Below are positions 1 to 64,000 of a stretch of DNA of 64,000 bases, piece by piece. The translations under genes were made by a program, and so were the position numbers. Below the pieces are notes generated by a model. The model made no database searches. It saw only the letters and a list, made by a program, of their open reading frames with translations, and was not told where the DNA came from. Where the stretch lies: NCBI RefSeq assembly GCF_019222765.1, contig NZ_CP078145.1:4774001-4838000 (forward strand), written 5' to 3'. This stretch comes from Nocardia iowensis. Its GTDB lineage: Bacteria > Actinomycetota > Actinomycetes > Mycobacteriales > Mycobacteriaceae. Every line of letters starts with the position of its first letter. Positions within the stretch are counted from its first letter, which is position 1.

Positions 1-37
1 GGCACGAATATTGCCAGTACATCCAGAAGAGGTTGAA

Positions 38-349
38 ATGGCGCTTTATTTCACCGAGTTGTCGATCACCAGCGATACCACGCCGGAATGTGCATCTCGC
101 ACAATCTCGCGCGGACGAGTGGCGTGGCGGCTGAGCTGGCTGCCCGACCGGCTCCTCACGCTCGAACAAGCAAGGGCCGGAATGGAACTCGACGAACTGC
201 TCAGCGAACCCGGTAGCGCGCACGACGGCGTGGCCCTAGCGCTCGCGGACGACTGCGCAGGCAGGCTCGGCATGCTGCGGGAACACGTGGTGATCTTGTT
301 GGCCAAGCGAATGGCGGCCCGATTGCAGTGCGCCGTCAGTACGCGGTGA
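38..349 (+). CDS. hypothetical protein, 103 aa
   Basis: I do not recognise this short protein. The ATG at 38 is chosen because a purine-rich AGAAGAGG stretch lies just upstream; the frame is open a little further, to about base 11. The product begins MALYFTELSITSD. It is mildly acidic, has no signal peptide or membrane segment, and carries several Leu/Ala-rich helical stretches. It ends about 630 bases before the biosynthetic operon that starts at 978, and that gap suggests a separate transcription unit. It could be a small regulator or an orphan conserved actinobacterial protein, but nothing in it proves either. Reality as a gene rests on the start context and actinobacterial-type codon use. 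Confidence 0.5.
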   Translation: MALYFTELSITSDTTPECASRTISRGRVAWRLSWLPDRLLTLEQARAGMELDELLSEPGSAHDGVALALADDCAGRLGMLREHVVILLAKRMAARLQCAVSTR

Positions 350-751
350 CCCAAGCGCCGGCTTCGACAAATAAGAAAAGCCGGTCGGTATCTCCTGCTG
401 CAAAACGACTGTTCGAGCTTATTCTCCGGTCTGACATTTTCACAGAATGAAACCGACCACTCGGGCCGATATTCGCGCCAGCCCCCAAAAATATGGGCTC
501 ATCCCATGACTAAGTCCATTGCTGCCGTGACGTGCCCGGTGGTAGGGTTTGCGATAGCCGGCGAAGGTAATGCAACTCAAAAGCACTTCGAGGATTGGCA
601 CACATGGGGACTTCAACCTAGGTTGCGATATCTGCATTTCTAGACACCTGACGTGACTATTTTTGCATCGGGGGTTCAGCTATGCGCAACAATGAGACGT
701 GCGCTCGCTATAGTTATTCCGATATAGGTGCAGCCCGCTAATTCAGCTATT

Positions 752-774
752 CGCACGATCACGTAATTCGTGCG
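752..774. promoter_or_regulatory. inverted repeat CGCACGA-N9-TCGTGCG
   Basis: Two 7-base arms, 752-758 and 768-774, are exact reverse complements separated by nine bases. Their place about 200 bases before the operon start, and 14 bases before a second palindrome, fits a regulator-binding site. No cognate regulator gene is adjacent, so function is inference. Confidence 0.35.
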
Positions 775-788
775 TCAGTAATAAACAT

Positions 789-800
789 CCCGATATCGGG
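789..800. promoter_or_regulatory. perfect palindrome CCCGATATCGGG
   Basis: Twelve-base perfect palindrome in the AT-richer leader of the biosynthetic operon. It is a plausible operator for a dimeric repressor or activator. It has no T-tract and is too short to act as a terminator. Confidence 0.35.
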
Positions 801-977
801 TTACAAGCACGACGCGCCCTCGACGACCCCTGCGGTCGCTGCCGGGGAACGTGCTCATCATCGAATCTCCGCATGCCTGTCTCCCGGCCCGGAGCGCCAG
901 CGCCGCGCTGTGCCCACCCGGCCCGGACAGCGAACCAGCGGGCCCGCGCACCTGACCGGGCCGAGGGAGGGAGCCCA

Positions 978-1538
978 ATGAACGATCCGACGCTGTTGGC
1001 ATACATCGAAGTCGAGCCAGGACGGTTTCGCGAAGACCCGGGCTTGCGCTACGAGGACTACGTCGTCGGCCACGTCTTCGAACACCGTCCCGGCCGGACG
1101 ATCACCACCACGGACAACATCTGGAGCTCGCTGCTCTGCCTCAACCAGCACCCGCTCCACATCGACGCGGTCTACGCCGCCGAAACCGAGTTCAACCAAC
1201 TGCTGGTATCCAGCCTGGTGACCTTCGGGATCGTCAACGGCATGACGGTCAAAACCATCAGCCAGCAGGCCGTCGCAAACCTCGGCTGGGACAAGGTCCG
1301 GCTCAACGCCCCCGTATTCGTCGGAGACACGCTGTACGCCGAGACCAGGATCGTCGACAAACGACCGTCGGCCTCCCGGCCGGGCGAAGGCATCGTCACC
1401 GTCCACACCACCGGCCGCAACCAAAACGGCGTCCAGGTCATCGAATTCGACCGCAGCCTGCTCGCGTCCATGCGACACCCGGCAGGCCACCCCGCCGAGG
1501 AAGTAGACGCACTGTCCGGTGGGAAGGCTCGATCATGA
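978..1538 (+). CDS. MaoC-family (R)-specific acyl-CoA hydratase/dehydratase
   Basis: Predicted 186-residue hot-dog-fold enzyme adding water to, or removing it from, an enoyl-CoA-type thioester in the cytoplasm. The middle of the protein (GITVNG-like stretch, VGDTLYAETRIVDKR near residues 115-130) matches the MaoC/mesaconyl-CoA hydratase style, in which a conserved pattern VF.GDTL.AE is typical. The ATG at 978 is preceded by GAGGGAGG at about 964-971. Its stop overlaps the start of the CitE-like gene (ATGA at 1535-1538), so the two are translationally coupled. In known pathways (itaconate, methylaspartate cycle) a MaoC hydratase works next to a CitE-type lyase on branched C5 thioesters. The same pairing here suggests making or breaking a dicarboxyl-CoA unit. 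It is the first gene of the operon. Confidence 0.82.
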   Translation: MNDPTLLAYIEVEPGRFREDPGLRYEDYVVGHVFEHRPGRTITTTDNIWSSLLCLNQHPLHIDAVYAAETEFNQLLVSSLVTFGIVNGMTVKTISQQAVANLGWDKVRLNAPVFVGDTLYAETRIVDKRPSASRPGEGIVTVHTTGRNQNGVQVIEFDRSLLASMRHPAGHPAEEVDALSGGKARS

Positions 1539-2383
1539 ACGTCGACCCGTGCCTGTTCTTCGTGCCTGCATCCCGCGTCGACACTTTGCTCAAAAACGTT
1601 CCGCGGCACTCGATCGCGCTGGTACTCGACCTCGAGGACTCGGTCCCGAAACACGCGAAACCCACCGCCCGCGCGCGGCTCGCCGACGTCGACTTGTCCG
1701 GGACCGGGCTGTCCGGCGTCACGTTGCGCATCAACAGCATCGAAACACCCGACGGGCTGCTCGACATCCAGACCATCCTGGCGCTCGACGGGGAGGTCGG
1801 CGGACTACCCATCCAAACGATCCTGGTGCCGAAAATCATCACCGGCCGCGACGTAGCCATCTACCGCTCACTGCTGTCCGGACTGGTCGACCCGCCCGAA
1901 ATCTGCAGCATCATCGAAACATTGGACGCGGTCGAGAACGTCTTCGACATCGCGGCGGCGAGCAACGGGCTCATTTTCGGGCCCTCCGACCTGGTCGCCG
2001 AGATGTGGGCACCGGACGAGTCCTACCTGTCCCACGCGCGGGCCAGATTGTGCATCGCCGCGTCCCGTTACGGTCTGCCCGCCATCGACGGGAACTCCTT
2101 CGAACTCTGGGACACCGACGTCATTCGAGCCCAGTGTGAGGCCGCGAAGCAATGCGGTTTCACCGGCAAGGCGGCCATACATCCCAGACAGGTCGAACCG
2201 ATCGTCGAGACGTTCGCCGTCGACCCGGAACAACTGGATCGCTACCGCCAGACGATCAAGGACTACGAAGCCGACGACGCGGGCTTCGCCGTCACCAAGG
2301 ACCGGGTACTCGCCCCGCCTTTCGTCCTGAAGGCCCGGCGCATGCTCGCGCTCTACGACGGGAACGCCCGCCCGATCCGCTGA
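1535..2383 (+). CDS. CitE/HpcH-HpaI family lyase (malyl-CoA or citramalyl-CoA lyase-like)
   Basis: 282-residue TIM-barrel aldolase/lyase. Family landmarks are visible: DLEDSV at residues 32-37, an Arg in RINS at 65, catalytic-type Glu in IIETLDAVENV at 128, the Mg-binding Asp in GPSDL at 152, and GKAAIHPRQ at 211-219. These enzymes cleave or form a C-C bond between acetyl-CoA/propionyl-CoA and a 2-oxo acid or aldehyde. Coupling to the upstream MaoC gene by a 4-base overlap suggests a two-step route to an unsaturated acyl-CoA, or its degradation. Substrate cannot be read from sequence. A separate beta chain is not expected for this stand-alone family. It may supply the acyl substrate for the alpha-oxoamine synthase downstream (inference). 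Confidence 0.85.
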   Translation: MNVDPCLFFVPASRVDTLLKNVPRHSIALVLDLEDSVPKHAKPTARARLADVDLSGTGLSGVTLRINSIETPDGLLDIQTILALDGEVGGLPIQTILVPKIITGRDVAIYRSLLSGLVDPPEICSIIETLDAVENVFDIAAASNGLIFGPSDLVAEMWAPDESYLSHARARLCIAASRYGLPAIDGNSFELWDTDVIRAQCEAAKQCGFTGKAAIHPRQVEPIVETFAVDPEQLDRYRQTIKDYEADDAGFAVTKDRVLAPPFVLKARRMLALYDGNARPIR

Positions 2384-2441
2384 CCGACCGAACCACGACA
2401 ACCTCACCCGACAAGGGCGAACCGGAAACTGAGAGGAAATC

Positions 2442-3353
2442 ATGAGCACCTCGATTACCGACATTGTCAAGCAGGCGATGGTCGACGTCTCCGACTACGA
2501 CGTGGCACTGACCGACGGCCGATTCGGCCCGGTGCCAACAGAATTGACGAAGCAGCTGGTATCGCGGGTCGCGGACGGCGAAGGCCTCGGCGTGTGCTGT
2601 GGCGCGAGCGCGCTGCTCGGCAAGCACGGCATGGACGTACACCGTGAAGCCGACGCCACGGCCATGCGCGACTACTTCCAAGCGATCTTCAGCGCGTTCG
2701 TGGCGGCGGTCGACCTCTCGGCGCACAGCCCGCTCGTGATGAACTACGAGAAGGTATCGGGCGTCGACTTGGACGGGTTCAACAAAAACGTCGCCTTCAC
2801 GGTGAACTCCGAACACACCGAGTCGCGGGAATTCCTGAGCACCAAGTGCGTCCACTTCGACTCCGCTACCACGTTCATCGGCAATGTCTACGGCCCGAAC
2901 ACGAACATCACCGGCGGCCTGCCGATCATCTGCGACACCCGGGAATACTGCCGCAGGAAGGGCCTCGATCCGGCCGACCTGGTCGAGCTGATGCCGCACA
3001 GCTACAACGTCGCGGTCAAGCAGGAGTACGCCGACGAGATCCTCGCCGAACACGCGGCCACCGTGGACGCCGACCTGATCGACGACATGATCATGGTCGT
3101 ACTCAACAACGAGGTCTCCGGCGGACTGGCGCACGCGGGTTCCACGCCGCGGCTCGCCGACCCGGCCAAGCCCGGCAAGCGCCCACTGCGTCACATCGAG
3201 TTGCAGTTCGCCGACGACCAGAATCTGCGCAACTGGTACAGCCACTACCGCCTCGATATGCCACAGGTGAAGGTGACCGTGCCCGACGAGCACACCCCCG
3301 ACCACGATCGCTACCACGTGGGTGTGGACGCCGCGCTCCCCGGAACCAGGTAA
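2442..3353 (+). CDS. putative Fe(II)/2-oxoglutarate-dependent oxygenase (clavaminate-synthase/TauD-like)
   Basis: 303-residue protein that I can place only tentatively. It has an HFD triplet (H138-F139-D140), followed about 20 residues later by a GG-containing segment ending in CDTREY (158-169). Further on come NNEV...LAHAG with H231 and an Arg at 250. This order (HxD, GG.x..D, N..distal His, Arg about 20 residues later) matches the jelly-roll Fe(II)/2OG oxygenases of the TauD and clavaminate synthase types, which hydroxylate or desaturate amino-acid-like substrates. The 93-residue HxD-to-His spacing is in the family range. Overall similarity looks remote. The ATG at 2442 follows GAGAGGAAATC. 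It sits between the CitE-like gene and the PLP enzyme, 58 bases after the former. It could be a diverged non-catalytic member. Confidence 0.5.
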   Translation: MSTSITDIVKQAMVDVSDYDVALTDGRFGPVPTELTKQLVSRVADGEGLGVCCGASALLGKHGMDVHREADATAMRDYFQAIFSAFVAAVDLSAHSPLVMNYEKVSGVDLDGFNKNVAFTVNSEHTESREFLSTKCVHFDSATTFIGNVYGPNTNITGGLPIICDTREYCRRKGLDPADLVELMPHSYNVAVKQEYADEILAEHAATVDADLIDDMIMVVLNNEVSGGLAHAGSTPRLADPAKPGKRPLRHIELQFADDQNLRNWYSHYRLDMPQVKVTVPDEHTPDHDRYHVGVDAALPGTR

Positions 3354-3463
3354 CCGACCGGGCGACCGTCGTAGTCAGCCGAAAGCCCTGCGGCGCCGTA
3401 AGTGTGGAGCTGTTTGCCCACCCGGCGCCGCAGGGGCTCTGCTGCGCGACACGAGGGGAACAG

Positions 3464-4723
3464 ATGCACGTCAGAGACAGGGTGCCCGACACGGGAGCCG
3501 AAGAAGAAATCATGGGACCGCACCGGTTCCGGAACAACCAGCGGATGGTCCCGGCGAGCGAGACGGCATGGCAGGTCGTCGCCGACAACGGGATGCTCGA
3601 TATCCGCGTCGACGCCAGCAACGGCCAGAACCGACTGCGCGATGCCCGGACCGGGCACGAGTTCGTCAACCTCGCGTCGTGTTCCTACCTGGGGCTGAAC
3701 AGTCACCCGACGGTCATCGAGGCCGGCATCGCGGCGCTGCGGGAGCAGAACATCACCGGACTTGCCATGGCGGAGTGCCGAATTCGATTGGATGTGATGC
3801 ATCAGCTGGAGGAGGAGCTTTCCGAGCTGTTCGGCGCGCGGGTGTTGCCGTCGATCTCCTGCGGGGTGCTCAGTGCCGCCGTCTTGCCTCTGCTGGGGTC
3901 GGGGCACCTGACCGACACCGATCCGCTGGTTGTCGTGTTCGACAGGTTCGCGCATTTCTCGATGAACTTCGTCAAGCCGATCGTGGCGGATGAAGCGCTG
4001 GTCCTGACGTGTCCGCACAACGACATGGCGTTCCTCGAGGACGTGTGCAAGAAGTATCCCCGCGTGGCCTATGTCTGCGAGGGCGTCTATTCCACCGGTG
4101 GTCGTGCCGACTTGACGGGCATCAAGTCCCTGCAGGAGCGGTACGGAATGTACGTCTACCTGGACGATTCGCACGGATTGTCGACCGAAGGCCCGAACGG
4201 TGCCGGTTACGCCCGGTCAGTGTTCGATGAACTCGACGACCGGACAATGATCGTCGCCTCGATCGCCAAGGCCTTCGGCAGCACCGGCGGCATCGCGATG
4301 ATCGGGTCATCCGGAAAGTTCGACTTCCTGTACCGGACCGGTCCGATGGGCTGGTCCCAGGGGCTGCGCACCGCCGCCGTCGGGACTACCCGAGGCAGCA
4401 TCGCCGTCCATCGCACCCCCGAACTCGTTGCGCGCCAACGTCAGCTGGCGGAGAACATCGACATCTTCGATCGTCGGATGAAGGACCGCGCCGTCCGCGG
4501 CGTCGGATCGCACATCAAGTTCGTCACCGTGGGCGACAACGACCGGGCAGTGCGGCTGTCCACCGAGCTGTACCGGCGCGGCTACTACTGCTCGGCAATG
4601 TTCTTCCCGATCGTGGCGCGCGGGCAGGCCGGCGTCCGAATGATGCTGCGCGGCGACATGACCAGCACGATGACGGACGACTTCGTCACTGTCCTCGAGG
4701 ACGTATTGGACGAGTTCGCATGA
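3464..4723 (+). CDS. alpha-oxoamine synthase (PLP, class II aminotransferase fold)
   Basis: 419-residue PLP enzyme of the KBL/BioF/serine palmitoyltransferase group, which joins an amino acid and an acyl-CoA with loss of CO2 to give an alpha-amino ketone. Key residues are visible: H164 in DRFAHFS (ring-stacking His), D234/D235 and H237 in LDDSHG (pyridine-nitrogen Asp and neighbours), and the Schiff-base Lys K269 in SIAKAFG, followed by GG. The frame stays open far upstream, but ATG 3464 has GAGGGG six bases before it and gives the family length. ATG 3512 is an alternative. The stop overlaps the next gene by ATGA. With CitE/MaoC upstream and an OCD-like enzyme downstream, it is the likely C-C bond-forming core of this pathway. 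Amino acid and acyl substrates are unknown. Confidence 0.85.
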   Translation: MHVRDRVPDTGAEEEIMGPHRFRNNQRMVPASETAWQVVADNGMLDIRVDASNGQNRLRDARTGHEFVNLASCSYLGLNSHPTVIEAGIAALREQNITGLAMAECRIRLDVMHQLEEELSELFGARVLPSISCGVLSAAVLPLLGSGHLTDTDPLVVVFDRFAHFSMNFVKPIVADEALVLTCPHNDMAFLEDVCKKYPRVAYVCEGVYSTGGRADLTGIKSLQERYGMYVYLDDSHGLSTEGPNGAGYARSVFDELDDRTMIVASIAKAFGSTGGIAMIGSSGKFDFLYRTGPMGWSQGLRTAAVGTTRGSIAVHRTPELVARQRQLAENIDIFDRRMKDRAVRGVGSHIKFVTVGDNDRAVRLSTELYRRGYYCSAMFFPIVARGQAGVRMMLRGDMTSTMTDDFVTVLEDVLDEFA

Positions 4724-5655
4724 CTGCGGCAAATTCTCCCGCCATGTCGTCCGTCCGGCTCGTCCGGGTATTGGCCGAGTCGATGCGCGAGGGGCTGCGC
4801 AGCGGTGCTGTCGGTCGGATGCTGGTCCCGGTCCGGGAAACCATCGAGGACGCCACCGGAACGAAGTTCCTCTCGATGCCCGCCGTGTCGCCCGACCACG
4901 ACCTCTACATCAACAAGGTCGCGACGATCGCCGCCGCGCCGGGTCACGGCACGACCGTGACCTCGGTGGTGCCGATGTTCGCCGCTTCCACCGGACGATT
5001 CCTCGGCACCTTGGACGGCGCCGCGGTCACCAACCTGAAATGCGCTGCCGTGACGGCTTTGGTGACCGACCGGTGCGCAGCGCCGGAAAGCCGGGTCCTG
5101 GGGATCATCGGGTCGGGCGTACAGGCTCGCCAGCAGTTCCTCGGGGTGTCCGCGATACGCGACCTCACCGAGGTCCGCATCTGGTCCCGCGACGCGGGCC
5201 ACGCCGCAGCGTTCGCCGGTGACGTCGCGGCGGCCGACCCGACAGTGAATGTGGTCGTCTGTGACTCGGCCGAGCACGCCAGCCGCGGTGTCGACGTCCT
5301 GTCGACCGCGACCACCTCGATGTCTCCCCTGCCGATCTCGGCGGAGCTGCCCGCGCACGTGCACATCAACTGCATGGGCGCGCACACCACCGAGTCACGC
5401 GAAATACCGGTCGAGCTGCTCCGTTCCAGCGTCGTGATCGTCGAGGACCTGCGCACCGCGATCGCCGAGGCGGGTGAGAGTCACAGTACCGCAATCGAAC
5501 TCGACACTCTCGTGACAACGGATCCCGCCGATTTCAGGGACAGGCGGACGGTTTTCGCCTCCACCGGGTGCGCATATCTGGACCTGATCACCTGCGCCCA
5601 ACTGGCCGCTCAGCACGACGCGGAGGACTTCTGGACAGCGAGTCTTCCCCTGTGA
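4720..5655 (+). CDS. ornithine cyclodeaminase/mu-crystallin family protein
   Basis: 311-residue NAD(P)-binding protein of the OCD/alanine dehydrogenase/mu-crystallin family, whose members deaminate and cyclise amino acids or reduce imines. The Rossmann motif GSGVQA is at 131-136, and the substrate-side Lys of INKV is at 66. The family segment usually reading LDG..LT..RTAA appears as LDGAAVTNLKCAA, so the Arg that holds the substrate carboxylate in ornithine cyclodeaminase is Lys107 here. That change suggests an altered substrate, such as the amino ketone or imine made by the alpha-oxoamine synthase with which it is translationally coupled (ATGA overlap at 4720). It could equally act as an imine reductase. 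Start could also be Met9. Confidence 0.8.
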   Translation: MTAANSPAMSSVRLVRVLAESMREGLRSGAVGRMLVPVRETIEDATGTKFLSMPAVSPDHDLYINKVATIAAAPGHGTTVTSVVPMFAASTGRFLGTLDGAAVTNLKCAAVTALVTDRCAAPESRVLGIIGSGVQARQQFLGVSAIRDLTEVRIWSRDAGHAAAFAGDVAAADPTVNVVVCDSAEHASRGVDVLSTATTSMSPLPISAELPAHVHINCMGAHTTESREIPVELLRSSVVIVEDLRTAIAEAGESHSTAIELDTLVTTDPADFRDRRTVFASTGCAYLDLITCAQLAAQHDAEDFWTASLPL

Positions 5656-5690
5656 CCAGGACACAGACCATGCCAAAGGAGGAACACGCA

Positions 5691-5942
5691 GTGGACGACT
5701 TCGGACAAGGCCGGGTCTCGAACACAGGCACCCGCGGGAACGGAGCACCGGCCGAGCAACCCTCCGACGAGGCGATCGAGGCCGAATACGACGCCTGCAC
5801 AAGGCGACTCGGCATCGAGGTGCCCGCGGATCTCAAGGGCGGCATCCTGCGCGGCTATCGGGGACTGCGGGACATGGCCGCGGCACTGCGCGACGTCCCG
5901 GTCCAGTCGACGAGAGAGCGAAAGGAAACGCCCAATGGCTGA
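5691..5942 (+). CDS. AtzG/GatC-like small subunit of an amidase, 83 aa
   Basis: Short acidic protein. I choose GTG 5691 because a strong AAAGGAGG (5675-5682) lies eight bases before it; ATG 5670 is upstream of that site. The C-terminal half reads YDACTRRLGIEVPADLKGG and continues with RGLRDMAAALRDVPV. This is the pattern of AtzG-like proteins (DUF4089), in which LG.xV......v...l..l...A..L...p is conserved. AtzG-type proteins form a GatC-like partner of an AtzE-type amidase and stabilise it. Its stop overlaps the start of the adjacent amidase gene by eight bases, exactly the arrangement expected for a two-subunit amidase. The assignment rests on pattern and position, since the protein is short. 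Confidence 0.65.
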   Translation: MDDFGQGRVSNTGTRGNGAPAEQPSDEAIEAEYDACTRRLGIEVPADLKGGILRGYRGLRDMAAALRDVPVQSTRERKETPNG

Positions 5943-7404
5943 CGGAGTGGCGGCTCGGCCGTCTACCGCGCTGCACGAGCTGTCGGTTCCGGAGGCGGGG
6001 GCGTTATTACGCGCGGGTGAGCTGACTTCGGTGGAGCTTACCCGGCACGCGCTCGACCGGATCGCCCGGCTCGATTCCGCGCTGCACGCCTTCATCCTGG
6101 TGACGGAGGAGAGCGCGCTGCAACGTGCGCGAGCAGCCGATCGAGACTTGCGAGCCGGCGTCGATCGCGGTCCGATGCACGGGATTCCGTACGCGTTGAA
6201 GGACATCTTCGACGCGGAGGGGGTGCCGACCACCAATGCCTCATGGCTCTGCGTCGACCACGTGGCCGGTGCGGACAGCACGGTCGAGCGGCGCCTGCGG
6301 GCCGGGGGTGCGGTCGGTCTCGGCAAGCTGACCACCTTCGAGTTCGCGCTCGGCGGCCCGAGTTTCGAGTTGCCGTTCCCGCCCGCACGCAACCCGTGGA
6401 GCGATGAGCACGTGCCGAGTGGTTCGTCGTCGGGTGCGGGTGCCGCGGTCGCCGCCGGACTGGTCCGTGCCGCCGTCGCCTCCGATACCAGCGGATCGAT
6501 CCGCGGCCCGGCATTCCACTGCGGCGTGGTCGGGCTCAAACCGACCTACGGCCGAGTGTCCGGGCATGGCGCTCAGCCGCTTTCGCATACCCTGGACCAC
6601 TTCGGCACGCTGAGCTGGACAGTCGGCGACACGGCCGCACTGTTACAGGTGCTCGCGGGCGCCGATCCGGCCGATCCGCGCACAGCCGACACTCCGGACC
6701 CGAACTACCTTGCGACGCTGAACCATGGCGTCGCCGGGCTGCGCGTAGCCAGTGCGCCGGGCTGGTACGCCGAAGATCCCTCGACGATGCCCGAGATCCT
6801 CGCCGGAATCGAGGAGGCGCTCGGGGTGCTCGACGGCCTGGGTGCGACGGTCGGGCAAGTCACCTTGCCCCCGTACGACGTATTCAACGGGTGCGGCCGC
6901 GTCATCTTCGGTGCGGAGGCGTTCGCCACCTATGAGGACGATCTGCGCAAGCACCCACGCTCTTTCGCGCGCTACACCTATCAGCGCATGATGCCAGGAG
7001 CCGGACTCGGGGCGGCGGATCTGTTGCGCGCCTATGACGTTCGGCGATGGCTGATCCAGCAACTCGACGAGATCGTTTTCGGTCAGCACGACGTCCTGGT
7101 CATGGCATCCGGCCAGACCACCGCCGCCCGATGGGGCGATTTCCCCGAGAACTGGCCGCCACCAAAGCTGGTCAACGACATGCTCGCCATTCCGTTCAAT
7201 GTCACCGGTCATCCGGCGCTGTCGCTGCCCATCGGGTTCGCCGCGAACGGCCTGCCCATCGGCCTGCATATCATCGGACGCGCGTTCGACGAGGCGACGG
7301 TGTTCCGCGTGGCGTCGGCGCTGGAAGCCGCACTGGGACAACGCCATCGACGTCCGCCAGAACCTTCGGAAGTCGCCTCGGCAGAGGGGAACCGTCGGAT
7401 ATGA
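5935..7404 (+). CDS. amidase signature family hydrolase (AtzE/GatA-like)
   Basis: 489-residue amidase signature enzyme, cytoplasmic. The Ser-cisSer-Lys triad is complete: K89 in ALKDIF, S164 in the GSSSGAG stretch, and nucleophile S188 in SDTSGSIRGP. Length is normal. The residue before the nucleophilic GS pair is Ser rather than the common Gly. It follows the AtzG-like gene with an overlap, and ATG 5935 has GAAAGGAAA upstream, so the two products probably form a complex like AtzE-AtzG or GatA-GatC. In this operon it could hydrolyse an amide/carbamoyl intermediate or transfer an acyl or amino group in assembly of the product. No GatB-like partner is nearby, so tRNA amidation is unlikely. It is followed by the LLM gene with a 4-base overlap. 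Confidence 0.88.
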   Translation: MADGVAARPSTALHELSVPEAGALLRAGELTSVELTRHALDRIARLDSALHAFILVTEESALQRARAADRDLRAGVDRGPMHGIPYALKDIFDAEGVPTTNASWLCVDHVAGADSTVERRLRAGGAVGLGKLTTFEFALGGPSFELPFPPARNPWSDEHVPSGSSSGAGAAVAAGLVRAAVASDTSGSIRGPAFHCGVVGLKPTYGRVSGHGAQPLSHTLDHFGTLSWTVGDTAALLQVLAGADPADPRTADTPDPNYLATLNHGVAGLRVASAPGWYAEDPSTMPEILAGIEEALGVLDGLGATVGQVTLPPYDVFNGCGRVIFGAEAFATYEDDLRKHPRSFARYTYQRMMPGAGLGAADLLRAYDVRRWLIQQLDEIVFGQHDVLVMASGQTTAARWGDFPENWPPPKLVNDMLAIPFNVTGHPALSLPIGFAANGLPIGLHIIGRAFDEATVFRVASALEAALGQRHRRPPEPSEVASAEGNRRI

Positions 7405-8372
7405 AGCCGTTTCACTTCGCCACACCGGCTGCCTCCGGCGTGGTGAGCCCGAAGGCGATACAGGAGACTGCTCGATTCGCCGAGTCGGTGGGATTCGGGA
7501 CGCTGGTCCTTCCGGATCACCTGGATGTGCCATACGCCCCCATCCCGCTGCTGACGGCGGCGGCGTTGGCCACCGAACGCATTCGCGTCTGCCCTTATGT
7601 CCTGAACGTCGACTTCCGGCATCCGGCCGTGGCCGCGCAGGAGCTCGCCACTCTGGATTTGTTATCCGAGGGAAGGCTGACCATCGGGTTGGGTGCGGGC
7701 TGGAACCGACCCGAATACTTGACGACCGGGATTCCATTCGAACCGGTCGGAGTGCGCGTTACCCGAGTGCGCGAAGCAGTCGCGGTACTCAAAGGCTGCT
7801 TCGGGGACAAGCCTTTCTCGTACGCCGGGGACAATTACACGATTACCGAGCACGACGGTCAGCCCAAACCCTTTCACCCGGCAGGTCCGCCGTTCCTGCT
7901 CGGCGGCGGGGGCCGGAAAATGCTGGCGTCAGCGGCACAGCTGGCCGATATCGTCGGGCTGGCGCCGCGAGTGCCCCCCAGCCGCCCTGGCGGCGTCTTC
8001 TTCGAGCCGGCCAGCATCACCTTCGCGGCGACGGCCGAGAAAATCGCCTGGATCCGCAAGGCGGCCGGCGAACGGTTCGACGAGCTGGAGTTGTCGACCT
8101 ACGCCTCGGCGATTCATCCGTCCGCCCTGCCGGTCACGGTGACCGACAATGCGCTGGCCATCGCGCGGAGCTGCGTCGACGACATCTGCTCCCGCACCGG
8201 CGCGGAATTGACCGTAGACGAGTACCTGGACTCGCCGCACGTATGGATAGGCACGATCGACCAATTGACCGAAAAGTGCCTGTCATTGCGAGAACGCCTA
8301 GGGATCAGTCATTTCATGCTGGGACCGCCGCGGGTCTGCGCCGAACTGGTCGAGCGGTTGGCCGGACAGTAG
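7401..8372 (+). CDS. LLM-class (luciferase-like, F420/FMN) oxidoreductase
   Basis: 323-residue TIM-barrel flavin- or F420-dependent oxidoreductase. Visible landmarks are the N-terminal beta strand KPFHFATP, LVLPDHLDVPYAP near residues 34-46, the LDLLSEGRLTIGLGAGW segment (about 85-101) that recurs in actinobacterial F420-type LLM proteins, and GGGGRKML near 168-175. Such enzymes either reduce a C=C/C=N bond with F420H2 or oxygenate with reduced flavin. ATG 7401 overlaps the amidase stop (ATGA), so it is a coupled member of the operon. The MFS gene begins at the base after its stop. A reduction or oxidation step on the operon's product is the reasonable role. The cofactor cannot be decided from sequence alone. 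Confidence 0.85.
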   Translation: MKPFHFATPAASGVVSPKAIQETARFAESVGFGTLVLPDHLDVPYAPIPLLTAAALATERIRVCPYVLNVDFRHPAVAAQELATLDLLSEGRLTIGLGAGWNRPEYLTTGIPFEPVGVRVTRVREAVAVLKGCFGDKPFSYAGDNYTITEHDGQPKPFHPAGPPFLLGGGGRKMLASAAQLADIVGLAPRVPPSRPGGVFFEPASITFAATAEKIAWIRKAAGERFDELELSTYASAIHPSALPVTVTDNALAIARSCVDDICSRTGAELTVDEYLDSPHVWIGTIDQLTEKCLSLRERLGISHFMLGPPRVCAELVERLAGQ

Positions 8373-9653
8373 ATGAGCATCGTTCGATATGCCGAGAAAT
8401 TCGAGCGGAAGACGCGCTCACGCGTAGACCGCAAGAGGTCGAGCGCGGGCGTGCAGTGCGCGGTGTTGTATTTCCTGTTTTTCGTGATGGGCACCGAGGG
8501 CTACTTGATGCCGCCGATCCTGCCGACAATCGCCGCGGACCTGAAGGTATCGGTACCACTGGCCGCCGCGGCGGCCACCGCGTTCGTGGTGGCGTACGCG
8601 GTGTTCGGGCCGCCGCTCGGTGTGCTGTCGGACGTTCTCCCCAAGCGGGGGCCGATCCTTGTCGGGATGGCGCTGTTCGCGGTCACCAATATCTGCGTCG
8701 GCTTGGCGCAGAACCTCCCCCAGCTGGTCGTCGCCCGAGTGCTGATGGGAGTCAGCGCGGCAGTCGCCACCCCGGCGGCGTGGGCGCACCTGTCCGAGGT
8801 CTGTCCCCCTGGGCGGCGTGGACGTGCGGTCGCCCGCGGTTTCGCGGCGTACGGGCTCGGCCAAGTGATCGGTGTCCCGCTGGGGGCCTTCGGCACGCTC
8901 GCCGTCGGGTGGCGCCTGCCCTACATCGTCATCGGCGTCGGCTTCCTGCTCGTGCTGCTGTGCGCGTGGCGGACGGTCGACACGATCCACCCGCGCGATA
9001 CCGTCATGCGCTGGTCGAATCTGTTCCGGCCCTTGCTGTCTCCCGTGGTGTGTCTGGCGTTGGCCGCCACGTTCGCGGTAATGGCGGGACGGCTGGGCGC
9101 TTTCACCTATCTCGGCGCACTGCTGGAGATGCGGTTCGGATTCGACGTGGTCGCAAGTGGGCTGGTCGGTGTCCTGGTCGGCGTCACCGTCATCGCGGGT
9201 TCGCTGCTGAGCGGATCGCTGATAGACATCCAACGCCGGAGCGGCCGAAGCGAAGCCTGGGTGATGGTGGCGAGTTCGCTCATCTTCGCGGCGGCCGTGG
9301 CAATAGCGGTGCTCAGCGGAGCGCTATGGCTCTTCCTCGTCGCACTGGTGCTCTGGTGTCTGGCGGGCAGCGTGTTCTATTCGGCGCAACAGGCATATCT
9401 GGCGAATATGCGCTCCGATACCCGAACCACCCTGGTTGCTTGGCACAGCACCGTCATGAGCTTCGGAAACGCTTCGGGCAACACCATTCTCGGCAGTGTC
9501 CCGATCGGCGGCGGCGCGTTCGCCGCGATTGCCGCGGGACTTGGCGTACTCGGCGCGGCTTTGGCGTTCTCGGTCATGCGGGTGCAGCGCCTGCGGAACT
9601 CCGCGCCCCATGGTCCGACCCGTAAAGCGACCTCGGTGACTGTTGGCAGGTAG
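8373..9653 (+). CDS. MFS transporter, probable exporter of the operon product
   Basis: 426-residue major facilitator protein with about 12 hydrophobic segments. The first is YFLFFVMGTEGYLMPPILPTI; the second and third flank the loop PLGVLSDVLPKRG, which is the motif A position (G...D..G/R). A second GSLLSGSLIDIQRRSGR loop in the C-terminal half repeats that pattern. The N-terminal 30 residues are very basic. ATG 8373 directly abuts the LLM stop, so translation is coupled. The family profile is that of drug or metabolite efflux. The most likely job is export of the small molecule made by this operon, and perhaps self-protection (inference from position). Confidence 0.85.
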   Translation: MSIVRYAEKFERKTRSRVDRKRSSAGVQCAVLYFLFFVMGTEGYLMPPILPTIAADLKVSVPLAAAAATAFVVAYAVFGPPLGVLSDVLPKRGPILVGMALFAVTNICVGLAQNLPQLVVARVLMGVSAAVATPAAWAHLSEVCPPGRRGRAVARGFAAYGLGQVIGVPLGAFGTLAVGWRLPYIVIGVGFLLVLLCAWRTVDTIHPRDTVMRWSNLFRPLLSPVVCLALAATFAVMAGRLGAFTYLGALLEMRFGFDVVASGLVGVLVGVTVIAGSLLSGSLIDIQRRSGRSEAWVMVASSLIFAAAVAIAVLSGALWLFLVALVLWCLAGSVFYSAQQAYLANMRSDTRTTLVAWHSTVMSFGNASGNTILGSVPIGGGAFAAIAAGLGVLGAALAFSVMRVQRLRNSAPHGPTRKATSVTVGR

Positions 9654-9714
9654 CACATTTGGCGACGGTCAGCATAACCGCGTCGGTATGCTCACAGCAC
9701 CGGAGGTGCCCGTC

Positions 9715-10554
9715 ATGCTCCATCTGTTGGCGCTGGAGATCAATGTCGTGACGCACTGCAATCTTTCCTGCGTGGGATGCAGCCATTCGAGTCCGGCGGC
9801 GGCGGAAGGCTTCGCCGACGTTGCCACGGTCGGCCGGGATTTCTCGGCGCTGGCCGATGTCGTCGAGCCGGTCTATGTGCGGCTCGTCGGCGGCGAACCG
9901 CTGCTGCATCCGGAGTTGGACCAGATCATCGGGGCCATCAGGTCGGCGATGCCGCATGCGATTATCCGGCTGTACACCAACGGCACTCGTATCGATAAGG
10001 GAACGTCACCGTGGCTCGCCGCCCTCGATGAGTTGCTTGTCTCGGTGTATCCCAGAGCAGCCGTTCCCGATTCGACACTGCGCCATCTGGCCGCCGAATG
10101 CGCCACGGCAAATACCACCCTGCTGGTAGAACGATTCTTCGCTTTCCGCGCCAGCCGCCCGACCCGCCAGCTGACCGCCACCGAAGCACGCCAGGTATTC
10201 CAGACCTGCCAGATGGCGCACGCGAAGAGCGCGCACATCGTCCAGGACGGGCATGTCTATCTGTGCCCGATGTCGGCGCCCGCCACCATTGCCCGGCACG
10301 ACGGTCCGTCCTGCCGCATCGAACCCCACGACACCCTCGAACACCGACTCAGCGCCTTCCTCAACCGCAAGGACCCATTGGCCAAGTGCCACAATTGCCT
10401 CGGCACCGTGGGGTCGCGACTGCCGCATGCGATGGCCTCTCGAAAGACCTGGGTCGAGTTGAGCACCCGCGGCGAGATCGACTACTCGCATATGGACGTC
10501 TTGCTGCGCGATCCGGACTCGAACAATTTCTGCTCTGTCGCCGAGACCTGGTGA
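9715..10554 (+). CDS. radical SAM protein with C-terminal cysteine-rich region
   Basis: 279-residue radical SAM enzyme. The cluster-binding motif CxxxCxxC is at C15, C19 and C22 (HCNLSCVGC), followed by the GGEPLLHPEL segment that contacts SAM. The C-terminal half holds further Cys residues (CQMAH, YLCPM, SCRI, KCHNC), resembling a SPASM/twitch-type auxiliary cluster region as in peptide- and small-molecule-modifying members. ATG 9715 is chosen for GGAGGTG six bases upstream; earlier in-frame starts at 9643 (TTG) and 9688 exist. It follows the MFS gene by about 60 bases and ends the plus-strand operon, six bases before a convergent gene. Its substrate is unknown. No precursor-peptide gene is evident beside it. 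Confidence 0.85.
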   Translation: MLHLLALEINVVTHCNLSCVGCSHSSPAAAEGFADVATVGRDFSALADVVEPVYVRLVGGEPLLHPELDQIIGAIRSAMPHAIIRLYTNGTRIDKGTSPWLAALDELLVSVYPRAAVPDSTLRHLAAECATANTTLLVERFFAFRASRPTRQLTATEARQVFQTCQMAHAKSAHIVQDGHVYLCPMSAPATIARHDGPSCRIEPHDTLEHRLSAFLNRKDPLAKCHNCLGTVGSRLPHAMASRKTWVELSTRGEIDYSHMDVLLRDPDSNNFCSVAETW

Positions 10555-10560
10555 CCGGAT

Positions 10561-12987
10561 TCAGCTTCTGCGGTTCCCGCGAGAACTGCTGAGCACCGCA
10601 GTCGCCTCGTCCATGCGGCGGGAGAGATCGTCGAGGACAATTCGGTTGTTCCGTTCCGTGACAACGGGCAACGCTTCGTTCCATGCCTTCAGCGCTTCGG
10701 TCGGCTTCTGCAGCAGCGATTGCGCCTTGCCCATCTCGATCATCGCCATGGCATTCCACCACCGGTCCGCGGCTCGTTCGAGCACCGGTATCGCGGCGCC
10801 CAGCGCGGTCATCGCCCGCCGGCCGTCACCGGAGTCGACGTAGGTGCGGGCACGGTGCACCTGTGCGACGGCGGCCCGGCGTTCGTCGCCGAGGCGGCGC
10901 AGCACGGCCAGGCTGGCATCGAGTCGCTCGATGGCCGCCGCGTATGCGCCGCGACCTCGATAGACGTCGCCGATCCAGATACCGGCGTTCGCCTCCCACC
11001 AGTCGTCCCCGTGCCGCCGAAAGACCGGCATGCACACGTCGAATTCCCGAAGTGACCTCTCGTACTGCGATTTCTGGTGATAGATATCGGCGATGTTCGC
11101 CGTGACATATCCCCACGCATGATCGTGCGAGGCCTCGTCATAGATGTCACGCGCCTCTTCGAAGAGGCGAAGGGCAGCGTCGACGTCGCCGTTCTGGTGG
11201 ACCTTGCCGATCGCGCAGACGCAGGCCGCCTCGATCGGCCGGATGCCATGCTCGATCGCGAGCGTCCTGGCCTGCGCCAACTCCGGCAGCGCGTCCGTCC
11301 ACGAACCGAGCAGATGGTGCACCCGGCCGAGCTGGAACAGGAACAGACTGCGCGCGGCGTCGTCGTGCACTGCGACCGCCGCCGAGAGCCCGCATTTCGC
11401 GAGCGACTCCCACTCCCGCCAGTAGGTGCACTGCTCGCAGAAGGCGCTGAGCGAGAACGCCAATTCGATGACCGGCGGCATGCATTCGTCGAGCAGCAGC
11501 TGGTTGGCGAGCAGCAGCAAACTCGGCAGTTCGGTTTCACACCACAGCGCCGCCGTCTGAGGTGAATCGAGGTGAACGGTAGATGGGCGCGGCTCGGTGG
11601 GCAGTTCGAGCACGGGAAATATGTTGTGCCGCGGCGCACCACGACGTATCCAGAGGTCGGCGGCGCGCGCCGTGGCGGCATACGCACCGCCAACCGTTTG
11701 CAAGGTGGAAGCGGTTACCGCGGCGCTGTCGGGCAGTGCGGCCAGCTTCTCCCTGGAGAACTCGCGGACCAGGTCGTGGTAGCCGTACCGGCTGTTCCCC
11801 AGCGGATCAGGTCCGAGGAAGTCGAGCAATTCCTCTTCGACCAGTTCGTCGCGGCTCGAGCGGGTGGAATCCTGCGTGTCGAGCAACTCGAAGACCCAGT
11901 CGGGAAACGTCGTGATGCTCAATGCGCCAAGGGAAGAGAACAGCAGACCCGCCTGCGATGAGATCGCGACATAGCTGATTTCCAGCGTCGACCGCACCGC
12001 TCGTTGCCCATCGGTGAGCGACGGCAGGAGTGCCTGCTGGCTGAGCAGACGCTGCACCAGTTCCTGGATGGACCAGTGCGGATTGACCGCCAGCCGGGCA
12101 CCCAGAATCCTGATCGCGAGCGGGAGGTAGGCCGCGAGTTCGACCAACTTCCTGGTCGCCTCGATTTCCCGGTCGGCACGCTCGCGGCCGACGATCTCGC
12201 GCAACAGATCGATCGCCTCCCCCGGCGCCATCACGTCCAGGCGCAGCCGCGTGATCCCGTCGAGTGTCGCCAGCCGGGCACGACTGGTGATCAGCACGAC
12301 GCTGGTCGACTCGCCGGGCAGCAATGGCTGCACCTGCGCCTCGGACTGGGCGTTGTCCAGCAGCATCAGTATGCGACGACGGCCCAGAATGGATCGGAAC
12401 AGCCGGGACCGGTCGTCGAGCGAGACCGGAGCGGCATCCGGCGCCACTCCCAACTCCCGCAGCAACGCACCGAGCACTTCATAAGGATCGAGTGCCTGGG
12501 CTTCCGGCCCTCGAAGGTTGACGTAGATCTGCCCGTCCGGAAACGCATCCGCCACCAAATGCGCCACGTGCACCGCGAGTACCGTCTTGCCGACTCCGCC
12601 GCGACCCGAAATCGCGGTTATCAGCACGGCATTCCGACTCTTCGGCGCTTTGACCAGCGCCCGCACCAGCAGCCGCACCTCCTGACTGCGTCCCGCGAAA
12701 TCCAACAGGTCCCTCGGCAACTGGTTCGGCGGCGGTCCCTGCTCGGCCAGGCCCGAGGCCGCACCACGAACGTCTAGGGACAACGCGATCTGAATCGAGG
12801 TCAGCAGCCCCACCACCAGTGCCGCGACCACCCCCACGACAACGCGCACCTCGGGTGACAGCCCGCTCGCACCCGCGAACAACGACAGATAGGCCCCGGC
12901 TCCGGCGATCAACGCAATCGCGGTGAGCCGCACTACCTTGCCAGTACCCCGACCGAGCCGGGCCCGCCGAAACGCCGGAAGCCACAT
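10561..12987 (-). CDS. STAND ATPase: N-terminal membrane helices, NB-ARC, TPR repeats
   Basis: 808-residue protein of the AfsR/NB-ARC group. Two hydrophobic helices (about 21-41 and 48-69) come first. The NB-ARC domain follows, with Walker A GRGGVGKT at 128-135, a Walker B-like RILMLLDNA near 205-213, and an ITSRARL sensor segment. The C-terminal 350 residues are Ala/Leu-rich helical repeats of TPR type, with recurring A...LG and GD.R motifs. Unlike AfsR, it lacks the SARP DNA-binding part, so it is not itself an obvious transcription factor; the N-terminal helices would place it at the membrane. It is convergent with the biosynthetic operon (six-base gap), so linkage to that operon is uncertain. 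It could act as a signalling switch or defence-type STAND protein. Confidence 0.8.
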   Translation of the reverse strand: MWLPAFRRARLGRGTGKVVRLTAIALIAGAGAYLSLFAGASGLSPEVRVVVGVVAALVVGLLTSIQIALSLDVRGAASGLAEQGPPPNQLPRDLLDFAGRSQEVRLLVRALVKAPKSRNAVLITAISGRGGVGKTVLAVHVAHLVADAFPDGQIYVNLRGPEAQALDPYEVLGALLRELGVAPDAAPVSLDDRSRLFRSILGRRRILMLLDNAQSEAQVQPLLPGESTSVVLITSRARLATLDGITRLRLDVMAPGEAIDLLREIVGRERADREIEATRKLVELAAYLPLAIRILGARLAVNPHWSIQELVQRLLSQQALLPSLTDGQRAVRSTLEISYVAISSQAGLLFSSLGALSITTFPDWVFELLDTQDSTRSSRDELVEEELLDFLGPDPLGNSRYGYHDLVREFSREKLAALPDSAAVTASTLQTVGGAYAATARAADLWIRRGAPRHNIFPVLELPTEPRPSTVHLDSPQTAALWCETELPSLLLLANQLLLDECMPPVIELAFSLSAFCEQCTYWREWESLAKCGLSAAVAVHDDAARSLFLFQLGRVHHLLGSWTDALPELAQARTLAIEHGIRPIEAACVCAIGKVHQNGDVDAALRLFEEARDIYDEASHDHAWGYVTANIADIYHQKSQYERSLREFDVCMPVFRRHGDDWWEANAGIWIGDVYRGRGAYAAAIERLDASLAVLRRLGDERRAAVAQVHRARTYVDSGDGRRAMTALGAAIPVLERAADRWWNAMAMIEMGKAQSLLQKPTEALKAWNEALPVVTERNNRIVLDDLSRRMDEATAVLSSSRGNRRS

Positions 12988-13215
12988 GCGAACCCCACCA
13001 TTCGGACGGTGTGCGCACCGTCCGACCGGGTCGATGCGACGCGGTCACGGCCGTCACATTCGGGGTCGACGGATACGCGGGGAACCACAATCCTCACACA
13101 GGCTGGCGCGTTTCTCTCGGTGTTCTACGAGAATGCTTCGGCCAGAGGCAGAGTGCGGACCCGACGGCCGCACGTGGCGATGAGAGTAGTGCCGTCGGCG
13201 GTCGCGCTCGGACCG

Positions 13216-14712
13216 TCAGTTCGGCACCGTGGCCCCCTTCGATCCCGGTCGGTTGATATACACCGTGACCGCTGAGGAGGCATTTCCTACCACGGTGACA
13301 ACCCGAGCCCCCGGCGTCGAGGTGACGGTGCCGCCTTCGACGCGGATCTCGTAACCGTTCGGGTAGTGCAGATCGGAGACGTAGATCTCGGTCGGCACGG
13401 ACAGCGCGCGTGGCGTGTACCGGTAGGCGAAATCGCCATTGGCGGGATCGAAGATCAGCCGACCCGGTGTGCCCGCGGTCGCCCGTGGGTAGGTGCGCAC
13501 GAGGTCGCGCCCGATGTCGCCGAGGAACGGGTCCGGTTTGCTGCCGCCCGGGTCGAAGCCCGACGCGTAGTGCCAGTACTGCCAGCCGATGAATCGTTCA
13601 TCGGCGCGCACGAGGGTGTTGCGCAGCACCGTGGCGTCGCCGTCGCCGAATTCGGTGATCAGCGTGGGAATGCCGGTTCGCCGGGTGAACGAGTCGATGT
13701 TGCCCCAGGTCTTGTCCTGCTGCACCGGGCACAGCCCGCGCAGTTGTTCGGGCAGACCGAGGTAGATCGCCAGCTGGCTGGGGATGCAGTAGTCGTGCGG
13801 GGCGAAGACGATATCGTTCGAGGTGATCGGCGGATTCTTACCCAGATTCGACGGCATGGTCTCGTTCCAGGTCACATTCGGTTCCCAGAAGACCGGGATA
13901 TCGGCGTTGCGGGCGCGCACCGCGTCGGTCAGTTTTTGCAGCGCCGCTTGATATTTGGCGTCGAAGCGCGGACACCCATTGGGGAAGCAGGTGAGGAACG
14001 GCGATCCCGGCCACGGCTCGTTCATCAGCTCGATGCCGAGCACGCCGGTGCGTCCGTTCATCTTGGCGGCCAGTGCAGCCAAGGCCTGGCCGAGATAGTC
14101 GAGCACCCCATTGCTGTTGTCCCACACTTCATCCCAGCCCCGGTTCATGCTGGGCATCAAGTAGTACAGGGGGAACCCGGGATTCGGTTCCAGGGCGCCG
14201 GGCCGCGATCGCAGCGACCATTCCGGAAAACCGTTGCCGCCCCATATCTTCGACAATCCGTCCTGGTGGTTGTCGAGCAGGGTGTAGATGCCGCGTGCCG
14301 CCAGCGTGTCGACCGTCGTGGCGATGCGGTCGAGGTAGGCGGTGTCGATGACACCGCGGGTCGGCATCAAACCGTCGAAGCTGACGCCGAGCCGAACGGT
14401 GTTGAAGCCGTGCCCCGCAAGGCGTGCCGCGTCTTCGTCGGTCACCGTGAAGCCGTCGCCGGGTTCGACGTAGGGCGCTTCCTTGTCGACATTGTTGACT
14501 CCGTGCAGCAGCACCTTGCGGCCGTGGTCATCGACGAGATAGGTGCCTTCGGCCTGGATTCGGCTGATCGGCGCTGCCACCGGGGCGGCCAGCGCCGGTT
14601 CCGGCAGCGTGACCAGCGTCGCACATCCGATCGCGGCCGCAGCGGCGCCGGCCACCCATCGTCGCCCCCGCCCCCGCGTCGCGGCCATCGCGGTCATCAT
14701 GATTCTGCGCAT
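13216..14712 (-). CDS. secreted GH5-family glycosidase, endoglycoceramidase-like
   Basis: 498-residue exported glycoside hydrolase. ATG at 14712 is preferred over the longer open frame because GGGGAAG lies upstream. The product then begins with a basic stretch and a hydrophobic signal segment ending near ALAAPVAA (about residue 40-46). Catalytic residues of GH5 are visible: acid/base E232 in LMNEPW and nucleophile E354 in LITEFGDGD, plus H149 in LDNHQD and HDY at 306-308. A C-terminal beta-rich domain follows (about 410-498). The architecture matches actinobacterial endoglycoceramidases and related glycolipid hydrolases, which release oligosaccharide or sugar from ceramide or flavonoid-type glycosides outside the cell. 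Substrate is inferred. It stands alone between unrelated genes. Confidence 0.82.
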   Translation of the reverse strand: MRRIMMTAMAATRGRGRRWVAGAAAAAIGCATLVTLPEPALAAPVAAPISRIQAEGTYLVDDHGRKVLLHGVNNVDKEAPYVEPGDGFTVTDEDAARLAGHGFNTVRLGVSFDGLMPTRGVIDTAYLDRIATTVDTLAARGIYTLLDNHQDGLSKIWGGNGFPEWSLRSRPGALEPNPGFPLYYLMPSMNRGWDEVWDNSNGVLDYLGQALAALAAKMNGRTGVLGIELMNEPWPGSPFLTCFPNGCPRFDAKYQAALQKLTDAVRARNADIPVFWEPNVTWNETMPSNLGKNPPITSNDIVFAPHDYCIPSQLAIYLGLPEQLRGLCPVQQDKTWGNIDSFTRRTGIPTLITEFGDGDATVLRNTLVRADERFIGWQYWHYASGFDPGGSKPDPFLGDIGRDLVRTYPRATAGTPGRLIFDPANGDFAYRYTPRALSVPTEIYVSDLHYPNGYEIRVEGGTVTSTPGARVVTVVGNASSAVTVYINRPGSKGATVPN

Positions 14713-14953
14713 CGGCTTCCCCGATCGGTTGGTCCACAGGGCTTCATGGTCACACGTCCAGTTCGGGCGGGCATAGCCACGACATCCCCCAGTCGCCGAC
14801 TGGGGACGCAGAACCCAGCGGTCGATCGGTGACTTCTCGATCGAATGCGCAACGTCGCAGACTACGACGATCGTCACGGCGACACCATGATTGAAATGTG
14901 TGGGTTGTTTCGTTTGAAGAAACAGAGTTTCCTTATGGTGAACGACTCGCGAA

Positions 14954-15664
14954 GTGGAGACTCAGGTGCATAGACCTCAACGACGGTTGACCATGGTGTC
15001 GGCATTTGCCGCAATCACAGTGCTGGGTGGCCTCACCTGCGCACCCGCGGCCGCGGACCAGCCCGAACCGACAATCCTCGGCGACCTGTGCCTGCGGGCG
15101 CAGACCCAGACCGCAAACCTGCGGGTAGTCGAATTCCGGCGCGCCGGTGGCACATTCGACAACGTCGTCTATCCGGATCTCGCTGGTTTCGCCGCATCCA
15201 AGCCGCAGGTGCAACCGCTCACCACCACCCGGTACAACACCTACGAGGACAACGCGGGAACACTGCTCGAGCAGGTGCGCTGCAAGGGGAAATCGGCCGA
15301 CCACATCGCCGCCGTCTACGGCGCGGGCGTCGCCGGAGCCGAAGACAACTGCGCGAAGGTGAACCGGCAGACCGTGGTGGAGGCGGCACTGATGCTCACC
15401 CCTGCTGAACGCAGAGAGCTCGTGCATCGACCCGACGACATCGTGATCGACCCGGATACCCCGGCCGTCACCGGACAGGACTGGTTCACCGAGTTCCCGG
15501 CGGCGACAAAAGACGCGCACGGAAAGATCCATCTGCCCTCGAAATCGCTGTACGTCCCGCTCAATACCCCCGGCATTCCGGACGCCTTCAAAGGCCAGCA
15601 CTACTGCACTCTCGCAGCGCATTCCTACGTGAAACGCTTGATGCTCGGCCGCGTTCAGCCATGA
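14954..15664 (+). CDS. secreted hypothetical protein, 236 aa
   Basis: I do not recognise this family. The N-terminus has Arg-rich residues followed by a hydrophobic run and CAPAAADQ, which fits a Sec signal peptide cut near residue 35. The mature part is polar, with paired Cys-containing segments (GDLCLRA, VRCKGK, EDNCAK, HYCTL), so two disulfides are possible. Start is GTG 14954, or GTG 14966 in the same frame; no strong ribosome site separates them. It is divergent from the GH5 gene, and the 241-base space between them should hold both promoters. A membrane protein gene follows 16 bases later and may be co-transcribed. No function is proposed. Confidence 0.6.
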   Translation: METQVHRPQRRLTMVSAFAAITVLGGLTCAPAAADQPEPTILGDLCLRAQTQTANLRVVEFRRAGGTFDNVVYPDLAGFAASKPQVQPLTTTRYNTYEDNAGTLLEQVRCKGKSADHIAAVYGAGVAGAEDNCAKVNRQTVVEAALMLTPAERRELVHRPDDIVIDPDTPAVTGQDWFTEFPAATKDAHGKIHLPSKSLYVPLNTPGIPDAFKGQHYCTLAAHSYVKRLMLGRVQP

Positions 15665-15680
15665 CGCCACTGCGAATCAA

Positions 15681-16340
15681 GTGATGGTCTCGGCAATCTT
15701 CGCCGCCCTCGCCGCCGGGCAGCTATTGCTCGGCTGGCAAGGGCTGCGGCGCTGGCGGGCAGACGGTGGTCGATTCGCGGCGCTCCCGACGGTGCTGTGC
15801 CTGGCGCTGGTGTACGACAACACGGTGATCGCGATGGGCAGCACGCTGGGTCCGGGACCGATGCTCGAAACACTCAGTGCGCCACGCTTTGTCATGCACG
15901 CGATGCTCACCCCGCTGCTGATTCCGTGGTCGCGAGACGTCGTTGCCCGCGCGGGCCTGGCAGCTGCCCGAAGCTTGCGTGCTCGCGTGGGCGCCTGGCT
16001 GCTCGCCGCCATCCTCATAGTGACCGGCGTCGGCCATTTCTATTTCCAGCTGTCGGCGCAACCGACATGGTGGGCGGGAACCTTGCGCTACTCCGATACC
16101 GCCGCCACGTTTGCCGCCACCGCACCGGTGCTGGTTTCCGGGCTCACCGTGCTGATCGTCGGAATCTTTCTGTGGCAACGGCATTCGTTCGCCGGTCTTG
16201 CCGTTCCCGCGTTCGTCATGGCCGCGGTCGCGGGACTGTCGACGTCGGTTCCGGTGCTGGGCAACACCGGTGAACTCGTCTTCGACGCCGGGCTGATCGC
16301 GACGGCGCGTCGAAGCACAATGTTCACTGTCGACCGGTAG
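15681..16340 (+). CDS. integral membrane protein of unknown function, 219 aa
   Basis: Hydrophobic protein with about six predicted membrane segments, the first at residues 3-20 and others near 35-55, 68-85, 108-130, 140-165 and 170-190. No enzyme or transporter motif is evident to me. GTG 15681 or the next codon ATG 15684 starts the frame; both are 17-20 bases after the upstream secreted-protein gene, suggesting one transcript. It is convergent with the CoA transferase gene, with only 23 bases between stops and no clear hairpin there. Confidence 0.6.
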   Translation: MMVSAIFAALAAGQLLLGWQGLRRWRADGGRFAALPTVLCLALVYDNTVIAMGSTLGPGPMLETLSAPRFVMHAMLTPLLIPWSRDVVARAGLAAARSLRARVGAWLLAAILIVTGVGHFYFQLSAQPTWWAGTLRYSDTAATFAATAPVLVSGLTVLIVGIFLWQRHSFAGLAVPAFVMAAVAGLSTSVPVLGNTGELVFDAGLIATARRSTMFTVDR

Positions 16341-16363
16341 TTTCCGGTCCAGCCGCCACCGTC

Positions 16364-17554
16364 TTATCGCGCGTCTTCCCTCGGTTCGGTGTCGCTGTCC
16401 AACCAGGAGCGGATGCGGTCGGTTCCGGAACCGAGCGCGGGCGGCGGGTTTGTGTAGCGAACTGGATTGCGAGACAGGGTGATCGGGTTGGCGACCAACG
16501 GTGGCATGTCGGCAGTGCCCGACGAGATGCGGGGTTGCAGACCGAGCCGGTCGGCGAGTGTGAAAGCTCCCGCCATATCGTTGACGGGTCCACACGGGAC
16601 GCCGAGCGGGGTGAGCAGCGCCTCCCAGTCGGCGGCAGGACGGGTCGACAAGATCTCGCCCAGCTGCTCGGCCAGCACCTCGACATGCGCGACCCGCGTG
16701 GCGTTGTCGATGAATCGCGGGTCCACGGCCAGTTGTTCGGCTCCGATCGCCTCGCACAGCGTCGTGAATTGTCCGTCGCTGCCGACGGCCAACGCCAGGG
16801 GTAGGTCCGCGGTGGGAAATACTTCGTAGGGGGCGATGGAAGGGTGCCGGTTGCCGAGGATGGTGGGCACGACACCCGCCAGCGAGTACGCCGCGCTTTG
16901 ATTCACCATGCCCGCCAGCAGACTGGACAGCAGATTGACCTCGACGAGCTGTCCTTCGCCGGTGGCGTCGCGATGGCGAAGTGCGGCAAGAACTCCCACC
17001 GTCGCATGCAGACCCGCGAGAACGTCGACCACCGCCACACCCGTCTTGGTCGGCTCCCCCGCCCGCGGCCCGGTGATACTCATCAGACCGCCCGCGGCTT
17101 GGATCAACAGGTCGTAGCCCGGCAGCTCAGCGCCCTTGCCGCCACCGAACGCGGACAACGAGCAGTAGACGAGCCGCGGATTGAGCGCGCGAGCCTGTTC
17201 GTAGGCCAGTCCGAACTTCGCCATGGTGCCTGGCCGGAAGTTCTCGACCACGATGTCGGCTCGGCGCACCAGTTCCCTGGCATAGCGCTGCCCTTCCTCG
17301 CTGCGCAGGTCGAGCGCTACCGACGTCTTGTTCCGATTCACCGATTGGAAGTAGGTGGACTGACCGTCCACGAACGGCGGCCCCCAGCCGCGGGTGTCGT
17401 CACCGACGCCGGGCCGTTCCACCTTGATCACCTCGGCGCCTAGGTCGGCCAGCAGCATTGTCAGGTAGGGCGCGGCGAGGATCCTGCCGAAGTCCGCGAC
17501 CACAATCCCGGACAGGACGCCTAGCGTTCGATTCTCGTCGGTCATACCCGCCAC
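16364..17554 (-). CDS. family III (CaiB/BaiF) CoA transferase
   Basis: 396-residue CoA transferase. The nucleophilic Asp that forms an aspartyl-CoA intermediate is D148 in the diagnostic LPGYDLLIQAAGGLMS segment. N-terminal family marks RILAAPYLTMLLADLGAEV (24-42) and NRNKTSVALDL (73-83) are also present. These enzymes move CoA between acyl-CoA donors and carboxylic acid acceptors such as carnitine, formate/oxalate or arylacids. Start is Met1, or Met4 (MTDENRTLG). It lies 75 bases downstream of a flavoprotein monooxygenase on the same strand, so the two may share a catabolic role on a carboxylic acid. The substrate cannot be deduced. Confidence 0.88.
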   Translation of the reverse strand: MAGMTDENRTLGVLSGIVVADFGRILAAPYLTMLLADLGAEVIKVERPGVGDDTRGWGPPFVDGQSTYFQSVNRNKTSVALDLRSEEGQRYARELVRRADIVVENFRPGTMAKFGLAYEQARALNPRLVYCSLSAFGGGKGAELPGYDLLIQAAGGLMSITGPRAGEPTKTGVAVVDVLAGLHATVGVLAALRHRDATGEGQLVEVNLLSSLLAGMVNQSAAYSLAGVVPTILGNRHPSIAPYEVFPTADLPLALAVGSDGQFTTLCEAIGAEQLAVDPRFIDNATRVAHVEVLAEQLGEILSTRPAADWEALLTPLGVPCGPVNDMAGAFTLADRLGLQPRISSGTADMPPLVANPITLSRNPVRYTNPPPALGSGTDRIRSWLDSDTEPREDAR

Positions 17555-17629
17555 TCCACCATAGGCGCCGCGCGGCAGGACCAGCGACTCTGCCGCACCC
17601 GTCTCACGTGGTAGCCCGGTGCCGCCTCG

Positions 17630-18871
17630 TCAGCGCTGACGTCCCGCCGGAGCGAATCGGGCTGCCGCTGCCTCGGGGTCGGGGCGGTCGTCGATGAGGC
17701 GCTGGATCGGTTTCAGCGCTGCCTCGACGCTGGTCGCCCGCAAGGCGACATCGCGAAGAAGAGCGATTGTTCTGCTGCGGCGGAACATGATTCGAGCGAG
17801 GCGGCGGGAGGTGTTCTGCGCGGCCTCGACTCGGGGGCGCTGGGTGTTCTCGTAGACGCGCAGCAGAGGTTCGAGGGTGTCCGGCCGCGCTCGGCGCAGC
17901 ATTCGGGTCAGCACCCACGCCGATTCCAGCGCCATCCCGGCTCCGAGACCGGCGGTGGGCAGGAAGCCCGCTGCCGCGTCGCCGAGGAGCACGCTGCGTC
18001 CGGTGGTCCAGGCGGGTGCCCGGCAATCGGTCAGCGGCCAGTAGTAACGGCCGGGGTCGTCGAGCACCGCCTGCAGCGCGCGTTCGACGCGGGGATCGAT
18101 GGTGGTGAGCCCGCGGCGCACCTGATCCACGAAGGGGCCGGGTCCTGCGTCGGTGTCTGCGCGAGGGCCGCCGAGGAATACGCCCAGTCGGTCCAGGACG
18201 GGATAGGTTCCCAGGAAAAACCCTGCGCCCCAGAGTTCTTCGCCGAGATCGGGCGCGCTGTCGGCTGGCGTCCAGACGACCCAGCCGCCCCATCCGGTGT
18301 CGAGCGTGTCGACTTCGCGCCCGGCGAGTACCAAGTGGCGTGTGGTCGAGTTCAGGCCGTCGGCGATGACCACCAGATCGAATTCGAGCTCGGTGTGAGT
18401 GCCCGCGCGGGACAGTGTGGCAACGATCGCGCCGGGGGTCTCGGTGAGCGCGGTGACGGTGGTGCCGAAGCCGACTGGGCAACCGTCGGGCGTCAGGGCA
18501 TCGATCAGCTCGCCTCGGGCGATACCGCGATAGTCGCCGAATCGCGCGAGGATCCGATCCACCGAGTCCGCGCGCAGGATGCGGCCGCTATGCGCGCGTA
18601 AACCGAAGCGGCGCAACGGAACACTACGGTCACGATAACCGGGCCGCACCTCGAGCTCGTCGAGCACCGGATCGATCATCGGCATCAACGCCAGCATGTA
18701 TCCGACGTGCGAGTCGTCGTGGGCGCGCTCGATCAGTACCGGATGCCGCCCGGCACGCCGCAGCAGTTGCGCGGCGGTGACTCCCGCTATGCCCGCGCCG
18801 ACGATCAGCACGCGCAGTTCGTCCTCGCTCGCATCCGTGTACTGACTGGTGATATCCGCTGATGTCAGCAT
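17630..18871 (-). CDS. FAD-dependent monooxygenase (PHBH-type)
   Basis: 413-residue flavoprotein with the three group A monooxygenase fingerprints: GAGIAG near residues 27-32, a DG motif VVIADGLNSTTR at about 165-176, and a GD motif LLGDAAAGFLPTAGLGAGMALE at roughly 295-316. It should use NAD(P)H and O2 to hydroxylate an aromatic or similar compound, though the family also contains oxidases and dehydrogenases. It is 48 bases downstream of the tetR-type gene on the same strand, an arrangement in which the repressor often controls the oxygenase. No substrate-specific feature is visible. C-terminal region is basic and Arg/Ala-rich. Confidence 0.82.
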   Translation of the reverse strand: MLTSADITSQYTDASEDELRVLIVGAGIAGVTAAQLLRRAGRHPVLIERAHDDSHVGYMLALMPMIDPVLDELEVRPGYRDRSVPLRRFGLRAHSGRILRADSVDRILARFGDYRGIARGELIDALTPDGCPVGFGTTVTALTETPGAIVATLSRAGTHTELEFDLVVIADGLNSTTRHLVLAGREVDTLDTGWGGWVVWTPADSAPDLGEELWGAGFFLGTYPVLDRLGVFLGGPRADTDAGPGPFVDQVRRGLTTIDPRVERALQAVLDDPGRYYWPLTDCRAPAWTTGRSVLLGDAAAGFLPTAGLGAGMALESAWVLTRMLRRARPDTLEPLLRVYENTQRPRVEAAQNTSRRLARIMFRRSRTIALLRDVALRATSVEAALKPIQRLIDDRPDPEAAAARFAPAGRQR

Positions 18872-18919
18872 CCTGTACCTCTTCGAATCACATTGGGACA
18901 GACCGTCGGACGTTCCCGC

Positions 18920-19507
18920 TCAGGCATCGGTTGCGCTCGCGGACGGTCCATCGATCAGCCTCGCCAGCACCGGCACCGCGGCGGCCGGATGGAGGCGCGG
19001 GTTCAGTAGCCGGTGCAGCAGTACACCGTCCATGGCCGCCGCGAGCACGGACGCGGTGTCGTCGGTGTATGGGTGGCCCGCCTGGTCGAGCCAGCGGGTA
19101 ATGATGGCGCGGAACTCGGCGGCCGCGGCGGCGAGTTGCGCACGTAGCTCTTCATCGCGCGCCGAGGCCAGACATGCCTCGATGAACAACAGCGATGCGG
19201 GATCGTCCGCGTCGGTCTCGGCCAGCGGGCCGAGCATCGCCGCGATCACCGCCTCCGTCGAGTCGGCTTGCGCCACAATGGGTTCCACCCCGCTGAGCAG
19301 ATCACGCAGCACACCGACGACAGCCTGGCGCAGCAGCGCTTGCACGGACGGGAAATGGTAGTGCACCACGCCGACGGTGACCCCCGCGCGAGCAGCGATC
19401 GCCCGGGTACTGACCGCACCCCAGCCGAGCTCAGGAATGAGCTCGGCCGCGGCGGCCAGCAGCTTCTCGCGCGCTTCGCGACCTCGCTCCACCGCGGTTT
19501 GCGACAT
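18920..19507 (-). CDS. TetR-family transcriptional regulator
   Basis: 195-residue regulator. The N-terminal helix-turn-helix reads STRAIAARAGVTVGVVHYHF (about 33-52), as in TetR proteins; the Ala/Leu-rich rest would be the ligand-binding dimerisation domain. The start at 19507 is fixed by AGGAGGT seven bases upstream; the frame is open much further but without that signal. It is immediately upstream of, and co-directional with, the flavin monooxygenase gene, so it probably represses that gene and itself. The 92 bases before it, up to the stop of the threonyl-tRNA synthetase gene, would hold the promoter. Confidence 0.85.
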   Translation of the reverse strand: MSQTAVERGREAREKLLAAAAELIPELGWGAVSTRAIAARAGVTVGVVHYHFPSVQALLRQAVVGVLRDLLSGVEPIVAQADSTEAVIAAMLGPLAETDADDPASLLFIEACLASARDEELRAQLAAAAAEFRAIITRWLDQAGHPYTDDTASVLAAAMDGVLLHRLLNPRLHPAAAVPVLARLIDGPSASATDA

Positions 19508-19599
19508 GGCACCTCCTTTTTGGTCGATCGCACTGTACGACCGCATTGGGCGTTCGTACAAATTGTAGCGCGGTGCCGCCGCATCCGCAGGATTCGGAC

Positions 19600-20814
19600 T
19601 CAGTCCCAGAGCTCGAGGCTGTGAGTTGCGATAAGTGCGTCGATGCGGGTGAGGACATCGCCCACGGGCTGCGGGTTTATCCGACGTCCGTCTCGCAGTC
19701 GTAGTGCGACATGGCCGTTGGCTGATTCCTTCGGGCCGATAACGGCTTGGTAAGGCACGAGTCGGACTCCACGGATGCGGGCACCCAAACTGCCCTGGTC
19801 CGGTCGGACTATCTTCGCTCGTACGCCGAGGTCCAGGCATCGCTCGAACAATGCTGCGGCGTCGGGTGATTCAGCATCGGAGATCGGGAGTATCGCGACT
19901 TGGGTGGGAGCGAGCCACGCGGGGAACGCACCGCCGTGCTGTTCGATCAGATGGGCGACGGCGCGTTCCACACTGCCGACAATGCTGCGGTGCACCATGA
20001 CCGGCCGATGCTTCGCGCCATCGGCACCGACGTAATGCAGGTCGAACTGCTCGGGCTGATGGAAGTCGACCTGGACGGTGGACAGGGTGAATTCATGGCC
20101 GTTCTTGTCGGTGAACTGCACGTCGATCTTCGGGCCGTAGAAGGCGGCCTCCCCCTCGACGGCCTCGTACAGCAGGCCGGAGCGGTCCAGAGCCTCGGTC
20201 AGCAGGGCGATCGCGCGCTGCCACATCTCCTGAGCCGCAACATATTTCCCGCTCGACCCCGGCAATGACAACCGATAGCGGGTCGGGCTGATGCCGAGCG
20301 CGCCATACGCGCGGCGGATCAACTGCAATGCGGCCTGCGCCTCCTCGGTGACCTGGTCCATGGTGCAGAAAATGTGTGCGTCGTTGAGCTGAATCGCCCG
20401 CACCCTGGTCAATCCGCCGAGCACGCCGGAGAGTTCGGAGCGGTACATCCCGCCCAGCTCGGCCATCCGCAGCGGCAGCTCGCGGTAGCTGTGCGAGCGG
20501 GAGCGGAATATCACCGCGTGGTGCGGACACAGGCTCGGCCGCAGCACGACCTGTTCGCCGCCCGAATCCATCGGCGGGAACATGTCGTCGCGATAATGCG
20601 ACCAATGCCCGGAGATCTCGTACAGCTGACGTTTGCCCAGCACGGGTGAGTACACGTGCTGGTAGCCCGCCCGCCGCTCCGCGGTGCGGATGTATTCCTC
20701 CAGGGTGTGCCGCACGGTCGCGCCATCGGGCAGCCAGTACGGCAGTCCCGCACCGATAAGCGGGTCGGTGTCGAACAGGCCGAGTTCCCGGCCCAGTTTC
20801 CGATGGTCGTACAC
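19600..20814 (-). CDS. thrS: short threonyl-tRNA synthetase lacking TGS and editing domains
   Basis: 404-residue class II aminoacyl-tRNA synthetase. Motif 2 reads YRSELSGVLGGLTRVRAIQL with DDAHIFC-like NDAHIFC after it; motif 3 is HRSIVGSVERAVAHLIE; the C-terminal anticodon domain includes WLAPTQVAILPI. Standard bacterial ThrRS is about 640-690 residues with N-terminal TGS and editing domains. Both are missing here, so the enzyme cannot clear Ser-tRNA(Thr) by itself. GTG 20814 is chosen for GAGGGAG upstream and because the family region begins right away. It is probably a second copy; the housekeeping gene would be elsewhere. Possible roles are antibiotic resistance, stress back-up or tRNA supply to a biosynthetic enzyme. 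A hairpin and T-run sit 43 bases upstream (20857-20882). Confidence 0.88.
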   Translation of the reverse strand: MYDHRKLGRELGLFDTDPLIGAGLPYWLPDGATVRHTLEEYIRTAERRAGYQHVYSPVLGKRQLYEISGHWSHYRDDMFPPMDSGGEQVVLRPSLCPHHAVIFRSRSHSYRELPLRMAELGGMYRSELSGVLGGLTRVRAIQLNDAHIFCTMDQVTEEAQAALQLIRRAYGALGISPTRYRLSLPGSSGKYVAAQEMWQRAIALLTEALDRSGLLYEAVEGEAAFYGPKIDVQFTDKNGHEFTLSTVQVDFHQPEQFDLHYVGADGAKHRPVMVHRSIVGSVERAVAHLIEQHGGAFPAWLAPTQVAILPISDAESPDAAALFERCLDLGVRAKIVRPDQGSLGARIRGVRLVPYQAVIGPKESANGHVALRLRDGRRINPQPVGDVLTRIDALIATHSLELWD

Positions 20815-20856
20815 AACGTCTCCCTCGCAGACAGAGGGCAAGCGACCACAAGACAA

Positions 20857-20882
20857 AAGCCCCGGGCACTTGCCCGGGGCTT
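20857..20882 (-). terminator. 12-bp stem hairpin with T-run between DUF1361 gene and thrS
   Basis: On the minus strand the arms AAGCCCCGGGCA and TGCCCGGGGCTT pair perfectly around a two-base centre and run into TTTTGTCTTG. It looks like an intrinsic terminator for the upstream gene. Because thrS starts only 43 bases later, it could also be an attenuator. Confidence 0.75.
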
Positions 20883-20898
20883 CGGATCAGAACATCAA

Positions 20899-21588
20899 TC
20901 AGCGCGCCGGGACATCGTCCGGCGTCGTCGTCACAGCAGCGCGCTTCATACCGGCCACGATACTACGTACACCGGCCACCGCCGCTTCGACTACAGCTCT
21001 TGTCACGAAATGTCCGACGGCCGTCGCCAGTAACATCGCCATGATGAGCACGGGTGCCCACGACCATGTCAGCGCGAGCAGCATGCGCTCGAAGGTCCCG
21101 CGCGGTTGCACCACCGGCTCCCAGCTGTTGAGGCGGGTCCAGCGGCCGAGGAAAACGCCCACCGCACAGAGCAAGTGCAGACCGAGCGTGACCGGCGTGC
21201 GCCACCTGGTGAGACCGACGTAGTCGAGGTACCGCCCGAGTTCGGCCAGCGCGAGGTAGTACGCGAGGAAGCCGGACACGATGAACGCCCCGTAGACAGG
21301 CAGCACCGTGGTGACCACCGGACCGTCACCGACGAATCGAATGTCGTCGCGCAGATGCACCAGATCGGTGACCACGTACGGCGCATTGGGCAAGAACAGC
21401 ACGAACAGCGCGACGCCCGCCCACCACACCGGTGAGCGGGATACCCTTCGATCACCGCGCCGCATCCGAAATACCAACAGCGCCAACACCACCGGCACCC
21501 AGGCCAACAGCGTGTTCCAACTCAGCCACATGAAGTCTCGCCGAACCACATCCAACAGGCCCGGCCCCACCCGATCGAGTACATCCAT
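20899..21588 (-). CDS. DUF1361 integral membrane protein
   Basis: 229-residue membrane protein recognised by the DUF1361 hallmark FLPNAPYVVTDLVHL (about 65-79). Six or so hydrophobic segments are visible, near 25-40, 52-68, 92-113, 130-147, 168-190 and around 200. Function of the family is unknown. The C-terminus ends VTTTPDDVPAR, with three consecutive ACG codons 22 bases before the stop and about 40 before the hairpin that precedes thrS. Start is ATG 21588. It is divergent from the VOC gene pair at 21718. Confidence 0.8.
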   Translation of the reverse strand: MDVLDRVGPGLLDVVRRDFMWLSWNTLLAWVPVVLALLVFRMRRGDRRVSRSPVWWAGVALFVLFLPNAPYVVTDLVHLRDDIRFVGDGPVVTTVLPVYGAFIVSGFLAYYLALAELGRYLDYVGLTRWRTPVTLGLHLLCAVGVFLGRWTRLNSWEPVVQPRGTFERMLLALTWSWAPVLIMAMLLATAVGHFVTRAVVEAAVAGVRSIVAGMKRAAVTTTPDDVPAR

Positions 21589-21717
21589 CTCGTCATCATG
21601 CCGACCGAACGTGCCCGACCACCCCGCCCAGCCCCGAAGACCACCACATCCCTACAAATCCAACACACGATCTCCACAGCACCGATGAATTTATCCGGCT
21701 CGTGTCGTCTTACCTAC

Positions 21718-22116
21718 ATGACTACACCCACGATCGGCAGCCTGTTGTTGTCCAGCACCGAGCCCGCCCGTCTGCGTGACTGGTACGCAACGGCATTCGC
21801 GCTGAAGGTCGACCATACGCCCGGCGATCCCGGCTACGATGTGCTCGACTTCGGCGGCTTCTACTTGATGATCGACAGCCGCGACGACGTCGGAACCACC
21901 AACCCGGAGCCGGGCCGGATGATCTTGAACGTCGATGTGGACGATGCCAGAGCGGTCGCCGCTCGCATCGATGACCTCGGCGGGCAGTGGCTGGCCGAAC
22001 TCGACGACCGCGACGGAAGCCTGTTCGCCACCGCGATCGACCCCGATGGAAATTACATCCAACTCGTTCAGTTGAGCCCGCAGCATCGCGCTGCTATGAC
22101 CGAAGGGGACAAGTGA
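21718..22116 (+). CDS. VOC-family (glyoxalase/bleomycin resistance-like) protein
   Basis: 132-residue single-domain VOC protein. It has the expected beta-alpha-beta-beta-beta pattern: [20 protein letters not shown] at the start and [16 protein letters not shown] at the end, where the DPDGN..ql motif and its Glu/Gln position normally bind metal. Here the terminal residue is Gln, not Glu, so metal binding may differ. ATG 21718 opens the conserved N-terminal strand. Its stop overlaps the start of a second VOC gene (TGATG), so they are a coupled pair. Such proteins isomerise, oxygenate or sequester small molecules; nothing here identifies the ligand. Confidence 0.8.
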
Positions 22117-22484
22117 TGCTCGCCGACAGCAACGCATTCAGTGGATTCTCGGTAGACGACATCGACGCAGCCGAGAAGTTCTACGCCGAGACCCTTGGCA
22201 TCCGGGTCTCAGCGGAGAACGGGATGCTCAACCTGCACCTCGGTGGCGGGGGAACGGTCCTGGTGTATCCGAAACCGGATCACACCCCCGCGTCCTTCAC
22301 CATCTTGAACTTCCCGGTCGCCGACATCGAGGCGGCCGTCGACGAACTCACCAAACGCGATGTGCGTTTCGAGCACTACGAATTCGCCGAACAGGACGAG
22401 AAAGGCATCCACCGCGGCGGCGGTCCCCTGATCGCCTGGTTCACCGACCCCGCGGGGAACGTCCTGTCCGTCTTGCAGCAGTAA
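22116..22484 (+). CDS. second VOC-family protein
   Basis: 122-residue VOC domain translated from ATG 22116, overlapping the upstream VOC stop. Family features: [24 protein letters not shown] at the N-terminus, [22 protein letters not shown] in the middle, and the C-terminal [15 protein letters not shown] with DPAGN. It resembles the PhnB/glyoxalase-like group common in actinobacteria. With its neighbour it could make a heterodimeric or paired ligand-binding unit. A strong hairpin at 22500-22531 ends the transcript. Confidence 0.82.
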
Positions 22485-22499
22485 CACTTCGAACGGAGT

Positions 22500-22531
22500 A
22501 CGTGGCCCGCCTGACCTCGGGCGGGCCACGT
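22500..22531. terminator. bidirectional hairpin between convergent genes
   Basis: Arms ACGTGGCCCGCC (22500-22511) and GGCGGGCCACGT (22520-22531) pair over 12 bases with an eight-base loop. It sits between the VOC pair ending at 22484 and the convergent serine hydrolase ending at 22541, so it can serve both strands. T-tracts are weak, as usual at this GC content. Confidence 0.8.
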
Positions 22532-22540
22532 TGCGGTGTA

Positions 22541-23659
22541 TCAACCACCCAATGCCAGCTGGGTGAGAGCCCGAAGTGCGTCGTCGATGGGGTGGGGTTG
22601 CTGCGCGGAGCCGAGTTGGTTCCATCGCTGCAGGTTCACCGCGATGGACACTTGTCGTTTGCCGTCAGCACTGATCATGGAGATCGCGCCGCCGCCCCAG
22701 ACGGAACCCTCATGGCCCCAGTAGGTGCCGTGACCGGGCACCGCCGTCTTTTGCAGGCCGAGACCGTAATCGAGGGTCTTTCCCTCGAACGAGATGACCG
22801 GGACGGTCCGTTGCATCTGCGCCAGCGACGATCGGCTGATGATTTCGCCCGCCAGCAGCAAACCGAAGAAGCGGTTCAGGTCCGCGACGGTCGATATCAG
22901 CGAAGCCGACGGGCCCACCCATGACATGTCGAAGACGCTGTAGTCGCGCGGCGGCTCGATCATGCCGAACCACGCCTCGTAGTGCAGGGAATGCGGCCCG
23001 TTGATATACGGTCCGTCCGGTAGTTCGGTATCGCGCAGCCCGGCGCGCTCGATGACGTTGCGGGTGATGCATTTCTCCGCCGAAGTCCCGGTTGTCAACT
23101 CCAGAAGTTGGCACAGGAGAAGGTAATTGGTGTTCGAGTACACCCCCGGTGTGCCGCCGGGAGTCCCGGTAGCAGGCGCCGCGACGCCCATCGCGATCAG
23201 CTCGGTCGGGTCGAACCGGGTGAACCGGTGGTCATCCAGGCTGTCCGGTGTCGTTTTCGCCACGGCGGGGAAGGCCGCGAGGGACGGGTAAGCATGCGGG
23301 AGGTATTCGGCGAGGCCGCTGGTGTGGTTGATCAACATCCGGACCGTGATCGCCGCACCTCGTTCGCCGGGAACCAGCCGTGGCAGGTAGTGGCCGATCG
23401 GTGTGTCGAGCCCTATTTCGCCCTCGTCGACCTGCTGCAGCACAGCGGCGGCGGTGAATGTCTTGGTGATGCTGCCGACGCGGTGTCGCATATCTGCCGT
23501 GACGGGGCGGCCGGTGGCGACATCGGCGACTCCGGCTGCGCCGCGCCAGGTTTCGTCGCCGTCGCGCACCTCGGCGAAAAGGCCGGGCATGCCCGCGCGA
23601 TGGACGGTCTCCAGGGCGGTCTGTAGCTTCGCGGGGTCGAGGGGGTTGGTCACGGACAT
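22541..23659 (-). CDS. serine hydrolase of the beta-lactamase/DD-carboxypeptidase (class C) family
   Basis: 372-residue penicillin-binding-protein-like hydrolase. Nucleophile motif SITK at S63-K66, the tyrosine motif YSN in VYSNTNYLL (about 180), and a C-terminal HEG segment in YWGHEGSVWGGG in place of the KTG triad. ATG 23659 has AGAGGACA upstream; the frame is open further but the family start fits here. No signal peptide or lipobox, so the protein appears cytoplasmic, unlike the lipoprotein relative at 30435. Members hydrolyse esters, amides or D-amino acid peptides. The divergent-looking AraC gene upstream lies on the same strand, 71 bases away, and may control it. Confidence 0.82.
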   Translation of the reverse strand: MSVTNPLDPAKLQTALETVHRAGMPGLFAEVRDGDETWRGAAGVADVATGRPVTADMRHRVGSITKTFTAAAVLQQVDEGEIGLDTPIGHYLPRLVPGERGAAITVRMLINHTSGLAEYLPHAYPSLAAFPAVAKTTPDSLDDHRFTRFDPTELIAMGVAAPATGTPGGTPGVYSNTNYLLLCQLLELTTGTSAEKCITRNVIERAGLRDTELPDGPYINGPHSLHYEAWFGMIEPPRDYSVFDMSWVGPSASLISTVADLNRFFGLLLAGEIISRSSLAQMQRTVPVISFEGKTLDYGLGLQKTAVPGHGTYWGHEGSVWGGGAISMISADGKRQVSIAVNLQRWNQLGSAQQPHPIDDALRALTQLALGG

Positions 23660-23730
23660 GTGTCCTCTCGCTGTCGATGGGTGGTGTCTCGAGTCGCAGT
23701 CGTCGACCGCGCCCGAGGTGAACACCACTA

Positions 23731-24600
23731 TCAACCGACCGGTCCCGTACGGTCTTGGAAAAATCTTCCCCACGCCCGGTACCGGTGCCGGGCGATGTCG
23801 GGCAAATAGTGCGCCGTCAGTGCCCCCGGCGTGTGGTCCGCGAACATCGACACGTCTCGGCACAGATGAGCTTGATCGGTGTACCCGCAGGCGATCGCGA
23901 CATCGGCAGCGGGCCGACCCGCCAGCAGACCGTCGACCGCGTGCCGGAATCGGACCAGCATCGCAGCCCGCTTGGGTGTCAGGCCGATCTGGGACTCGAA
24001 GCGCGCCCACAGCCGTTTATGGCTCCAGCCGAGGGATTCGGCGAGCTCACCGATCTTCACCTGGCCACGGGAGCTGAGTATGCGATGCCAGCCGGCGAGC
24101 ACCTCCGGGTCGGGCGTCCGCATCGGCCTGTCGCACTGTGCCAGAAACGATTTCGTCAATGCGAAACGCTCGTCCCAGGTCCGGGTGGACGCGGGTTGCT
24201 CACGCAGTCGCCGAGCGCGCAATCCCCACAGGTCCTCCAGAGCGACAACGCCACGGCCCAAATCCGTTGGGGAAACACCCAATAGCGAATACGCCTGGAT
24301 CGGCGACAAGCGAACCTCGATGCATTCTGCCCGCTCGCTACGAACGCGCATGGCCTCGATGGGAAGCCCGGCAACGAAGCCGCCGAGGGACCGCCGCCCG
24401 ACAGCATCGTCGACGATCAGCTCGCGATCCCCGAAGCCGATCACCGCGGTGATCGCCGCTGCCCCGGCAACCCGAAGATCCAACCCGGTGCCACCCACAT
24501 CGCGGTAACCGATGATCGCGGCACCCCGCGGCGCGGGCCCCGCCGCACCTGCGAAATCCCAAGCCACATCAGGCTCGCGGCCGAAGTCCACAGCTCCCAC
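23731..24600 (-). CDS. AraC-family transcriptional regulator
   Basis: 289-residue regulator with a C-terminal double helix-turn-helix: VKIGELAESLGWSHKRLWARFESQIGLTPKRAAMLVRF at about 184-221, then PAADVAIACGYTDQAHLCRDVSMFADHTPGA around 235-265, the classical AraC signature ending. The N-terminal 170 residues are a cupin-like ligand domain without obvious metal-binding residues. It lies 71 bases upstream of the serine hydrolase gene on the same strand. Control of that gene is the simplest guess. Confidence 0.85.
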   Translation of the reverse strand: MGAVDFGREPDVAWDFAGAAGPAPRGAAIIGYRDVGGTGLDLRVAGAAAITAVIGFGDRELIVDDAVGRRSLGGFVAGLPIEAMRVRSERAECIEVRLSPIQAYSLLGVSPTDLGRGVVALEDLWGLRARRLREQPASTRTWDERFALTKSFLAQCDRPMRTPDPEVLAGWHRILSSRGQVKIGELAESLGWSHKRLWARFESQIGLTPKRAAMLVRFRHAVDGLLAGRPAADVAIACGYTDQAHLCRDVSMFADHTPGALTAHYLPDIARHRYRAWGRFFQDRTGPVG

Positions 24601-24693
24601 CCGTCCAGGCTAACCAGCTTCGGGGCGGGCCAGCACAATAGCTCCGCAGAGTTTGAAGGTTTCGCCGCACTCCCTTGCCATTCTCGCTGAAAA

Positions 24694-25293
24694 GTGCCAA
24701 CCGATTATTCAACGATACTGTCGAAGTTTATGAATGCGGCAGACGGGGATCCGACAATCGAACTCAGCATGGACGAGCTGCGCGAGATCGCGCGCTATGC
24801 CGTGGCCTGCGCGGAGCCCGCCTTGGAGATCTTCGAACGTGCACGTCCAGACGATCAGCGGCCACGAGCCGCGATCGACGCCGCGCGGGTGTTCGCGGAG
24901 GGAGGCAAGCGGACCAAGGCGATCCGGGACAGCGCGTGGGCGGCGCAGCGGGCGTATCAGGACGCACGCGATAGCGGACAGGCCGCGGCGAGCGATGCTG
25001 CGCGCGCGTCCGTTGCCGCGGCCAGTGCGGCGTTCCTGCACCCGCTGGCGAAAGCGACTCAGGTCTTGCACATCCTGGGACCGGCCGCCTATACGGCTCG
25101 CGCATTCGAGCTCGATGACGACGACGACCCCGACATCGGCGTCGAATACCTCGAAAGGGCAAAGGGTTTGGCCAGCCCATCCGTGTTGAGCGTCCTGACG
25201 CGTTACCCCAACGCGCCGGGTGGTCGCGGCCGGGTGGGAGAGCTGATGCGGAATCTCGACGCATCGTTACGACAGCCGCCGACCGATCGTTGA
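24694..25293 (+). CDS. Imm5-like putative immunity protein
   Basis: 199-residue all-helical, acidic protein. The central part CAEPALEIFERARPDDQRPR followed by AAIDAARVFAEGG, then A..AAQRAYQDAR and a row of Ala-rich helices, matches the pattern of the Imm-5 family predicted as antitoxin partners in polymorphic toxin systems. Start is GTG 24694; ATG 24730 (MNAADGD) is an alternative. No toxin gene, WXG100 gene or secretion gene is adjacent, so if it is an immunity protein it is an orphan that may protect against toxins of relatives. Downstream is a convergent gntR gene. Confidence 0.6.
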   Translation: MPTDYSTILSKFMNAADGDPTIELSMDELREIARYAVACAEPALEIFERARPDDQRPRAAIDAARVFAEGGKRTKAIRDSAWAAQRAYQDARDSGQAAASDAARASVAAASAAFLHPLAKATQVLHILGPAAYTARAFELDDDDDPDIGVEYLERAKGLASPSVLSVLTRYPNAPGGRGRVGELMRNLDASLRQPPTDR

Positions 25294-25360
25294 CCGATAG
25301 TCGTCCCGATCAGCTCTAGCGCCCCGGTCGCCAGCACTCCGACCGAATTCTCCGGACAGA

Positions 25361-26077
25361 TCAGGCTTCTCGCGCGGGTTCGTGCGGAACCCGGTCGGCC
25401 AGTGCGGCCGCCGTCAGGGTGAGGTGCCGAGTCAAGGTCTCCGCCGCGGTATCGGCGTCGCGAGCCAGCGCGGCCTCCTCCAGCCTGCGGTGCTCGTCGG
25501 CACCGTCCCGGTCGGGATTGCGGACTGCCGACCAGCGGCGCGCCAGCTCGCTCGCGGTCCACATCCGGTCGAAGGTCTCCAGCAGGAACGGGTTGCCACA
25601 GCCCTCCAGCAGGGTGCGGTGGAAGACACGGTGCGCCTCGGACCATGCGTCGCTGTAGTACTCGCCCTCCCCCGGCACGAACGCCGGGGTGCGGGCCAGC
25701 CGGTGGTGGGCCGCTCGTACCCGGGCCTCCCATTCGACGTCACCGCGCTCGATCGACATGCGCAGCAGGACCGGTTCGACGGTCCGGCGCGCCTCCGCGA
25801 TCTCCTGCCAGCGGCGAGCGGAATAAGCCGGAACGGCGAAGCCGCGGTTGGGCAGCCGGTCGGCCAAGCCCTCGCCGACCACGCGCACCAGCGCCTCGCG
25901 TACGACGGCCAAGCTCACGCCCTGTTCCTTCGCGAGGTCCTGGGGCTTGAGCGCGTCACCGGGGGCGTAGTCGCCGCGCATGATCGCGTTCCTCAGATGT
26001 GTGTAGATCTGCTCGGTGAGCATCTGCTTCTCCGACGAGGTCGAGGCGGGGGCCGTCCGGGTCATGGTGGCCATCAT
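25361..26077 (-). CDS. GntR-family (FCD/FadR type) transcriptional regulator
   Basis: 238-residue regulator. Winged helix: LTEQIYTHLRNAIMRGDYAPGD with DLAKEQGVSLAVVREALVRV (about 18-63), followed by an all-helical FCD domain with acidic and His residues that bind metal and an organic acid (AHHRL, AHRVFHRTLL, RHLTL). Start is ATG 26077 or 26074. It is divergent from the PEBP-SRPBCC gene, and a perfect 12-base palindrome (26092-26103) lies in the shared region only 15 bases from its start. It therefore probably represses itself and the divergent gene. Confidence 0.85.
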   Translation of the reverse strand: MMATMTRTAPASTSSEKQMLTEQIYTHLRNAIMRGDYAPGDALKPQDLAKEQGVSLAVVREALVRVVGEGLADRLPNRGFAVPAYSARRWQEIAEARRTVEPVLLRMSIERGDVEWEARVRAAHHRLARTPAFVPGEGEYYSDAWSEAHRVFHRTLLEGCGNPFLLETFDRMWTASELARRWSAVRNPDRDGADEHRRLEEAALARDADTAAETLTRHLTLTAAALADRVPHEPAREA

Positions 26078-26091
26078 AGACGATCCATCCA

Positions 26092-26103
26092 ATAATCGAT
26101 TAT
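26092..26103. promoter_or_regulatory. perfect palindrome ATAATCGATTAT, probable GntR operator
   Basis: Twelve-base perfect palindrome, strikingly AT-rich for this genome, in the divergent region between the gntR gene and the PEBP-SRPBCC gene. Position and symmetry suit binding by the GntR dimer and possible overlap with promoter elements. Confidence 0.55.
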
Positions 26104-26197
26104 CTGTGTTATGGTCGATTCAGCGGTGAGGGCGTCGCCCGAAGCGGGCCCTGGGCCGCACCGCCACTGCACAGCACGGCCTGAAAGGAACGACGCG

Positions 26198-27211
26198 ATG
26201 AGCGCCAATGACCCCTTCGCCCGCCTTCCCGAGGCGGCAACCTTCACTGTCACCAGCGCCACCGTCACCGACGGCGCCGCCTGGCCGCCCGAACAGTTCT
26301 CCGCCAGCGTCCCCGGCGGGAAGGACGTCTCCCCGCAGCTGTCCTGGAGCGGCGCCCCGGAAGGCACCAAGAGCTACGCCGTCACCGTCTACGATCCCGA
26401 CGCCCCCACCGGGTCCGGGTTCTGGCATTGGGCGGTCGCCGACATCCCCGCCACCGTCACCGAACTTCCCGAGGGCGCGGGCGACGACACCGGCTCGGGC
26501 CTGCCCGAAGGCGCCTTCCAACTGCCCAACGACGCCCGCGCAGCCCGCTTCCTCGGTGCGGCACCGCCGGCCGGGCACGGCTCGCACCGCTACTTCGTCG
26601 TGGTGCACGCCCTCGATGTCGAGTCCATCGGCGTCCCGGCCGACGCCACGCCGGCCGTTCTCGGTTTCACCATGGCCGGTCACATCCTCGGCCGCGCGGT
26701 GCTCACCGCCACGGCGGAAACGCCGCGCGAGGACCCCGAACGGATCGAGGTTTCCCGACTCATCCCCGCCCCCGCCGATGCCATTTTCGCGGTACTGATC
26801 GACCCGAAGGGCCACGTGGACATCGACGCGTCGGGAATGCTCATCGACGCAGAAGGAGAACCCGTCGGGCGGCCCGGCGACCGGTTCCTGGTCCACATGG
26901 ACCGGGAAGCCCTCGGGGATGTTCCCCTTGGCAAGTACGACGTCGAGGTTGTCATCACCGAACTCATCCCGGACAAGGAAATCGCCTGGACCGTCGAGGG
27001 CCGAATCCGGCCGCATGCCCGCCACATCTACGGCTATCGACTGGAGCCGACCGAAGACGGCACCCTCGTCACGTCTTACTACGACTGGTCGGAAGTGGAC
27101 GAGGAGTGGAAGAAGCGCATCACCTTCCCCGTGGTCCCCGCGTCCGCCCTCAAGGCCACGCTCGGAATCCTCGAGCGCACCGTCCGCCGGAGAGCCACCG
27201 CCAAGCCCTAG
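26198..27211 (+). CDS. PEBP (YbhB/YbcL) domain fused to SRPBCC domain
   Basis: 337-residue two-domain protein. Residues about 10-173 are a phosphatidylethanolamine-binding/Raf-kinase-inhibitor-like domain, recognised by VYDPDAPTGSGFWHW (64-78) and the GHGSHRYFVVVHALD segment (126-140). Residues about 182-325 form an SRPBCC (START-like) domain beginning IEVSRLIPAPADAIFAVL. Each half normally exists as its own protein; both bind hydrophobic or anionic ligands. ATG 26198 follows GAAAGGAA. There is no signal peptide. It is divergent from the gntR gene that probably controls it, and a strong terminator follows. Function of the fusion is unknown; ligand sensing or sequestration is a guess. Confidence 0.82.
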   Translation: MSANDPFARLPEAATFTVTSATVTDGAAWPPEQFSASVPGGKDVSPQLSWSGAPEGTKSYAVTVYDPDAPTGSGFWHWAVADIPATVTELPEGAGDDTGSGLPEGAFQLPNDARAARFLGAAPPAGHGSHRYFVVVHALDVESIGVPADATPAVLGFTMAGHILGRAVLTATAETPREDPERIEVSRLIPAPADAIFAVLIDPKGHVDIDASGMLIDAEGEPVGRPGDRFLVHMDREALGDVPLGKYDVEVVITELIPDKEIAWTVEGRIRPHARHIYGYRLEPTEDGTLVTSYYDWSEVDEEWKKRITFPVVPASALKATLGILERTVRRRATAKP

Positions 27212-27224
27212 CTCCCTCCATCAG

Positions 27225-27265
27225 GCAGCCGCTCCGAGACCGAGGTGTGGTCCCGGAGCGGCTGC
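27225..27265. terminator. strong intrinsic hairpin after PEBP-SRPBCC gene
   Basis: Arms GCAGCCGCTCCG (27225-27236) and CGGAGCGGCTGC (27254-27265) are perfectly complementary. The loop contains a further GACC/GGTC pairing. It begins 14 bases after the stop codon at 27211. Confidence 0.8.
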
Positions 27266-27358
27266 GCGGGCGGTTACGTCTCGGAGTGATCAGCCGATGA
27301 TCGGTTTGTGATTACCAGAACGGGCGAATGCGGCGAAGGGACCGTATGATCCGCCGAT

Positions 27359-28405
27359 GTGAAGAAGGTGAGCGCCGCTGCCGCGGTTCTGTTTTCGGTT
27401 GTCGTCGCCGCGTCGTCCTGTTCGTCCACCCAGCCGAACTCGACTACGCAGGCTGAACAACCTGCGTATCCGGAGTTCCTGTCGGCGGAGGACAAAGCGA
27501 CGATCGCCTACCGCGACACCCTGCGCACACTGGATCCATGCGGCTATCTCGACGATGCGGCGATACGCCGGATCGGGACACCGACCTACATCGGCGCGGA
27601 ATCCATTTTCAGCTGGTGCACAGTGCGCTTCGCATCCCCGAGCGCGGTACCGGGTATCGGCTCGATCAGCGCCGCCATGATGCGATCGGGGTCAGCGGAC
27701 GCGACACACCAGGTCGGGGAGGTCAAGGCATGGACCATCCCTTCTGCGAAGCCGGGAGAGTTCTGCAGGGCGGGCATTCCCGTCGACGACCGCTCGGACA
27801 TCGTTTTGAGCGCTTACGCCGATCCCGACGCCAGGGCAGACGAACCGAAAGGCGACCTGTGCGCGACGGCGCTGGACCTCGCCAGGGCGACTGTTCCGCA
27901 CCGTCTCGAACGCCCACTACGGGCGACATCTCAACGCGCACACATCAACTCACGCCTGGCCACGCTCGACCCGTGTTCCGTACTCGGCACCATCGCACAA
28001 GGGCACCGACCAGCTCTGGCATCCCCGGACGCCGACCCCTATGTGGACCCGTGGAAATGCGAATTTCTGCTCAACCCCGACGACGGCTCCACGGCCCAGA
28101 TTGTCCGCTACATGTTCGAATCCGACGCCGCACACATGACGGCGAAGGGCACCCGCAAGGAGACCACGATCGGCGGGCTCCGCGCCACCGAGGACCCCAC
28201 CCCCGGGGACCACTTGGCCGCGGGAACCTGCGAGATCAGCCTCTCGACCGCTCCGCAGCCACCTGTCATCGAACCCGGCGCACCTACCGGGCGCGCGGAC
28301 GCCGGATACTCCGAGATCATCACGATCCGAGCCCTCAACGGGTGCGCCCCGGCCCGCACCACGGCCGAAGAACTCGCCCGGCTCTACCGTCAGCTCCCCG
28401 GCTGA
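27359..28405 (+). CDS. lipoprotein with two LDPC (DUF3558-like) repeats
   Basis: 348-residue exported lipoprotein. A short signal peptide ends in ASSC (Cys at about 21), followed by a Ser/Thr/Pro linker. Two homologous segments follow, each starting with LDPC: TLDPCGYLDDAAI near residue 58 and TLDPCSVLGTI near 201. Each is followed about 30 residues later by a Cys-containing strand (WCTVRF, KCEFLL). This is the style of DUF3558 lipoproteins of mycolic-acid actinobacteria; the duplication is less usual. Start is GTG 27359. It stands alone between the terminator at 27225-27265 and a convergent flavoenzyme gene. Function is unknown; location should be the outer face of the cell membrane. Confidence 0.72.
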   Translation: MKKVSAAAAVLFSVVVAASSCSSTQPNSTTQAEQPAYPEFLSAEDKATIAYRDTLRTLDPCGYLDDAAIRRIGTPTYIGAESIFSWCTVRFASPSAVPGIGSISAAMMRSGSADATHQVGEVKAWTIPSAKPGEFCRAGIPVDDRSDIVLSAYADPDARADEPKGDLCATALDLARATVPHRLERPLRATSQRAHINSRLATLDPCSVLGTIAQGHRPALASPDADPYVDPWKCEFLLNPDDGSTAQIVRYMFESDAAHMTAKGTRKETTIGGLRATEDPTPGDHLAAGTCEISLSTAPQPPVIEPGAPTGRADAGYSEIITIRALNGCAPARTTAEELARLYRQLPG

Positions 28406-28456
28406 TCGTGCAGAGATTGCATTCTGTAGCCCGGGCCGGTCGTCGGGGAAACCGAG

Positions 28457-29818
28457 TTATCGGATTCGCTGCAACGCCTCCGGCGAGAGCTCGGCGGGAG
28501 AATTGAAGCCGGACAGGCCCAATGTCAGGTCGAGTTCGGCAACGAAGTTCTCCAGCACCTCCTGGACGCCGCGGCGGCCCGCCAGAGCCAAGCCGTACAT
28601 GTGTGGGCGGCCGATAGCTACCGCGTCCGCACCGAGCGACAGCGCTTTGAAAATGTCTGCGCCACCCCGGATTCCCGAGTCGAAGACGATTTTCGTTCGG
28701 TCGCCGACCGCGCCAACGACATCGACCAGCGCATCAGCCGCCCCGATTCCCCCGTCGACCTGGCGGCCACCGTGGTTGGAGACCACGATGCCGTCGATGC
28801 CAAGATCGACCGCCTTGCGGGCATCGTCGGGGTGCTGGATTCCTTTGACCAGGATCGGCAGCTTGGTTCGCGTACGCAAGGCGGTGACGTCTTGCCAATT
28901 CAGGGACGGACGCGAGTAAGTTGCCAGGAAGGTTTCCACGGCGGCCCGTGGTATCGGTGAGACGAGGTTGCGCAAGAACTTTCCCGGCATGTTGCGCGAC
29001 ATCGCCAGCAGCGTGCGCAATCCGCCGAGGGTCACCTCGGTCTTCGGCCGTTCGCCGCTACGTTTCGCTGCGGCTAGATGTTCGTCCACCATCTCGGCGA
29101 ATCGAGGATCGGAGGTGTACTGGTCGATGCCCACCGCCTGGCTGAACGGCAGACTCCCGATATTGAGATCCTGGGGCCGCCAACCCAATTGGGTGGTGTC
29201 AAGGGTCACGACCAGTGCTTCGGCACCAATGGCTTCGGCCCGGCCGATCAAGCTGTAGACGAGCGCTTCATCGGTGGAGTAGTAGAGCTGGAACCAGCGC
29301 GGCGCGCTGACACCGCCGTTTTTCGCCGCGACCCGGTCCATCTCGGCGGCGGTCTGCTCCATTGGCGCCGAACCCTGGTTGGAAAAGATGTAGGGGATTC
29401 CCAGGGCTGCGGCGGCAGCGCCGATATGCACATCGGCCTTGCGGTGCACCAGCGCTCCCGCACCGACCGGAGCCACCAACACCGGAGCGGGCAACACGCG
29501 GCCGAACAGCTCGGTTCTCAGGCTGCGCTGCGAGGTGTCGCGCAGCATGCGCGGCACGATCGCCCAACGATCCAATGCCCGCCGGTTGTTGTCCACGGTG
29601 GCACTGTTGCCGGCGCCACCGGCCAGGTAGGCCACGGCTCGCTTCGACATGCGTCGGATCGCGGCGCGTTCGAGGTCGGTGAAGTCGGTCGGTACGGCGG
29701 GTTTGCGGCCGAAGGCGCCGGGCCGATAGATCGCCTCTTGCCGGGCATGCCCATGGTGGTCACCGGACCGATCCCCGGCCCGGCCGGTGACCTCGGTGCC
29801 GGTGGCATGCGACATCAT
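28457..29818 (-). CDS. FMN-dependent alpha-hydroxy acid oxidase (lactate 2-monooxygenase-like)
   Basis: 453-residue FMN enzyme of the glycolate oxidase/lactate monooxygenase family. The catalytic His is H349 in the invariant SNHGGRQVDG, with K325 in PILVKGI and the FMN-phosphate segment DSGIRGGADIFKALSLGADAV after it. The LDTTQLGWRPQDLN segment (206-219) and the roughly 50-residue insert between about 220 and 300 are as in mycobacterial lactate 2-monooxygenase, which converts lactate to acetate, CO2 and water. A glycolate- or mandelate-type substrate is also possible. Tandem starts at 29818 and 29815. No redox partner is adjacent. It is convergent with the lipoprotein gene. Confidence 0.87.
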   Translation of the reverse strand: MMSHATGTEVTGRAGDRSGDHHGHARQEAIYRPGAFGRKPAVPTDFTDLERAAIRRMSKRAVAYLAGGAGNSATVDNNRRALDRWAIVPRMLRDTSQRSLRTELFGRVLPAPVLVAPVGAGALVHRKADVHIGAAAAALGIPYIFSNQGSAPMEQTAAEMDRVAAKNGGVSAPRWFQLYYSTDEALVYSLIGRAEAIGAEALVVTLDTTQLGWRPQDLNIGSLPFSQAVGIDQYTSDPRFAEMVDEHLAAAKRSGERPKTEVTLGGLRTLLAMSRNMPGKFLRNLVSPIPRAAVETFLATYSRPSLNWQDVTALRTRTKLPILVKGIQHPDDARKAVDLGIDGIVVSNHGGRQVDGGIGAADALVDVVGAVGDRTKIVFDSGIRGGADIFKALSLGADAVAIGRPHMYGLALAGRRGVQEVLENFVAELDLTLGLSGFNSPAELSPEALQRIR

Positions 29819-29907
29819 GCCGTCAAACTACAGCTCGCCCGGCAACTTTACGGCAATCGACACGGTCGAGGCGCGGCTGACATGTCCTCGTCCCGCCGCG
29901 AAGCCGG

Positions 29908-30321
29908 TCACGGCTTGTGTATCGATTGCGCTGAGGCACGCTGCCGGGAGATCCGGCGACGGATCTCGTCCCAGGGCATGGGCAACTCGTCGACGGGCGC
30001 GTCGAAGAAGACAAAAGTGGCTTCCCGCATGACCTTTCGCTTGCGCTCGACAGTTGACCTATGCGGCTCAGCACCTGCGTAGGCGTAGATGGCTGCCTTG
30101 TCGGTCCATGCCGAGTAGGTCCAGAATGTGCCCTTCCACATTTCTGCTTTCAAGGAGACGCCCAGCACTCCCGGCGACCGACGGGCCTGCCGCCACAGCG
30201 TCAGTGCAGCGATCAGGAAGCCGGGCGCGTGGGGCAGCGACTTGACCTCGAGCCGCGACGCCATGCATGTGACCTCGGGCGTAGTGGGCGTGGCGACTGT
30301 CGTCCAGGGAATCGTGGGCAT
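29908..30321 (-). CDS. DUF3291/monooxygenase-like small protein
   Basis: 137-residue protein. The stretch HAPGFLIAALTLWRQARRSP through LGVSLKAEMWKGTFWTYSAW (about 30-75) resembles dimeric alpha-beta barrel proteins such as DUF3291 and antibiotic-biosynthesis-monooxygenase-like families. ATG 30321 is taken as the start, with GAAAGAG upstream; the open frame extends a further 28 codons. C-terminal tail is basic. It follows the serine hydrolase gene on the same strand by 113 bases and precedes the flavoenzyme gene. No catalytic residue can be assigned. Confidence 0.6.
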   Translation of the reverse strand: MPTIPWTTVATPTTPEVTCMASRLEVKSLPHAPGFLIAALTLWRQARRSPGVLGVSLKAEMWKGTFWTYSAWTDKAAIYAYAGAEPHRSTVERKRKVMREATFVFFDAPVDELPMPWDEIRRRISRQRASAQSIHKP

Positions 30322-30434
30322 GGCCACTCTTTCGATCAGGAGGGTGACGGCGAACCGCCGACTGCTCACAACATTCCACAGTGGAATATAACTTGTCAAC
30401 AGCAAGATGCGCGCCTGGGCGTGCTCGCGTGGAC

Positions 30435-31580
30435 CTAGGGCGCCGGGCAGACCGCGGCACTGAGCGCATTCATTCCAGCGGGGGAACGCTCCTTGTCGGT
30501 GAAGTCTTGATTGAGCGCGATGGTCACGGCCCGCCCAGTAGCCGGAACCACACCGACATTGGTGAGTGACCCAGGTATGCCACCGGTATGCCCCCAGACT
30601 TCTGTTCCGCAGGGCATCGCGATCCGCATCAACCCGAGTCCGTATGCCACTGCGCTGTTCTCGGCGATCGACCTGACACTCTTCATTTCCGCCAACTGCG
30701 CGGGCGCAATCAGTTTTCCGTCCAGGAGTGCGGTGAAGAACCGGTTGAGGTCCGCGCCGGTAGCGACCATCGCTCCCGCCGCACCGGCCGCCGACACATT
30801 CTGGCTCGTGTAGTCGACCCGCTGTCCGCCGATCTCGGTGTAACCGACGGGATGCGGTCCGCGGATATCGATTTCGTCAGGCGCCGGGTAGTAGGTGTCG
30901 CGCAAACCGAGCGGCTCGATGATGCGATGAGTGATCTCCGCGCCGACCGAATCGCCGGTGATCTCCTCGATCACCATCCCGGCGACGGCGTAATTGGTGT
31001 TGGAGTACTCCCATCTCGCGCCGGGCTCGAAATCAGCGGGCGCGGTCAGGGCATTCCGCAGGATCGCGGCCATATCCGCGGTCTGCCACCGCACCTGTTC
31101 GGTCATGAAGCCGATTTGGCCCGGCTTGGGAACGGCCCCGAACTCCGCCGCGTATTCGGGCAGTCCGCTGGTGTGCTGCAATAGATTTCGGATCGTGATC
31201 CGGTTCCCGTCGATACCCGGACCGTGCACGACCCCCGGCAGATACCGCTCCACCGGCGCATCCAATTCGACCTTGCCCTCGGCCACCAACTGCAGCATGA
31301 CCGTCGCCACGAATGTCTTGGTGTTGCTACCGATCCGGACCCGGGCATCGTCGGCGAACGGCTCGCCGGTGACCAGATCACCGGCACCCGCGGCGACCGT
31401 CCAGTTGTGACCTTTATCGGCGACCACCGCCTGTGCGCCCGGAAACCCCAGCCGCACAGCATCGTTCAAGGCCGCAGTGACCTGCTCCCGACCCATTTCC
31501 CGCGTATCGGCCGGATCGTCCACGCCGCAAGCCGTCGCCGCCAAAAACGCCACTCCGAGCACCCCAAGTTTCAACCACAC
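30435..31580 (-). CDS. lipoprotein serine hydrolase (beta-lactamase/D-Ala-D-Ala carboxypeptidase family)
   Basis: 381-residue exported enzyme. The signal peptide ends with a lipobox LAATAC (Cys18), so it is probably anchored outside the membrane. Active-site motifs: SNTK (S85-K88), YSN in WEYSNTNYAV (about 190), and HTG in VWGHTGGIPG near residue 335. This complete S..K, Y.N, HTG set fits class C beta-lactamase-like DD-peptidases and esterases. It resembles the cytoplasmic relative at 22541 closely around SITKTF/SNTKTF and the following LQ helix, so the two may be old duplicates. Likely acts on cell-wall peptides or esters. Confidence 0.85.
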   Translation of the reverse strand: MWLKLGVLGVAFLAATACGVDDPADTREMGREQVTAALNDAVRLGFPGAQAVVADKGHNWTVAAGAGDLVTGEPFADDARVRIGSNTKTFVATVMLQLVAEGKVELDAPVERYLPGVVHGPGIDGNRITIRNLLQHTSGLPEYAAEFGAVPKPGQIGFMTEQVRWQTADMAAILRNALTAPADFEPGARWEYSNTNYAVAGMVIEEITGDSVGAEITHRIIEPLGLRDTYYPAPDEIDIRGPHPVGYTEIGGQRVDYTSQNVSAAGAAGAMVATGADLNRFFTALLDGKLIAPAQLAEMKSVRSIAENSAVAYGLGLMRIAMPCGTEVWGHTGGIPGSLTNVGVVPATGRAVTIALNQDFTDKERSPAGMNALSAAVCPAP

Positions 31581-31717
31581 GGCATCAAGCTACGGAAAAT
31601 GCTGTGCGGCAAGCAGCCTGCTACCGCCCCAAAGAATGGTCGTGCTGGCACTACTCTGACTCGGCCCGCGACCACCTCGACAGTTGCACCCGGAGCGGCG
31701 TCCGACATGATCGGAGC

Positions 31718-32761
31718 ATGGAGGAACGGTTCTATCCGCGCAAGTTGGTTCCCGGTGATCGGGTGGCGATCGTGTCCCCGTCCGGCGGGCTGGCCGAGGT
31801 CTTTCCCGAACCCTATGAACTGGGCCTACGGCGGCTGCGTAGCGAATTCGAGCTCGAGCCCGTCGAGTACCCGACCACCCGCCGATTGCACACCGCGCCC
31901 GCGCAACGCGCGGCCGACCTGCACGCGGCATTCGCCGATCCGGACATTGCCGCGGTGATCGCGAGCATCGGCGGCGAGGACCAGATCACCGTGCTCCCGC
32001 ACCTGGACCGCGAGCTGATCCGGACCAACCCGAAACCGTTCTTCGGCTACAGCGACAACACGAATCTGCTTGCCTACCTGTGGAATACCGGACTCGTCGG
32101 CTATCACGGCGGCTCGATCATGGTCGAGTTCGGCCGCCCCGGCGCCATGCACGCACTGACCGCCGCGTCGCTGCGGGCAGCGCTGTTCACCTCGGGCGAA
32201 CACGAACTCACCGCGTGCGCCGAGACCGGGCACAAGCAGCGGCGCTGGGACGAACCCGGCGCACTGGACACCGTGCCGCAGATGGAACCAGCGCAGGACT
32301 GGCACTGGCACCACCCCACCGGCGTAATCGAAGGCGTGGCCTGGGGCGGCTGCCTGGAGATCCTGTCCTGGCTGTTGATGGCCGACCGCGAGGTACGCCC
32401 GCCCGAGACCTACGCGGGTTGCGTGCTCGTCGCCGAGACCTCGGAGGAAATGCCCAGTGCCACCGAGGTTTACCGGGTCCTGCGCAATATGGGCGAACGG
32501 GGACTACTTGCCCAATTCTCCGCAGCGCTTATCGGGCGAGCGAAGAACTGGTCGTTCGAGCAACCATTGTCCGACGCGGAGCGAGCCCGCTACACCGCCG
32601 ACCAACGGGCTGCGGTGCTACGCGCATTCGCCGAATACGCGCCCCACGCAACGATCGTCTTCGACGTCGACTTCGGCCACACCGACCCCCAAGTCGTCCT
32701 CCCCATCGGTGGGCGGATCCGGATAGACGGCCCCGCCCGCCGAATTACCGTCCAGTACTAG
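31718..32761 (+). CDS. S66-family LD-carboxypeptidase / microcin C7 immunity (MccF)-like peptidase
   Basis: 347-residue serine peptidase of family S66. The catalytic triad can be placed: nucleophile S112 in FFGYSDNTN, Glu214 in GGCLEIL, His321 in FGHTDPQVVLPIG. The oxyanion segment SIGGEDQ is at 83-89. LdcA-type members trim the terminal D-Ala from recycled muropeptides, while MccF-type members destroy peptidyl- or aminoacyl-adenylate antibiotics. The lack of a signal peptide fits a cytoplasmic role in either. ATG 31718 has GGAG five bases upstream. It is divergent from the serine hydrolase lipoprotein, another possible cell-wall peptide enzyme. Confidence 0.87.
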   Translation: MEERFYPRKLVPGDRVAIVSPSGGLAEVFPEPYELGLRRLRSEFELEPVEYPTTRRLHTAPAQRAADLHAAFADPDIAAVIASIGGEDQITVLPHLDRELIRTNPKPFFGYSDNTNLLAYLWNTGLVGYHGGSIMVEFGRPGAMHALTAASLRAALFTSGEHELTACAETGHKQRRWDEPGALDTVPQMEPAQDWHWHHPTGVIEGVAWGGCLEILSWLLMADREVRPPETYAGCVLVAETSEEMPSATEVYRVLRNMGERGLLAQFSAALIGRAKNWSFEQPLSDAERARYTADQRAAVLRAFAEYAPHATIVFDVDFGHTDPQVVLPIGGRIRIDGPARRITVQY

Positions 32762-32771
32762 TCCGCCGAAG

Positions 32772-32840
32772 CACTCACAGAGCCTTCCCCGGCGCACAGC
32801 GCAGCTAGCCCCTGTGAGGTGCACAGAACCTCTGTGAGTG
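32772..32840. repeat. 11-base perfect inverted repeat with 47-base loop between convergent genes
   Basis: CACTCACAGAG (32772-32782) and CTCTGTGAGTG (32830-32840) are exact reverse complements. A partial copy, CCTGTGAGG, lies between them at about 32811-32819. It is placed between the stops of the S66 peptidase gene and the XRE regulator gene. It may be a long-loop terminator or a cluster of binding sites for a regulator. Confidence 0.5.
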
Positions 32841-32860
32841 TTGACCTTCCGGGTGCCGGA

Positions 32861-33739
32861 CTAGTGCGTGTGGTCCACGGAGGGAGCGTCTGGGTTGGCT
32901 AGCAGCCAGTCCATTCGGCGCTTGCTTTCGTCATCGGCCGGGGTCCAGATGGTGAGGCGGGTTTCGGGGGTTGCGGTGAGGTCGAGGGTGGTGAGCGAGA
33001 ACGAGAGTTCGCCGATCCCGGCGTGCCGGTAGGTCATGACCGAGCTCGGTGGCGTTGCCACGTCGTGGGTGGCCCACATCTGGGCGAACTCGGGGCTGGC
33101 GGCGGAGAGTCGGCGGATCAGTTCGGTCCACGCGGGGTCGTCGAGATGCTGGCCGAATGCCGCGCGGAACGAAGCCACCATGTGCGGCAGTCCGGTATCC
33201 CGATTCACGAACCGCCGACAGCACTCGGGGGTGACGAACAGTTCCCATAGGACGTTACGGGAGCTGTCCGGCGCGGTCAGCCGCGGCCACAACGCCGCGC
33301 ACGGTGTGTTCCAGCCGAGTACATCCCAGCGACTGTTGAGCGCCGCGGCAGGAAACCCGGAAATGCTGTCGAGGATGGCCTGCACAGTGGGCGTGATTCC
33401 GGCCGCGATGGTCGCCACCCCGGGGATCAGTACGTCGGCCAGGTGGTAGAGGTGGTCGCGTTCGGGGCCGCTGAGCTGCAAGGTGTCGGCGATGGCGTCG
33501 AGGACTCGCCCGCTGACGTTGATCGGCCGCCCTTGCTCCAGCCACGTGTACCAGGTGACACCGATTCCGGAGAGCAACGCGACCTCCTCGCGCCGCAAAC
33601 CCGGCGTCCGGCGCCGCAACCCCGGCGGCATGCCGACGTCGGCGGGCGTGATGCGGTCCCTGCGGCTGCGCAGAAACGAGGCGAGCTCGGTCCGACGGGA
33701 GGAAGACACGGTCACAGGCACGCGCCCATGATCCACCAT
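32861..33739 (-). CDS. XRE-type helix-turn-helix regulator with MmyB-like ligand domain
   Basis: 292-residue regulator. The N-terminal HTH reads LRREEVALLSGIGVTWYTWLEQGRPINVS (about 46-74), diagnostic for the MmyB-like group with its LRREEVA..aGvs..yy..lEqGr pattern. The C-terminal 190 residues form the PAS-like MmyB domain that binds fatty-acid-like or other ligands (NPLGWN-type segment seen as DVLGWNTPCAALWP). ATG 33739 is chosen; a GTG nearby is possible. It is divergent from an AMP-dependent acyl-CoA ligase gene 124 bases away, so control of that ligase is plausible. Confidence 0.85.
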   Translation of the reverse strand: MVDHGRVPVTVSSSRRTELASFLRSRRDRITPADVGMPPGLRRRTPGLRREEVALLSGIGVTWYTWLEQGRPINVSGRVLDAIADTLQLSGPERDHLYHLADVLIPGVATIAAGITPTVQAILDSISGFPAAALNSRWDVLGWNTPCAALWPRLTAPDSSRNVLWELFVTPECCRRFVNRDTGLPHMVASFRAAFGQHLDDPAWTELIRRLSAASPEFAQMWATHDVATPPSSVMTYRHAGIGELSFSLTTLDLTATPETRLTIWTPADDESKRRMDWLLANPDAPSVDHTH

Positions 33740-33863
33740 CCCGGAACCGGTTGCCAGGTGTTGCCAACACCAGTGTCGCGAGGCACTTGGTATCCGTCGC
33801 CCGACCTCCGCAGGCTGCTCATCCATGAGGTTGCGGAATCAATCGATAGTCGGCGGCGCGAGC

Positions 33864-35663
33864 ATGAGTGCGGCAACGGAGCGGGCACGGTTCGAGCGGT
33901 CGATCGCGGGCAGGACGATCTGCCAGGCGCTGGCCGACACGGCCCGGCACCATCCCGAACTTCCGGCATTCACCCAGAACGGGTCGGCCATGACGTGGGG
34001 TGAGACCCGGCAGCAGGTGCTCGAGGTGGCCGCGGGGTTTGCCGAGCTGGGTATGGAGCCCGGTGACGTGGTGGTCCTGGCCATGGGCATCCGCACCGAA
34101 CACGTCATCGCCGATCTAGGGGTAGTGCACGCGGGTGGGGTCCCCAGCACGGTCCACGACACCCTCGCCGCCGACCAGATCGCCTATGTCGCAAGCGATT
34201 GCGCCGCGAAGTTCGCCGTCCTGGACGGTCAGGAACAGCTCGACCGATGGCTGCCGGTGCTGTCCGAACTACCAGGACTTCGCAAGATCGTGGTGGTCGA
34301 CGAAACGGCATGTCCCACCGGGGAACGGTTCATCAGCTGGCACGAGTTGCTGCGAATAGGCCGGGACCGGCGCACCGCCGCGATCGACGACCGCTGGCAG
34401 GCGCTCGCCCCCGACGACACGCTCACCATCCTCTACACCTCGGGAACCACGGGAAACCCGAAGGGCGTGATCATCACCCATCGGATGGCGCTGTATCAGG
34501 AGGCCGTCTCGTCAGCGGCCGCCTCCGCTACGCGCGGCACCGAGGTCTGCCACATCCCGTTCACAGCCGTCTCCGCCCGAATGTTCAACCTCTACATGCC
34601 GGTGGTGCGCGGCTCCCACACGCATTTCTGCGCCGACCTCGCACAATTGCCCGCGGTACTGCGGGAGGCCCGTCCGCACATTTTCCGCGGCGTGCCCCGG
34701 GACTGGGAACAGATGATGGCCACCATCCAGGCCGGACTCGGCCTGGAGAGCGAAGCGGTCGCCGCCGCGATGCGAGTGGGGCGGGCCTACGTGGAAAGTC
34801 ACCAGTACGGCCATCCGTCCGCACCAGAACTAGCCGACGAGTTCGCGGCCGCCGATGCATCGGTACTCGCGGAACTGCGCGCCCAGATCGGGCTGGACCG
34901 GGTGCTGTACACGATGAGCGCCGGTGCCCCGCTGCCGATCGAGGTATCCCGTTTCTTCGCCGGTTTGGGACTGCTCATCCTCGACGTCTACGGCATGACC
35001 GAGATGACCGGCGCGGTCGCCGGAAACAACCCTCTCGCCTACAAACTGGGGACGGTCGGCCGACCACTGCCCGGCATCGAACTGCGCCTCGCCGCAGATG
35101 GCGAGATCCAGGTCCGGGGTGCCGCGTGCACCCCCGGATATCTCGGATTGCCCACGGCCACAGCCGAACTGATCGACGACGACGGCTGGTTGCATACCGG
35201 CGACATCGGCGTATTCGACGCCGACGGCTTCCTGTCCCTGGTCGGCCGGAAGAAGGAAATCATCATCACCGCCAATGGAAAGAACATCGCACCAGCGCTG
35301 GTGGAGAACCTGCTGAAGGCACACCCGCTGATCGGCCACGCCCTGGTCTTCGGCGACCGACGCCCGAACCTTGTCGCCATACTCACCCTGGAAATCGAGG
35401 TAGCCCAAGCGTGGGCGGCGGCCCGCGGGATCGGTGCGGACCCGGTTGAGCTCGCCCAACATCCGACGGTATTGGCCGAGGTCGAGTCGGCCGTCGCGGC
35501 GGCCAATGCCCGGCTCGCCCCATTCCAGCAGGTCAGGGCCTGGTCGTTGCTGTCGGCGCGGTGGGCCGCGCAGAGCGGAGAACTGACGTCCACCGGCAAG
35601 CTCAAGCGACAGGTCGTACACGCCAAATACGCCGACACATTCGACGCCATGTACTCCGCCTGA
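33864..35663 (+). CDS. AMP-dependent long-chain acyl-CoA synthetase (FadD-type)
   Basis: 599-residue adenylate-forming enzyme making acyl-CoA from a fatty acid, ATP and CoA. The P-loop-like A3 motif LYTSGTTGNPKGV is near residue 190-202, the A5 motif DVYGMTEMTG near 375-384, A7 HTGDIG near 442-447, and A10 Lys in GKLKRQVV near the C-terminus (about 585-592). The GRKKEIIITANGKNIAP segment marks the FadD15-like long-chain group. ATG 33864 fits; ATG 33825 is an in-frame alternative. A hot-dog thioesterase follows 66 bases later on the same strand. An MmyB-type regulator is divergent. Confidence 0.88.
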   Translation: MSAATERARFERSIAGRTICQALADTARHHPELPAFTQNGSAMTWGETRQQVLEVAAGFAELGMEPGDVVVLAMGIRTEHVIADLGVVHAGGVPSTVHDTLAADQIAYVASDCAAKFAVLDGQEQLDRWLPVLSELPGLRKIVVVDETACPTGERFISWHELLRIGRDRRTAAIDDRWQALAPDDTLTILYTSGTTGNPKGVIITHRMALYQEAVSSAAASATRGTEVCHIPFTAVSARMFNLYMPVVRGSHTHFCADLAQLPAVLREARPHIFRGVPRDWEQMMATIQAGLGLESEAVAAAMRVGRAYVESHQYGHPSAPELADEFAAADASVLAELRAQIGLDRVLYTMSAGAPLPIEVSRFFAGLGLLILDVYGMTEMTGAVAGNNPLAYKLGTVGRPLPGIELRLAADGEIQVRGAACTPGYLGLPTATAELIDDDGWLHTGDIGVFDADGFLSLVGRKKEIIITANGKNIAPALVENLLKAHPLIGHALVFGDRRPNLVAILTLEIEVAQAWAAARGIGADPVELAQHPTVLAEVESAVAAANARLAPFQQVRAWSLLSARWAAQSGELTSTGKLKRQVVHAKYADTFDAMYSA

Positions 35664-35729
35664 CGGCCGATTCTCACCAATTCACCTATCCCCCAACCAA
35701 TCCCAACGACACCATGCCCAGGAGGCACG

Positions 35730-36158
35730 ATGAGCACCGAACCGTTCACCATCCGATTTGCTGTCCGCAGCTACGAACTCGACACCCAGCACCACGTCGC
35801 CCACACCGTCTACATGCAATACGCCGACCAGTCCCGCTTCGCCTGCGCCAAAGCGGCCGGGCTGTCCCCCGCCCGGCTGCTGGCTGACGGCCTCGGTCCG
35901 ATAAATCTCGAAACCACCCTGCGCTACCACAGCGAACTGCGCGGCGACGACGACGTCGATGTGTCGTGCGCCTTCATTTGGGGCACCGGCAAAACTCACC
36001 GCGTCGAACACGTCCTGCGCAAGCCGGACGGAACCCTGGTCGCCGAGGTCAACAGCGTCAGCGGGCTGCTCGACCTACGCACCCGACGCCTGGTCAGCGA
36101 TCCGGCAGCGGCGCTGCGTGCTCGTGCTACCGAACCCGGCCTGCTCGGCCTCGCCTGA
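35730..36158 (+). CDS. 4HBT-type acyl-CoA thioesterase
   Basis: 142-residue hot-dog thioesterase. The typical N-terminal catalytic stretch is YELDTQHHVAHTVYMQYAD (17-35), equivalent to the D...H.n...Y..y motif of 4-hydroxybenzoyl-CoA thioesterases, with D20 as the probable catalytic residue. It should hydrolyse an acyl-CoA in the cytoplasm. AGGAGG lies directly before ATG 35730. Position 66 bases after the FadD gene suggests an acyl-CoA activation/release pair under one promoter. A hairpin at 36167-36194 follows the stop. Confidence 0.85.
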   Translation: MSTEPFTIRFAVRSYELDTQHHVAHTVYMQYADQSRFACAKAAGLSPARLLADGLGPINLETTLRYHSELRGDDDVDVSCAFIWGTGKTHRVEHVLRKPDGTLVAEVNSVSGLLDLRTRRLVSDPAAALRARATEPGLLGLA

Positions 36159-36166
36159 GTTGCCCA

Positions 36167-36194
36167 CTCCTGCCCGTTGCCAACCGGGCAGGAG
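36167..36194. terminator. hairpin after thioesterase gene
   Basis: CTCCTGCCCG (36167-36176) pairs with CGGGCAGGAG (36185-36194) across an eight-base loop, nine bases after the stop at 36158. No long T-run follows. Confidence 0.7.
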
Positions 36195-36443
36195 CAAGTT
36201 CCCGCCGAGAGCCGGAATCGCGATCAGGACATAGTCCTCGTGCTGCCACTGCGGGCCGCTGAACGCCCTGGCTCCCCGGTATCGCAATCGACCGCTGCTC
36301 GGCCGCGGTCATCGCCCGAACAGCACGCGTGGTTTACCGACACGCGCGCCGGGCATAGCCACGCTGTTGCGGCGTGCCGAAAGTAGGCTGCACCTGCACC
36401 TCACGTTCATGCTGAATCCATTTCGGACGGAAAGGAAGACGCG

Positions 36444-37064
36444 ATGAGAGCGGCAATGATCACGCCATTCGTGGTTGCGGCGGCGGTAGTAACGGCGTCC
36501 TGCGGCAACGACTCGACGGACACGAGCACGACCAGCACAACCGCAGGCATAACGACGATAAACAGCACCCCGACGACCGGTGCGAACGTCGCGCAGATCG
36601 ACCTCGCGCACCATACGTTCCCGGTGAGCGCTCAGGACGCACTCGGCACCGCTCGAAAGAATTTCGACGGCACGGTGACGAAAATCGAACTGGAGCGCGA
36701 GGGTGTCAACGCCCAAAATATCTACGTCTACAAGGTCGAACTGATGTCGGATACGGAGAAATATGCCGCACAGGTCTCCGCCGACTCCGGCGCGATCGTC
36801 GCCGAGAAAAAGGAGCCCTTGGATGCGGACGAGCAGGGCACCGAGCGCACCAAGGAGGCCGTCAACCTCGACTCCGCGGTGCCGTTGAGCCAGGCGATGG
36901 ATACCGCCTCGAAGGCCCGTCCCGGCCGTATCGAGAAGTGGAAGATCGAGGGCAAGAACAACACGGCGCAGTACGAGTTCGATATCGAGAGCCCCGGCAC
37001 CAATGACGAAGACTACGAGGTGCAGGTAGACGCTTACTCCGGCCAGCTCAAAACGGCGGGGTAG
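36444..37064 (+). CDS. PepSY-domain lipoprotein
   Basis: 206-residue exported lipoprotein. A short hydrophobic leader ends VTASC (Cys20), followed by a Thr/Ser-rich linker to about residue 48. Two PepSY-like units follow: VSAQDALGTARKNFDGTVTKIELERE with YKVELMSDTEKYAAQVSADSGAIV, and VPLSQAMDTASKARPGRIEKWKIEGK ending YEVQVDAYSGQLK. PepSY domains bind or inhibit peptidases and other partners outside the membrane. ATG 36444 follows GGAAAGGAAGACGCG. It lies alone in a 285-base-spaced region and has its own promoter. Confidence 0.82.
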   Translation: MRAAMITPFVVAAAVVTASCGNDSTDTSTTSTTAGITTINSTPTTGANVAQIDLAHHTFPVSAQDALGTARKNFDGTVTKIELEREGVNAQNIYVYKVELMSDTEKYAAQVSADSGAIVAEKKEPLDADEQGTERTKEAVNLDSAVPLSQAMDTASKARPGRIEKWKIEGKNNTAQYEFDIESPGTNDEDYEVQVDAYSGQLKTAG

Positions 37065-37305
37065 CGGCGGGGCGCGCTGCGCCGAGCTACCGGGTTTGCC
37101 TTCGGTGCGCCCTTTACGGCATCTTTACGGGTGGTGCGCCGGGAAGTCTGGTCGGCAACCCGGCCCGCGAGTGCGGGTCGGGCCGTCCGGCATAGGGAGC
37201 CCATTTTGCGCCTGCGCGTGTCCTTGACAATGTCTATACGGGCAGTCGACGTCTACCGGGGTGGATGTGCGGCGTCGGGGGTCTCGGGAGCCGTATCGTT
37301 CTGTT

Positions 37306-37764
37306 GTGCAGGCAAAACAGATAGCCGAGGACTACCCGTCGGTCACCATGGAGTCCGATGCGCTGGCCGCGGCGAAGTTGCTGGCCGAGCATCGGCTCCC
37401 CGGCATCGTGGTCACCGACGGCAGCTCGGCACCGCGGGCGGTGCTGCCCGCGTCGCAGGTGGTGCGGTTCCTGGTACCGCGGTATGTGCAGGACGATCCC
37501 GCGCTGGCGGGCGTGCTGTCCGAGTCGGTGGCCGACCGGATCGCGGATGCGTTGCGCGGCAAGACCGTTGGCGAACTACTGCCGGAACCGGCGCCGAAGT
37601 CCAAGTCGGTACTTCCGGTCGCTCGCGCGGACGACACCGTCGTGGAGGTCGCCGCATTGATGGCCCGCAGCCGCTCGCCGCTGATCGCGGTGGTCGACGG
37701 GACGAAGATGGTCGGCGTGATCACCGCGTCTCGGCTGTTGCAGGTGGCGCTCGCCGACATGTGA
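37306..37764 (+). CDS. CBS-domain protein
   Basis: 152-residue protein built of a paired CBS module: [26 protein letters not shown] in the first half and [38 protein letters not shown] in the second. CBS pairs bind adenosine nucleotides and regulate linked enzymes or channels. I take GTG 37306 as the start ([12 protein letters not shown]); the frame is open to GTG 37261. It precedes a 12-helix anion/sodium-type transporter by 28 bases, so it probably regulates that transporter, as CBS domains do in several transporters. Confidence 0.78.
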
Positions 37765-37792
37765 CCGGCGACGGCCTCGCGGGAGGCCGACG

Positions 37793-39082
37793 ATGACCGC
37801 GATCGCCTTGATCTCGTTCGTGGTCGCGTATGTGTTGATCGCCACCGAACGGATTCACAAGACCAAGGCCGCCCTGGGTGGTGCCGCGATCGTCCTGGCT
37901 GCCGGTGTGCTCGACTCCGGGGAGGCGTTCTTCTCCCACGACACCGGCGTCGACTGGGACGTCATCCTGCTGCTGTTCGGCATGATGATCATCGTCGGGG
38001 TACTCCGCCAGACCGGCGTATTCGAATACACCGCGATCTGGGCGGCCAAGCGCGCCAAGGGATCTCCGGTCCGGATCATGATCCTGCTGACGCTGATCAC
38101 CGCCGTCGCCTCGGCATTCCTCGACAATGTCACCACGGTGCTGTTGATCGCGCCGGTCACCTTACTGGTGTGCGATCGGCTGGGGATCCGGCCGGTGCCG
38201 TTTCTCATCGCCGAGGTGCTGGCCTCCAACATCGGCGGCGCGGCAACACTGATCGGCGATCCGCCGAATATCATCGTGGCCAGCCGAAGCGGGTTGACGT
38301 TCAACGACTTCCTCGTGCACATGGCGCCGATCGTGGTGGTCGAGCTCGCGGTGTTCACCCTGATCCTGCCGATCCTGTTCCGTGGCTCGTTCGATTCTGA
38401 CCCCGCGCGGGTCGCCGATGTGATGGCCCTCAACGAACGGGAGGCGATCCAGGATGCGCGACTGCTGATCAAATGCGGTGTCGTGCTTTTCGCGGTGTTC
38501 ACCGGGTTCATCGGGCATTCGGTACTGCATGTCGATCCGGCGGTGGTCGCCCTGCTCGGCGCCGGTGTGCTGATCCTCATCTCCGGTACCGAGTCCGAGG
38601 ACTATCTCTCCGGAGTCGAATGGGAGACGTTGCTGTTCTTCGCCGGACTGTTCGTCATGGTCGGCGCCCTGGTCAAAACGGGTGTGGTCAAGACGATGGC
38701 GCAGTGGGCCACCGACGCCACCGACGGAAACGCACTGCTCGCGGTGATGCTGATCCTTGTGGTGTCGGCGCTGCTGTCGGGCATCATCGACAACATCCCC
38801 TATGTGGCGACGATGAGCCCGCTGGTCGCCGATCTCACCAAGACCATCGACAACCCGGTGCACGCCGACGCGCTGTGGTGGTCGCTCACGCTGGGCGCGG
38901 ACTTCGGTGGCAACCTCACCGCCGTCGGCGCCAGCGCCAACGTCGTGATGCTCGGAATCGCCGCGCGAGCCGGCACTCCGGTGTCATTCTGGGAGTTCAC
39001 CCGCAAAGGCGCGGTGGTCACCGTGATCACCATCGCGGTTGCCGCGCCGTATCTGTGGCTGCGCTATTTCGTGTTCAGCTGA
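37793..39082 (+). CDS. ArsB/NhaD-superfamily (SLC13-like) membrane transporter
   Basis: 429-residue polytopic membrane protein with about 11 hydrophobic segments. Two family repeats are visible: [20 protein letters not shown] (about 103-122) and [16 protein letters not shown] (about 326-341). Each carries the DN motif of the ion transporter superfamily. [20 protein letters not shown] (146-165) is the signature loop of the ArsB/NhaD/P-protein group. It may move Na+/H+, arsenite, or organic anions. It is 28 bases downstream of the CBS gene and probably controlled by that protein. GTG/ATG start at 37793 is preceded by GGGAGG. Confidence 0.85.
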
Positions 39083-39131
39083 TACACCGCTACTCCCCGC
39101 TTATGCCGTACCAGCCGATCGTGAGAGGGGC

Positions 39132-41252
39132 ATGCCTGTGCCGCCACCGGATGCCGTCGACCAACAGTTGCGTGGCACCCCCGACGCACCGCACCGGCAC
39201 GACACGCCCCTGTCGCCGCTCCCGGCGGTATCGGAATACCGCCACGATCTGGACGGGTTGCGCGGCATCGCGATCGCGCTGGTAGTCGTATTCCACATCT
39301 GGATGGGCCGGGTGTCCGGCGGTGTCGATGTGTTCTTGGTGCTGTCCGGGTTCTTCTTCACCGGAATGGTGTTGCGCCGCACCGACATCGGTGGGGTGGA
39401 TGGATGGCAGGTGGTGCGGCGAACCGCGCGCAGACTGCTGCCCGCGCTGGTGGTGGTACTCGCTACTGTCGCCGTCGCGACGGTGATACTGCGTCCCTAC
39501 ACCCAGTGGGCCGACATCGCGGACCAGACCCTGGCAGCCGCGTTCTACTACCAGAATTGGCATCTGGCCTACGCCGAGCTGGACTATCTCGCGCCCGATC
39601 CGTCGGTCAGCCCGCTGCAACACCTGTGGTCGATGGCCGTACAAGGCCAGTTCTACCTCGCGATGCTGGTCCTGCTCGCGATCGCCGCCTGGATCTCGCA
39701 GCGCATCGGGCGCCGGGCGTTGCACCGGCCCGGACTGGTCGCCGTGCTGGCCGGACTGACGGCGGTGTCGTTCTGGTACGCCGCCGACGGAACCGGCCAG
39801 CACCAGACGTGGACCTACTACGACAGCTTCGCCCGGGCATGGGAACTGTTGATCGGCGCGGCCCTCGCGGTCGCCGCGCCGTGGATCGCGGTCGCGAAGC
39901 CACTGCGCACGGTACTGGCGATCCTCGGACTCACCGGAGTGCTCACCTGCGGACTGCTCATCGACGGCGCAACCCGATTCCCCGGTCCGGCCGCGCTGTA
40001 CCCCGTCGCGGCGGCGGTGGCGTTGATCGTGGCGGGTATGAATACCCCGGTCCCGCAACGGCCGTGGGCCAACCGTCTGCTCGCCACCCGCGTGTTCACC
40101 GAACTCGGCGCACTGGGATATGCCCTCTACCTCTGGCATTGGCCGGTCCTGATCTTCTACCTGGCCGAGTACGGCAAACCGACACCCGGCATCGGTGGCG
40201 GCCTCCTGGTCCTCGGCGTCTCGCTCGCCCTTGCGTTGATCACCCAGCGTTTCATCGAAACCCCGCTGCGTCGGCGCTCGACATCGACTCCGGTCCCGAC
40301 GCCGCTACCGCACCGCGGAGCTACGGGCGTGGTTGTGACGCTCGGCGTCGGCGTGCTGGTATCGGCGCTCGGCTGGCAAGCGGTGCTGAAAGTCGGTCCA
40401 CCACAGCACCCGCAGGGTCTCGATCCGGTTCGATACCCGGGGGCGGCGGCGCTTGTCGACCAAGCCTTCACACCCTCGGCACCGATGCGGCCCACCGTCC
40501 TCGAAGGACCGACCGATTCACCGCCGCCGACGACCGATGGCTGCATCACCCCGAACCGAGAGATACGCACCTGCACCTATGGCGATCCGACGGCTCCGCA
40601 CGCCATCGCGCTGGTCGGCGGCTCCCACTCCGAGCACTGGATCCCCGCCTTCGAACTTCTTGCCCGCGAACACAATTTCCGCATCGTCACCTTCCTCAAA
40701 GAAGGCTGCCCGCTGACCCTGGTCGAGCAACCCTCCTACGCCGAAACGCCGTTCCCGGAATGCTCGGAATGGTCGGTGCAAGTCCTGGACCGCCTCACCG
40801 AATCGCGTCCGGACTGGGTATTCACCATCGCGACCCGCAATCGGGTGCACGACGACGGCGACGAGGTGCCGCCGGAATATCTCGACATCTGGACCGCACT
40901 GTCCGACCGCGGCCTCAACGTCCTCGCGCTGCGCGACACCCCACGGCTGCGCCGCGACGGTGTGCTCTACCGCGCGGTGGACTGCCTTGCCCAGCGCGGA
41001 AGTCCCGAGAGCTGCGGTATCGACCGGGCCACCGCACTCGACCCGCACAATCCCGCCGAACAACCAGCGGCGGTCTACCCCAACGTCTTTCCGCTCGACC
41101 TGTCCGACGCCGTGTGTCGTCCCGACCGCTGCCGAGTCGCCGAAGGCAACGTCCTCATCTACCGCGACGAACACCACCTCACCGCCAGCTACGCCCGCAC
41201 CCTCGCCCCCGAACTCGGACGTCAAATCGGTGCGCTCACACCGTGGTGGTGA
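39132..41252 (+). CDS. OafA/YrhL-type membrane acyltransferase with SGNH domain
   Basis: 706-residue acyltransferase-3 protein. The first about 400 residues are the ten-helix membrane domain, beginning YRHDLDGLRGIAIALVVVFH (the His after RG..AlvVv.fH is catalytic). The C-terminal domain (about 460-706) is a periplasmic-side SGNH hydrolase fold with GGSHSEHW as the nucleophile region and DEHHLTASYA as the Asp-His block. Such two-domain proteins move an acyl group, often acetyl, onto cell-wall or exported glycans. ATG 39132 lies just after GAGAGGGG; GTG 39138 gives better spacing and may be the true start. It is convergent with the PQQ cluster, 24 bases away. Confidence 0.85.
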   Translation: MPVPPPDAVDQQLRGTPDAPHRHDTPLSPLPAVSEYRHDLDGLRGIAIALVVVFHIWMGRVSGGVDVFLVLSGFFFTGMVLRRTDIGGVDGWQVVRRTARRLLPALVVVLATVAVATVILRPYTQWADIADQTLAAAFYYQNWHLAYAELDYLAPDPSVSPLQHLWSMAVQGQFYLAMLVLLAIAAWISQRIGRRALHRPGLVAVLAGLTAVSFWYAADGTGQHQTWTYYDSFARAWELLIGAALAVAAPWIAVAKPLRTVLAILGLTGVLTCGLLIDGATRFPGPAALYPVAAAVALIVAGMNTPVPQRPWANRLLATRVFTELGALGYALYLWHWPVLIFYLAEYGKPTPGIGGGLLVLGVSLALALITQRFIETPLRRRSTSTPVPTPLPHRGATGVVVTLGVGVLVSALGWQAVLKVGPPQHPQGLDPVRYPGAAALVDQAFTPSAPMRPTVLEGPTDSPPPTTDGCITPNREIRTCTYGDPTAPHAIALVGGSHSEHWIPAFELLAREHNFRIVTFLKEGCPLTLVEQPSYAETPFPECSEWSVQVLDRLTESRPDWVFTIATRNRVHDDGDEVPPEYLDIWTALSDRGLNVLALRDTPRLRRDGVLYRAVDCLAQRGSPESCGIDRATALDPHNPAEQPAAVYPNVFPLDLSDAVCRPDRCRVAEGNVLIYRDEHHLTASYARTLAPELGRQIGALTPWW

Positions 41253-41276
41253 AGACGAGTGCCGCCCGAATCTCCC

Positions 41277-42179
41277 TCAGACGGTGAATTCGGTGCCATC
41301 GGCCAGAATCTCTACACCTGCTTGCGCAACCAGCGCCCGCGCGCTCGACGACGGGTCGAGCAGCGGGTTGGTGTTGTTGAGGTGGGTATAGATTCGGCGC
41401 AGTCCAGGGTGGCGAGCTAGGGCAGCGAGCGTGCCGCCTGGCCCGGCCACGGGCAGGTGGCCCATGAGGGATTGCCCCGCGTCCGAATCCGGTGATCGCA
41501 CGGCCGAGCCCAGTTCTTTCGCGCTGAAGAAAGTGCCATCCACCAGCGCGCAACCTGCTGAGCCCAGTAACTCGTCCAGGCCGTTCGGCCAACTTGCCAA
41601 GCAAGGGGCGTACACCAGCGCACTGCCGGTGGCCAGGTCCTCGATCCGGAAGGCGGTCACCCAGTGGTCGTCGATCGATGCCGCGGTGACGTACTTCGGT
41701 GCCTTGGCGCTCACCGGTTGCGCGACGACGCGGAGCCCACCGGCCAGTTCGAAGCCGCCCGGCACGGTGCTGTCGCGCCAGGTCCACGGTCCGTAGCGGT
41801 CGAGCAGTCCGCGTAACGGCAGGCCCGCGCCGAGCGCGCCCAGCACCGGCGGCGGAGCGTAGACAGTCAGACCGCGGGCCCCGCGCATGGTGGTGAGGCC
41901 GAGCGTGTGGTCCACCTCGCCATCGGTGAGCAGCACGCCGCGCACGGGCGTGTCCCGCGGTCCTGGACCGGGCCGCAGATCCGGCGTGGCGAGCAGCTGC
42001 GCACGAATGTCCGGTGAGGCGTTGAGCAGCCACCAGTCGCGCGAATTGCCGCTGATGGCGACGCATTCCTGGCTGCGCGGCGGCAATGCGCCGCGGCGGG
42101 CGCCGAGACAGAGTGCGCAGGCACAGTTCCATTGCGGGAAACCACCTCCGGCGGCGGTACCGAGCAAAATCAGCTTCAC
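41277..42179 (-). CDS. pqqB: PqqB, PQQ biosynthesis metallo-beta-lactamase-fold protein
   Basis: 300-residue PqqB. N-terminal LLGTAAGGGFPQWNCACALC matches the family, including the Cys-rich CNC.C zinc site. The metallo-hydrolase HxD-type block is TDGEVDHTLGL at about 85-95, and the C-terminal YTHLNNTNPLL gives the late His. PqqB hydroxylates a tyrosine-derived intermediate in PQQ synthesis. The start is GTG 42179, which overlaps the pqqE stop by four bases. The usual order pqqABCDE is changed: here pqqB is last. Confidence 0.92.
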   Translation of the reverse strand: MKLILLGTAAGGGFPQWNCACALCLGARRGALPPRSQECVAISGNSRDWWLLNASPDIRAQLLATPDLRPGPGPRDTPVRGVLLTDGEVDHTLGLTTMRGARGLTVYAPPPVLGALGAGLPLRGLLDRYGPWTWRDSTVPGGFELAGGLRVVAQPVSAKAPKYVTAASIDDHWVTAFRIEDLATGSALVYAPCLASWPNGLDELLGSAGCALVDGTFFSAKELGSAVRSPDSDAGQSLMGHLPVAGPGGTLAALARHPGLRRIYTHLNNTNPLLDPSSSARALVAQAGVEILADGTEFTV

Positions 42180-43261
42180 GGAGCCGCCTGCGCCCGCATG
42201 GTGAAGGCCGGTTCCGCTGTCTCGGTCAGCGCGGCGTCCACCAGCGGCCGGTGCGGGGAGAGACCGCACGCCGGGTCGGTGGCCGCGGCGTCTCCGGTGA
42301 ATTGGAATGCCTGGCAACGGCAGCCGCCGAAGTCGGTGAAGCGTTCGGGGCAGGAGCGGCACGGTTCGCGCATCCAGGCGGTGCCCCGGTAGGCGTTGAA
42401 TGTCTTTGACAAATACCAGATCTCGGCCAGCGGGCGAAGCAGCACGTTCTCCACCGGCAGCGTGGTGATGGCCGATGCCGCCGGGCAGGGCAGGACATTT
42501 CCCTCGGGGGTGACCGTCAGTTGGAGCCTGCCCCAGCCGTCCATGCATGGTTTCGGCCGATCGGCGAAGTAATCCGCCACCACATAGACCAACTCGGGGC
42601 CGTCCGCGTATTTCACCCTGGCACGCTGCACAGCCTCCCGTGCGGCGTCGAGCTGTACCGCGGTGGGCAGCAGCGCGGCGCGGTTGCGCAGTCCCCAGCC
42701 GTAGTACTGGGTGTTGGCCAGCTCGACTCGATCAGCGCCGAGACCGACGGCGAGATCGACGATCCGCTCGACCCGATCGATGTTGGTCCGATGTAGCACA
42801 ACGTTCACGGTGAGCGGCAAGCCCGCAGCCGTAATCGCCTCGGCCGCACGCAGTTTGACGGCGTGCACGCGCGCCCCCGCGATCAGGTCCGCGTTTCGCG
42901 AATCCGCGTCCTGCATGGAGAGCTGAATGTGGTCGACGCCGCGCTCCGCAAGCAGTCGAGCCCGCTCGACGGTCAGACCGACGCCGCTGGTCACCAGGTT
43001 GACGTAGGCACCCAATTGCCGGGCGTGCGCGATCAACTCGGGCAGATCCGAACGGGCCAGCGGCTCGCCGCCGGAGAAGTGCATCTGCACCACCCCGAGT
43101 TCGCGAGCCTGAGTGAGCACGTCGATCCACTGCGCACCGGTCAGTTCCCTTGCGCGCGAGACGAGTTCAACGGGGTTGGAGCAGTAGGGACAGTGCAGCG
43201 GGCAACGATGGGTCAGCTCGATCAACATTCCCAGCGGTGCCTCGACAGGTGTTTCAGTCAC
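42176..43261 (-). CDS. pqqE: PqqE, radical SAM enzyme of PQQ synthesis
   Basis: 361-residue radical SAM/SPASM enzyme that cross-links Glu and Tyr side chains of the PqqA peptide. CxxxCxxC is at C20, C24 and C27 (RCPLHCPYC), with SGGEPL afterwards. The SPASM-type auxiliary Cys set lies in the C-terminal third (KPCMDGW, VLPCPAA, EPCRSCPERFTDFGGCRCQAF). It needs PqqD as chaperone, and pqqD lies directly upstream with an eight-base overlap. Length and motif order are normal. Confidence 0.95.
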   Translation of the reverse strand: MTETPVEAPLGMLIELTHRCPLHCPYCSNPVELVSRARELTGAQWIDVLTQARELGVVQMHFSGGEPLARSDLPELIAHARQLGAYVNLVTSGVGLTVERARLLAERGVDHIQLSMQDADSRNADLIAGARVHAVKLRAAEAITAAGLPLTVNVVLHRTNIDRVERIVDLAVGLGADRVELANTQYYGWGLRNRAALLPTAVQLDAAREAVQRARVKYADGPELVYVVADYFADRPKPCMDGWGRLQLTVTPEGNVLPCPAASAITTLPVENVLLRPLAEIWYLSKTFNAYRGTAWMREPCRSCPERFTDFGGCRCQAFQFTGDAAATDPACGLSPHRPLVDAALTETAEPAFTMRAQAAP

Positions 43262-43514
43262 CTAGAGCCACCACCCGCCGCTGGGCGAGCCGGTCCAGCA
43301 ACTCGGCGATGTCCTGAGCGCGGACGCCCTCGTACGTCTCGCCGAGCCGCGCCGCGATGGTATCGATGCTCGACGAGCCGTCGCAGAGTGCCAGCACCGC
43401 GGCGGCGGTGTCGTTGAGGACGACCACTCCTTCGGGTAACAGGGCCAGCTCGCCGTGCGCCGGATCGCGGGCCAACCGGACTCCGGGGCGTAACCGCGGC
43501 ACCGGCCCGGCCAT
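43254..43514 (-). CDS. pqqD: PqqD, peptide chaperone for PqqE
   Basis: 86-residue protein with the PqqD pattern: PRLRPGVRLARDPAHGELALLPEGVVVLNDTAAAVLALCDG in the first half, then helical AARLGETY...DIAELLDRLAQRRVV. PqqD binds the PqqA peptide and presents it to PqqE. ATG 43514 overlaps the pqqC stop; the longer frame continues upstream only as pqqC shadow. Its end overlaps pqqE by eight bases. Confidence 0.93.
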   Translation of the reverse strand: MAGPVPRLRPGVRLARDPAHGELALLPEGVVVLNDTAAAVLALCDGSSSIDTIAARLGETYEGVRAQDIAELLDRLAQRRVVALGD

Positions 43515-44227
43515 CAGCCGTTCCTCCCCGCACCCGTGTGATAGTCGAGGGCATCCAGCACGGCGCGTAGCACCTCGCATTTGAAGGCGAGCGCCGCGAC
43601 GCAGGCCTGCTGCTGCGCGCCCGTGGTGGCGTGCCGGACCACCAGATCCAGCAGTGAGCGGCCCTCCGCCTGCACAACATCGATGCGCGCGGTGAAGTAC
43701 GCGAAACCCTCCTCCGCGATCCACGGATAGTGCTGGCGCATCCGGCCGAGCCGATAGGCCAACAGGTCCGGTGAGAAGAGCTCGGTCAGCCCGGACGCCG
43801 CCGCCTCCAGCCACGGGCGACGCCGAGCGAAATCGAGGTAGGCATCCACGGCGAACCGGACCCCGGGCAAGACGAGACGCTCCGAAACCACCTCGGCCCG
43901 CCCGAGGCCGACCGCCTCGGCCAAGCGCAGCCACTTCTCCGCACCGCCCGAGAAGCCGTCCGCTCCATCGTGATACACGATCCGCGGCAGCCACTGACGG
44001 CGCACCTCCGGTAGTGGGCAGTTGGCGATGATCGCGGCGTCCTTCTGTGGCAGGCTGCGCTGGTAGTACCAGCGGTTGGCCGCCCACAACCGCAGTTCCT
44101 CCTTGTCGAGCCGCCCGTCGTGCAGCCGCTCGTGGAACGGATGCCGATCCCAGTACCTGGGCTCGAGCGCCCGGAGCGCTTCCTGGAATTCAGCTGCGCT
44201 CCAAGGCGTCTCGGTGTCACGGACCAT
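43514..44227 (-). CDS. pqqC: PqqC, final oxidase of PQQ synthesis
   Basis: 237-residue cofactorless oxidase of the TENA/PqqC fold, closing the ring and carrying out the last eight-electron oxidation to PQQ. Family marks: RYWDRHPFHERLHDGRLD (24-41), RWYYQRSLPQKDAAI (52-66), and HDGADGFSGGAEKWLRLAEAVG (86-107), where Lys/His/Tyr residues of the active site fall. Its stop overlaps the pqqD start. A 41-base gap separates it from the pqqA peptide gene upstream, as in many PQQ operons. Confidence 0.93.
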   Translation of the reverse strand: MVRDTETPWSAAEFQEALRALEPRYWDRHPFHERLHDGRLDKEELRLWAANRWYYQRSLPQKDAAIIANCPLPEVRRQWLPRIVYHDGADGFSGGAEKWLRLAEAVGLGRAEVVSERLVLPGVRFAVDAYLDFARRRPWLEAAASGLTELFSPDLLAYRLGRMRQHYPWIAEEGFAYFTARIDVVQAEGRSLLDLVVRHATTGAQQQACVAALAFKCEVLRAVLDALDYHTGAGRNG

Positions 44228-44268
44228 GAATTGTCCTATCCGCGTAGGTCCTTCGCCGTCGGCACGAG

Positions 44269-44385
44269 TCAGCCGCGGCCGGCGTAGGCGGTGACTTCGA
44301 AGGCGGTGTCGAAGAAGACGAAATCAGGTCGGCGCCAGGTCTTCTTGGCCTTTTCGACAGTCCGAATCATTCCGATGATCTGCAT
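44269..44385 (-). CDS. pqqA: PqqA, 38-residue precursor peptide of PQQ
   Basis: Short open frame on the minus strand, easily missed. From ATG 44385 it reads MQIIGMIRTVEKAKKTWRRP, then DFVFFDTAFEVTAYAGRG and a TGA at 44269. It carries the PqqA signature: a Trp-x-x-Pro stretch before the core (W17, P20), then E30-V-T-A-Y34. That Glu and Tyr are the side chains joined by PqqE to become PQQ. GGAGG stands eight bases before ATG 44385; Met6 is a weaker alternative start. It is the first gene of the pqqACDEB operon, directly upstream of pqqC. Confidence 0.93.
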   Translation of the reverse strand: MQIIGMIRTVEKAKKTWRRPDFVFFDTAFEVTAYAGRG

Positions 44386-44510
44386 GCGAATGCCTCCGAT
44401 TGCTGCTCGGATTGGGAGGGGGCTTCACGAGCGTAAGACTCCGCACGGCCATTACTGTCCCCAGTTGTTCGCCAGTCGAGATGACCATGCTGTTGTGGTT
44501 CTACTTGGGC
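44386..44510. promoter_or_regulatory. divergent promoter region between pqqA and PQQ-type dehydrogenase
   Basis: About 125 bases separate the pqqA start from the chosen start of the dehydrogenase gene on the other strand. The region must hold promoters for both, which would allow joint control of cofactor and enzyme. I see no perfect palindrome in it. Confidence 0.5.
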
Positions 44511-45596
44511 ATGACTTCGACACTTCGAAGTGCTGTACGCTACGCCAGCACGGTTGTGATCGCTTTAGTAGCAACATTTTTCACCGCCCTACCCAGTTCC
44601 TTCGCGGAGCAGATCGCGGCGGCCGGCGTGCCCGACCTCAATGCCCCGGAAGAGGTTGCGCGCGATATAGATGTGCCGTGGGGCCTGGCCTACCTACCGA
44701 CTGGTGGTGCGCTGGTAGCCCAGCGCGATACCGGCGTGATCTTGCGGGTCGCACCCGGCGCCAAACCCGAGCAGGCGTATCGCGTGCCGGGCGTGGTCGC
44801 ACGGGGTGAAGGCGGACTGCTCGGGGTCGCGGTGTCGCCGAAGTACGCCGAAAACGGTTACGTCTACGCCTATTTCACCAGTAGCAGCGACAATCGGATC
44901 GTGCGCTTCCGGCTCGACGGACAGCCGGAAGTGATTTTCCGAGGAATCGCGAAGGCCAACATTCACAATGGCGGCAGAATCGCATTCGGGCCCGACGGCA
45001 TGCTGTATGTCGGCACCGGCGACGCGGCGCAGTCGAACCGGTCGCAGGACCCGGCAAGTCCCAACGGCAAGATTCTCCGATTGACCCCCGACGGCAAGCC
45101 CGCGCCTGGCAATCCCACCGCCAATTCGCCGGTCTACAGCCTCGGCCACCGCAATGTGCAGGGCCTGGCATGGGATCGGATGGGACGCCTCTACGCGACC
45201 GAATTCGGCCAGAACACCTACGACGAGATCAATCTGATCGAACCCAAACGCAATTACGGCTGGCCCATTGTCGAAGGCAAGGGTGACACCCAGAACGGCC
45301 GCTTCACCAACCCGCTGGTCACCTGGTCGACCAGGGAGGCGTCCCCGTCCGGCCTCGCCATCACCGCGAACACGCTCTACGTCGCGGCATTGCGGGGCGA
45401 GCGACTGTGGACGATTCCCCAGCGCGACGACGGCACCCTCGGCAGGCCAGAAGCCAAGCTACTCAACCGATACGGCCGACTGCGCACCGCGGAAGTAGCT
45501 CCGGACGGTGCACTGTGGGTCACGACATCCAACACCGACGGCCGCGGCAACGTCCGCACCGGCGACGATCGGATCATTCGCTTCCCGGCACGCTGA
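44511..45596 (+). CDS. secreted PQQ-type sorbosone/aldose dehydrogenase family protein
   Basis: About 361 residues, a six-bladed beta-propeller of the soluble glucose/sorbosone dehydrogenase family. Visible marks: VPWGLAYLPTGGALVAQRDTG (blade 1), GEGGLLGVAVSPKY, HNGGRIAFGPDGMLYVGTGDA with the catalytic-type His, SLGHRNVQGLAWD, and NYGWPIVEGKG. The N-terminal 30 residues are a Sec signal peptide, so it works outside. I take ATG 44511; ATG 44481 and 44487 are possible, none with a strong ribosome site. It is divergent from pqqACDEB and is the obvious user of PQQ here, oxidising a sugar or alcohol. A bulged hairpin follows at 45614-45648. Confidence 0.85.
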   Translation: MTSTLRSAVRYASTVVIALVATFFTALPSSFAEQIAAAGVPDLNAPEEVARDIDVPWGLAYLPTGGALVAQRDTGVILRVAPGAKPEQAYRVPGVVARGEGGLLGVAVSPKYAENGYVYAYFTSSSDNRIVRFRLDGQPEVIFRGIAKANIHNGGRIAFGPDGMLYVGTGDAAQSNRSQDPASPNGKILRLTPDGKPAPGNPTANSPVYSLGHRNVQGLAWDRMGRLYATEFGQNTYDEINLIEPKRNYGWPIVEGKGDTQNGRFTNPLVTWSTREASPSGLAITANTLYVAALRGERLWTIPQRDDGTLGRPEAKLLNRYGRLRTAEVAPDGALWVTTSNTDGRGNVRTGDDRIIRFPAR

Positions 45597-45976
45597 GCTG
45601 CCGCCCCCGCAACCGACCCCATCGGTGGATTACTCCGCCGATGGGTCGCCGCGCCAGGGCTTACCAAGTCATCTCCTGGCCAGTTCCGATGCGGCAACTC
45701 GGTTTCCGCGGTCATCGGATCGTCCCTTGTCACCGGGATGTCTCACGTCAGATCTCGTGGTGGCGCCACCCAGCTTTTTGTAGGCACCCGCGCGGCTGCC
45801 TGCCATGTCAACTCCTTGCTTTCCGCCCGATCACTCCCCCGGTCGAGGCGCTCTGGAACTTCGCCGCTTTTTCGCGTTCGACCGTTTTCATCGTCGGCCG
45901 GGCGACCGGGCCACCGACATCCCCAGATCAAGGGATTGCCCAACGGCACATCCGCGTTTCGCGCAATACTGGTTCG
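45597..45976. other. 380-base intergenic region before the LuxR gene
   Basis: Contains the terminator hairpin at 45614-45648. The rest shows no supported gene; frames open through it lack start context and continue only as shadows of the luxR gene. It should hold the promoter of the regulator at 45977. Confidence 0.5.
45614..45648. terminator. bulged hairpin after the PQQ-type dehydrogenase
   Basis: CGACCCCATCGG (45614-45625) pairs with CCGATGGGTCG (45638-45648) with one bulged C and a 12-base loop, starting 18 bases after the stop codon. Confidence 0.65.
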
Positions 45977-47008
45977 GTGACCGGGGTGGAGTCGTTGTGT
46001 CGCACGTTGCCCGAGGTCGGTGCGGAGGCGCTGACCGTCGCCGAATTGGGTACCGAGATCTCGCGTCACCTGAGCCGGGTGGTACCCCACGACGGCTACA
46101 TGCTCGTCGGGCTGGATCCACTGTCCGGAGCGGGCTGTCTGCACGCGAAGGAACACGGGTACCGCACCGAGGTCGCGCGCCTGCTCGAACGAGCCGACAC
46201 CTTCGGCCTGGATGTTCAGCCGTTCGCACAGTTGGTGACCGGCCCGTCGCAGGTCGGGGTCACCAGCGTCGACTCAGCCGAATCCCGGCACAGCATCCGG
46301 GTGCACGAAGTCATGGTTCCCGAGGGCTTCTGCAGCGAGATGCGGATCGCACTGACCGCCCGGGGAATCGCCTGGGGCGCGCTGGTCCTGGTTCGGGAAC
46401 TCGGCCGTCGGTCGTTCTCGGTCGCGGAGGAAACGTGCGCACAGCGTCTCGTGCCTGCCGTTGCCGCCGCGATCGAGCGGTTCGTCCGGGCGAAAGAACT
46501 GCGACCGTCCCGTACCGAGTTCCCGCCCGGGGTCCTACTCGTCGACGCCAACGATTCGATCACCATGGCCACCCCCTCCGCGCACGACTGGTTGGCCGAG
46601 CTGACTCGACATTGCGCCCAAGTCGACGGCGGGGAATTGCACGGCATCATCTGGAACATCACCTACCTGGCCCGACGCCGAGCCGGACCGGCATTGAGCC
46701 GCGTTCCCACGCCCAACGGCTGGGTCGCCGTACACGCCCAACCCGCCGACACCACGCCCACCACGAACATCGCGGTCACCATTCAACCGGCGCCGACGGC
46801 GCTACTGCTGCCCGCCGTCGCAACCTGGTACGGCCTCACCGCCCGAGAACACTCCATCGTCGAACAAGCCCTCGACGGCCTGCCGATCAATCAGATCGCC
46901 CGTCGCCTCCAACTGTCCCCGCACACCGTGAACGACCACTTCAAATCCATCTACCGCAAGACCGGCGTGAACAGCCGCGACCAGCTCATCGCAGGCATCA
47001 CCGCCTGA
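45977..47008 (+). CDS. LuxR-family regulator with GAF-like N-terminal domain
   Basis: 343-residue regulator. The C-terminal HTH reads GLTAREHSIVEQALDGLPINQIARRLQLSPHTVNDHFKSIYRKTGV (about 282-327), a clear GerE/LuxR signature. The first 180 residues look like a GAF-type sensor (HDGYMLVGLDPLSGAGCLHA, then RIALTARGIAWGALVLVRELGRRSFS). A linker with GVLLVDANDSIT suggests a small PAS-like piece. Start GTG 45977 or 45986. It lies on the same strand as the PQQ-type dehydrogenase but after a terminator; whether it senses sugars or controls that system is unknown. Confidence 0.83.
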   Translation: MTGVESLCRTLPEVGAEALTVAELGTEISRHLSRVVPHDGYMLVGLDPLSGAGCLHAKEHGYRTEVARLLERADTFGLDVQPFAQLVTGPSQVGVTSVDSAESRHSIRVHEVMVPEGFCSEMRIALTARGIAWGALVLVRELGRRSFSVAEETCAQRLVPAVAAAIERFVRAKELRPSRTEFPPGVLLVDANDSITMATPSAHDWLAELTRHCAQVDGGELHGIIWNITYLARRRAGPALSRVPTPNGWVAVHAQPADTTPTTNIAVTIQPAPTALLLPAVATWYGLTAREHSIVEQALDGLPINQIARRLQLSPHTVNDHFKSIYRKTGVNSRDQLIAGITA

Positions 47009-47325
47009 ATCCCGCCGGAAGACGGCGTCGACGTGCTCACGTTTGCCGGTGGGCCAGTGCAGCGTGCGCTGGCTCGCGCCCACGAAAAGCTCACGGTGGT
47101 CGGGACTCCCGGCCTCGATCGGGGCGGTAGCCGCCGATGTCGAGGACCGGAACGAGTGAGCCGGGGTGAACAACCGCAGACTGTCGTTGGTCGCCATCGA
47201 AGCGAGTTCCGTTCTACTGCACGGCAGTTCGAGTGTTCAGCGCCACTGCCACCGGGTGATGCAATGCCGCCATAGTGGGTACCCGGATTACGACAGGCTC
47301 CTACCGACAACGGAAAGAGTGCACT
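47009..47325. other. 317-base intergenic region
   Basis: No gene is supported. It contains a GGAAAGAG ribosome-type site near 47312 that serves the 49-residue peptide gene at 47326. I see no strong hairpin after the luxR stop. Confidence 0.4.
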
Positions 47326-47475
47326 GTGACTACTTCCTATCCCGCCCTATCGGCCCGACACATTCGCCCGCGCCGCACCCACCCGCGATTCGGCAATCCG
47401 AGATCCGGTCGTCTGCTGATCGCCGTGTGGGTGATCGTCATGGCATGCCTGAGCATCGCGCTCGTCCTGTTGTGA
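47326..47475 (+). CDS. small single-pass membrane peptide, 49 aa
   Basis: Short gene from GTG 47326 with GGAAAGAG (47312-47319) upstream. The product has about 30 polar, Arg/Pro-rich residues (HIRPRRTHPRFGNP) followed by one hydrophobic helix LLIAVWVIVMACLSIALVLL at the very C-terminus. The positive residues before the helix suggest an N-in topology. I do not recognise it. Candidates are a small regulator of a membrane complex or a toxin-like peptide. It is followed 140 bases later by a methyltransferase gene. Confidence 0.5.
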   Translation: MTTSYPALSARHIRPRRTHPRFGNPRSGRLLIAVWVIVMACLSIALVLL

Positions 47476-47616
47476 CCAGCATCAGCTTCGTTGGGACTTG
47501 CCCGATTCCGCCGCTGATGTCGTTCCGGCCCGCTCAGGGGTAATCTCGCAGACGAGTCGCGGTGCCGACTCGGTCCCGATCCGCACCCTGCACCGACGGG
47601 GAGGTGTCCGTTCGGC

Positions 47617-48447
47617 ATGGCGACATCCGGCGAGGTCGACGGCACAGCGCTCGAGGGTGTTCCGGCGACCGCGCTGTGGACACTGCGGAATCGGGCGATC
47701 GAGTCGGCTCGATCGGATTCCGACTTCAGCGATCCGCTGGCCGAGCACCTGTACCGGTCGATCAGCTACCCGTATGAGATCTTCGGCGAACCCAGCCAGT
47801 CGCATGCCCGGCGCGCACAGACCTTCGATGCCGCGATCCGCGACAAGCTGGCGCACTCGGACAACTGCACCGTCGTGGCGTTGGGCGAGGGCTTGCAGAC
47901 GAGCTATTGGCGACTCGGACGCCCGGACGTGCCCTGGCTGTCGGTGGATCTGCCGGAAATGATCGCCCTGCGGGAAGGGCTGCTGCCCGCCGAATTCTGG
48001 ATACACCACGTGGCAACCTCGGCGTTGGATCGATCGTGGTTCGATCTCGTCACCACCACCGATGTGATCATCACCGCCGAAGGTCTGCTGTTCTACCTGC
48101 CGCGGGCAGACGTGATGGCCCTGCTCGGCGATCTGGCAAAGCGGTTCCCCGGCGGCAGCATCGTCTTCGACATCATCCCGCCGTTGCTGGCCTGGCTCAG
48201 CCGAAAGGGTGCGAAGCCCGCCCGGAACGCCACCTTCCAACTACCACCGCTGCCGTGGGCGATCACGGCAGCGCAGGCCCGCCGACTCCCCGAAAAGGTC
48301 CCGCGCCTAGCGACATACACCGAATTGCCGACCGCCCCGGGACGCGGCTTCTGGTGGAACCCGAAATTTACCCAGATGATCCGCAAGACACCAATCCTCG
48401 GAAATCAGCGACACTTCATCGCCGAACTCGGCTTCGCCACCCACTGA
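47617..48447 (+). CDS. LCM-type SAM-dependent O-methyltransferase
   Basis: 276-residue methyltransferase of the leucine carboxyl methyltransferase (PPM1/TcmP-like) family common in mycobacteria and Nocardia. Motif I appears as VVALGEGLQTSYWRLGRPDVPW (about 88-109), with the acidic SVDLPE ribose contact after it. Motif II DVIITAEGLLFYLP (about 149-162) has the family's EGLL.YL segment. It transfers a methyl group to a carboxyl or hydroxyl of an unknown acceptor. A stand-alone gene; it is convergent with the sugar ABC operon, 60 bases away. Confidence 0.85.
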   Translation: MATSGEVDGTALEGVPATALWTLRNRAIESARSDSDFSDPLAEHLYRSISYPYEIFGEPSQSHARRAQTFDAAIRDKLAHSDNCTVVALGEGLQTSYWRLGRPDVPWLSVDLPEMIALREGLLPAEFWIHHVATSALDRSWFDLVTTTDVIITAEGLLFYLPRADVMALLGDLAKRFPGGSIVFDIIPPLLAWLSRKGAKPARNATFQLPPLPWAITAAQARRLPEKVPRLATYTELPTAPGRGFWWNPKFTQMIRKTPILGNQRHFIAELGFATH

Positions 48448-48507
48448 ACGCCCATACCTCCCTGGAGGCGAGCTCTCCGGTAACGAATGGCCTTGCCGCC
48501 CTGTGCA

Positions 48508-49518
48508 TTACGGGAGCAGTCTGCCCGACTCGGCGTCGTACAACAGGACCCGGCCGGGTTGCGGGATCACCCAACCATCGCTGCCCACCGACGGCTCATC
48601 TGCCTCCGGCACAGTGACACTCAGGTTGAATCCGTCCGCTTCCACCGTGACCAGGGAAGTCGCGCCCAGGTGCTCCACCGTGGACACGACCCCGTGCAGC
48701 CCACCGTCCACCGCCTCGGCGGAATAGCCCAGGTACTCCGGTCGTGCGCCCCAGATCACCGATGGCTCGAGCCCGACCAGCTCGCCGGGGATCAGGTTCA
48801 TCGGGGTGGAGCCGATGAAGTTGGCGACGAAAGTGTCGGCGGGCCTGCGGAATACCTCGCGCGCGGTGTCGAGCTGGCGGATCCGTCCGTCCGACATCAC
48901 CGCGATCCGATCGGCCAAGGCCAGCGCCTCGGCCTGGTCGTGGGTGACGAAGACCGTGGTCACGCCGAGCTCGAGCTGGAGCTTCTTCAGGAAAGTGCGG
49001 GCTTCCAGGCGCAGCCGAGCGTCCAGGTTGGACAGTGGCTCGTCGAACAGGAACACCTTGGGGCGGCAGGCCATCGCCCGCGCCAGCGCGACCCGCTGCT
49101 GCTGCCCGCCGGACAGTTCGGCCGGTCTGCGCGCCATCAACCCCTGCAGCGACAACTGATCCCCGGTCTCGGTCGCCTTCGCCGCGCGGGTCCGCCGGTC
49201 GGTGCCGCGGACCTTCAACGGGTAGGCGATGTTGTCCACCACCGACATGTGCGGGAACAGCGCGTAGTCCTGGAACACCATCGCGACATCGCGGCGGCCG
49301 GGCGACAACCGGGTCACGTCCTTCTCACCGATCCGGATCTGCCCGCCGGTCGGGGTTTCCAGCCCGGCAATGGTGCGCAGCAGCGTGGATTTGCCGCACC
49401 CGGACGGCCCGAGCAGCGCGAAGAACTCACCATCCTGGATGGTGAAAGTCAGTCCGTCCAAGGCTGTTACGTCGCCGGGAAAGACCTTGGTCAGCTCCAC
49501 CACATCGATCTGCGCCAC
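48508..49518 (-). CDS. carbohydrate ABC importer ATPase (MalK/UgpC-like)
   Basis: 336-residue ATPase. Walker A LGPSGCGKST (about 37-46), signature LSGGQQQRVALARAM (134-148), Walker B VFLFDEPL, and H-loop THDQAEAL (191-198). The C-terminal 100 residues form the TOBE/OB domain of CUT1-type sugar importers (VIWGARPEYLG). It energises uptake together with the two permeases and the binding lipoprotein just upstream on the same strand; the next gene starts one base away. No EIIA-glucose site can be read from sequence. The ATPase is often shared among importers in actinobacteria, but here it is part of the operon. Confidence 0.9.
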   Translation of the reverse strand: MAQIDVVELTKVFPGDVTALDGLTFTIQDGEFFALLGPSGCGKSTLLRTIAGLETPTGGQIRIGEKDVTRLSPGRRDVAMVFQDYALFPHMSVVDNIAYPLKVRGTDRRTRAAKATETGDQLSLQGLMARRPAELSGGQQQRVALARAMACRPKVFLFDEPLSNLDARLRLEARTFLKKLQLELGVTTVFVTHDQAEALALADRIAVMSDGRIRQLDTAREVFRRPADTFVANFIGSTPMNLIPGELVGLEPSVIWGARPEYLGYSAEAVDGGLHGVVSTVEHLGATSLVTVEADGFNLSVTVPEADEPSVGSDGWVIPQPGRVLLYDAESGRLLP

Positions 49519-50343
49519 CTAAGACTTGATCCCTCCATGGAACCGGAAGCCGTAGCGCCGGTTGACGAACAGGTACATCAGCACGACCGGAATCGAGTAC
49601 AGCAGCGAGAACGCCGAGATCGGCCCCAGCAGTGCCCCACCGCCCTCGTCGTAGAAGGTGCGCACCACCACCGCGGCGGGCTGCTTCTCCTGGTCGCGCA
49701 GCAGCAGGAACGGCACCAGGTAGGTCCCCCACACGTTCACCACGGTCCACACCGCGATGGTCGCCAGCCCGGGTCGAGCCACCGGCACCACGATCTCGCG
49801 CAGGATCCGCAGCGGTCCGGCCCCGAACACCCGCGCCGACTCCTCATAGGATTTGGGCACCGCGTCCATGAAGTCCTTGAGGATGAAAATGGCCGCAGGC
49901 AGCAACCCGCCGGACAGCACGAGCACCACACCCAACTGCCGGTCCAGCAGCCCCAACTTCCAGACCATCAGGAAGATCGGCACCATCGCCGCCGTACCGG
50001 TGACCACACTCGACAGCAGCAAGAGCAGGTAGAGCAGCGCATCCCGGCCCGGAATCCGGACTCGGGACAACGCGTACGCCGCAAGCGCCGCGCTGGCAAC
50101 CACCAGCACCATGCAGGAGAAGGACATGACCACCGAGTTCCACAGCGAGCCCATGGTCAGGTCGTTCTCGAACAGCGCCGAAAAGTGCTGCAGGGTCGGC
50201 TTTTCCGGCACGCGCGGCGCGTACCCGGGGTTGCTGTCGAACGGCGCCGAGGCCAGCCACAGCATCGGTAGCACGAAGAACCCGGTCAGCACCGCGATGA
50301 AGGTGTAGAACCCGATCCGGGCGACAATCTGTCTGGGATTCAT
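49519..50343 (-). CDS. ABC sugar importer permease (MalG-like)
   Basis: 274-residue membrane protein with six predicted helices. The EAA loop ESARVFGAGPLRILREIVVPVARPGL (about 162-187) is the contact site for the ATPase and has the EAA..dGA...f..i.lPl.rP pattern. ATG 50343 overlaps the upstream permease stop (ATGA). The N-terminus carries the first helix at about 10-30. The C-terminus ends FHGGIKS, abutting the ATPase gene by one base. Confidence 0.9.
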   Translation of the reverse strand: MNPRQIVARIGFYTFIAVLTGFFVLPMLWLASAPFDSNPGYAPRVPEKPTLQHFSALFENDLTMGSLWNSVVMSFSCMVLVVASAALAAYALSRVRIPGRDALLYLLLLLSSVVTGTAAMVPIFLMVWKLGLLDRQLGVVLVLSGGLLPAAIFILKDFMDAVPKSYEESARVFGAGPLRILREIVVPVARPGLATIAVWTVVNVWGTYLVPFLLLRDQEKQPAAVVVRTFYDEGGGALLGPISAFSLLYSIPVVLMYLFVNRRYGFRFHGGIKS

Positions 50344-51272
50344 TTGGGCCTCCGCCGCAGCAGCCGCAGGTAGAACAGGGCGAGCACCAGGTTGATCAGT
50401 AGCATCAGCACCGAAGCGGCCGCGCCGTACCCGAGTGCGCCGTCGTCGATCCCCTGCCGGTACAGGAAGATCGGCAATGTCTCGCTGCCATGGTTCGGCT
50501 CGCCACGGGTCAGCAGATATGGCGTGAAGTCGTTGAAGGTCCACAAGCTGATCAGCAGCGTGTTGGTCAGCACGTGCGCGCGCACGTGCGGAAACACCAC
50601 ATCCCGTAATGTTTGCGGCCCGGAAGCACCGGCCAGTCGCGCGGTTTCCAGATGCGAAGGCGGCACCGTGGACAGCGCAGCCGAGTACAGCAGCATGGAA
50701 AAGGCGGTGCCGCGCCAAATGTTGAACACGATGATCACGGCCAGCGGATGCCGGATCATCCAGGCATAGCCGGGGTTGTCCAGCAGCTGGTTGATGGTGC
50801 CCGCATCACGGTCCAGCATCGCGATCCACAGCACCGCCACCACACTGGACGGCAAAATCCAGGCCAGCAGCACCAAGCTTTCCACCACCGCGCGCAGCCA
50901 GCGGGCGGCGTCGCGCAGCGACCAGGCCAGGGTGAAACCCAGGAAGTTCTGCCCGATGACGGCCGAGCCGAAGACGAACAGCAGCGTGATCCACAGGCTG
51001 TTCCGGAACAGCGGGTCGTCCAGCGCGTTGGCGTAGTTGTCCAGCCCCACAAAGGACACGTCGACCGAGGTGCGCCCGGATACGGTGAGGTCGGTCAGCC
51101 CGATCCACAGTAGCCACAGCGCGGGAAACACCAGGAACGCCGCGATCAGCAGCAGTGCGGGCGTGACGAACGCGCTCGCCTTACCGCGTCCCAATCCCGC
51201 GACATCGCTGTCGGATCCGGCCGGTCGGACATCGGCGATGCCGGCCGGGCCGGGGGTCGCCGGGTCAGTCAC
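50340..51272 (-). CDS. ABC sugar importer permease (MalF-like)
   Basis: 310-residue membrane protein, first of the two permeases. About 35 mostly polar N-terminal residues precede six hydrophobic helices. The EAA loop LETARLAGASGPQTLRDVVFPHVRAHV (about 211-237) matches CUT1 permeases. It overlaps the binding-protein gene by eight bases upstream and the MalG-like gene by four downstream, so all four genes form one operon. Confidence 0.9.
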   Translation of the reverse strand: MTDPATPGPAGIADVRPAGSDSDVAGLGRGKASAFVTPALLLIAAFLVFPALWLLWIGLTDLTVSGRTSVDVSFVGLDNYANALDDPLFRNSLWITLLFVFGSAVIGQNFLGFTLAWSLRDAARWLRAVVESLVLLAWILPSSVVAVLWIAMLDRDAGTINQLLDNPGYAWMIRHPLAVIIVFNIWRGTAFSMLLYSAALSTVPPSHLETARLAGASGPQTLRDVVFPHVRAHVLTNTLLISLWTFNDFTPYLLTRGEPNHGSETLPIFLYRQGIDDGALGYGAAASVLMLLINLVLALFYLRLLRRRPK

Positions 51273-52653
51273 TGGCTACCTTGTCCTTGCCCACCGCCTC
51301 CTCGACGGCCTTGCCGTACGCGGCGGCGGCATCGGCCGGGCTCGTGCCGGTGACCACATCCAGCGTCGCCTGCTGCATGGCCTTGGACACCGTGGAGTAC
51401 TCCGGTAGCGCGGGTCGCAACGAGGTGATCGGCAGGATCTGCTCGGACACGAAGGTCAGCATCGGATCACCACCGAGCACCTCGGCGTTCACATCTTGTC
51501 GCGGCGTGATCCGCGCGCCGCCCATGCTGATCCACTGTTCGTATGCCGCTGGCGAATTCATGAATTGCAGCAGTTCCCACGCCAGTTCGACGTTCTTGCT
51601 CTTCGGGCTGACCACCCGCCCGCTGCCGCCGGACATGCTCACGTAGTCCTGCCCGTTCACCCCGGCGCGGGGCGCGGCCGCCGGGATCTTCGCCCAGCCG
51701 ACCCCGGTGTCCCGATCCGCCATCGGGAAGCTGCCACCGGTGGGGTTCAGCACGCCACGCCATAGGAAGTCGCCCTCCAACAGGATGCCGACCTGGCCCT
51801 TGGCGAACTTCTCGAAGCTTTTTTCCCGGCCCTTGGCGTCCTGCTGCAACTCGGCATCGCCCAGTTCCTCGCCGTACAACGTGCGGTAGAACTCCAACAC
51901 CTCACGGAAGTTCGCGGTGTTCCCGACCCACTTGGCGCCGTCGTGCATGGCGCTGCCCGCGCCCGCCAGCAGCGGCAGAATCCCCTGCATGGTCGTCGCT
52001 TCGCCGAAGCTGGTGCCCGCGTTCAGCTGCACCGGAATCACGCCGGGCACCGCCTTCAGCTTCCGGCCCGCGTCGAGCACCTGATCCCAACTGGTCGGCT
52101 GCCAGTTCGCGGGCAGACCAGCCTGCTCGAACAGATTGCGGTTGAAGAACAGCACCCGTCCATCGGTGCCCTGCGGGATGCCGAACTGCTTGCCGCCGTA
52201 GGACATCAGCCGCTGCACCGTCTCCGGCATGTGCTGCCATCCGTCCCACGCCTGGACCTTGTCGGCTCCGACCAGCTCGTCCAGCGGCGCGATCTGTTGT
52301 CCCTCGGCGAACTCGCCGACCCAGATCCCGTCCAGCGAGACGACATCGGCGCCGGTGCCGGTCTTCAGGTCCTTGGCGATCCGGTTCTTGTAGTCCTCAT
52401 CCGGCACCCCGGTCGCCTGGAACTTCACCCGCACGGTGCGGCCCTTGGCCTGCTGCTCCTCGACGAACCGGGGGATGACCCACTCTTCGATCCACTTCGC
52501 CTCGTCCGCGTTCTTCCCACCGGCCGAGTTGATCGCGTTCGCCGTGATGGTCAGTGCGTTCTGCCCGCCGCTGTCCGACCCGCAACCCACCGTTGCGGCC
52601 AAGAGCACGCCGACGCTCGCCAACGCCGCGAGCATCCCCCTGTTCGGTGCCAT
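51265..52653 (-). CDS. ABC sugar-binding lipoprotein
   Basis: 462-residue extracellular solute-binding protein, family 1. Signal peptide with lipobox LAATVGC (Cys at about 24) anchors it to the outer face of the membrane. The rest shows the usual two-lobe features: GADVVSLDGIWVGEFAEGQQIAPLDELV, GIPQGTDGRVLFFNRNLFEQAGLP with its W..L..A..L helix, and a C-terminal block AWELLQFMNSPAAYEQW. ATG 52653 has GGAGGTACCC directly upstream. It starts the importer operon. The ligand is probably a di- or oligosaccharide (family inference). Confidence 0.9.
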   Translation of the reverse strand: MAPNRGMLAALASVGVLLAATVGCGSDSGGQNALTITANAINSAGGKNADEAKWIEEWVIPRFVEEQQAKGRTVRVKFQATGVPDEDYKNRIAKDLKTGTGADVVSLDGIWVGEFAEGQQIAPLDELVGADKVQAWDGWQHMPETVQRLMSYGGKQFGIPQGTDGRVLFFNRNLFEQAGLPANWQPTSWDQVLDAGRKLKAVPGVIPVQLNAGTSFGEATTMQGILPLLAGAGSAMHDGAKWVGNTANFREVLEFYRTLYGEELGDAELQQDAKGREKSFEKFAKGQVGILLEGDFLWRGVLNPTGGSFPMADRDTGVGWAKIPAAAPRAGVNGQDYVSMSGGSGRVVSPKSKNVELAWELLQFMNSPAAYEQWISMGGARITPRQDVNAEVLGGDPMLTFVSEQILPITSLRPALPEYSTVSKAMQQATLDVVTGTSPADAAAAYGKAVEEAVGKDKVASD

Positions 52654-52827
52654 GGGTACCTCCAGCACACTTCCGTTGTCATTTCTGACGGTGTCACAAG
52701 ACGGCCCACACCGACGGTCATTCCCCGGAATAGGGCCGAAAGGTGTTGCGCCGAACCGACAGGGGCGTCATCCCACGCCTACTTTTCGGGGCTATCGAAC
52801 ACGTCGTCAGCGCCGTATGGTCCGATC

Positions 52828-53262
52828 ATGCGCCGACTGTTCACTCGACTCGCATTCCCGCTCACGGCCGCCACCGCCGTGGTGGTCGGCTTGGCCGCGC
52901 CCGCGCAAGCGGCCGAAACGAAGCTGTCGGTGACAACGCTCACCACCGGTCCGTGCATCGGACGCCAGGACGTCACCGCGGCCCGATCCGCCAGCGGCAC
53001 GGTGACATTCGCATGGCACCAGCCGACGCTGCTGCTCGGTCTTCCGCTCGGCTGTTCGGCTCGGCTCACGCTGCGCTGGCGGAACACCACCACCGGTGTC
53101 ACCGGCGCCGACTCGTTCGACATCGCCTTCGGGTCGGTCGGCTGTGACATCCCGATCTGCATCGCCTACCGGGCGGCCACCGGCCCGGGCCGGATCACCG
53201 CCGACCTCGTCTCCGATCTGCCGCACCAGCCCGGTAAGGCGGAGTTGGACGTTACCGACTGA
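52828..53262 (+). CDS. small secreted protein, 144 aa
   Basis: The N-terminus has a textbook signal peptide, MRRLFTRLAFPLTAATAVVV with cleavage after APAQAAE (about residue 29). The mature part is beta-rich and holds four Cys (GPCIGR, LGCSA, VGCDIPIC) that could form two disulfides. I do not recognise the family. ATG 52828 is the only start that gives a signal peptide. It is divergent from the ABC operon, with a 174-base promoter region between. An acyl-CoA ligase follows 82 bases later. Confidence 0.65.
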   Translation: MRRLFTRLAFPLTAATAVVVGLAAPAQAAETKLSVTTLTTGPCIGRQDVTAARSASGTVTFAWHQPTLLLGLPLGCSARLTLRWRNTTTGVTGADSFDIAFGSVGCDIPICIAYRAATGPGRITADLVSDLPHQPGKAELDVTD

Positions 53263-53344
53263 ATTCTCGGTTACTCGACGATTACCGCCGCGCGTTATCG
53301 TGAATCCACAATAATTGCCCGGCAATATTTTTCGGAGCGCGGTC

Positions 53345-54937
53345 ATGTCGCAATCGTTCGTGAAAACACACCATCGAGCGGACAATCTGGCGGCGGTTAT
53401 CGGCGAACATGCGATGGCGCGGCCGGACAGTACCGCCATCGTCTGCGGCGATGACGTCACCGATTACGCGACGATGCATCGGGTGTCGCATCAGGTAGCG
53501 CATGCCCTACTCGCGGCCGGTCTGGAACGTGGCGATCGCATCGCCTATCTCGGCCGCGATTCCGCCCGGCTGTATCAGCTGCTGATCGGCTGCTCGATCA
53601 TCGGAACGGTGCTCGTTCCGATCAATTGGCGGCTGACCAGCGCCGAGGTGACCCACATAATCACCGATGCGGACTGCGAAATAGTATTCCTGGACTCGGC
53701 CGCCGAAGAACTCGCCGCGAATCTGCCACCGGCCGGATGGAACCTCGCCCGGCTGATCAGGATGGACCGTGACGGCATACCGGGCGCGGCATTCACCGAT
53801 TGGATTGCCGCACAACCCGATACGCCGCCAGCAGCGCGAACTACGCAGATCGACCCGCTGCTCCAGATGTACACCAGCGGAACGACGGGCGCGTCGAAAG
53901 GGGTCGTCATCGCGCAGCGGAGCTTGTTCGTCGTGTGGGACATCCTGCACCAGCAGGGTTTCGAATGGCTACAGATGGCAGACGACGACCGCTGTTTCGT
54001 GGCCATTCCTGGATTCCATATCGCGGGCCTCGGCTGGGTCGTCCAGGGCCTCATCGCGGGCGCTCCGCTGTTCATCCTGCCGGAATTCACTCCCGGCCGA
54101 GCGCTGGACATCATTCGGTCGCATTCGATCACCGTCATGTGCGGTGTGCCGGTGATGCTCGCGCTCATTCTCGCCGAGCCCGGAATATCCAGGGCGGACT
54201 TCGCCGGTCTGCGGCAGATCGCCTACAGCGGATCGCCGATACCCGAGGACATGCTCGTCGAGTGCATGACCAGTTTCGGCTGCGAGTTCGTCCAGTTCTA
54301 CGGCATGACCGAAACCGCTACCCCACTGACCTTTCTGCCACCGACGGACCACAAGGTGGGCAGCCCTAGGCTGCGGTCGGCGGGATTCCCCTATCCCGGC
54401 TGCGCTATGGCCGTGGTGGACCCCGCCGGTAATCGACTGCCGCCCGGGGAGATCGGCGAGATCATGGCGCACGGACCGGCCCCCATGCTCGGCTACTGGA
54501 ATCGGCCCGAAGCCACGGCCGACATCATCAGCGCCGACGGCTGGATCCACACCGGTGATGCCGGATGGATCGACCAGGACGGCTACGTCTACATCTGCGA
54601 CCGGATCAAGGACATGATCATCATCGGTGGCGAGAACATCTATCCGGCCGAGGTGGAGAACGCCATCGTCGGCCATCCGGCTGTCCGCGAAGCCGCGGTC
54701 GTAGGGGTTCCCGACGACCGTTGGGGCGAAACCGTGCACGCCTTCGTCGCGCTGGTGCCGGGGCGAACGGTTACCCAGCGCGAACTCGTGCTGTTCCTGC
54801 GCGACAAACTCGCGTCCTTCAAGCACCCACGCCACGTCGAATTCGTCGACTATCTGCCCCGCAACGCGAGCGGCAAGATCCTGCGCCGTAAGCTGCGCGA
54901 GCGGTTTTGGGCGGACCGGGACCGCGCCGTCAACTGA
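53345..54937 (+). CDS. acyl-CoA/acyl-AMP ligase (ANL superfamily), probable starter activation
   Basis: 530-residue adenylate-forming enzyme. A3 motif MYTSGTTGASKGV (about 178-190), A5 QFYGMTET (about 317-324), A7 HTGDAG, A8 RIKDMIIIGGENIYPAEVE (about 422-440), and A10 Lys in ASGKILRRKLRE near residue 515. It activates a carboxylic acid as acyl-AMP and acyl-CoA. Compared with the FadD15-like enzyme at 33864, it is closer to medium-chain or fatty-acid CoA ligases of the FadD13 sort. ATG 53345 has GGAGC upstream. It lies at the edge of the PKS cluster next to a SARP activator, so it may load a starter or side-chain acid (inference). Confidence 0.85.
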   Translation: MSQSFVKTHHRADNLAAVIGEHAMARPDSTAIVCGDDVTDYATMHRVSHQVAHALLAAGLERGDRIAYLGRDSARLYQLLIGCSIIGTVLVPINWRLTSAEVTHIITDADCEIVFLDSAAEELAANLPPAGWNLARLIRMDRDGIPGAAFTDWIAAQPDTPPAARTTQIDPLLQMYTSGTTGASKGVVIAQRSLFVVWDILHQQGFEWLQMADDDRCFVAIPGFHIAGLGWVVQGLIAGAPLFILPEFTPGRALDIIRSHSITVMCGVPVMLALILAEPGISRADFAGLRQIAYSGSPIPEDMLVECMTSFGCEFVQFYGMTETATPLTFLPPTDHKVGSPRLRSAGFPYPGCAMAVVDPAGNRLPPGEIGEIMAHGPAPMLGYWNRPEATADIISADGWIHTGDAGWIDQDGYVYICDRIKDMIIIGGENIYPAEVENAIVGHPAVREAAVVGVPDDRWGETVHAFVALVPGRTVTQRELVLFLRDKLASFKHPRHVEFVDYLPRNASGKILRRKLRERFWADRDRAVN

Positions 54938-55021
54938 GCCCCGGTTAGGGGTCGGTCGCATAGGGGTTCTGTGCGCCGGAAAGTGCCTGCTACACCTGGT
55001 TCTCTGGGGATGGAGGCACAG

Positions 55022-55807
55022 ATGGAATTCCGGATACTCGGTGCATTGGATGTCACTGCGCACGGCGTGCAGGTCGATCTCGGCGGCCTCACCCGCCGCG
55101 CTGTGCTGGGGTACCTGCTCTTACATCCGAACCAGGTGGTGCCGGCCAGTCAACTGAGAGACGCCCTGTGGCACGGCGATCCGCCGCCAACGGCGCGAAA
55201 GATCGTGCAGAACGCCATCTCCGCGATCCGCAAGATCATCGCGGACCGCGCGCAGGCCGACCCCGCGACGGTCTTGCTGACGAAGGTGCCCGGTTACCTG
55301 CTCGAGGTCGACCCGGACGCGGTCGACCTGTGCCGCTTCCGTCGACTGGTCGAACAGGGACGGGCCGAATCGGCCGCGGGATCGCCCGCCGCGGCGCAGC
55401 TGTCGTTGCGGCGTGCGCTGCAACTGTGGCACGGCAACGCGCTGGCCGATCTGGCGGAGGCCGGAATACTCTGGCGCGAGCTGACCGCCCTGGCGGACGA
55501 GCGGCTCAACGCCTACGAAGACTGCTTCGACGCCGAGCTCGCCTGCGGCAGACACCGCGAGATCACCCCGGAGCTGGAAATACTCACCGCGGCAGCCCCC
55601 TTGCGCGAGGGTCTGTGCCGCCAATACATGCTTGCCCTGTACCGGTCCGGCAGGCAGGTCGACGCACTCGGTGTCTACCAGCGGTCACGGGCGAATCTGG
55701 TCGACGGCCTCGGCATCGAACCCGGCCGGGATCTGCAACGACTGCATCAAATGATCTTGACACAGGATGCATCGTTGCAGACCAGGAAGTTTCGGCCGCC
55801 CGCGTGA
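55022..55807 (+). CDS. SARP-family pathway activator (OmpR-type HTH plus BTAD)
   Basis: 261-residue Streptomyces-antibiotic-regulatory-protein type activator. The N-terminal winged helix opens MEFRILGALDVTAHG and includes TRRAVLGYLLLHPNQVVPASQLRDALW (about 24-50). The BTAD domain covers about 97-245, with LCRFRRLVEQGR and LREGLCRQYMLALYRSGRQVDALGVYQRSR as landmarks. ATG 55022 is chosen for GGAGG six bases upstream; ATG 55010 and GTG 54971 are in frame. SARPs bind direct repeats at PKS/NRPS promoters and switch clusters on. Its place between the ligase and the minus-strand PKS genes makes it the likely activator of this cluster. Confidence 0.87.
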   Translation: MEFRILGALDVTAHGVQVDLGGLTRRAVLGYLLLHPNQVVPASQLRDALWHGDPPPTARKIVQNAISAIRKIIADRAQADPATVLLTKVPGYLLEVDPDAVDLCRFRRLVEQGRAESAAGSPAAAQLSLRRALQLWHGNALADLAEAGILWRELTALADERLNAYEDCFDAELACGRHREITPELEILTAAAPLREGLCRQYMLALYRSGRQVDALGVYQRSRANLVDGLGIEPGRDLQRLHQMILTQDASLQTRKFRPPA

Positions 55808-55817
55808 TGTGCCACGG

Positions 55818-57125
55818 TCACCCGAAACGGCGTGCCGCTTCCATGCCGGAACGGCAGCACGCTTCGAGCTGCGCGCCACGCAGATAGTCCCCTGCCAGTG
55901 CGAGTCCGGGTACCGCCTCGACCTCGGCCCGCACCTTCGACAGGAATTCACCGTGATAGGGCAGATAGGCGCAATAGGCGGCGTCCCATATCCGTTCGAC
56001 CTTGCGGACCCGACGGACCGGCCCCGTCCCGAGCAGCGAGGTGACCCGCTGCTCCGCCTCGTTCAACCACGTCTCTAGCACGTCCGGCGACGGCGTCGGC
56101 CTGGCCGCCCGGCCGCTGAAGGTGTATCGAACGATATTGAGGTCGTTGATTCCGTAGACGCCCGCATTGCTGCACGGTCCGTCATCGAGCACGATGGCGC
56201 GCACGCCCTGGTGGAAGACCGGCTGCTCGTATTCCACCAGCACAACCGTCGAAGGAAAGTATCTGACATCCATCAGCAGACTGCTCAGCGCCGGTAGGTC
56301 GGACTTGACGATGTCGGCCGCGGCGTGGGCCGGGGTCGCCAGCACCACACCGTCATACTGCCGCTCGCGCAGCGGCCCGCCGTTTCGCACAACGCCGACA
56401 CCGGCGATGTGGCCGTCGTCGAGGAGCAATCGTTCGACCCGCGTGTCCGTCTGTGCCGCAACCCGTTCGGTCAGTGCGGTGATCGCGGGTTCGACGCCGT
56501 CGGTGAGTTGGTCGTAGGTGTCGAGGAACATGCCGAGGTTGGTACCGAACGTGCCCAGATACACCTCATCGGGTTCGGCACCGTTGAGCCGCACCGTCAG
56601 CGCGCGGAACATGTTGTGCGCGATGCGCGGACCGAAATGCGCGCTCAGCGGCCGATCGTCGCTCGCGGCGGCGATATCGGTGAAGGTGGCCGAGCCGAGA
56701 AATTTGTTCTCGGCATTGCGACGGACCCGGGACAGCAGGTAGAGCAGCTTAGCCAAATCGCTCGGCGGGCCGAGTTTCCTGAGCCAGTTCAGTTTTTCGA
56801 GCGGACCATTGCTGCTGTCGAAGGTGACCAGGCGCCCGTCGACGACCCGCGAGGTGTTGATCCCGAACGGCTCGTAACCGATAGCGCCCAGCTCGGCGAG
56901 CAGCGCGCGCATCGCGGTGTAGGTTCGCCCGAGATTCTTCCCGCCCATCATCACCGGGCGGTCTCCGAGGCGGTCGATGCCGAATCGGCCGCCGAGTACG
57001 CTCGACCGCTCGATCAGGTCGACCTCGTGGCCCGCGGTGTGCAATCGGAATGCCGCGGCCATTCCGGCGATCCCCGAACCGACTACCGCCACGTGTCGGG
57101 GCGGCTTACTCGTTGCTGTGTCCAT
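55818..57125 (-). CDS. FAD-dependent oxidoreductase (amine oxidase/phytoene desaturase-like)
   Basis: 435-residue flavoprotein. The Rossmann motif VAVVGSGIAGMAAAFRLHTAG (about 12-32), then an ERSSVLGGRFGIDR segment, is typical of the amine oxidase/phytoene dehydrogenase/protoporphyrinogen oxidase group. The C-terminal GDYLRGAQLEACCRSGMEAARR holds the second FAD contact. AAGGAGG stands upstream of ATG 57125. It lies 16 bases after the AfsA-family gene on the same strand, so it belongs to the PKS operon and probably oxidises or desaturates the polyketide or its butenolide. The exact reaction cannot be told. Confidence 0.82.
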   Translation of the reverse strand: MDTATSKPPRHVAVVGSGIAGMAAAFRLHTAGHEVDLIERSSVLGGRFGIDRLGDRPVMMGGKNLGRTYTAMRALLAELGAIGYEPFGINTSRVVDGRLVTFDSSNGPLEKLNWLRKLGPPSDLAKLLYLLSRVRRNAENKFLGSATFTDIAAASDDRPLSAHFGPRIAHNMFRALTVRLNGAEPDEVYLGTFGTNLGMFLDTYDQLTDGVEPAITALTERVAAQTDTRVERLLLDDGHIAGVGVVRNGGPLRERQYDGVVLATPAHAAADIVKSDLPALSSLLMDVRYFPSTVVLVEYEQPVFHQGVRAIVLDDGPCSNAGVYGINDLNIVRYTFSGRAARPTPSPDVLETWLNEAEQRVTSLLGTGPVRRVRKVERIWDAAYCAYLPYHGEFLSKVRAEVEAVPGLALAGDYLRGAQLEACCRSGMEAARRFG

Positions 57126-57141
57126 CGCTTGTCCTCCTTGC

Positions 57142-58101
57142 TCAGTCCGGTGGGTACGGGGCGAGTTCGACGGTGCAAGTGGCGATCGTGGTGCCGAACT
57201 GGGACAGATCGAGCTCGACGACGGCGCCACCACCTCCGTCCGGCAGCACGGTGGCCACGAAGTCGGCGTCGACGTTCAGTTCGGCGAACCCGGTGAACGT
57301 CGCGTGGATGGCCGCGACGGCCGCGACCGGCGTTGCGAGCGCACCGATTTCGCAGGCCGCCAGCACGGCGGCCTGCCGGAAGCCCTCCAGGATGAGTGGG
57401 CCCGGCAGGTGGTCGTAGGTGTGGTCGAAGAACGACGGGTGTCGCTGATCCACCACCAACGGCAGCACCAGCGCCGAACCCTGTCTCGTATCGGGGCGGC
57501 CGACCACTACGTTGCGCGGGTTCCGGCGACCGATCCGTGCGGGCTGGACCGGTCCGCGGGCAGCGATTTCCGCATCCGGATCAGCCGGGCGTGTCTGCTG
57601 CTGATGTCGCCGGAATTGCTCGTATGCCTCGCGGGGAAACGCGATCCCACTGCCGCGCACGACCATCGCCAGGGCGGCACCGATCGTCAGGCTCGCGGTA
57701 AAGGTGTTGTCCGCGAAGTAGCCGCCGGTGCCGCCCGTCTGCGGCGCGTGAATACGGACGATGCCCTCCAGCGGCGCACTCCCGTCCTCGCGCAGGGCGC
57801 TGTGGTCCTCGACGTCAGTTTCCATCCGCTGCAGGCTCATCGGCGTACCGAGCGGCACCCGCAGATATCGATGCCCGATAACGGTCATCGCCTGCCGGAT
57901 CGCCTCGACCGCGGCCAACGGGTCGTGATAGGCAGCGATACGGTCGGACCAGTGCGAGTGCGCCCTCGGTATCTGGATGGCGGCGAGAAATTCCGCCGGC
58001 CCGAGCGCAGTGGTGTCGGCCACGAACACTTCACCGAGACAACGGCGATGGGCCAGGGTGCGCGGCACGGTCTGCTCGAAGCTCAGTGTTTCTACGGTCA
58101 T
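57142..58101 (-). CDS. AfsA-family butenolide-forming enzyme (double hot-dog)
   Basis: 319-residue protein with the two A-factor-biosynthesis hot-dog repeats. Repeat 1 has HDPLAAVEAIRQAMTVIGHRYLRVPLG (59-85) with Glu66; repeat 2 has DQRHPSFFDHTYDHLPGPLILEGFRQAA (218-245) with Glu239. These correspond closely to the HDPLLVAEAMRQA and DHVPGMLLLEAARQA segments of Streptomyces AfsA. AfsA condenses a beta-ketoacyl thioester with dihydroxyacetone phosphate to give a butenolide. The ATG overlaps the stop of the PKS gene upstream (ATGA), so the two are translated together. It can be read as a gamma-butyrolactone signal synthase, or as the chain-releasing enzyme of the PKS, whose last module lacks KR and TE. 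A 50-residue Arg/Gln-rich linker separates the repeats. Confidence 0.88.
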   Translation of the reverse strand: MTVETLSFEQTVPRTLAHRRCLGEVFVADTTALGPAEFLAAIQIPRAHSHWSDRIAAYHDPLAAVEAIRQAMTVIGHRYLRVPLGTPMSLQRMETDVEDHSALREDGSAPLEGIVRIHAPQTGGTGGYFADNTFTASLTIGAALAMVVRGSGIAFPREAYEQFRRHQQQTRPADPDAEIAARGPVQPARIGRRNPRNVVVGRPDTRQGSALVLPLVVDQRHPSFFDHTYDHLPGPLILEGFRQAAVLAACEIGALATPVAAVAAIHATFTGFAELNVDADFVATVLPDGGGGAVVELDLSQFGTTIATCTVELAPYPPD

Positions 58102-61100
58102 GGTGTCGTCCTCGAGGAGGCGAGCTCGGGCACTGTCAATCCGGCGCAGATCAATTCGGCCAGCGCACGTGGTGTCGGATCGGCGAAGAAGTTCTCCAAC
58201 GGGAGTGCCGTTCCCGCAACAGTGTTCAGTCGCGCGCGCAGCTCGAGCACGGACAGCGAAGTGAGGCCGGACCCGAGAATGCCTGTCTCGGTGTCGATGT
58301 CATCAACCGGGCAGTCGATCAGGATCGCACTGAGCTGCGCGCGCACCACGCCGAGCACATAGTCGAGTCGCCGCGCGGGATCCAGCTCGGACCATCCGGC
58401 GCGGAATTCAACGGCCGGGTCCGGCCCTGTGGCCGAGTCGGCGGGCTCGGCTCGGCCGAGATCGTCCGGCATCGAGACGACACGGTGTTCGGAATCGCAC
58501 CAGTAATGCGCTCCCGTCCGCCAGTACCGCCGATGCTGGAAAGCGTAGGTCGGCAGGTCGACGAGCGCTGCACCGCTGTCCGCGAACACCGCGGGCCAGT
58601 CCATGGCCGCGCCCCGAATCCAGGTACCGGCGGCCGCCCGGAGCAGACCGGCGTCCTCGGGCTCACCGGCGCGCAATGTCGGAATCGACACGACGCGACC
58701 GTCGGCAATGCACTCTTGGCTCATACCGGACAGGACGTCGCCGGGCCCGAGCTCGACGAACGTCCCGACGCCCGCACCGAGCAGGAACCGGACGGAGTCA
58801 TAGAACAGCACCGGTTTTCGGGCCTGATCCACCCAGTAGTCGGGGATGCACAATTGCGTAGCCGGAGCGCCGGTCACGTTCGAGACCACCGTCATCGCCG
58901 GGGGTCGCAGCTCGGCCTTCGCCACAACGGCTCGGTAGTCGTCGAGCAGGTCATCGAGATGCGATGAATGGAAGGCGCGGTCCACCCGGAGTTGTTTGAC
59001 GCGCCTGCCCCGTTCGCGCCACTGTTTGGCGACCGCCTGCACGGCGTCGCCGTCCCCGGAAATGACGGTGGCGTTGGGGCCGTTGCTGGCGGCGACCGAC
59101 ACGCGGCGATCCGATCCGACGAGCGAGGCCACCACCTCCTCGTGGGTGGCGCGGATCGAAACCATTGCCCCTGGACCGAGCCGCTGCATGAGCCGTCCTC
59201 GGGCGGCGACCACCGCCGCCGCATCGGACACCGAGAAGACACCGGCGAGGTGGGCGGCCGCCAGCTCCCCTATCGAGTGACCGAGCACGAAATCAGCGCG
59301 GAAACCCCATGATTCGAGCAATCGGAACAGCGCTACCTCGATCGTGAACAGCGCGGGCTGGGTGAAGTCGGTGCGGTCGAGCAGGGCGGCGGAGCCGTTG
59401 TCAGGCAGCGCGGCGGAGCCGTTGTCGGGCAGAGCGGCGGAGCCGTTGTCGGATCCGAACAGCACCGGACGCAGCGGGCGGTCGAGATGTGGATCGAAGC
59501 AAGCACACAACTCATCGACAACCTCCTTGAACCGCGGAAACCGTTGATAAAGTTCGCGACCCATGCCGATCCGCTGGCTGCCCTGACCTGGCAACAGCAC
59601 GGCCACGGTGCCGTTGCGGGTGCTCGGCGCGATTCCCGCCGCGACGGACCGGTGCAGCGCGCCCTCGGCCAGTGCCGACGCACCCGCAAGCAGCTCGGTC
59701 CGCGTATCCGCGAGCAGCACCGCGCGATGAGGGAACACGGCACGCGTTGTCGCCAGCGCCGCTCCGATATCGGCGATCCGCTGCCCCGGCTCGGCGGTGC
59801 AGGTTTCACGCAACCGCGCCGCCTGATCGCGCAACGCCCGCACCGACTTCCCCGACAGCACGCATGGCCACACCAATGGCGGCACAGCCACTTCCGGGCT
59901 TCCCACGGCAGCAGACTCTTCGGCTGGGTCGTATTCGACGATCACGTGCGCGTTGGTGCCGCTGAACCCGAACGAGGACACCCCGGCCCGGCGCGGCCGC
60001 CCGCTGCCCGGCCAGGCCTGCCGTTCGGTCAGCAGCCGGATCTGACCGGCCGACCAGTCGACGTGCGTCGACGGCGCATCCACATGCAGTGTCGCGGGCG
60101 CGATGCCGTGCCGCATGGCCAAGACCATCTTGATGAGCCCGGCGGCACCGGAGGCGGACTGGGTGTGCCCGAAGTTCGACTTGATCGACCCGAGCCACAA
60201 CGGCTGTCCCGGCGGGTGTTCGCGCCCGTAGGTGGCCAGCAATGCCTGCGCCTCGATCGGATCGCCGAGCACGGTGCCGGTGCCGTGGCCCTCCACCACG
60301 TCCACGGCGGCCGCCGAGAGCCCCGCGGTGGCCAGCGCACGGCGGATCACCCGCTGCTGGGACAGCCCGTTCGGTGCGGTCAGACCATTGGAGGCGCCGT
60401 CGGAATTGACCGCGGAACCGCGGACCACCGCGAGCACCCGATGCCGATTGCGCCTGGCGTCCGAGAGGCGTTCCAGCACAAGCACCGCGACGCCCTCCGA
60501 CCACGCGGTGCCATCGGCCGCCGCGGCATAGGACTTGCACCGGCCGTCCGGCGCCGCCGCGCGCTGCCGGGAGAAGACCACCAGTTGCCGCGGCTGCGCC
60601 ATCACGGTGGCCCCACCCGCCAGGGCGACCGAACAGTCGCCTGCCCGTAGCGCGAGCACCGCCTGATGCAGCGCGACCAATGAGCCGGAGCACGCCGTGT
60701 CGACCGTGACGGCGGGACCCTCCAGCCCCAGCGCGTAGGCGACCCGTCCGGCCAGGACGCTGGGCGTGTTTCCCAGCACGTAATACGTCTCGTACCCGTC
60801 CCATTCGCGCGACCACTCCCAGTAGGCCTGGTCCATGCAGGCAGCGAAGACACCGGTGTCGGTGCCACGCAACGTCATCGGATTGATCCGTGACCGCTCT
60901 ATCGCCTCCCAGGCGACCTCGAGCAACAGTCGCTGTTGCGGATCGATCGCCAGCGCCTCGCGATCGGTGATGCCGAAGAATCCCGCGTCGAACTCGGCGA
61001 CGTCCTCGAGGAACGCCCCGGCGTCCACCGTCGGCACATCCGGGTCGCTGTCGTATGCGGCGGCGGGCGGCCAACCCCGGTCGGGCGGGAAGCCCATGAC

Positions 61101-61295
61101 CACTTCGCGTCCTTCGAAAACCAACTGCCACAGGTCTTCCGGTGAGCGGATGTCCCCGGGGAACCGGCAGGCCATGCCGATGATCGCGATCGGCTCGCCG
61201 GTCCGTTGCTGTACCTCGTGTAACCGCTGCTTGGTCTCGTACAGTTCCCGCGCGGTTCGCTTGAGGTATCTGCGCAACTCCTCGTCGGTTGCCAT
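58098..61295 (-). CDS. modular type I polyketide synthase, terminal module KS-AT-ACP
   Basis: 1065-residue PKS. An N-terminal docking coil (about 1-30) is followed by KS with Cys202 in DTACSGS, His337 in EGHGTGT and His377 in NFGH. The AT has GQGSQ at 571-575, nucleophile S674 in GHSIGE, and AFH at 774-776, which points to malonyl-CoA. The ACP near the end carries its probable phosphopantetheine Ser at 1013. The ACP motif reads GLTSL rather than the usual G.DSL, so the residue before the serine is Thr. There is no KR, DH, ER or TE. The product should keep a beta-keto group and has no built-in release domain. Stop overlaps the AfsA-family start. A 24-base triple repeat lies at the start of the AT domain. 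Confidence 0.92.
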   Translation of the reverse strand: MATDEELRRYLKRTARELYETKQRLHEVQQRTGEPIAIIGMACRFPGDIRSPEDLWQLVFEGREVVMGFPPDRGWPPAAAYDSDPDVPTVDAGAFLEDVAEFDAGFFGITDREALAIDPQQRLLLEVAWEAIERSRINPMTLRGTDTGVFAACMDQAYWEWSREWDGYETYYVLGNTPSVLAGRVAYALGLEGPAVTVDTACSGSLVALHQAVLALRAGDCSVALAGGATVMAQPRQLVVFSRQRAAAPDGRCKSYAAAADGTAWSEGVAVLVLERLSDARRNRHRVLAVVRGSAVNSDGASNGLTAPNGLSQQRVIRRALATAGLSAAAVDVVEGHGTGTVLGDPIEAQALLATYGREHPPGQPLWLGSIKSNFGHTQSASGAAGLIKMVLAMRHGIAPATLHVDAPSTHVDWSAGQIRLLTERQAWPGSGRPRRAGVSSFGFSGTNAHVIVEYDPAEESAAVGSPEVAVPPLVWPCVLSGKSVRALRDQAARLRETCTAEPGQRIADIGAALATTRAVFPHRAVLLADTRTELLAGASALAEGALHRSVAAGIAPSTRNGTVAVLLPGQGSQRIGMGRELYQRFPRFKEVVDELCACFDPHLDRPLRPVLFGSDNGSAALPDNGSAALPDNGSAALLDRTDFTQPALFTIEVALFRLLESWGFRADFVLGHSIGELAAAHLAGVFSVSDAAAVVAARGRLMQRLGPGAMVSIRATHEEVVASLVGSDRRVSVAASNGPNATVISGDGDAVQAVAKQWRERGRRVKQLRVDRAFHSSHLDDLLDDYRAVVAKAELRPPAMTVVSNVTGAPATQLCIPDYWVDQARKPVLFYDSVRFLLGAGVGTFVELGPGDVLSGMSQECIADGRVVSIPTLRAGEPEDAGLLRAAAGTWIRGAAMDWPAVFADSGAALVDLPTYAFQHRRYWRTGAHYWCDSEHRVVSMPDDLGRAEPADSATGPDPAVEFRAGWSELDPARRLDYVLGVVRAQLSAILIDCPVDDIDTETGILGSGLTSLSVLELRARLNTVAGTALPLENFFADPTPRALAELICAGLTVPELASSRTTP
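59379..59450. repeat. three in-frame 24-base repeats in the PKS AT domain
   Basis: The minus-strand coding sequence repeats a unit for DNGSAALP three times (residues 616-639; the last unit ends in Leu). On the plus strand the core GGCGGAGCCGTTGTC recurs every 24 bases. It falls in the loop before TDFTQPALF of the AT domain. Recent slippage is the likely origin. Confidence 0.85.
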
Positions 61296-61334
61296 CGGTC
61301 GTTTCCTCCTCTGCGCCCGGACAGGTCGGCGCGA

Positions 61335-64000
61335 TCAGCTCAGCCGTTCGACGAATTCGAAGAGCTCGCTGTCCTCGGCGTCGTCGAGATCGCTGATGGC
61401 CTTGGTGGTTTCGCGGCTGTCCAGGGCACGGGCCAGTGCCGCCAGCCGGGCGGCGATCGTCGCGCGTTCGGTGTCGGTGAGTTGTGCGGCGGCACAGTCC
61501 CGCTCGACCGTTTCGATATCGGCGATGACCTGCGCCCGTGCGTCCGGCGCTACTTCGGCGCGGAGATATTCGGCCAATGCCTCGGGTGTCGGGTAGTCGA
61601 AGACGATCGTCGTCGCCAACTTGGTGCCGGTCGCCGCTTCGAGTCGATTACGGAACTCCATCGCCGCGAGCGAATCGAAACCGATGTCCTGGAACGGGAT
61701 ATCGGCGCTGATCGCGTCCGGTGACGAGTGACCGAGGACCGCCGCGGCCTGCGAACGGATCACCTCGACCACGACTCGGCGCTGATCGGCGGGTGACAGG
61801 CCGGACAGCCGGGCCGTCAGCTTGTCCGGTCGGCCCGACCCGCTGTCGGCGGCGAGCCGCGGGACGCGCACCAGACCACGCAACATCGGCGGCAGCTGCT
61901 CCGGGCCGATCCTCGAGAGTACGGACTTGTCGATCCGTGCGGCCACCGGGCAGGTCTGCCCCGACGCCAACGCGGCATCGAAGAGGGCCGTGCCCACCAC
62001 CGCGTCGAGCGGGACGAATCCTTCCCGACGCAGCCGGGCCCAATCCTGTTCGGTCAGCTGACCTGTCATGCCGCCGATGCCTTGCCAGGCGCCCCATGCC
62101 ACCGAGGTGGCGGGCAGTCCGGCGACCCGGCGCGACTGTGCCAGTGCGTCCAGGAACGTGTTGGCGGCGGCGTAGTTCGCCTGCCCCGGCGCGCCGAGCA
62201 CACCTGCCATCGAGGAACAGAGCACGAACTCGGCCAAGTCCAGGCCCTTGGTCGCCGCGTGCAGGTGCCATGCCGCGTCCACTTTGGGCCGGAATACGGT
62301 GGCCACTGCCGTCTCGGTCATCGAATCGAACAGTCCGTCGGCGAGCACACCCGCGGCGTGGATCACGGCGGTCAGCGGATGATCCGGCGCGATGGCCGCG
62401 AGCAGTGCGGCCACCGCGTCCGGATCCGCGACGTCGCACGCCACGACGTCGACATTCGCACCGGCAGCGCCCAGTTCGGTGACCAACTCCGCGACGCCCG
62501 CGGCATTCGGGCCGCGCCGACTGGCCAGCACGAGGTGCCGCACGCCGCGGACACCGACCAGATGCCGCGCGAGCACCGCACCGAGCCCACCGGTTCCGCC
62601 GGTGATCAGCACCGTGCCATGCGGGTGCCACGGTACGGGCAGGGTGAGCACATTCTTGCCGATGTGGCGGGCCTGGCCGAGGAAGCGGAAGGCTTCGGGT
62701 GTGTGCCTGATGTCCCAGGCCGTTGTCGGGATCGGGTCGAGCGCACCGGATTCGAACAGCCCCACCAGAGTTGCCAGGATCTGGCCGAGTCGATCCGGAC
62801 CGGCCTCCATCAGGAAGAAGCTGCGGTACGTCAGTCCGGGATGACGCGCGGCCACTGCCGCGGGATCGCGCCGGTCGGTCATTCCCATTTCCAGGAAGCG
62901 GCCACCTTCGCCGAGCAATCGCAGCGAGGCGTCGACGAAATCGCCCGCCAGCGAATCGAGTACGACGTCGACGCCGCGCCCGCCGGTGGCGGCGGAGAAC
63001 TTCTGTTCGAAGTCGAGCGTTCGGGAGTCGCCGATGCGCTGATCGTCGAACCCCATGCCGCGCAGCACATCCCATTTCGGTGTGCTCGCGGTGACGAAGA
63101 GTTCCAGACCGAGGTGCCTGGCCAGCTGGATGGCCGCCATGCCGACCCCACCGGTCGCCGCGTGCAGCAGCAGCGATTCGCCGGCCCGCGCACCCGCCAG
63201 GTCGACCAACGCGTAGTAGGCGGTGGCGAAGACGACGGGCACCGCGGCCGCCTGTGCGAAGGACCAACCCCGCGGCATACGGGCGAGCAGCCGCCGATCG
63301 GTCACCGCGGTCGCGCCGATGCCGGACACGAATCCCATGACACGGTCACCGACCGCGAATTCGGTGACGTCGGCGGCGACCTCCAGCACGACCCCCGCGC
63401 CCTCGCCACCGATCGCCGCTTCCGGATCCGGATACATGCCGAGCACGATCAGCACATCACGGAAGTTCACACCTGCCGCGCGCAGGCCGATCCGTACTTG
63501 ACCGGGCGCCAACGGTTCCGCTGTCCGCTCAGCCGCGACCAACGCCAGGTTGTCGCCGGTCAGCGTGCCCTTGCCGTGCTGCGTCAACCGCCATGCGCAG
63601 CCCGCGAGCAGGTCAACCGAACCGACCGAATCCGCGGTGGCCCTGCGCAATCGGGCAACATGCGGCACTCCACGGCGCACGGCCACTTGCGGCTCGTCCG
63701 TCGTGGCCAATGCCTGCTCGACCGCGTCACGATAGTCGGCCGACTCGTCCACGTCGACGAGGACCAGGCGGCCGGGATGTTCGTGCTGAGCGCTGCGCAG
63801 CAGGCCCCATGCGGTCGCGTCTGCCGCGTCGACCGTCTCGCCGCGGTGTACCGCGACCGATCGGCGGGTCACCAGCACTACGGATGCGGTTGCCCACTCC
63901 TCCGAGGAGACCAGCTCCTGTGTGCGGGAGAGCAATTCGGCAATCCGTGCGCGCACCGCCTGCGGCCATGTCGTGGGCGATTCGTCGGCGGGCGCGGGCG
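61335..64000 (-). CDS. modular type I polyketide synthase (partial): ...ER-KR-ACP plus C-terminal docking
   Basis: The gene runs off the right edge; at least 888 C-terminal residues are visible. Order: the structural KR half-domain, then ER (AAGVNFRDVLIVLGMYPD, HAATGGVGMAAIQLA). KR follows with NADPH site GGTGGLG, catalytic Tyr in GQANYAAAN, and a B-type-like loop HAAGVLADG that keeps the key Asp. ACP has canonical IGFDSLAAMEF, and the protein ends in an acidic C-terminal docking helix (ISDLDDAEDSELFEFVERLS). An ER implies a full reducing module with a DH further upstream. Docking helices at this end and at the start of the next protein match as a pair. It precedes the KS-AT-ACP gene by 39 bases; AGAGGAGG leads that next start. 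Confidence 0.92.
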   Translation of the reverse strand, partial: PAPADESPTTWPQAVRARIAELLSRTQELVSSEEWATASVVLVTRRSVAVHRGETVDAADATAWGLLRSAQHEHPGRLVLVDVDESADYRDAVEQALATTDEPQVAVRRGVPHVARLRRATADSVGSVDLLAGCAWRLTQHGKGTLTGDNLALVAAERTAEPLAPGQVRIGLRAAGVNFRDVLIVLGMYPDPEAAIGGEGAGVVLEVAADVTEFAVGDRVMGFVSGIGATAVTDRRLLARMPRGWSFAQAAAVPVVFATAYYALVDLAGARAGESLLLHAATGGVGMAAIQLARHLGLELFVTASTPKWDVLRGMGFDDQRIGDSRTLDFEQKFSAATGGRGVDVVLDSLAGDFVDASLRLLGEGGRFLEMGMTDRRDPAAVAARHPGLTYRSFFLMEAGPDRLGQILATLVGLFESGALDPIPTTAWDIRHTPEAFRFLGQARHIGKNVLTLPVPWHPHGTVLITGGTGGLGAVLARHLVGVRGVRHLVLASRRGPNAAGVAELVTELGAAGANVDVVACDVADPDAVAALLAAIAPDHPLTAVIHAAGVLADGLFDSMTETAVATVFRPKVDAAWHLHAATKGLDLAEFVLCSSMAGVLGAPGQANYAAANTFLDALAQSRRVAGLPATSVAWGAWQGIGGMTGQLTEQDWARLRREGFVPLDAVVGTALFDAALASGQTCPVAARIDKSVLSRIGPEQLPPMLRGLVRVPRLAADSGSGRPDKLTARLSGLSPADQRRVVVEVIRSQAAAVLGHSSPDAISADIPFQDIGFDSLAAMEFRNRLEAATGTKLATTIVFDYPTPEALAEYLRAEVAPDARAQVIADIETVERDCAAAQLTDTERATIAARLAALARALDSRETTKAISDLDDAEDSELFEFVERLS

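Follow-up and report, generated by a model that had tools for sequence, protein, structure and literature searches.

A conserved alpha-oxoamine synthase neighbourhood of Nocardia iowensis with a predicted Fe(II)/2-oxoglutarate oxygenase and a probable imine reductase

Alaremycin is the product of an alpha-oxoamine synthase (AOS), and the arphamenines are made by a benzylmalate route. According to one account, the arphamenines and ketomemicins are the only natural ketomethylene pseudopeptides known, and the ketomemicin pathway brings an aldolase and a dehydratase together with an AOS (PMC11943689). Dynaplanin, as described, likewise comes from a small AOS-based pseudopeptide cluster, which antiSMASH had not marked as relevant; DynZ, partnered by a GNAT protein, is proposed there to join phenylacetyl-CoA to arginine, and the set dynVWXYZ names no aldolase or dehydratase (PMC9239090). 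Here we describe an AOS neighbourhood of Nocardia iowensis whose gene set had been put forward as unrecognised from any described pathway. Among the open-access papers listed, including those on alaremycin and negamycin, and as far as their accessible text goes, we found no description of it; ketomemicin, which the original prediction did not name, is a partial precedent.

The window, i.e. the whole stretch of 64,000 nt that was analysed, covers positions 4,774,001 to 4,838,000 of contig NZ_CP078145.1 (GCF_019222765.1). ORF calls place ten genes at 978..10554, every one on the plus strand (Table 1). Five of the nine junctions overlap or abut: MaoC/CitE, AOS/OCD and amidase/LLM overlap by 4 bases, the small ORF and the amidase by 8 bases, and the LLM and MFS genes abut. 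With a start of the radical SAM gene at 9643 instead of 9715, the count rises to 6/9. CitE and gene 3 are separated by a 58-base gap. Thus the coupled arrangement on one strand was borne out, as was the absence of PKS and NRPS genes among the ten. A PKS-like KS ORF lies about 47 kb off (58098-61295). None of the ten genes was identified as a CoA transferase by Pfam and NCBIfam model searches; a putative one, CoA transferase-like by eye only, is encoded on the minus strand of the window at 16364-17554. SpeD-AlaDH-methyltransferase genes upstream were rejected as cluster members, since among the fetched Nocardia flanks they adjoin only the window copy.

Table 1. Predicted genes of the N. iowensis locus (positions are those of the window)
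Feature	Position	Strand	Basis
MaoC-type enoyl-CoA hydratase/dehydratase	978..1538	+	PF01575
CitE-type C-C lyase/aldolase, RipC/Ccl-like	1535..2383	+	PF03328
Gene 3, predicted Fe(II)/2-oxoglutarate oxygenase	2442..3353	+	predicted structure, outside Pfam families
Alpha-oxoamine synthase (AOS)	3512..4723, alternative start 3464	+	PRK07505
OCD/mu-crystallin family, probable NAD(P)H imine reductase	4720..5655	+	PF02423
Small ORF, AtzG-like by position	5691..5942, alternative start 5670	+	precedes amidase
Amidase-signature hydrolase, AtzE/GatA-like	5935..7404	+	PF01425
F420-dependent LLM-class oxidoreductase	7401..8372	+	TIGR03621
MFS transporter, probable exporter	8373..9653	+	PF07690
Radical SAM protein, probably not operon member	9715..10554, alternative start 9643	+	PF04055

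Compared by enzyme class only, the aldolase, dehydratase and PLP C-acyltransferase of the ketomemicin system (ktmA-F; Salinispora, Streptomyces mobaraensis, Micromonospora) are matched by CitE, MaoC and AOS lying close together. The ten Nocardia genes lack counterparts of the KtmD-like ATP-grasp peptide ligase and the KtmE-like amidinotransferase. With these profiles only, PF13535 matches in the N. iowensis genome lie more than 1 Mb away and the GSH-type ligase profile A6 is unmatched in the genome; the sole match to PF02274, the family to which we take amidinotransferases to belong, is at 7,886,908, about 3.1 Mb off. Conversely, gene 3, the OCD protein, the amidase pair and the LLM go beyond the ktm list, which has one dehydrogenase, KtmF; judged by family only, the LLM and OCD proteins are both possible reductases.

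All nine genes from MaoC to MFS are colinear in four Nocardia, i.e. in 4 of the 150 genomes of the genus. The radical SAM gene (PF04055, 32 bits) was rejected as a member because the other three operon-bearing genomes hold no orthologue (best 27 bits). Of the ten-gene unit first proposed, nine genes (978-9653) stand as a conserved operon, and the tenth probably falls outside. The order gene 3 - AOS - OCD is kept in 27/27 loci, from Nocardia and Streptomyces to Corallococcus and Burkholderia; this colinearity and that of the nine genes exceed chance. The genes are thus not scattered in relatives, and an AOS-centred neighbourhood, biosynthetic in look, is supported for the core, while of the 27 loci only the four of Nocardia have the LLM and an MFS gene of this type. 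MaoC and CitE lie upstream of the core in 20/27 loci, and seven Corallococcus loci keep the core without either. The amidase is found in 15/27 loci, and an ORF similar to the small ORF, scoring at least 38 bits, in 11/27. Relatives also encode enzymes that the Nocardia operon lacks, namely an IPMS-like synthase, another 2OG oxygenase, a hydrolase and a GSH-synthetase-type ligase. The predicted ligase occurs in 21/23 loci outside Nocardia, and searches of the four Nocardia genomes gave no full match to it. An aminopeptidase-P-like M24 gene is present in 10/27 loci, a CAR-like gene in 6/27, and KS-KS genes in Corallococcus.

These counts are of the best tblastn hit per locus, wherever in the locus it lay, and absences are valid within flanks of about 10 kb for most loci. 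The search with the window AOS lists the best 120 of 435 matches. G258 and L005 are the same 43,153-base N. altamirensis contig and were counted once. A further locus, G085, carries AOS, CitE and MaoC together and was excluded from the 27, as its fetched 20 kb contains no gene 3 or OCD match; there were no Salinispora-named hits for its AOS among the best 120 of 1027 matches. Elsewhere in the N. iowensis genome there are two LeuA-like matches (55-56%) and weaker IPNS-like ones (74 bits, 41% over part; 63 bits, 31%), and we see no reason to link any of them to the operon.

Apart from gene 3 and the small ORF, the families named in the original prediction were matched by Pfam or NCBIfam models. 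MaoC (PF01575, 68 bits) and CitE, of the HpcH/HpaI family (PF03328, 68 bits), both score best with models of itaconate degradation and fall below their cut-offs: 210 of 340 bits for RipB/Ich and 120 of 375 bits for RipC/Ccl, respectively. With these scores and no RipA-type CoA transferase within the ten genes, membership of a RipABC itaconate pathway was rejected; the Nocardia operon further differs from that pathway in its link to an AOS. The best PDB sequence matches are the beta-methylmalyl-CoA dehydratase 8hgn for MaoC and 3qll, named citrate lyase, for CitE.

By its sequence, gene 4 fits a BioF/Kbl-type PLP-dependent AOS with its catalytic lysine (PRK07505, 452 bits; cut-off 342). K253, H148, D218 and H221, whose roles we assume, the lysine as the catalytic one of a PLP enzyme, are invariant in 28 aligned sequences, G085 included. 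The best PDB sequence match, at 246 bits and an E value of 8e-72, is 8xha, which shares first place with 8xhd, 8xhk and 8i7u; 8xha is the albogrisin AOS, named Alb29 in PMC11906848, and is by sequence the highest-scoring solved AOS.

The next protein was correctly placed in the OCD family (PF02423, 112 bits), yet looks like an imine or ketimine reductase and not a cyclodeaminase. Its best PDB sequence match is mu-crystallin/thiomorpholine-carboxylate dehydrogenase, lysine cyclodeaminases scoring lower. It is under the cut-off of all listed cyclodeaminase models and reads G220-A-H222 at the position of the cyclodeaminase active-site Asp, presumably GDCP. Identity as an ornithine cyclodeaminase was rejected on these two grounds, and an NAD(P)H-dependent imine/ketimine reductase is probable.

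Gene 3 gave no match to the models of Pfam and NCBIfam or, up to E 1, to PDB sequences, and one source labels a homologue TauD/TfdA-like. Fe/2OG oxygenases head the fold matches of its predicted structure, at a distance (TM 0.33-0.41), and residues 117-130, ahead of the HxD, are modelled under pLDDT 50. H138, D140, H231 and R247 are invariant in 63 sequences and correspond to HxD...H...R (metal triad plus 2OG-binding Arg). By fold and invariant motif gene 3 is predicted to be an Fe(II)/2-oxoglutarate oxygenase, in agreement with the original guess. BesD-type lysine halogenases, also considered, are not among the fold matches listed, which does not count against them.

The AtzG/AtzE-like assignment held in part. 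The amidase belongs to PF01425 (304 bits), but AtzE-family models stay below cut-off (AtzE, 286 of 461 bits), and the small ORF matches no Pfam or NCBIfam model and resembles AtzG in position only. Amidase residues K89, S164 and S188, whose roles we assume, are invariant in 15 aligned sequences. The LLM protein is of the F420-dependent type (TIGR03621, 254.5 bits; cut-off 213), and the transporter matches MFS_1 (PF07690, 151 bits).

What was observed, namely the gene families, their conservation, the predicted folds and the conserved active sites, is the basis for reading the nine genes as a self-contained pathway whose product is a small amino-ketone metabolite for export, a reading to which we give an even chance. 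CitE, acting as a citramalyl-CoA lyase in reverse, would couple an alpha-keto acid with acetyl-CoA to a 2-hydroxy-2-alkyl-succinyl-CoA, and MaoC would dehydrate this to an alkylfumaryl/itaconyl-type CoA. In Nocardia the LLM may then reduce the double bond, at the possible place of KtmF in ketomemicin. The AOS would condense the acyl-CoA with an amino acid, with loss of CO2 and CoA, to a 5-amino-4-oxo acid (a delta-amino-gamma-keto acid), which would be a ketomethylene pseudodipeptide or a substituted aminolevulinate. Gene 3 might hydroxylate or desaturate this product, the OCD protein might reduce an imine, perhaps cyclic, arising from the ketone, and the amidase with its small partner might hydrolyse an amide before export by the MFS protein. 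We infer all substrates, the direction and order of the steps, and the roles of the LLM, gene 3, OCD, amidase and MFS proteins. The frequent ligase of non-Nocardia loci suggests that the unit is joined there to another amino acid; as the four Nocardia genomes have no full match, their product is probably the unligated unit.

Several observations count against the amino-ketone pathway as drawn. The Corallococcus loci indicate that the acyl-CoA need not be CitE-derived in every member, the absence of the LLM outside Nocardia means that the reduction is not a core step, G085 combines AOS, CitE and MaoC without gene 3 or OCD, and the RipB, RipC and AtzE model scores all stay below cut-off. Moreover, a plain amino ketone presents no obvious imine, so that the OCD substrate is left unexplained. 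A natural substrate would be supplied if the AOS used an amino acid bearing an amine on its side chain, such as ornithine, 2,4-diaminobutyrate or a derivative of arginine: the aminoketone would close to a cyclic imine, OCD would reduce it to an amino-piperidine or amino-pyrrolidine, and gene 3 would hydroxylate the ring, giving a small cyclic amine in place of a linear ketomethylene unit. OCD beside AOS in 27/27 loci and its best scores with ketimine/cyclic-imine reductases favour this possibility, which we nevertheless hold to be doubtful, as the AOS of G085 (45% identity) has no adjoining OCD and, according to PMC11906848, Alb29 can use L-glutamate, which has no side-chain amine.

The LLM may also act elsewhere, with CitE and MaoC yielding a simple block, such as the mesaconyl-CoA obtainable from glyoxylate plus propionyl-CoA, and the AOS an aminoketone that remains unsaturated (an enone). 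The dehydratase 8hgn as the best match of MaoC and the 23/27 loci without an LLM are consistent with this; CitE scoring best with the citramalyl-CoA lyase RipC is not, and we regard it as rather unlikely. A catabolic operon would have the MFS protein import an amide, the amidase open it, the LLM oxidise it, and MaoC and CitE respectively hydrate and cleave an itaconate-like CoA ester. RipB/RipC-like enzymes serve degradation in the itaconate pathway, amidases of the AtzE-like kind often have catabolic roles, and the minus-strand ORF could provide a CoA transferase. Against this, the ten genes have no CoA transferase, relatives carry IPMS-like, GSH-type ligase, CAR-like (6/27) and, in Corallococcus, KS-KS genes, and the AOS reaction is described in PMC11906848 as irreversible and C-C bond forming; catabolism is highly improbable.

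At the scale of all loci, we tentatively entertain an unrecognised family of NRPS-independent pathways to pseudopeptides or cyclic amino ketones, with a core of AOS, unclassified Fe/2OG oxygenase and imine reductase spread horizontally between Actinomycetota, Myxococcota and Burkholderia. The GSH-synthetase-type ligase of full members would attach the aminoketone unit to an amino acid; the products would resemble peptidase inhibitors, with the M24 protein as a self-resistance copy, and the Nocardia operon would be a stripped-down branch exporting the bare warhead. The Nocardia product is probably a small amino-acid-like compound, an acid joined to an amino acid, built and exported without large assembly-line enzymes. 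A bounded AOS family with an imine reductase and an oxygenase outside known Pfam families would extend AOS chemistry, and gene 3 next to AOS and OCD is a search handle for clusters that tools such as antiSMASH may miss.

The window covers positions 4,774,001-4,838,000 of a genome that is a single contig of 8.95 Mb, and the operon region is filled by ten ORFs with nine junctions between them, four of which are overlaps and one an abutment. Family assignments were backed by Pfam and NCBIfam for eight of the ten; gene 3, a predicted Fe(II)/2-oxoglutarate oxygenase, and the small ORF that precedes the amidase had no match in either database. The top named homologues of gene 3 come from Nocardia, which points to a Nocardia-like host. 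A single gene order, MaoC, CitE, gene 3, alpha-oxoamine synthase (AOS), imine-reductase-like protein (OCD), small ORF, amidase, F420-dependent oxidoreductase (LLM) and MFS transporter, was found in all four Nocardia carrying the operon. The tenth gene, encoding a radical SAM enzyme (rSAM), lacked an orthologue in the complete genomes of the other three strains (best match 27 bits), and the conserved unit was therefore limited to the first nine. Upstream of the window's copy lie approximately 600 bases without a clear gene; at the corresponding side in G299 and G352, two other operon-bearing Nocardia (loci L035-L038), two divergent ORFs were seen that by eye resemble XRE-type regulators.

Coordinates of the operon and of other features in the genome (window positions unless prefixed; L003, a fetched locus; G000:C1, the contig of this genome)
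Feature	Position	Strand	Remarks
Ten-ORF run	978-10554	plus	MaoC to rSAM
Conserved unit	978-9653	plus	MaoC to MFS
Gene 3	2442-3353	plus
NB-ARC/TPR gene	10561-12987	minus	convergent, directly after the ten-gene run
ORF resembling family III CoA transferase (by eye)	16364-17554	minus	~6 kb beyond the operon
Radical SAM-like ORF and neighbour	42176-44227	minus	visual resemblance to PqqE and PqqC
Two large ORFs, 1065 and 873 aa	58098-63956	minus	~47 kb from the operon; 1065-aa ORF ~34% match to a Corallococcus ketosynthase, start modular-PKS-like by eye
Four-gene run	L003:11433-14388		on G000:C1, ~6.6-3.6 kb ahead of the window; encodes S-adenosylmethionine decarboxylase (PF02675), alanine-dehydrogenase/PNT-like protein, methyltransferase, and a protein without Pfam match, methyltransferase-like by eye; not seen in fetched operon flanks of other Nocardia
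Second isopropylmalate-synthase-like gene	G000:C1:4201043-4202410		485-aa frame; other at 436184 (671-aa frame)

Gene content was compared across 27 loci, comprising 23 found by scanning with an alignment of gene 3 together with our own locus, G299, G352 and a further genome, G703. All except G703 were selected through gene 3. AOS clusters lacking it (e.g. G085, from another genus of the family) are under-sampled. Presence was scored as the best tblastn match of at least 80 bits anywhere in the locus (at least 38 bits for the small ORF). Gene 3, AOS and OCD were each present in 27/27 loci, and CitE and MaoC in 20/27 each; wherever all five occurred (20/20 loci) they shared strand and the order MaoC-CitE-gene 3-AOS-OCD. 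The amidase was found in 15 loci, the small ORF in 11, LLM and the operon's MFS type in four each, and rSAM in one. An IPNS/EFE-type oxygenase was present in 23/27 loci, that is, in every locus except the four Nocardia. Further genes were an alpha/beta hydrolase (22/27; three of these 31-32% alike and outside the gene 3-AOS interval), an IPMS-like gene (16/27; that of L023 merely 30% alike), an M24 peptidase (10/27; two on the opposite strand), a classical ATP-grasp (8/27) and a CAR-like gene (6/27). ORFs in relatives were called by a simple GC-position rule, which makes their boundaries approximate, and their family names were taken from one or a few representatives.

Seven Corallococcus loci lacked CitE and MaoC and shared other genes, represented in L024 by a double ketosynthase, thioesterase, aldo-keto reductase and zinc dehydrogenase. 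In the Burkholderia ubonensis locus (L023), both AOS (63% and 46%) and gene 3 (46% and 35%) were present in duplicate. Streptomyces purpureus-type clusters (L008, L010, L018 and L039-L040 of G703) carried two extra genes, both named from L008: one for an R2-like oxidase (a weak match) and one whose product resembles an amino acid--[acyl-carrier-protein] ligase.

Gene 3 was present in 4/150 genomes of the genus; of 251 genomes sampled evenly across the family, one had it, namely this genome. AOS is rare, since only 3/396 genomes of a phylum sample, ours included, gave a match at E 1e-60 or better, with at most four candidates scored per genome among the matches listed. Pairwise tree-distance correlations among the five genes were high (r 0.88-0.97), to which shared host descent may contribute, and midpoint-rooted gene 3 and AOS trees grouped the Nocardia clade with Streptomyces loci bearing the extra genes. 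Both results would fit a single cluster family, reduced in Nocardia; the cluster was perhaps transferred into this genus.

All functions were assigned from sequence and predicted structure. Judged by their families, CitE would join a keto acid and acetyl-CoA in the synthetic direction, MaoC would dehydrate the product, and AOS would condense the resulting dicarboxylic acyl-CoA with an amino acid, yielding a delta-amino-gamma-keto acid. We guessed that LLM might act as an ene-reductase, a proposal weakened by its absence from 23/27 loci.

The ketomemicin cluster is described in PMC11943689 as encoding an aldolase, C-acyltransferase, dehydratase, ATP-grasp ligase, amidinotransferase and dehydrogenase. 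The aldolase, dehydratase and C-acyltransferase classes are common to both systems, a likeness of logic rather than proven orthology. No gene like those for the ketomemicin peptide ligase KtmD or amidinotransferase KtmE was found among the ten genes of the operon region, and the profiles tried for these types gave distant matches or none in the whole genome. A separate AOS-CitE-MaoC-ATP-grasp run was observed in G085 (L041), with no gene 3 or OCD within the fetched 20 kb; named relatives of its AOS include Mycobacterium and Acidobacteriota/Thermoanaerobaculia among the 120 of 1027 matches listed. The open-access literature searched yielded, among the papers listed, no description of the present gene set. 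We file the operon as a variant of the AOS-based, NRPS-independent small-molecule clusters.
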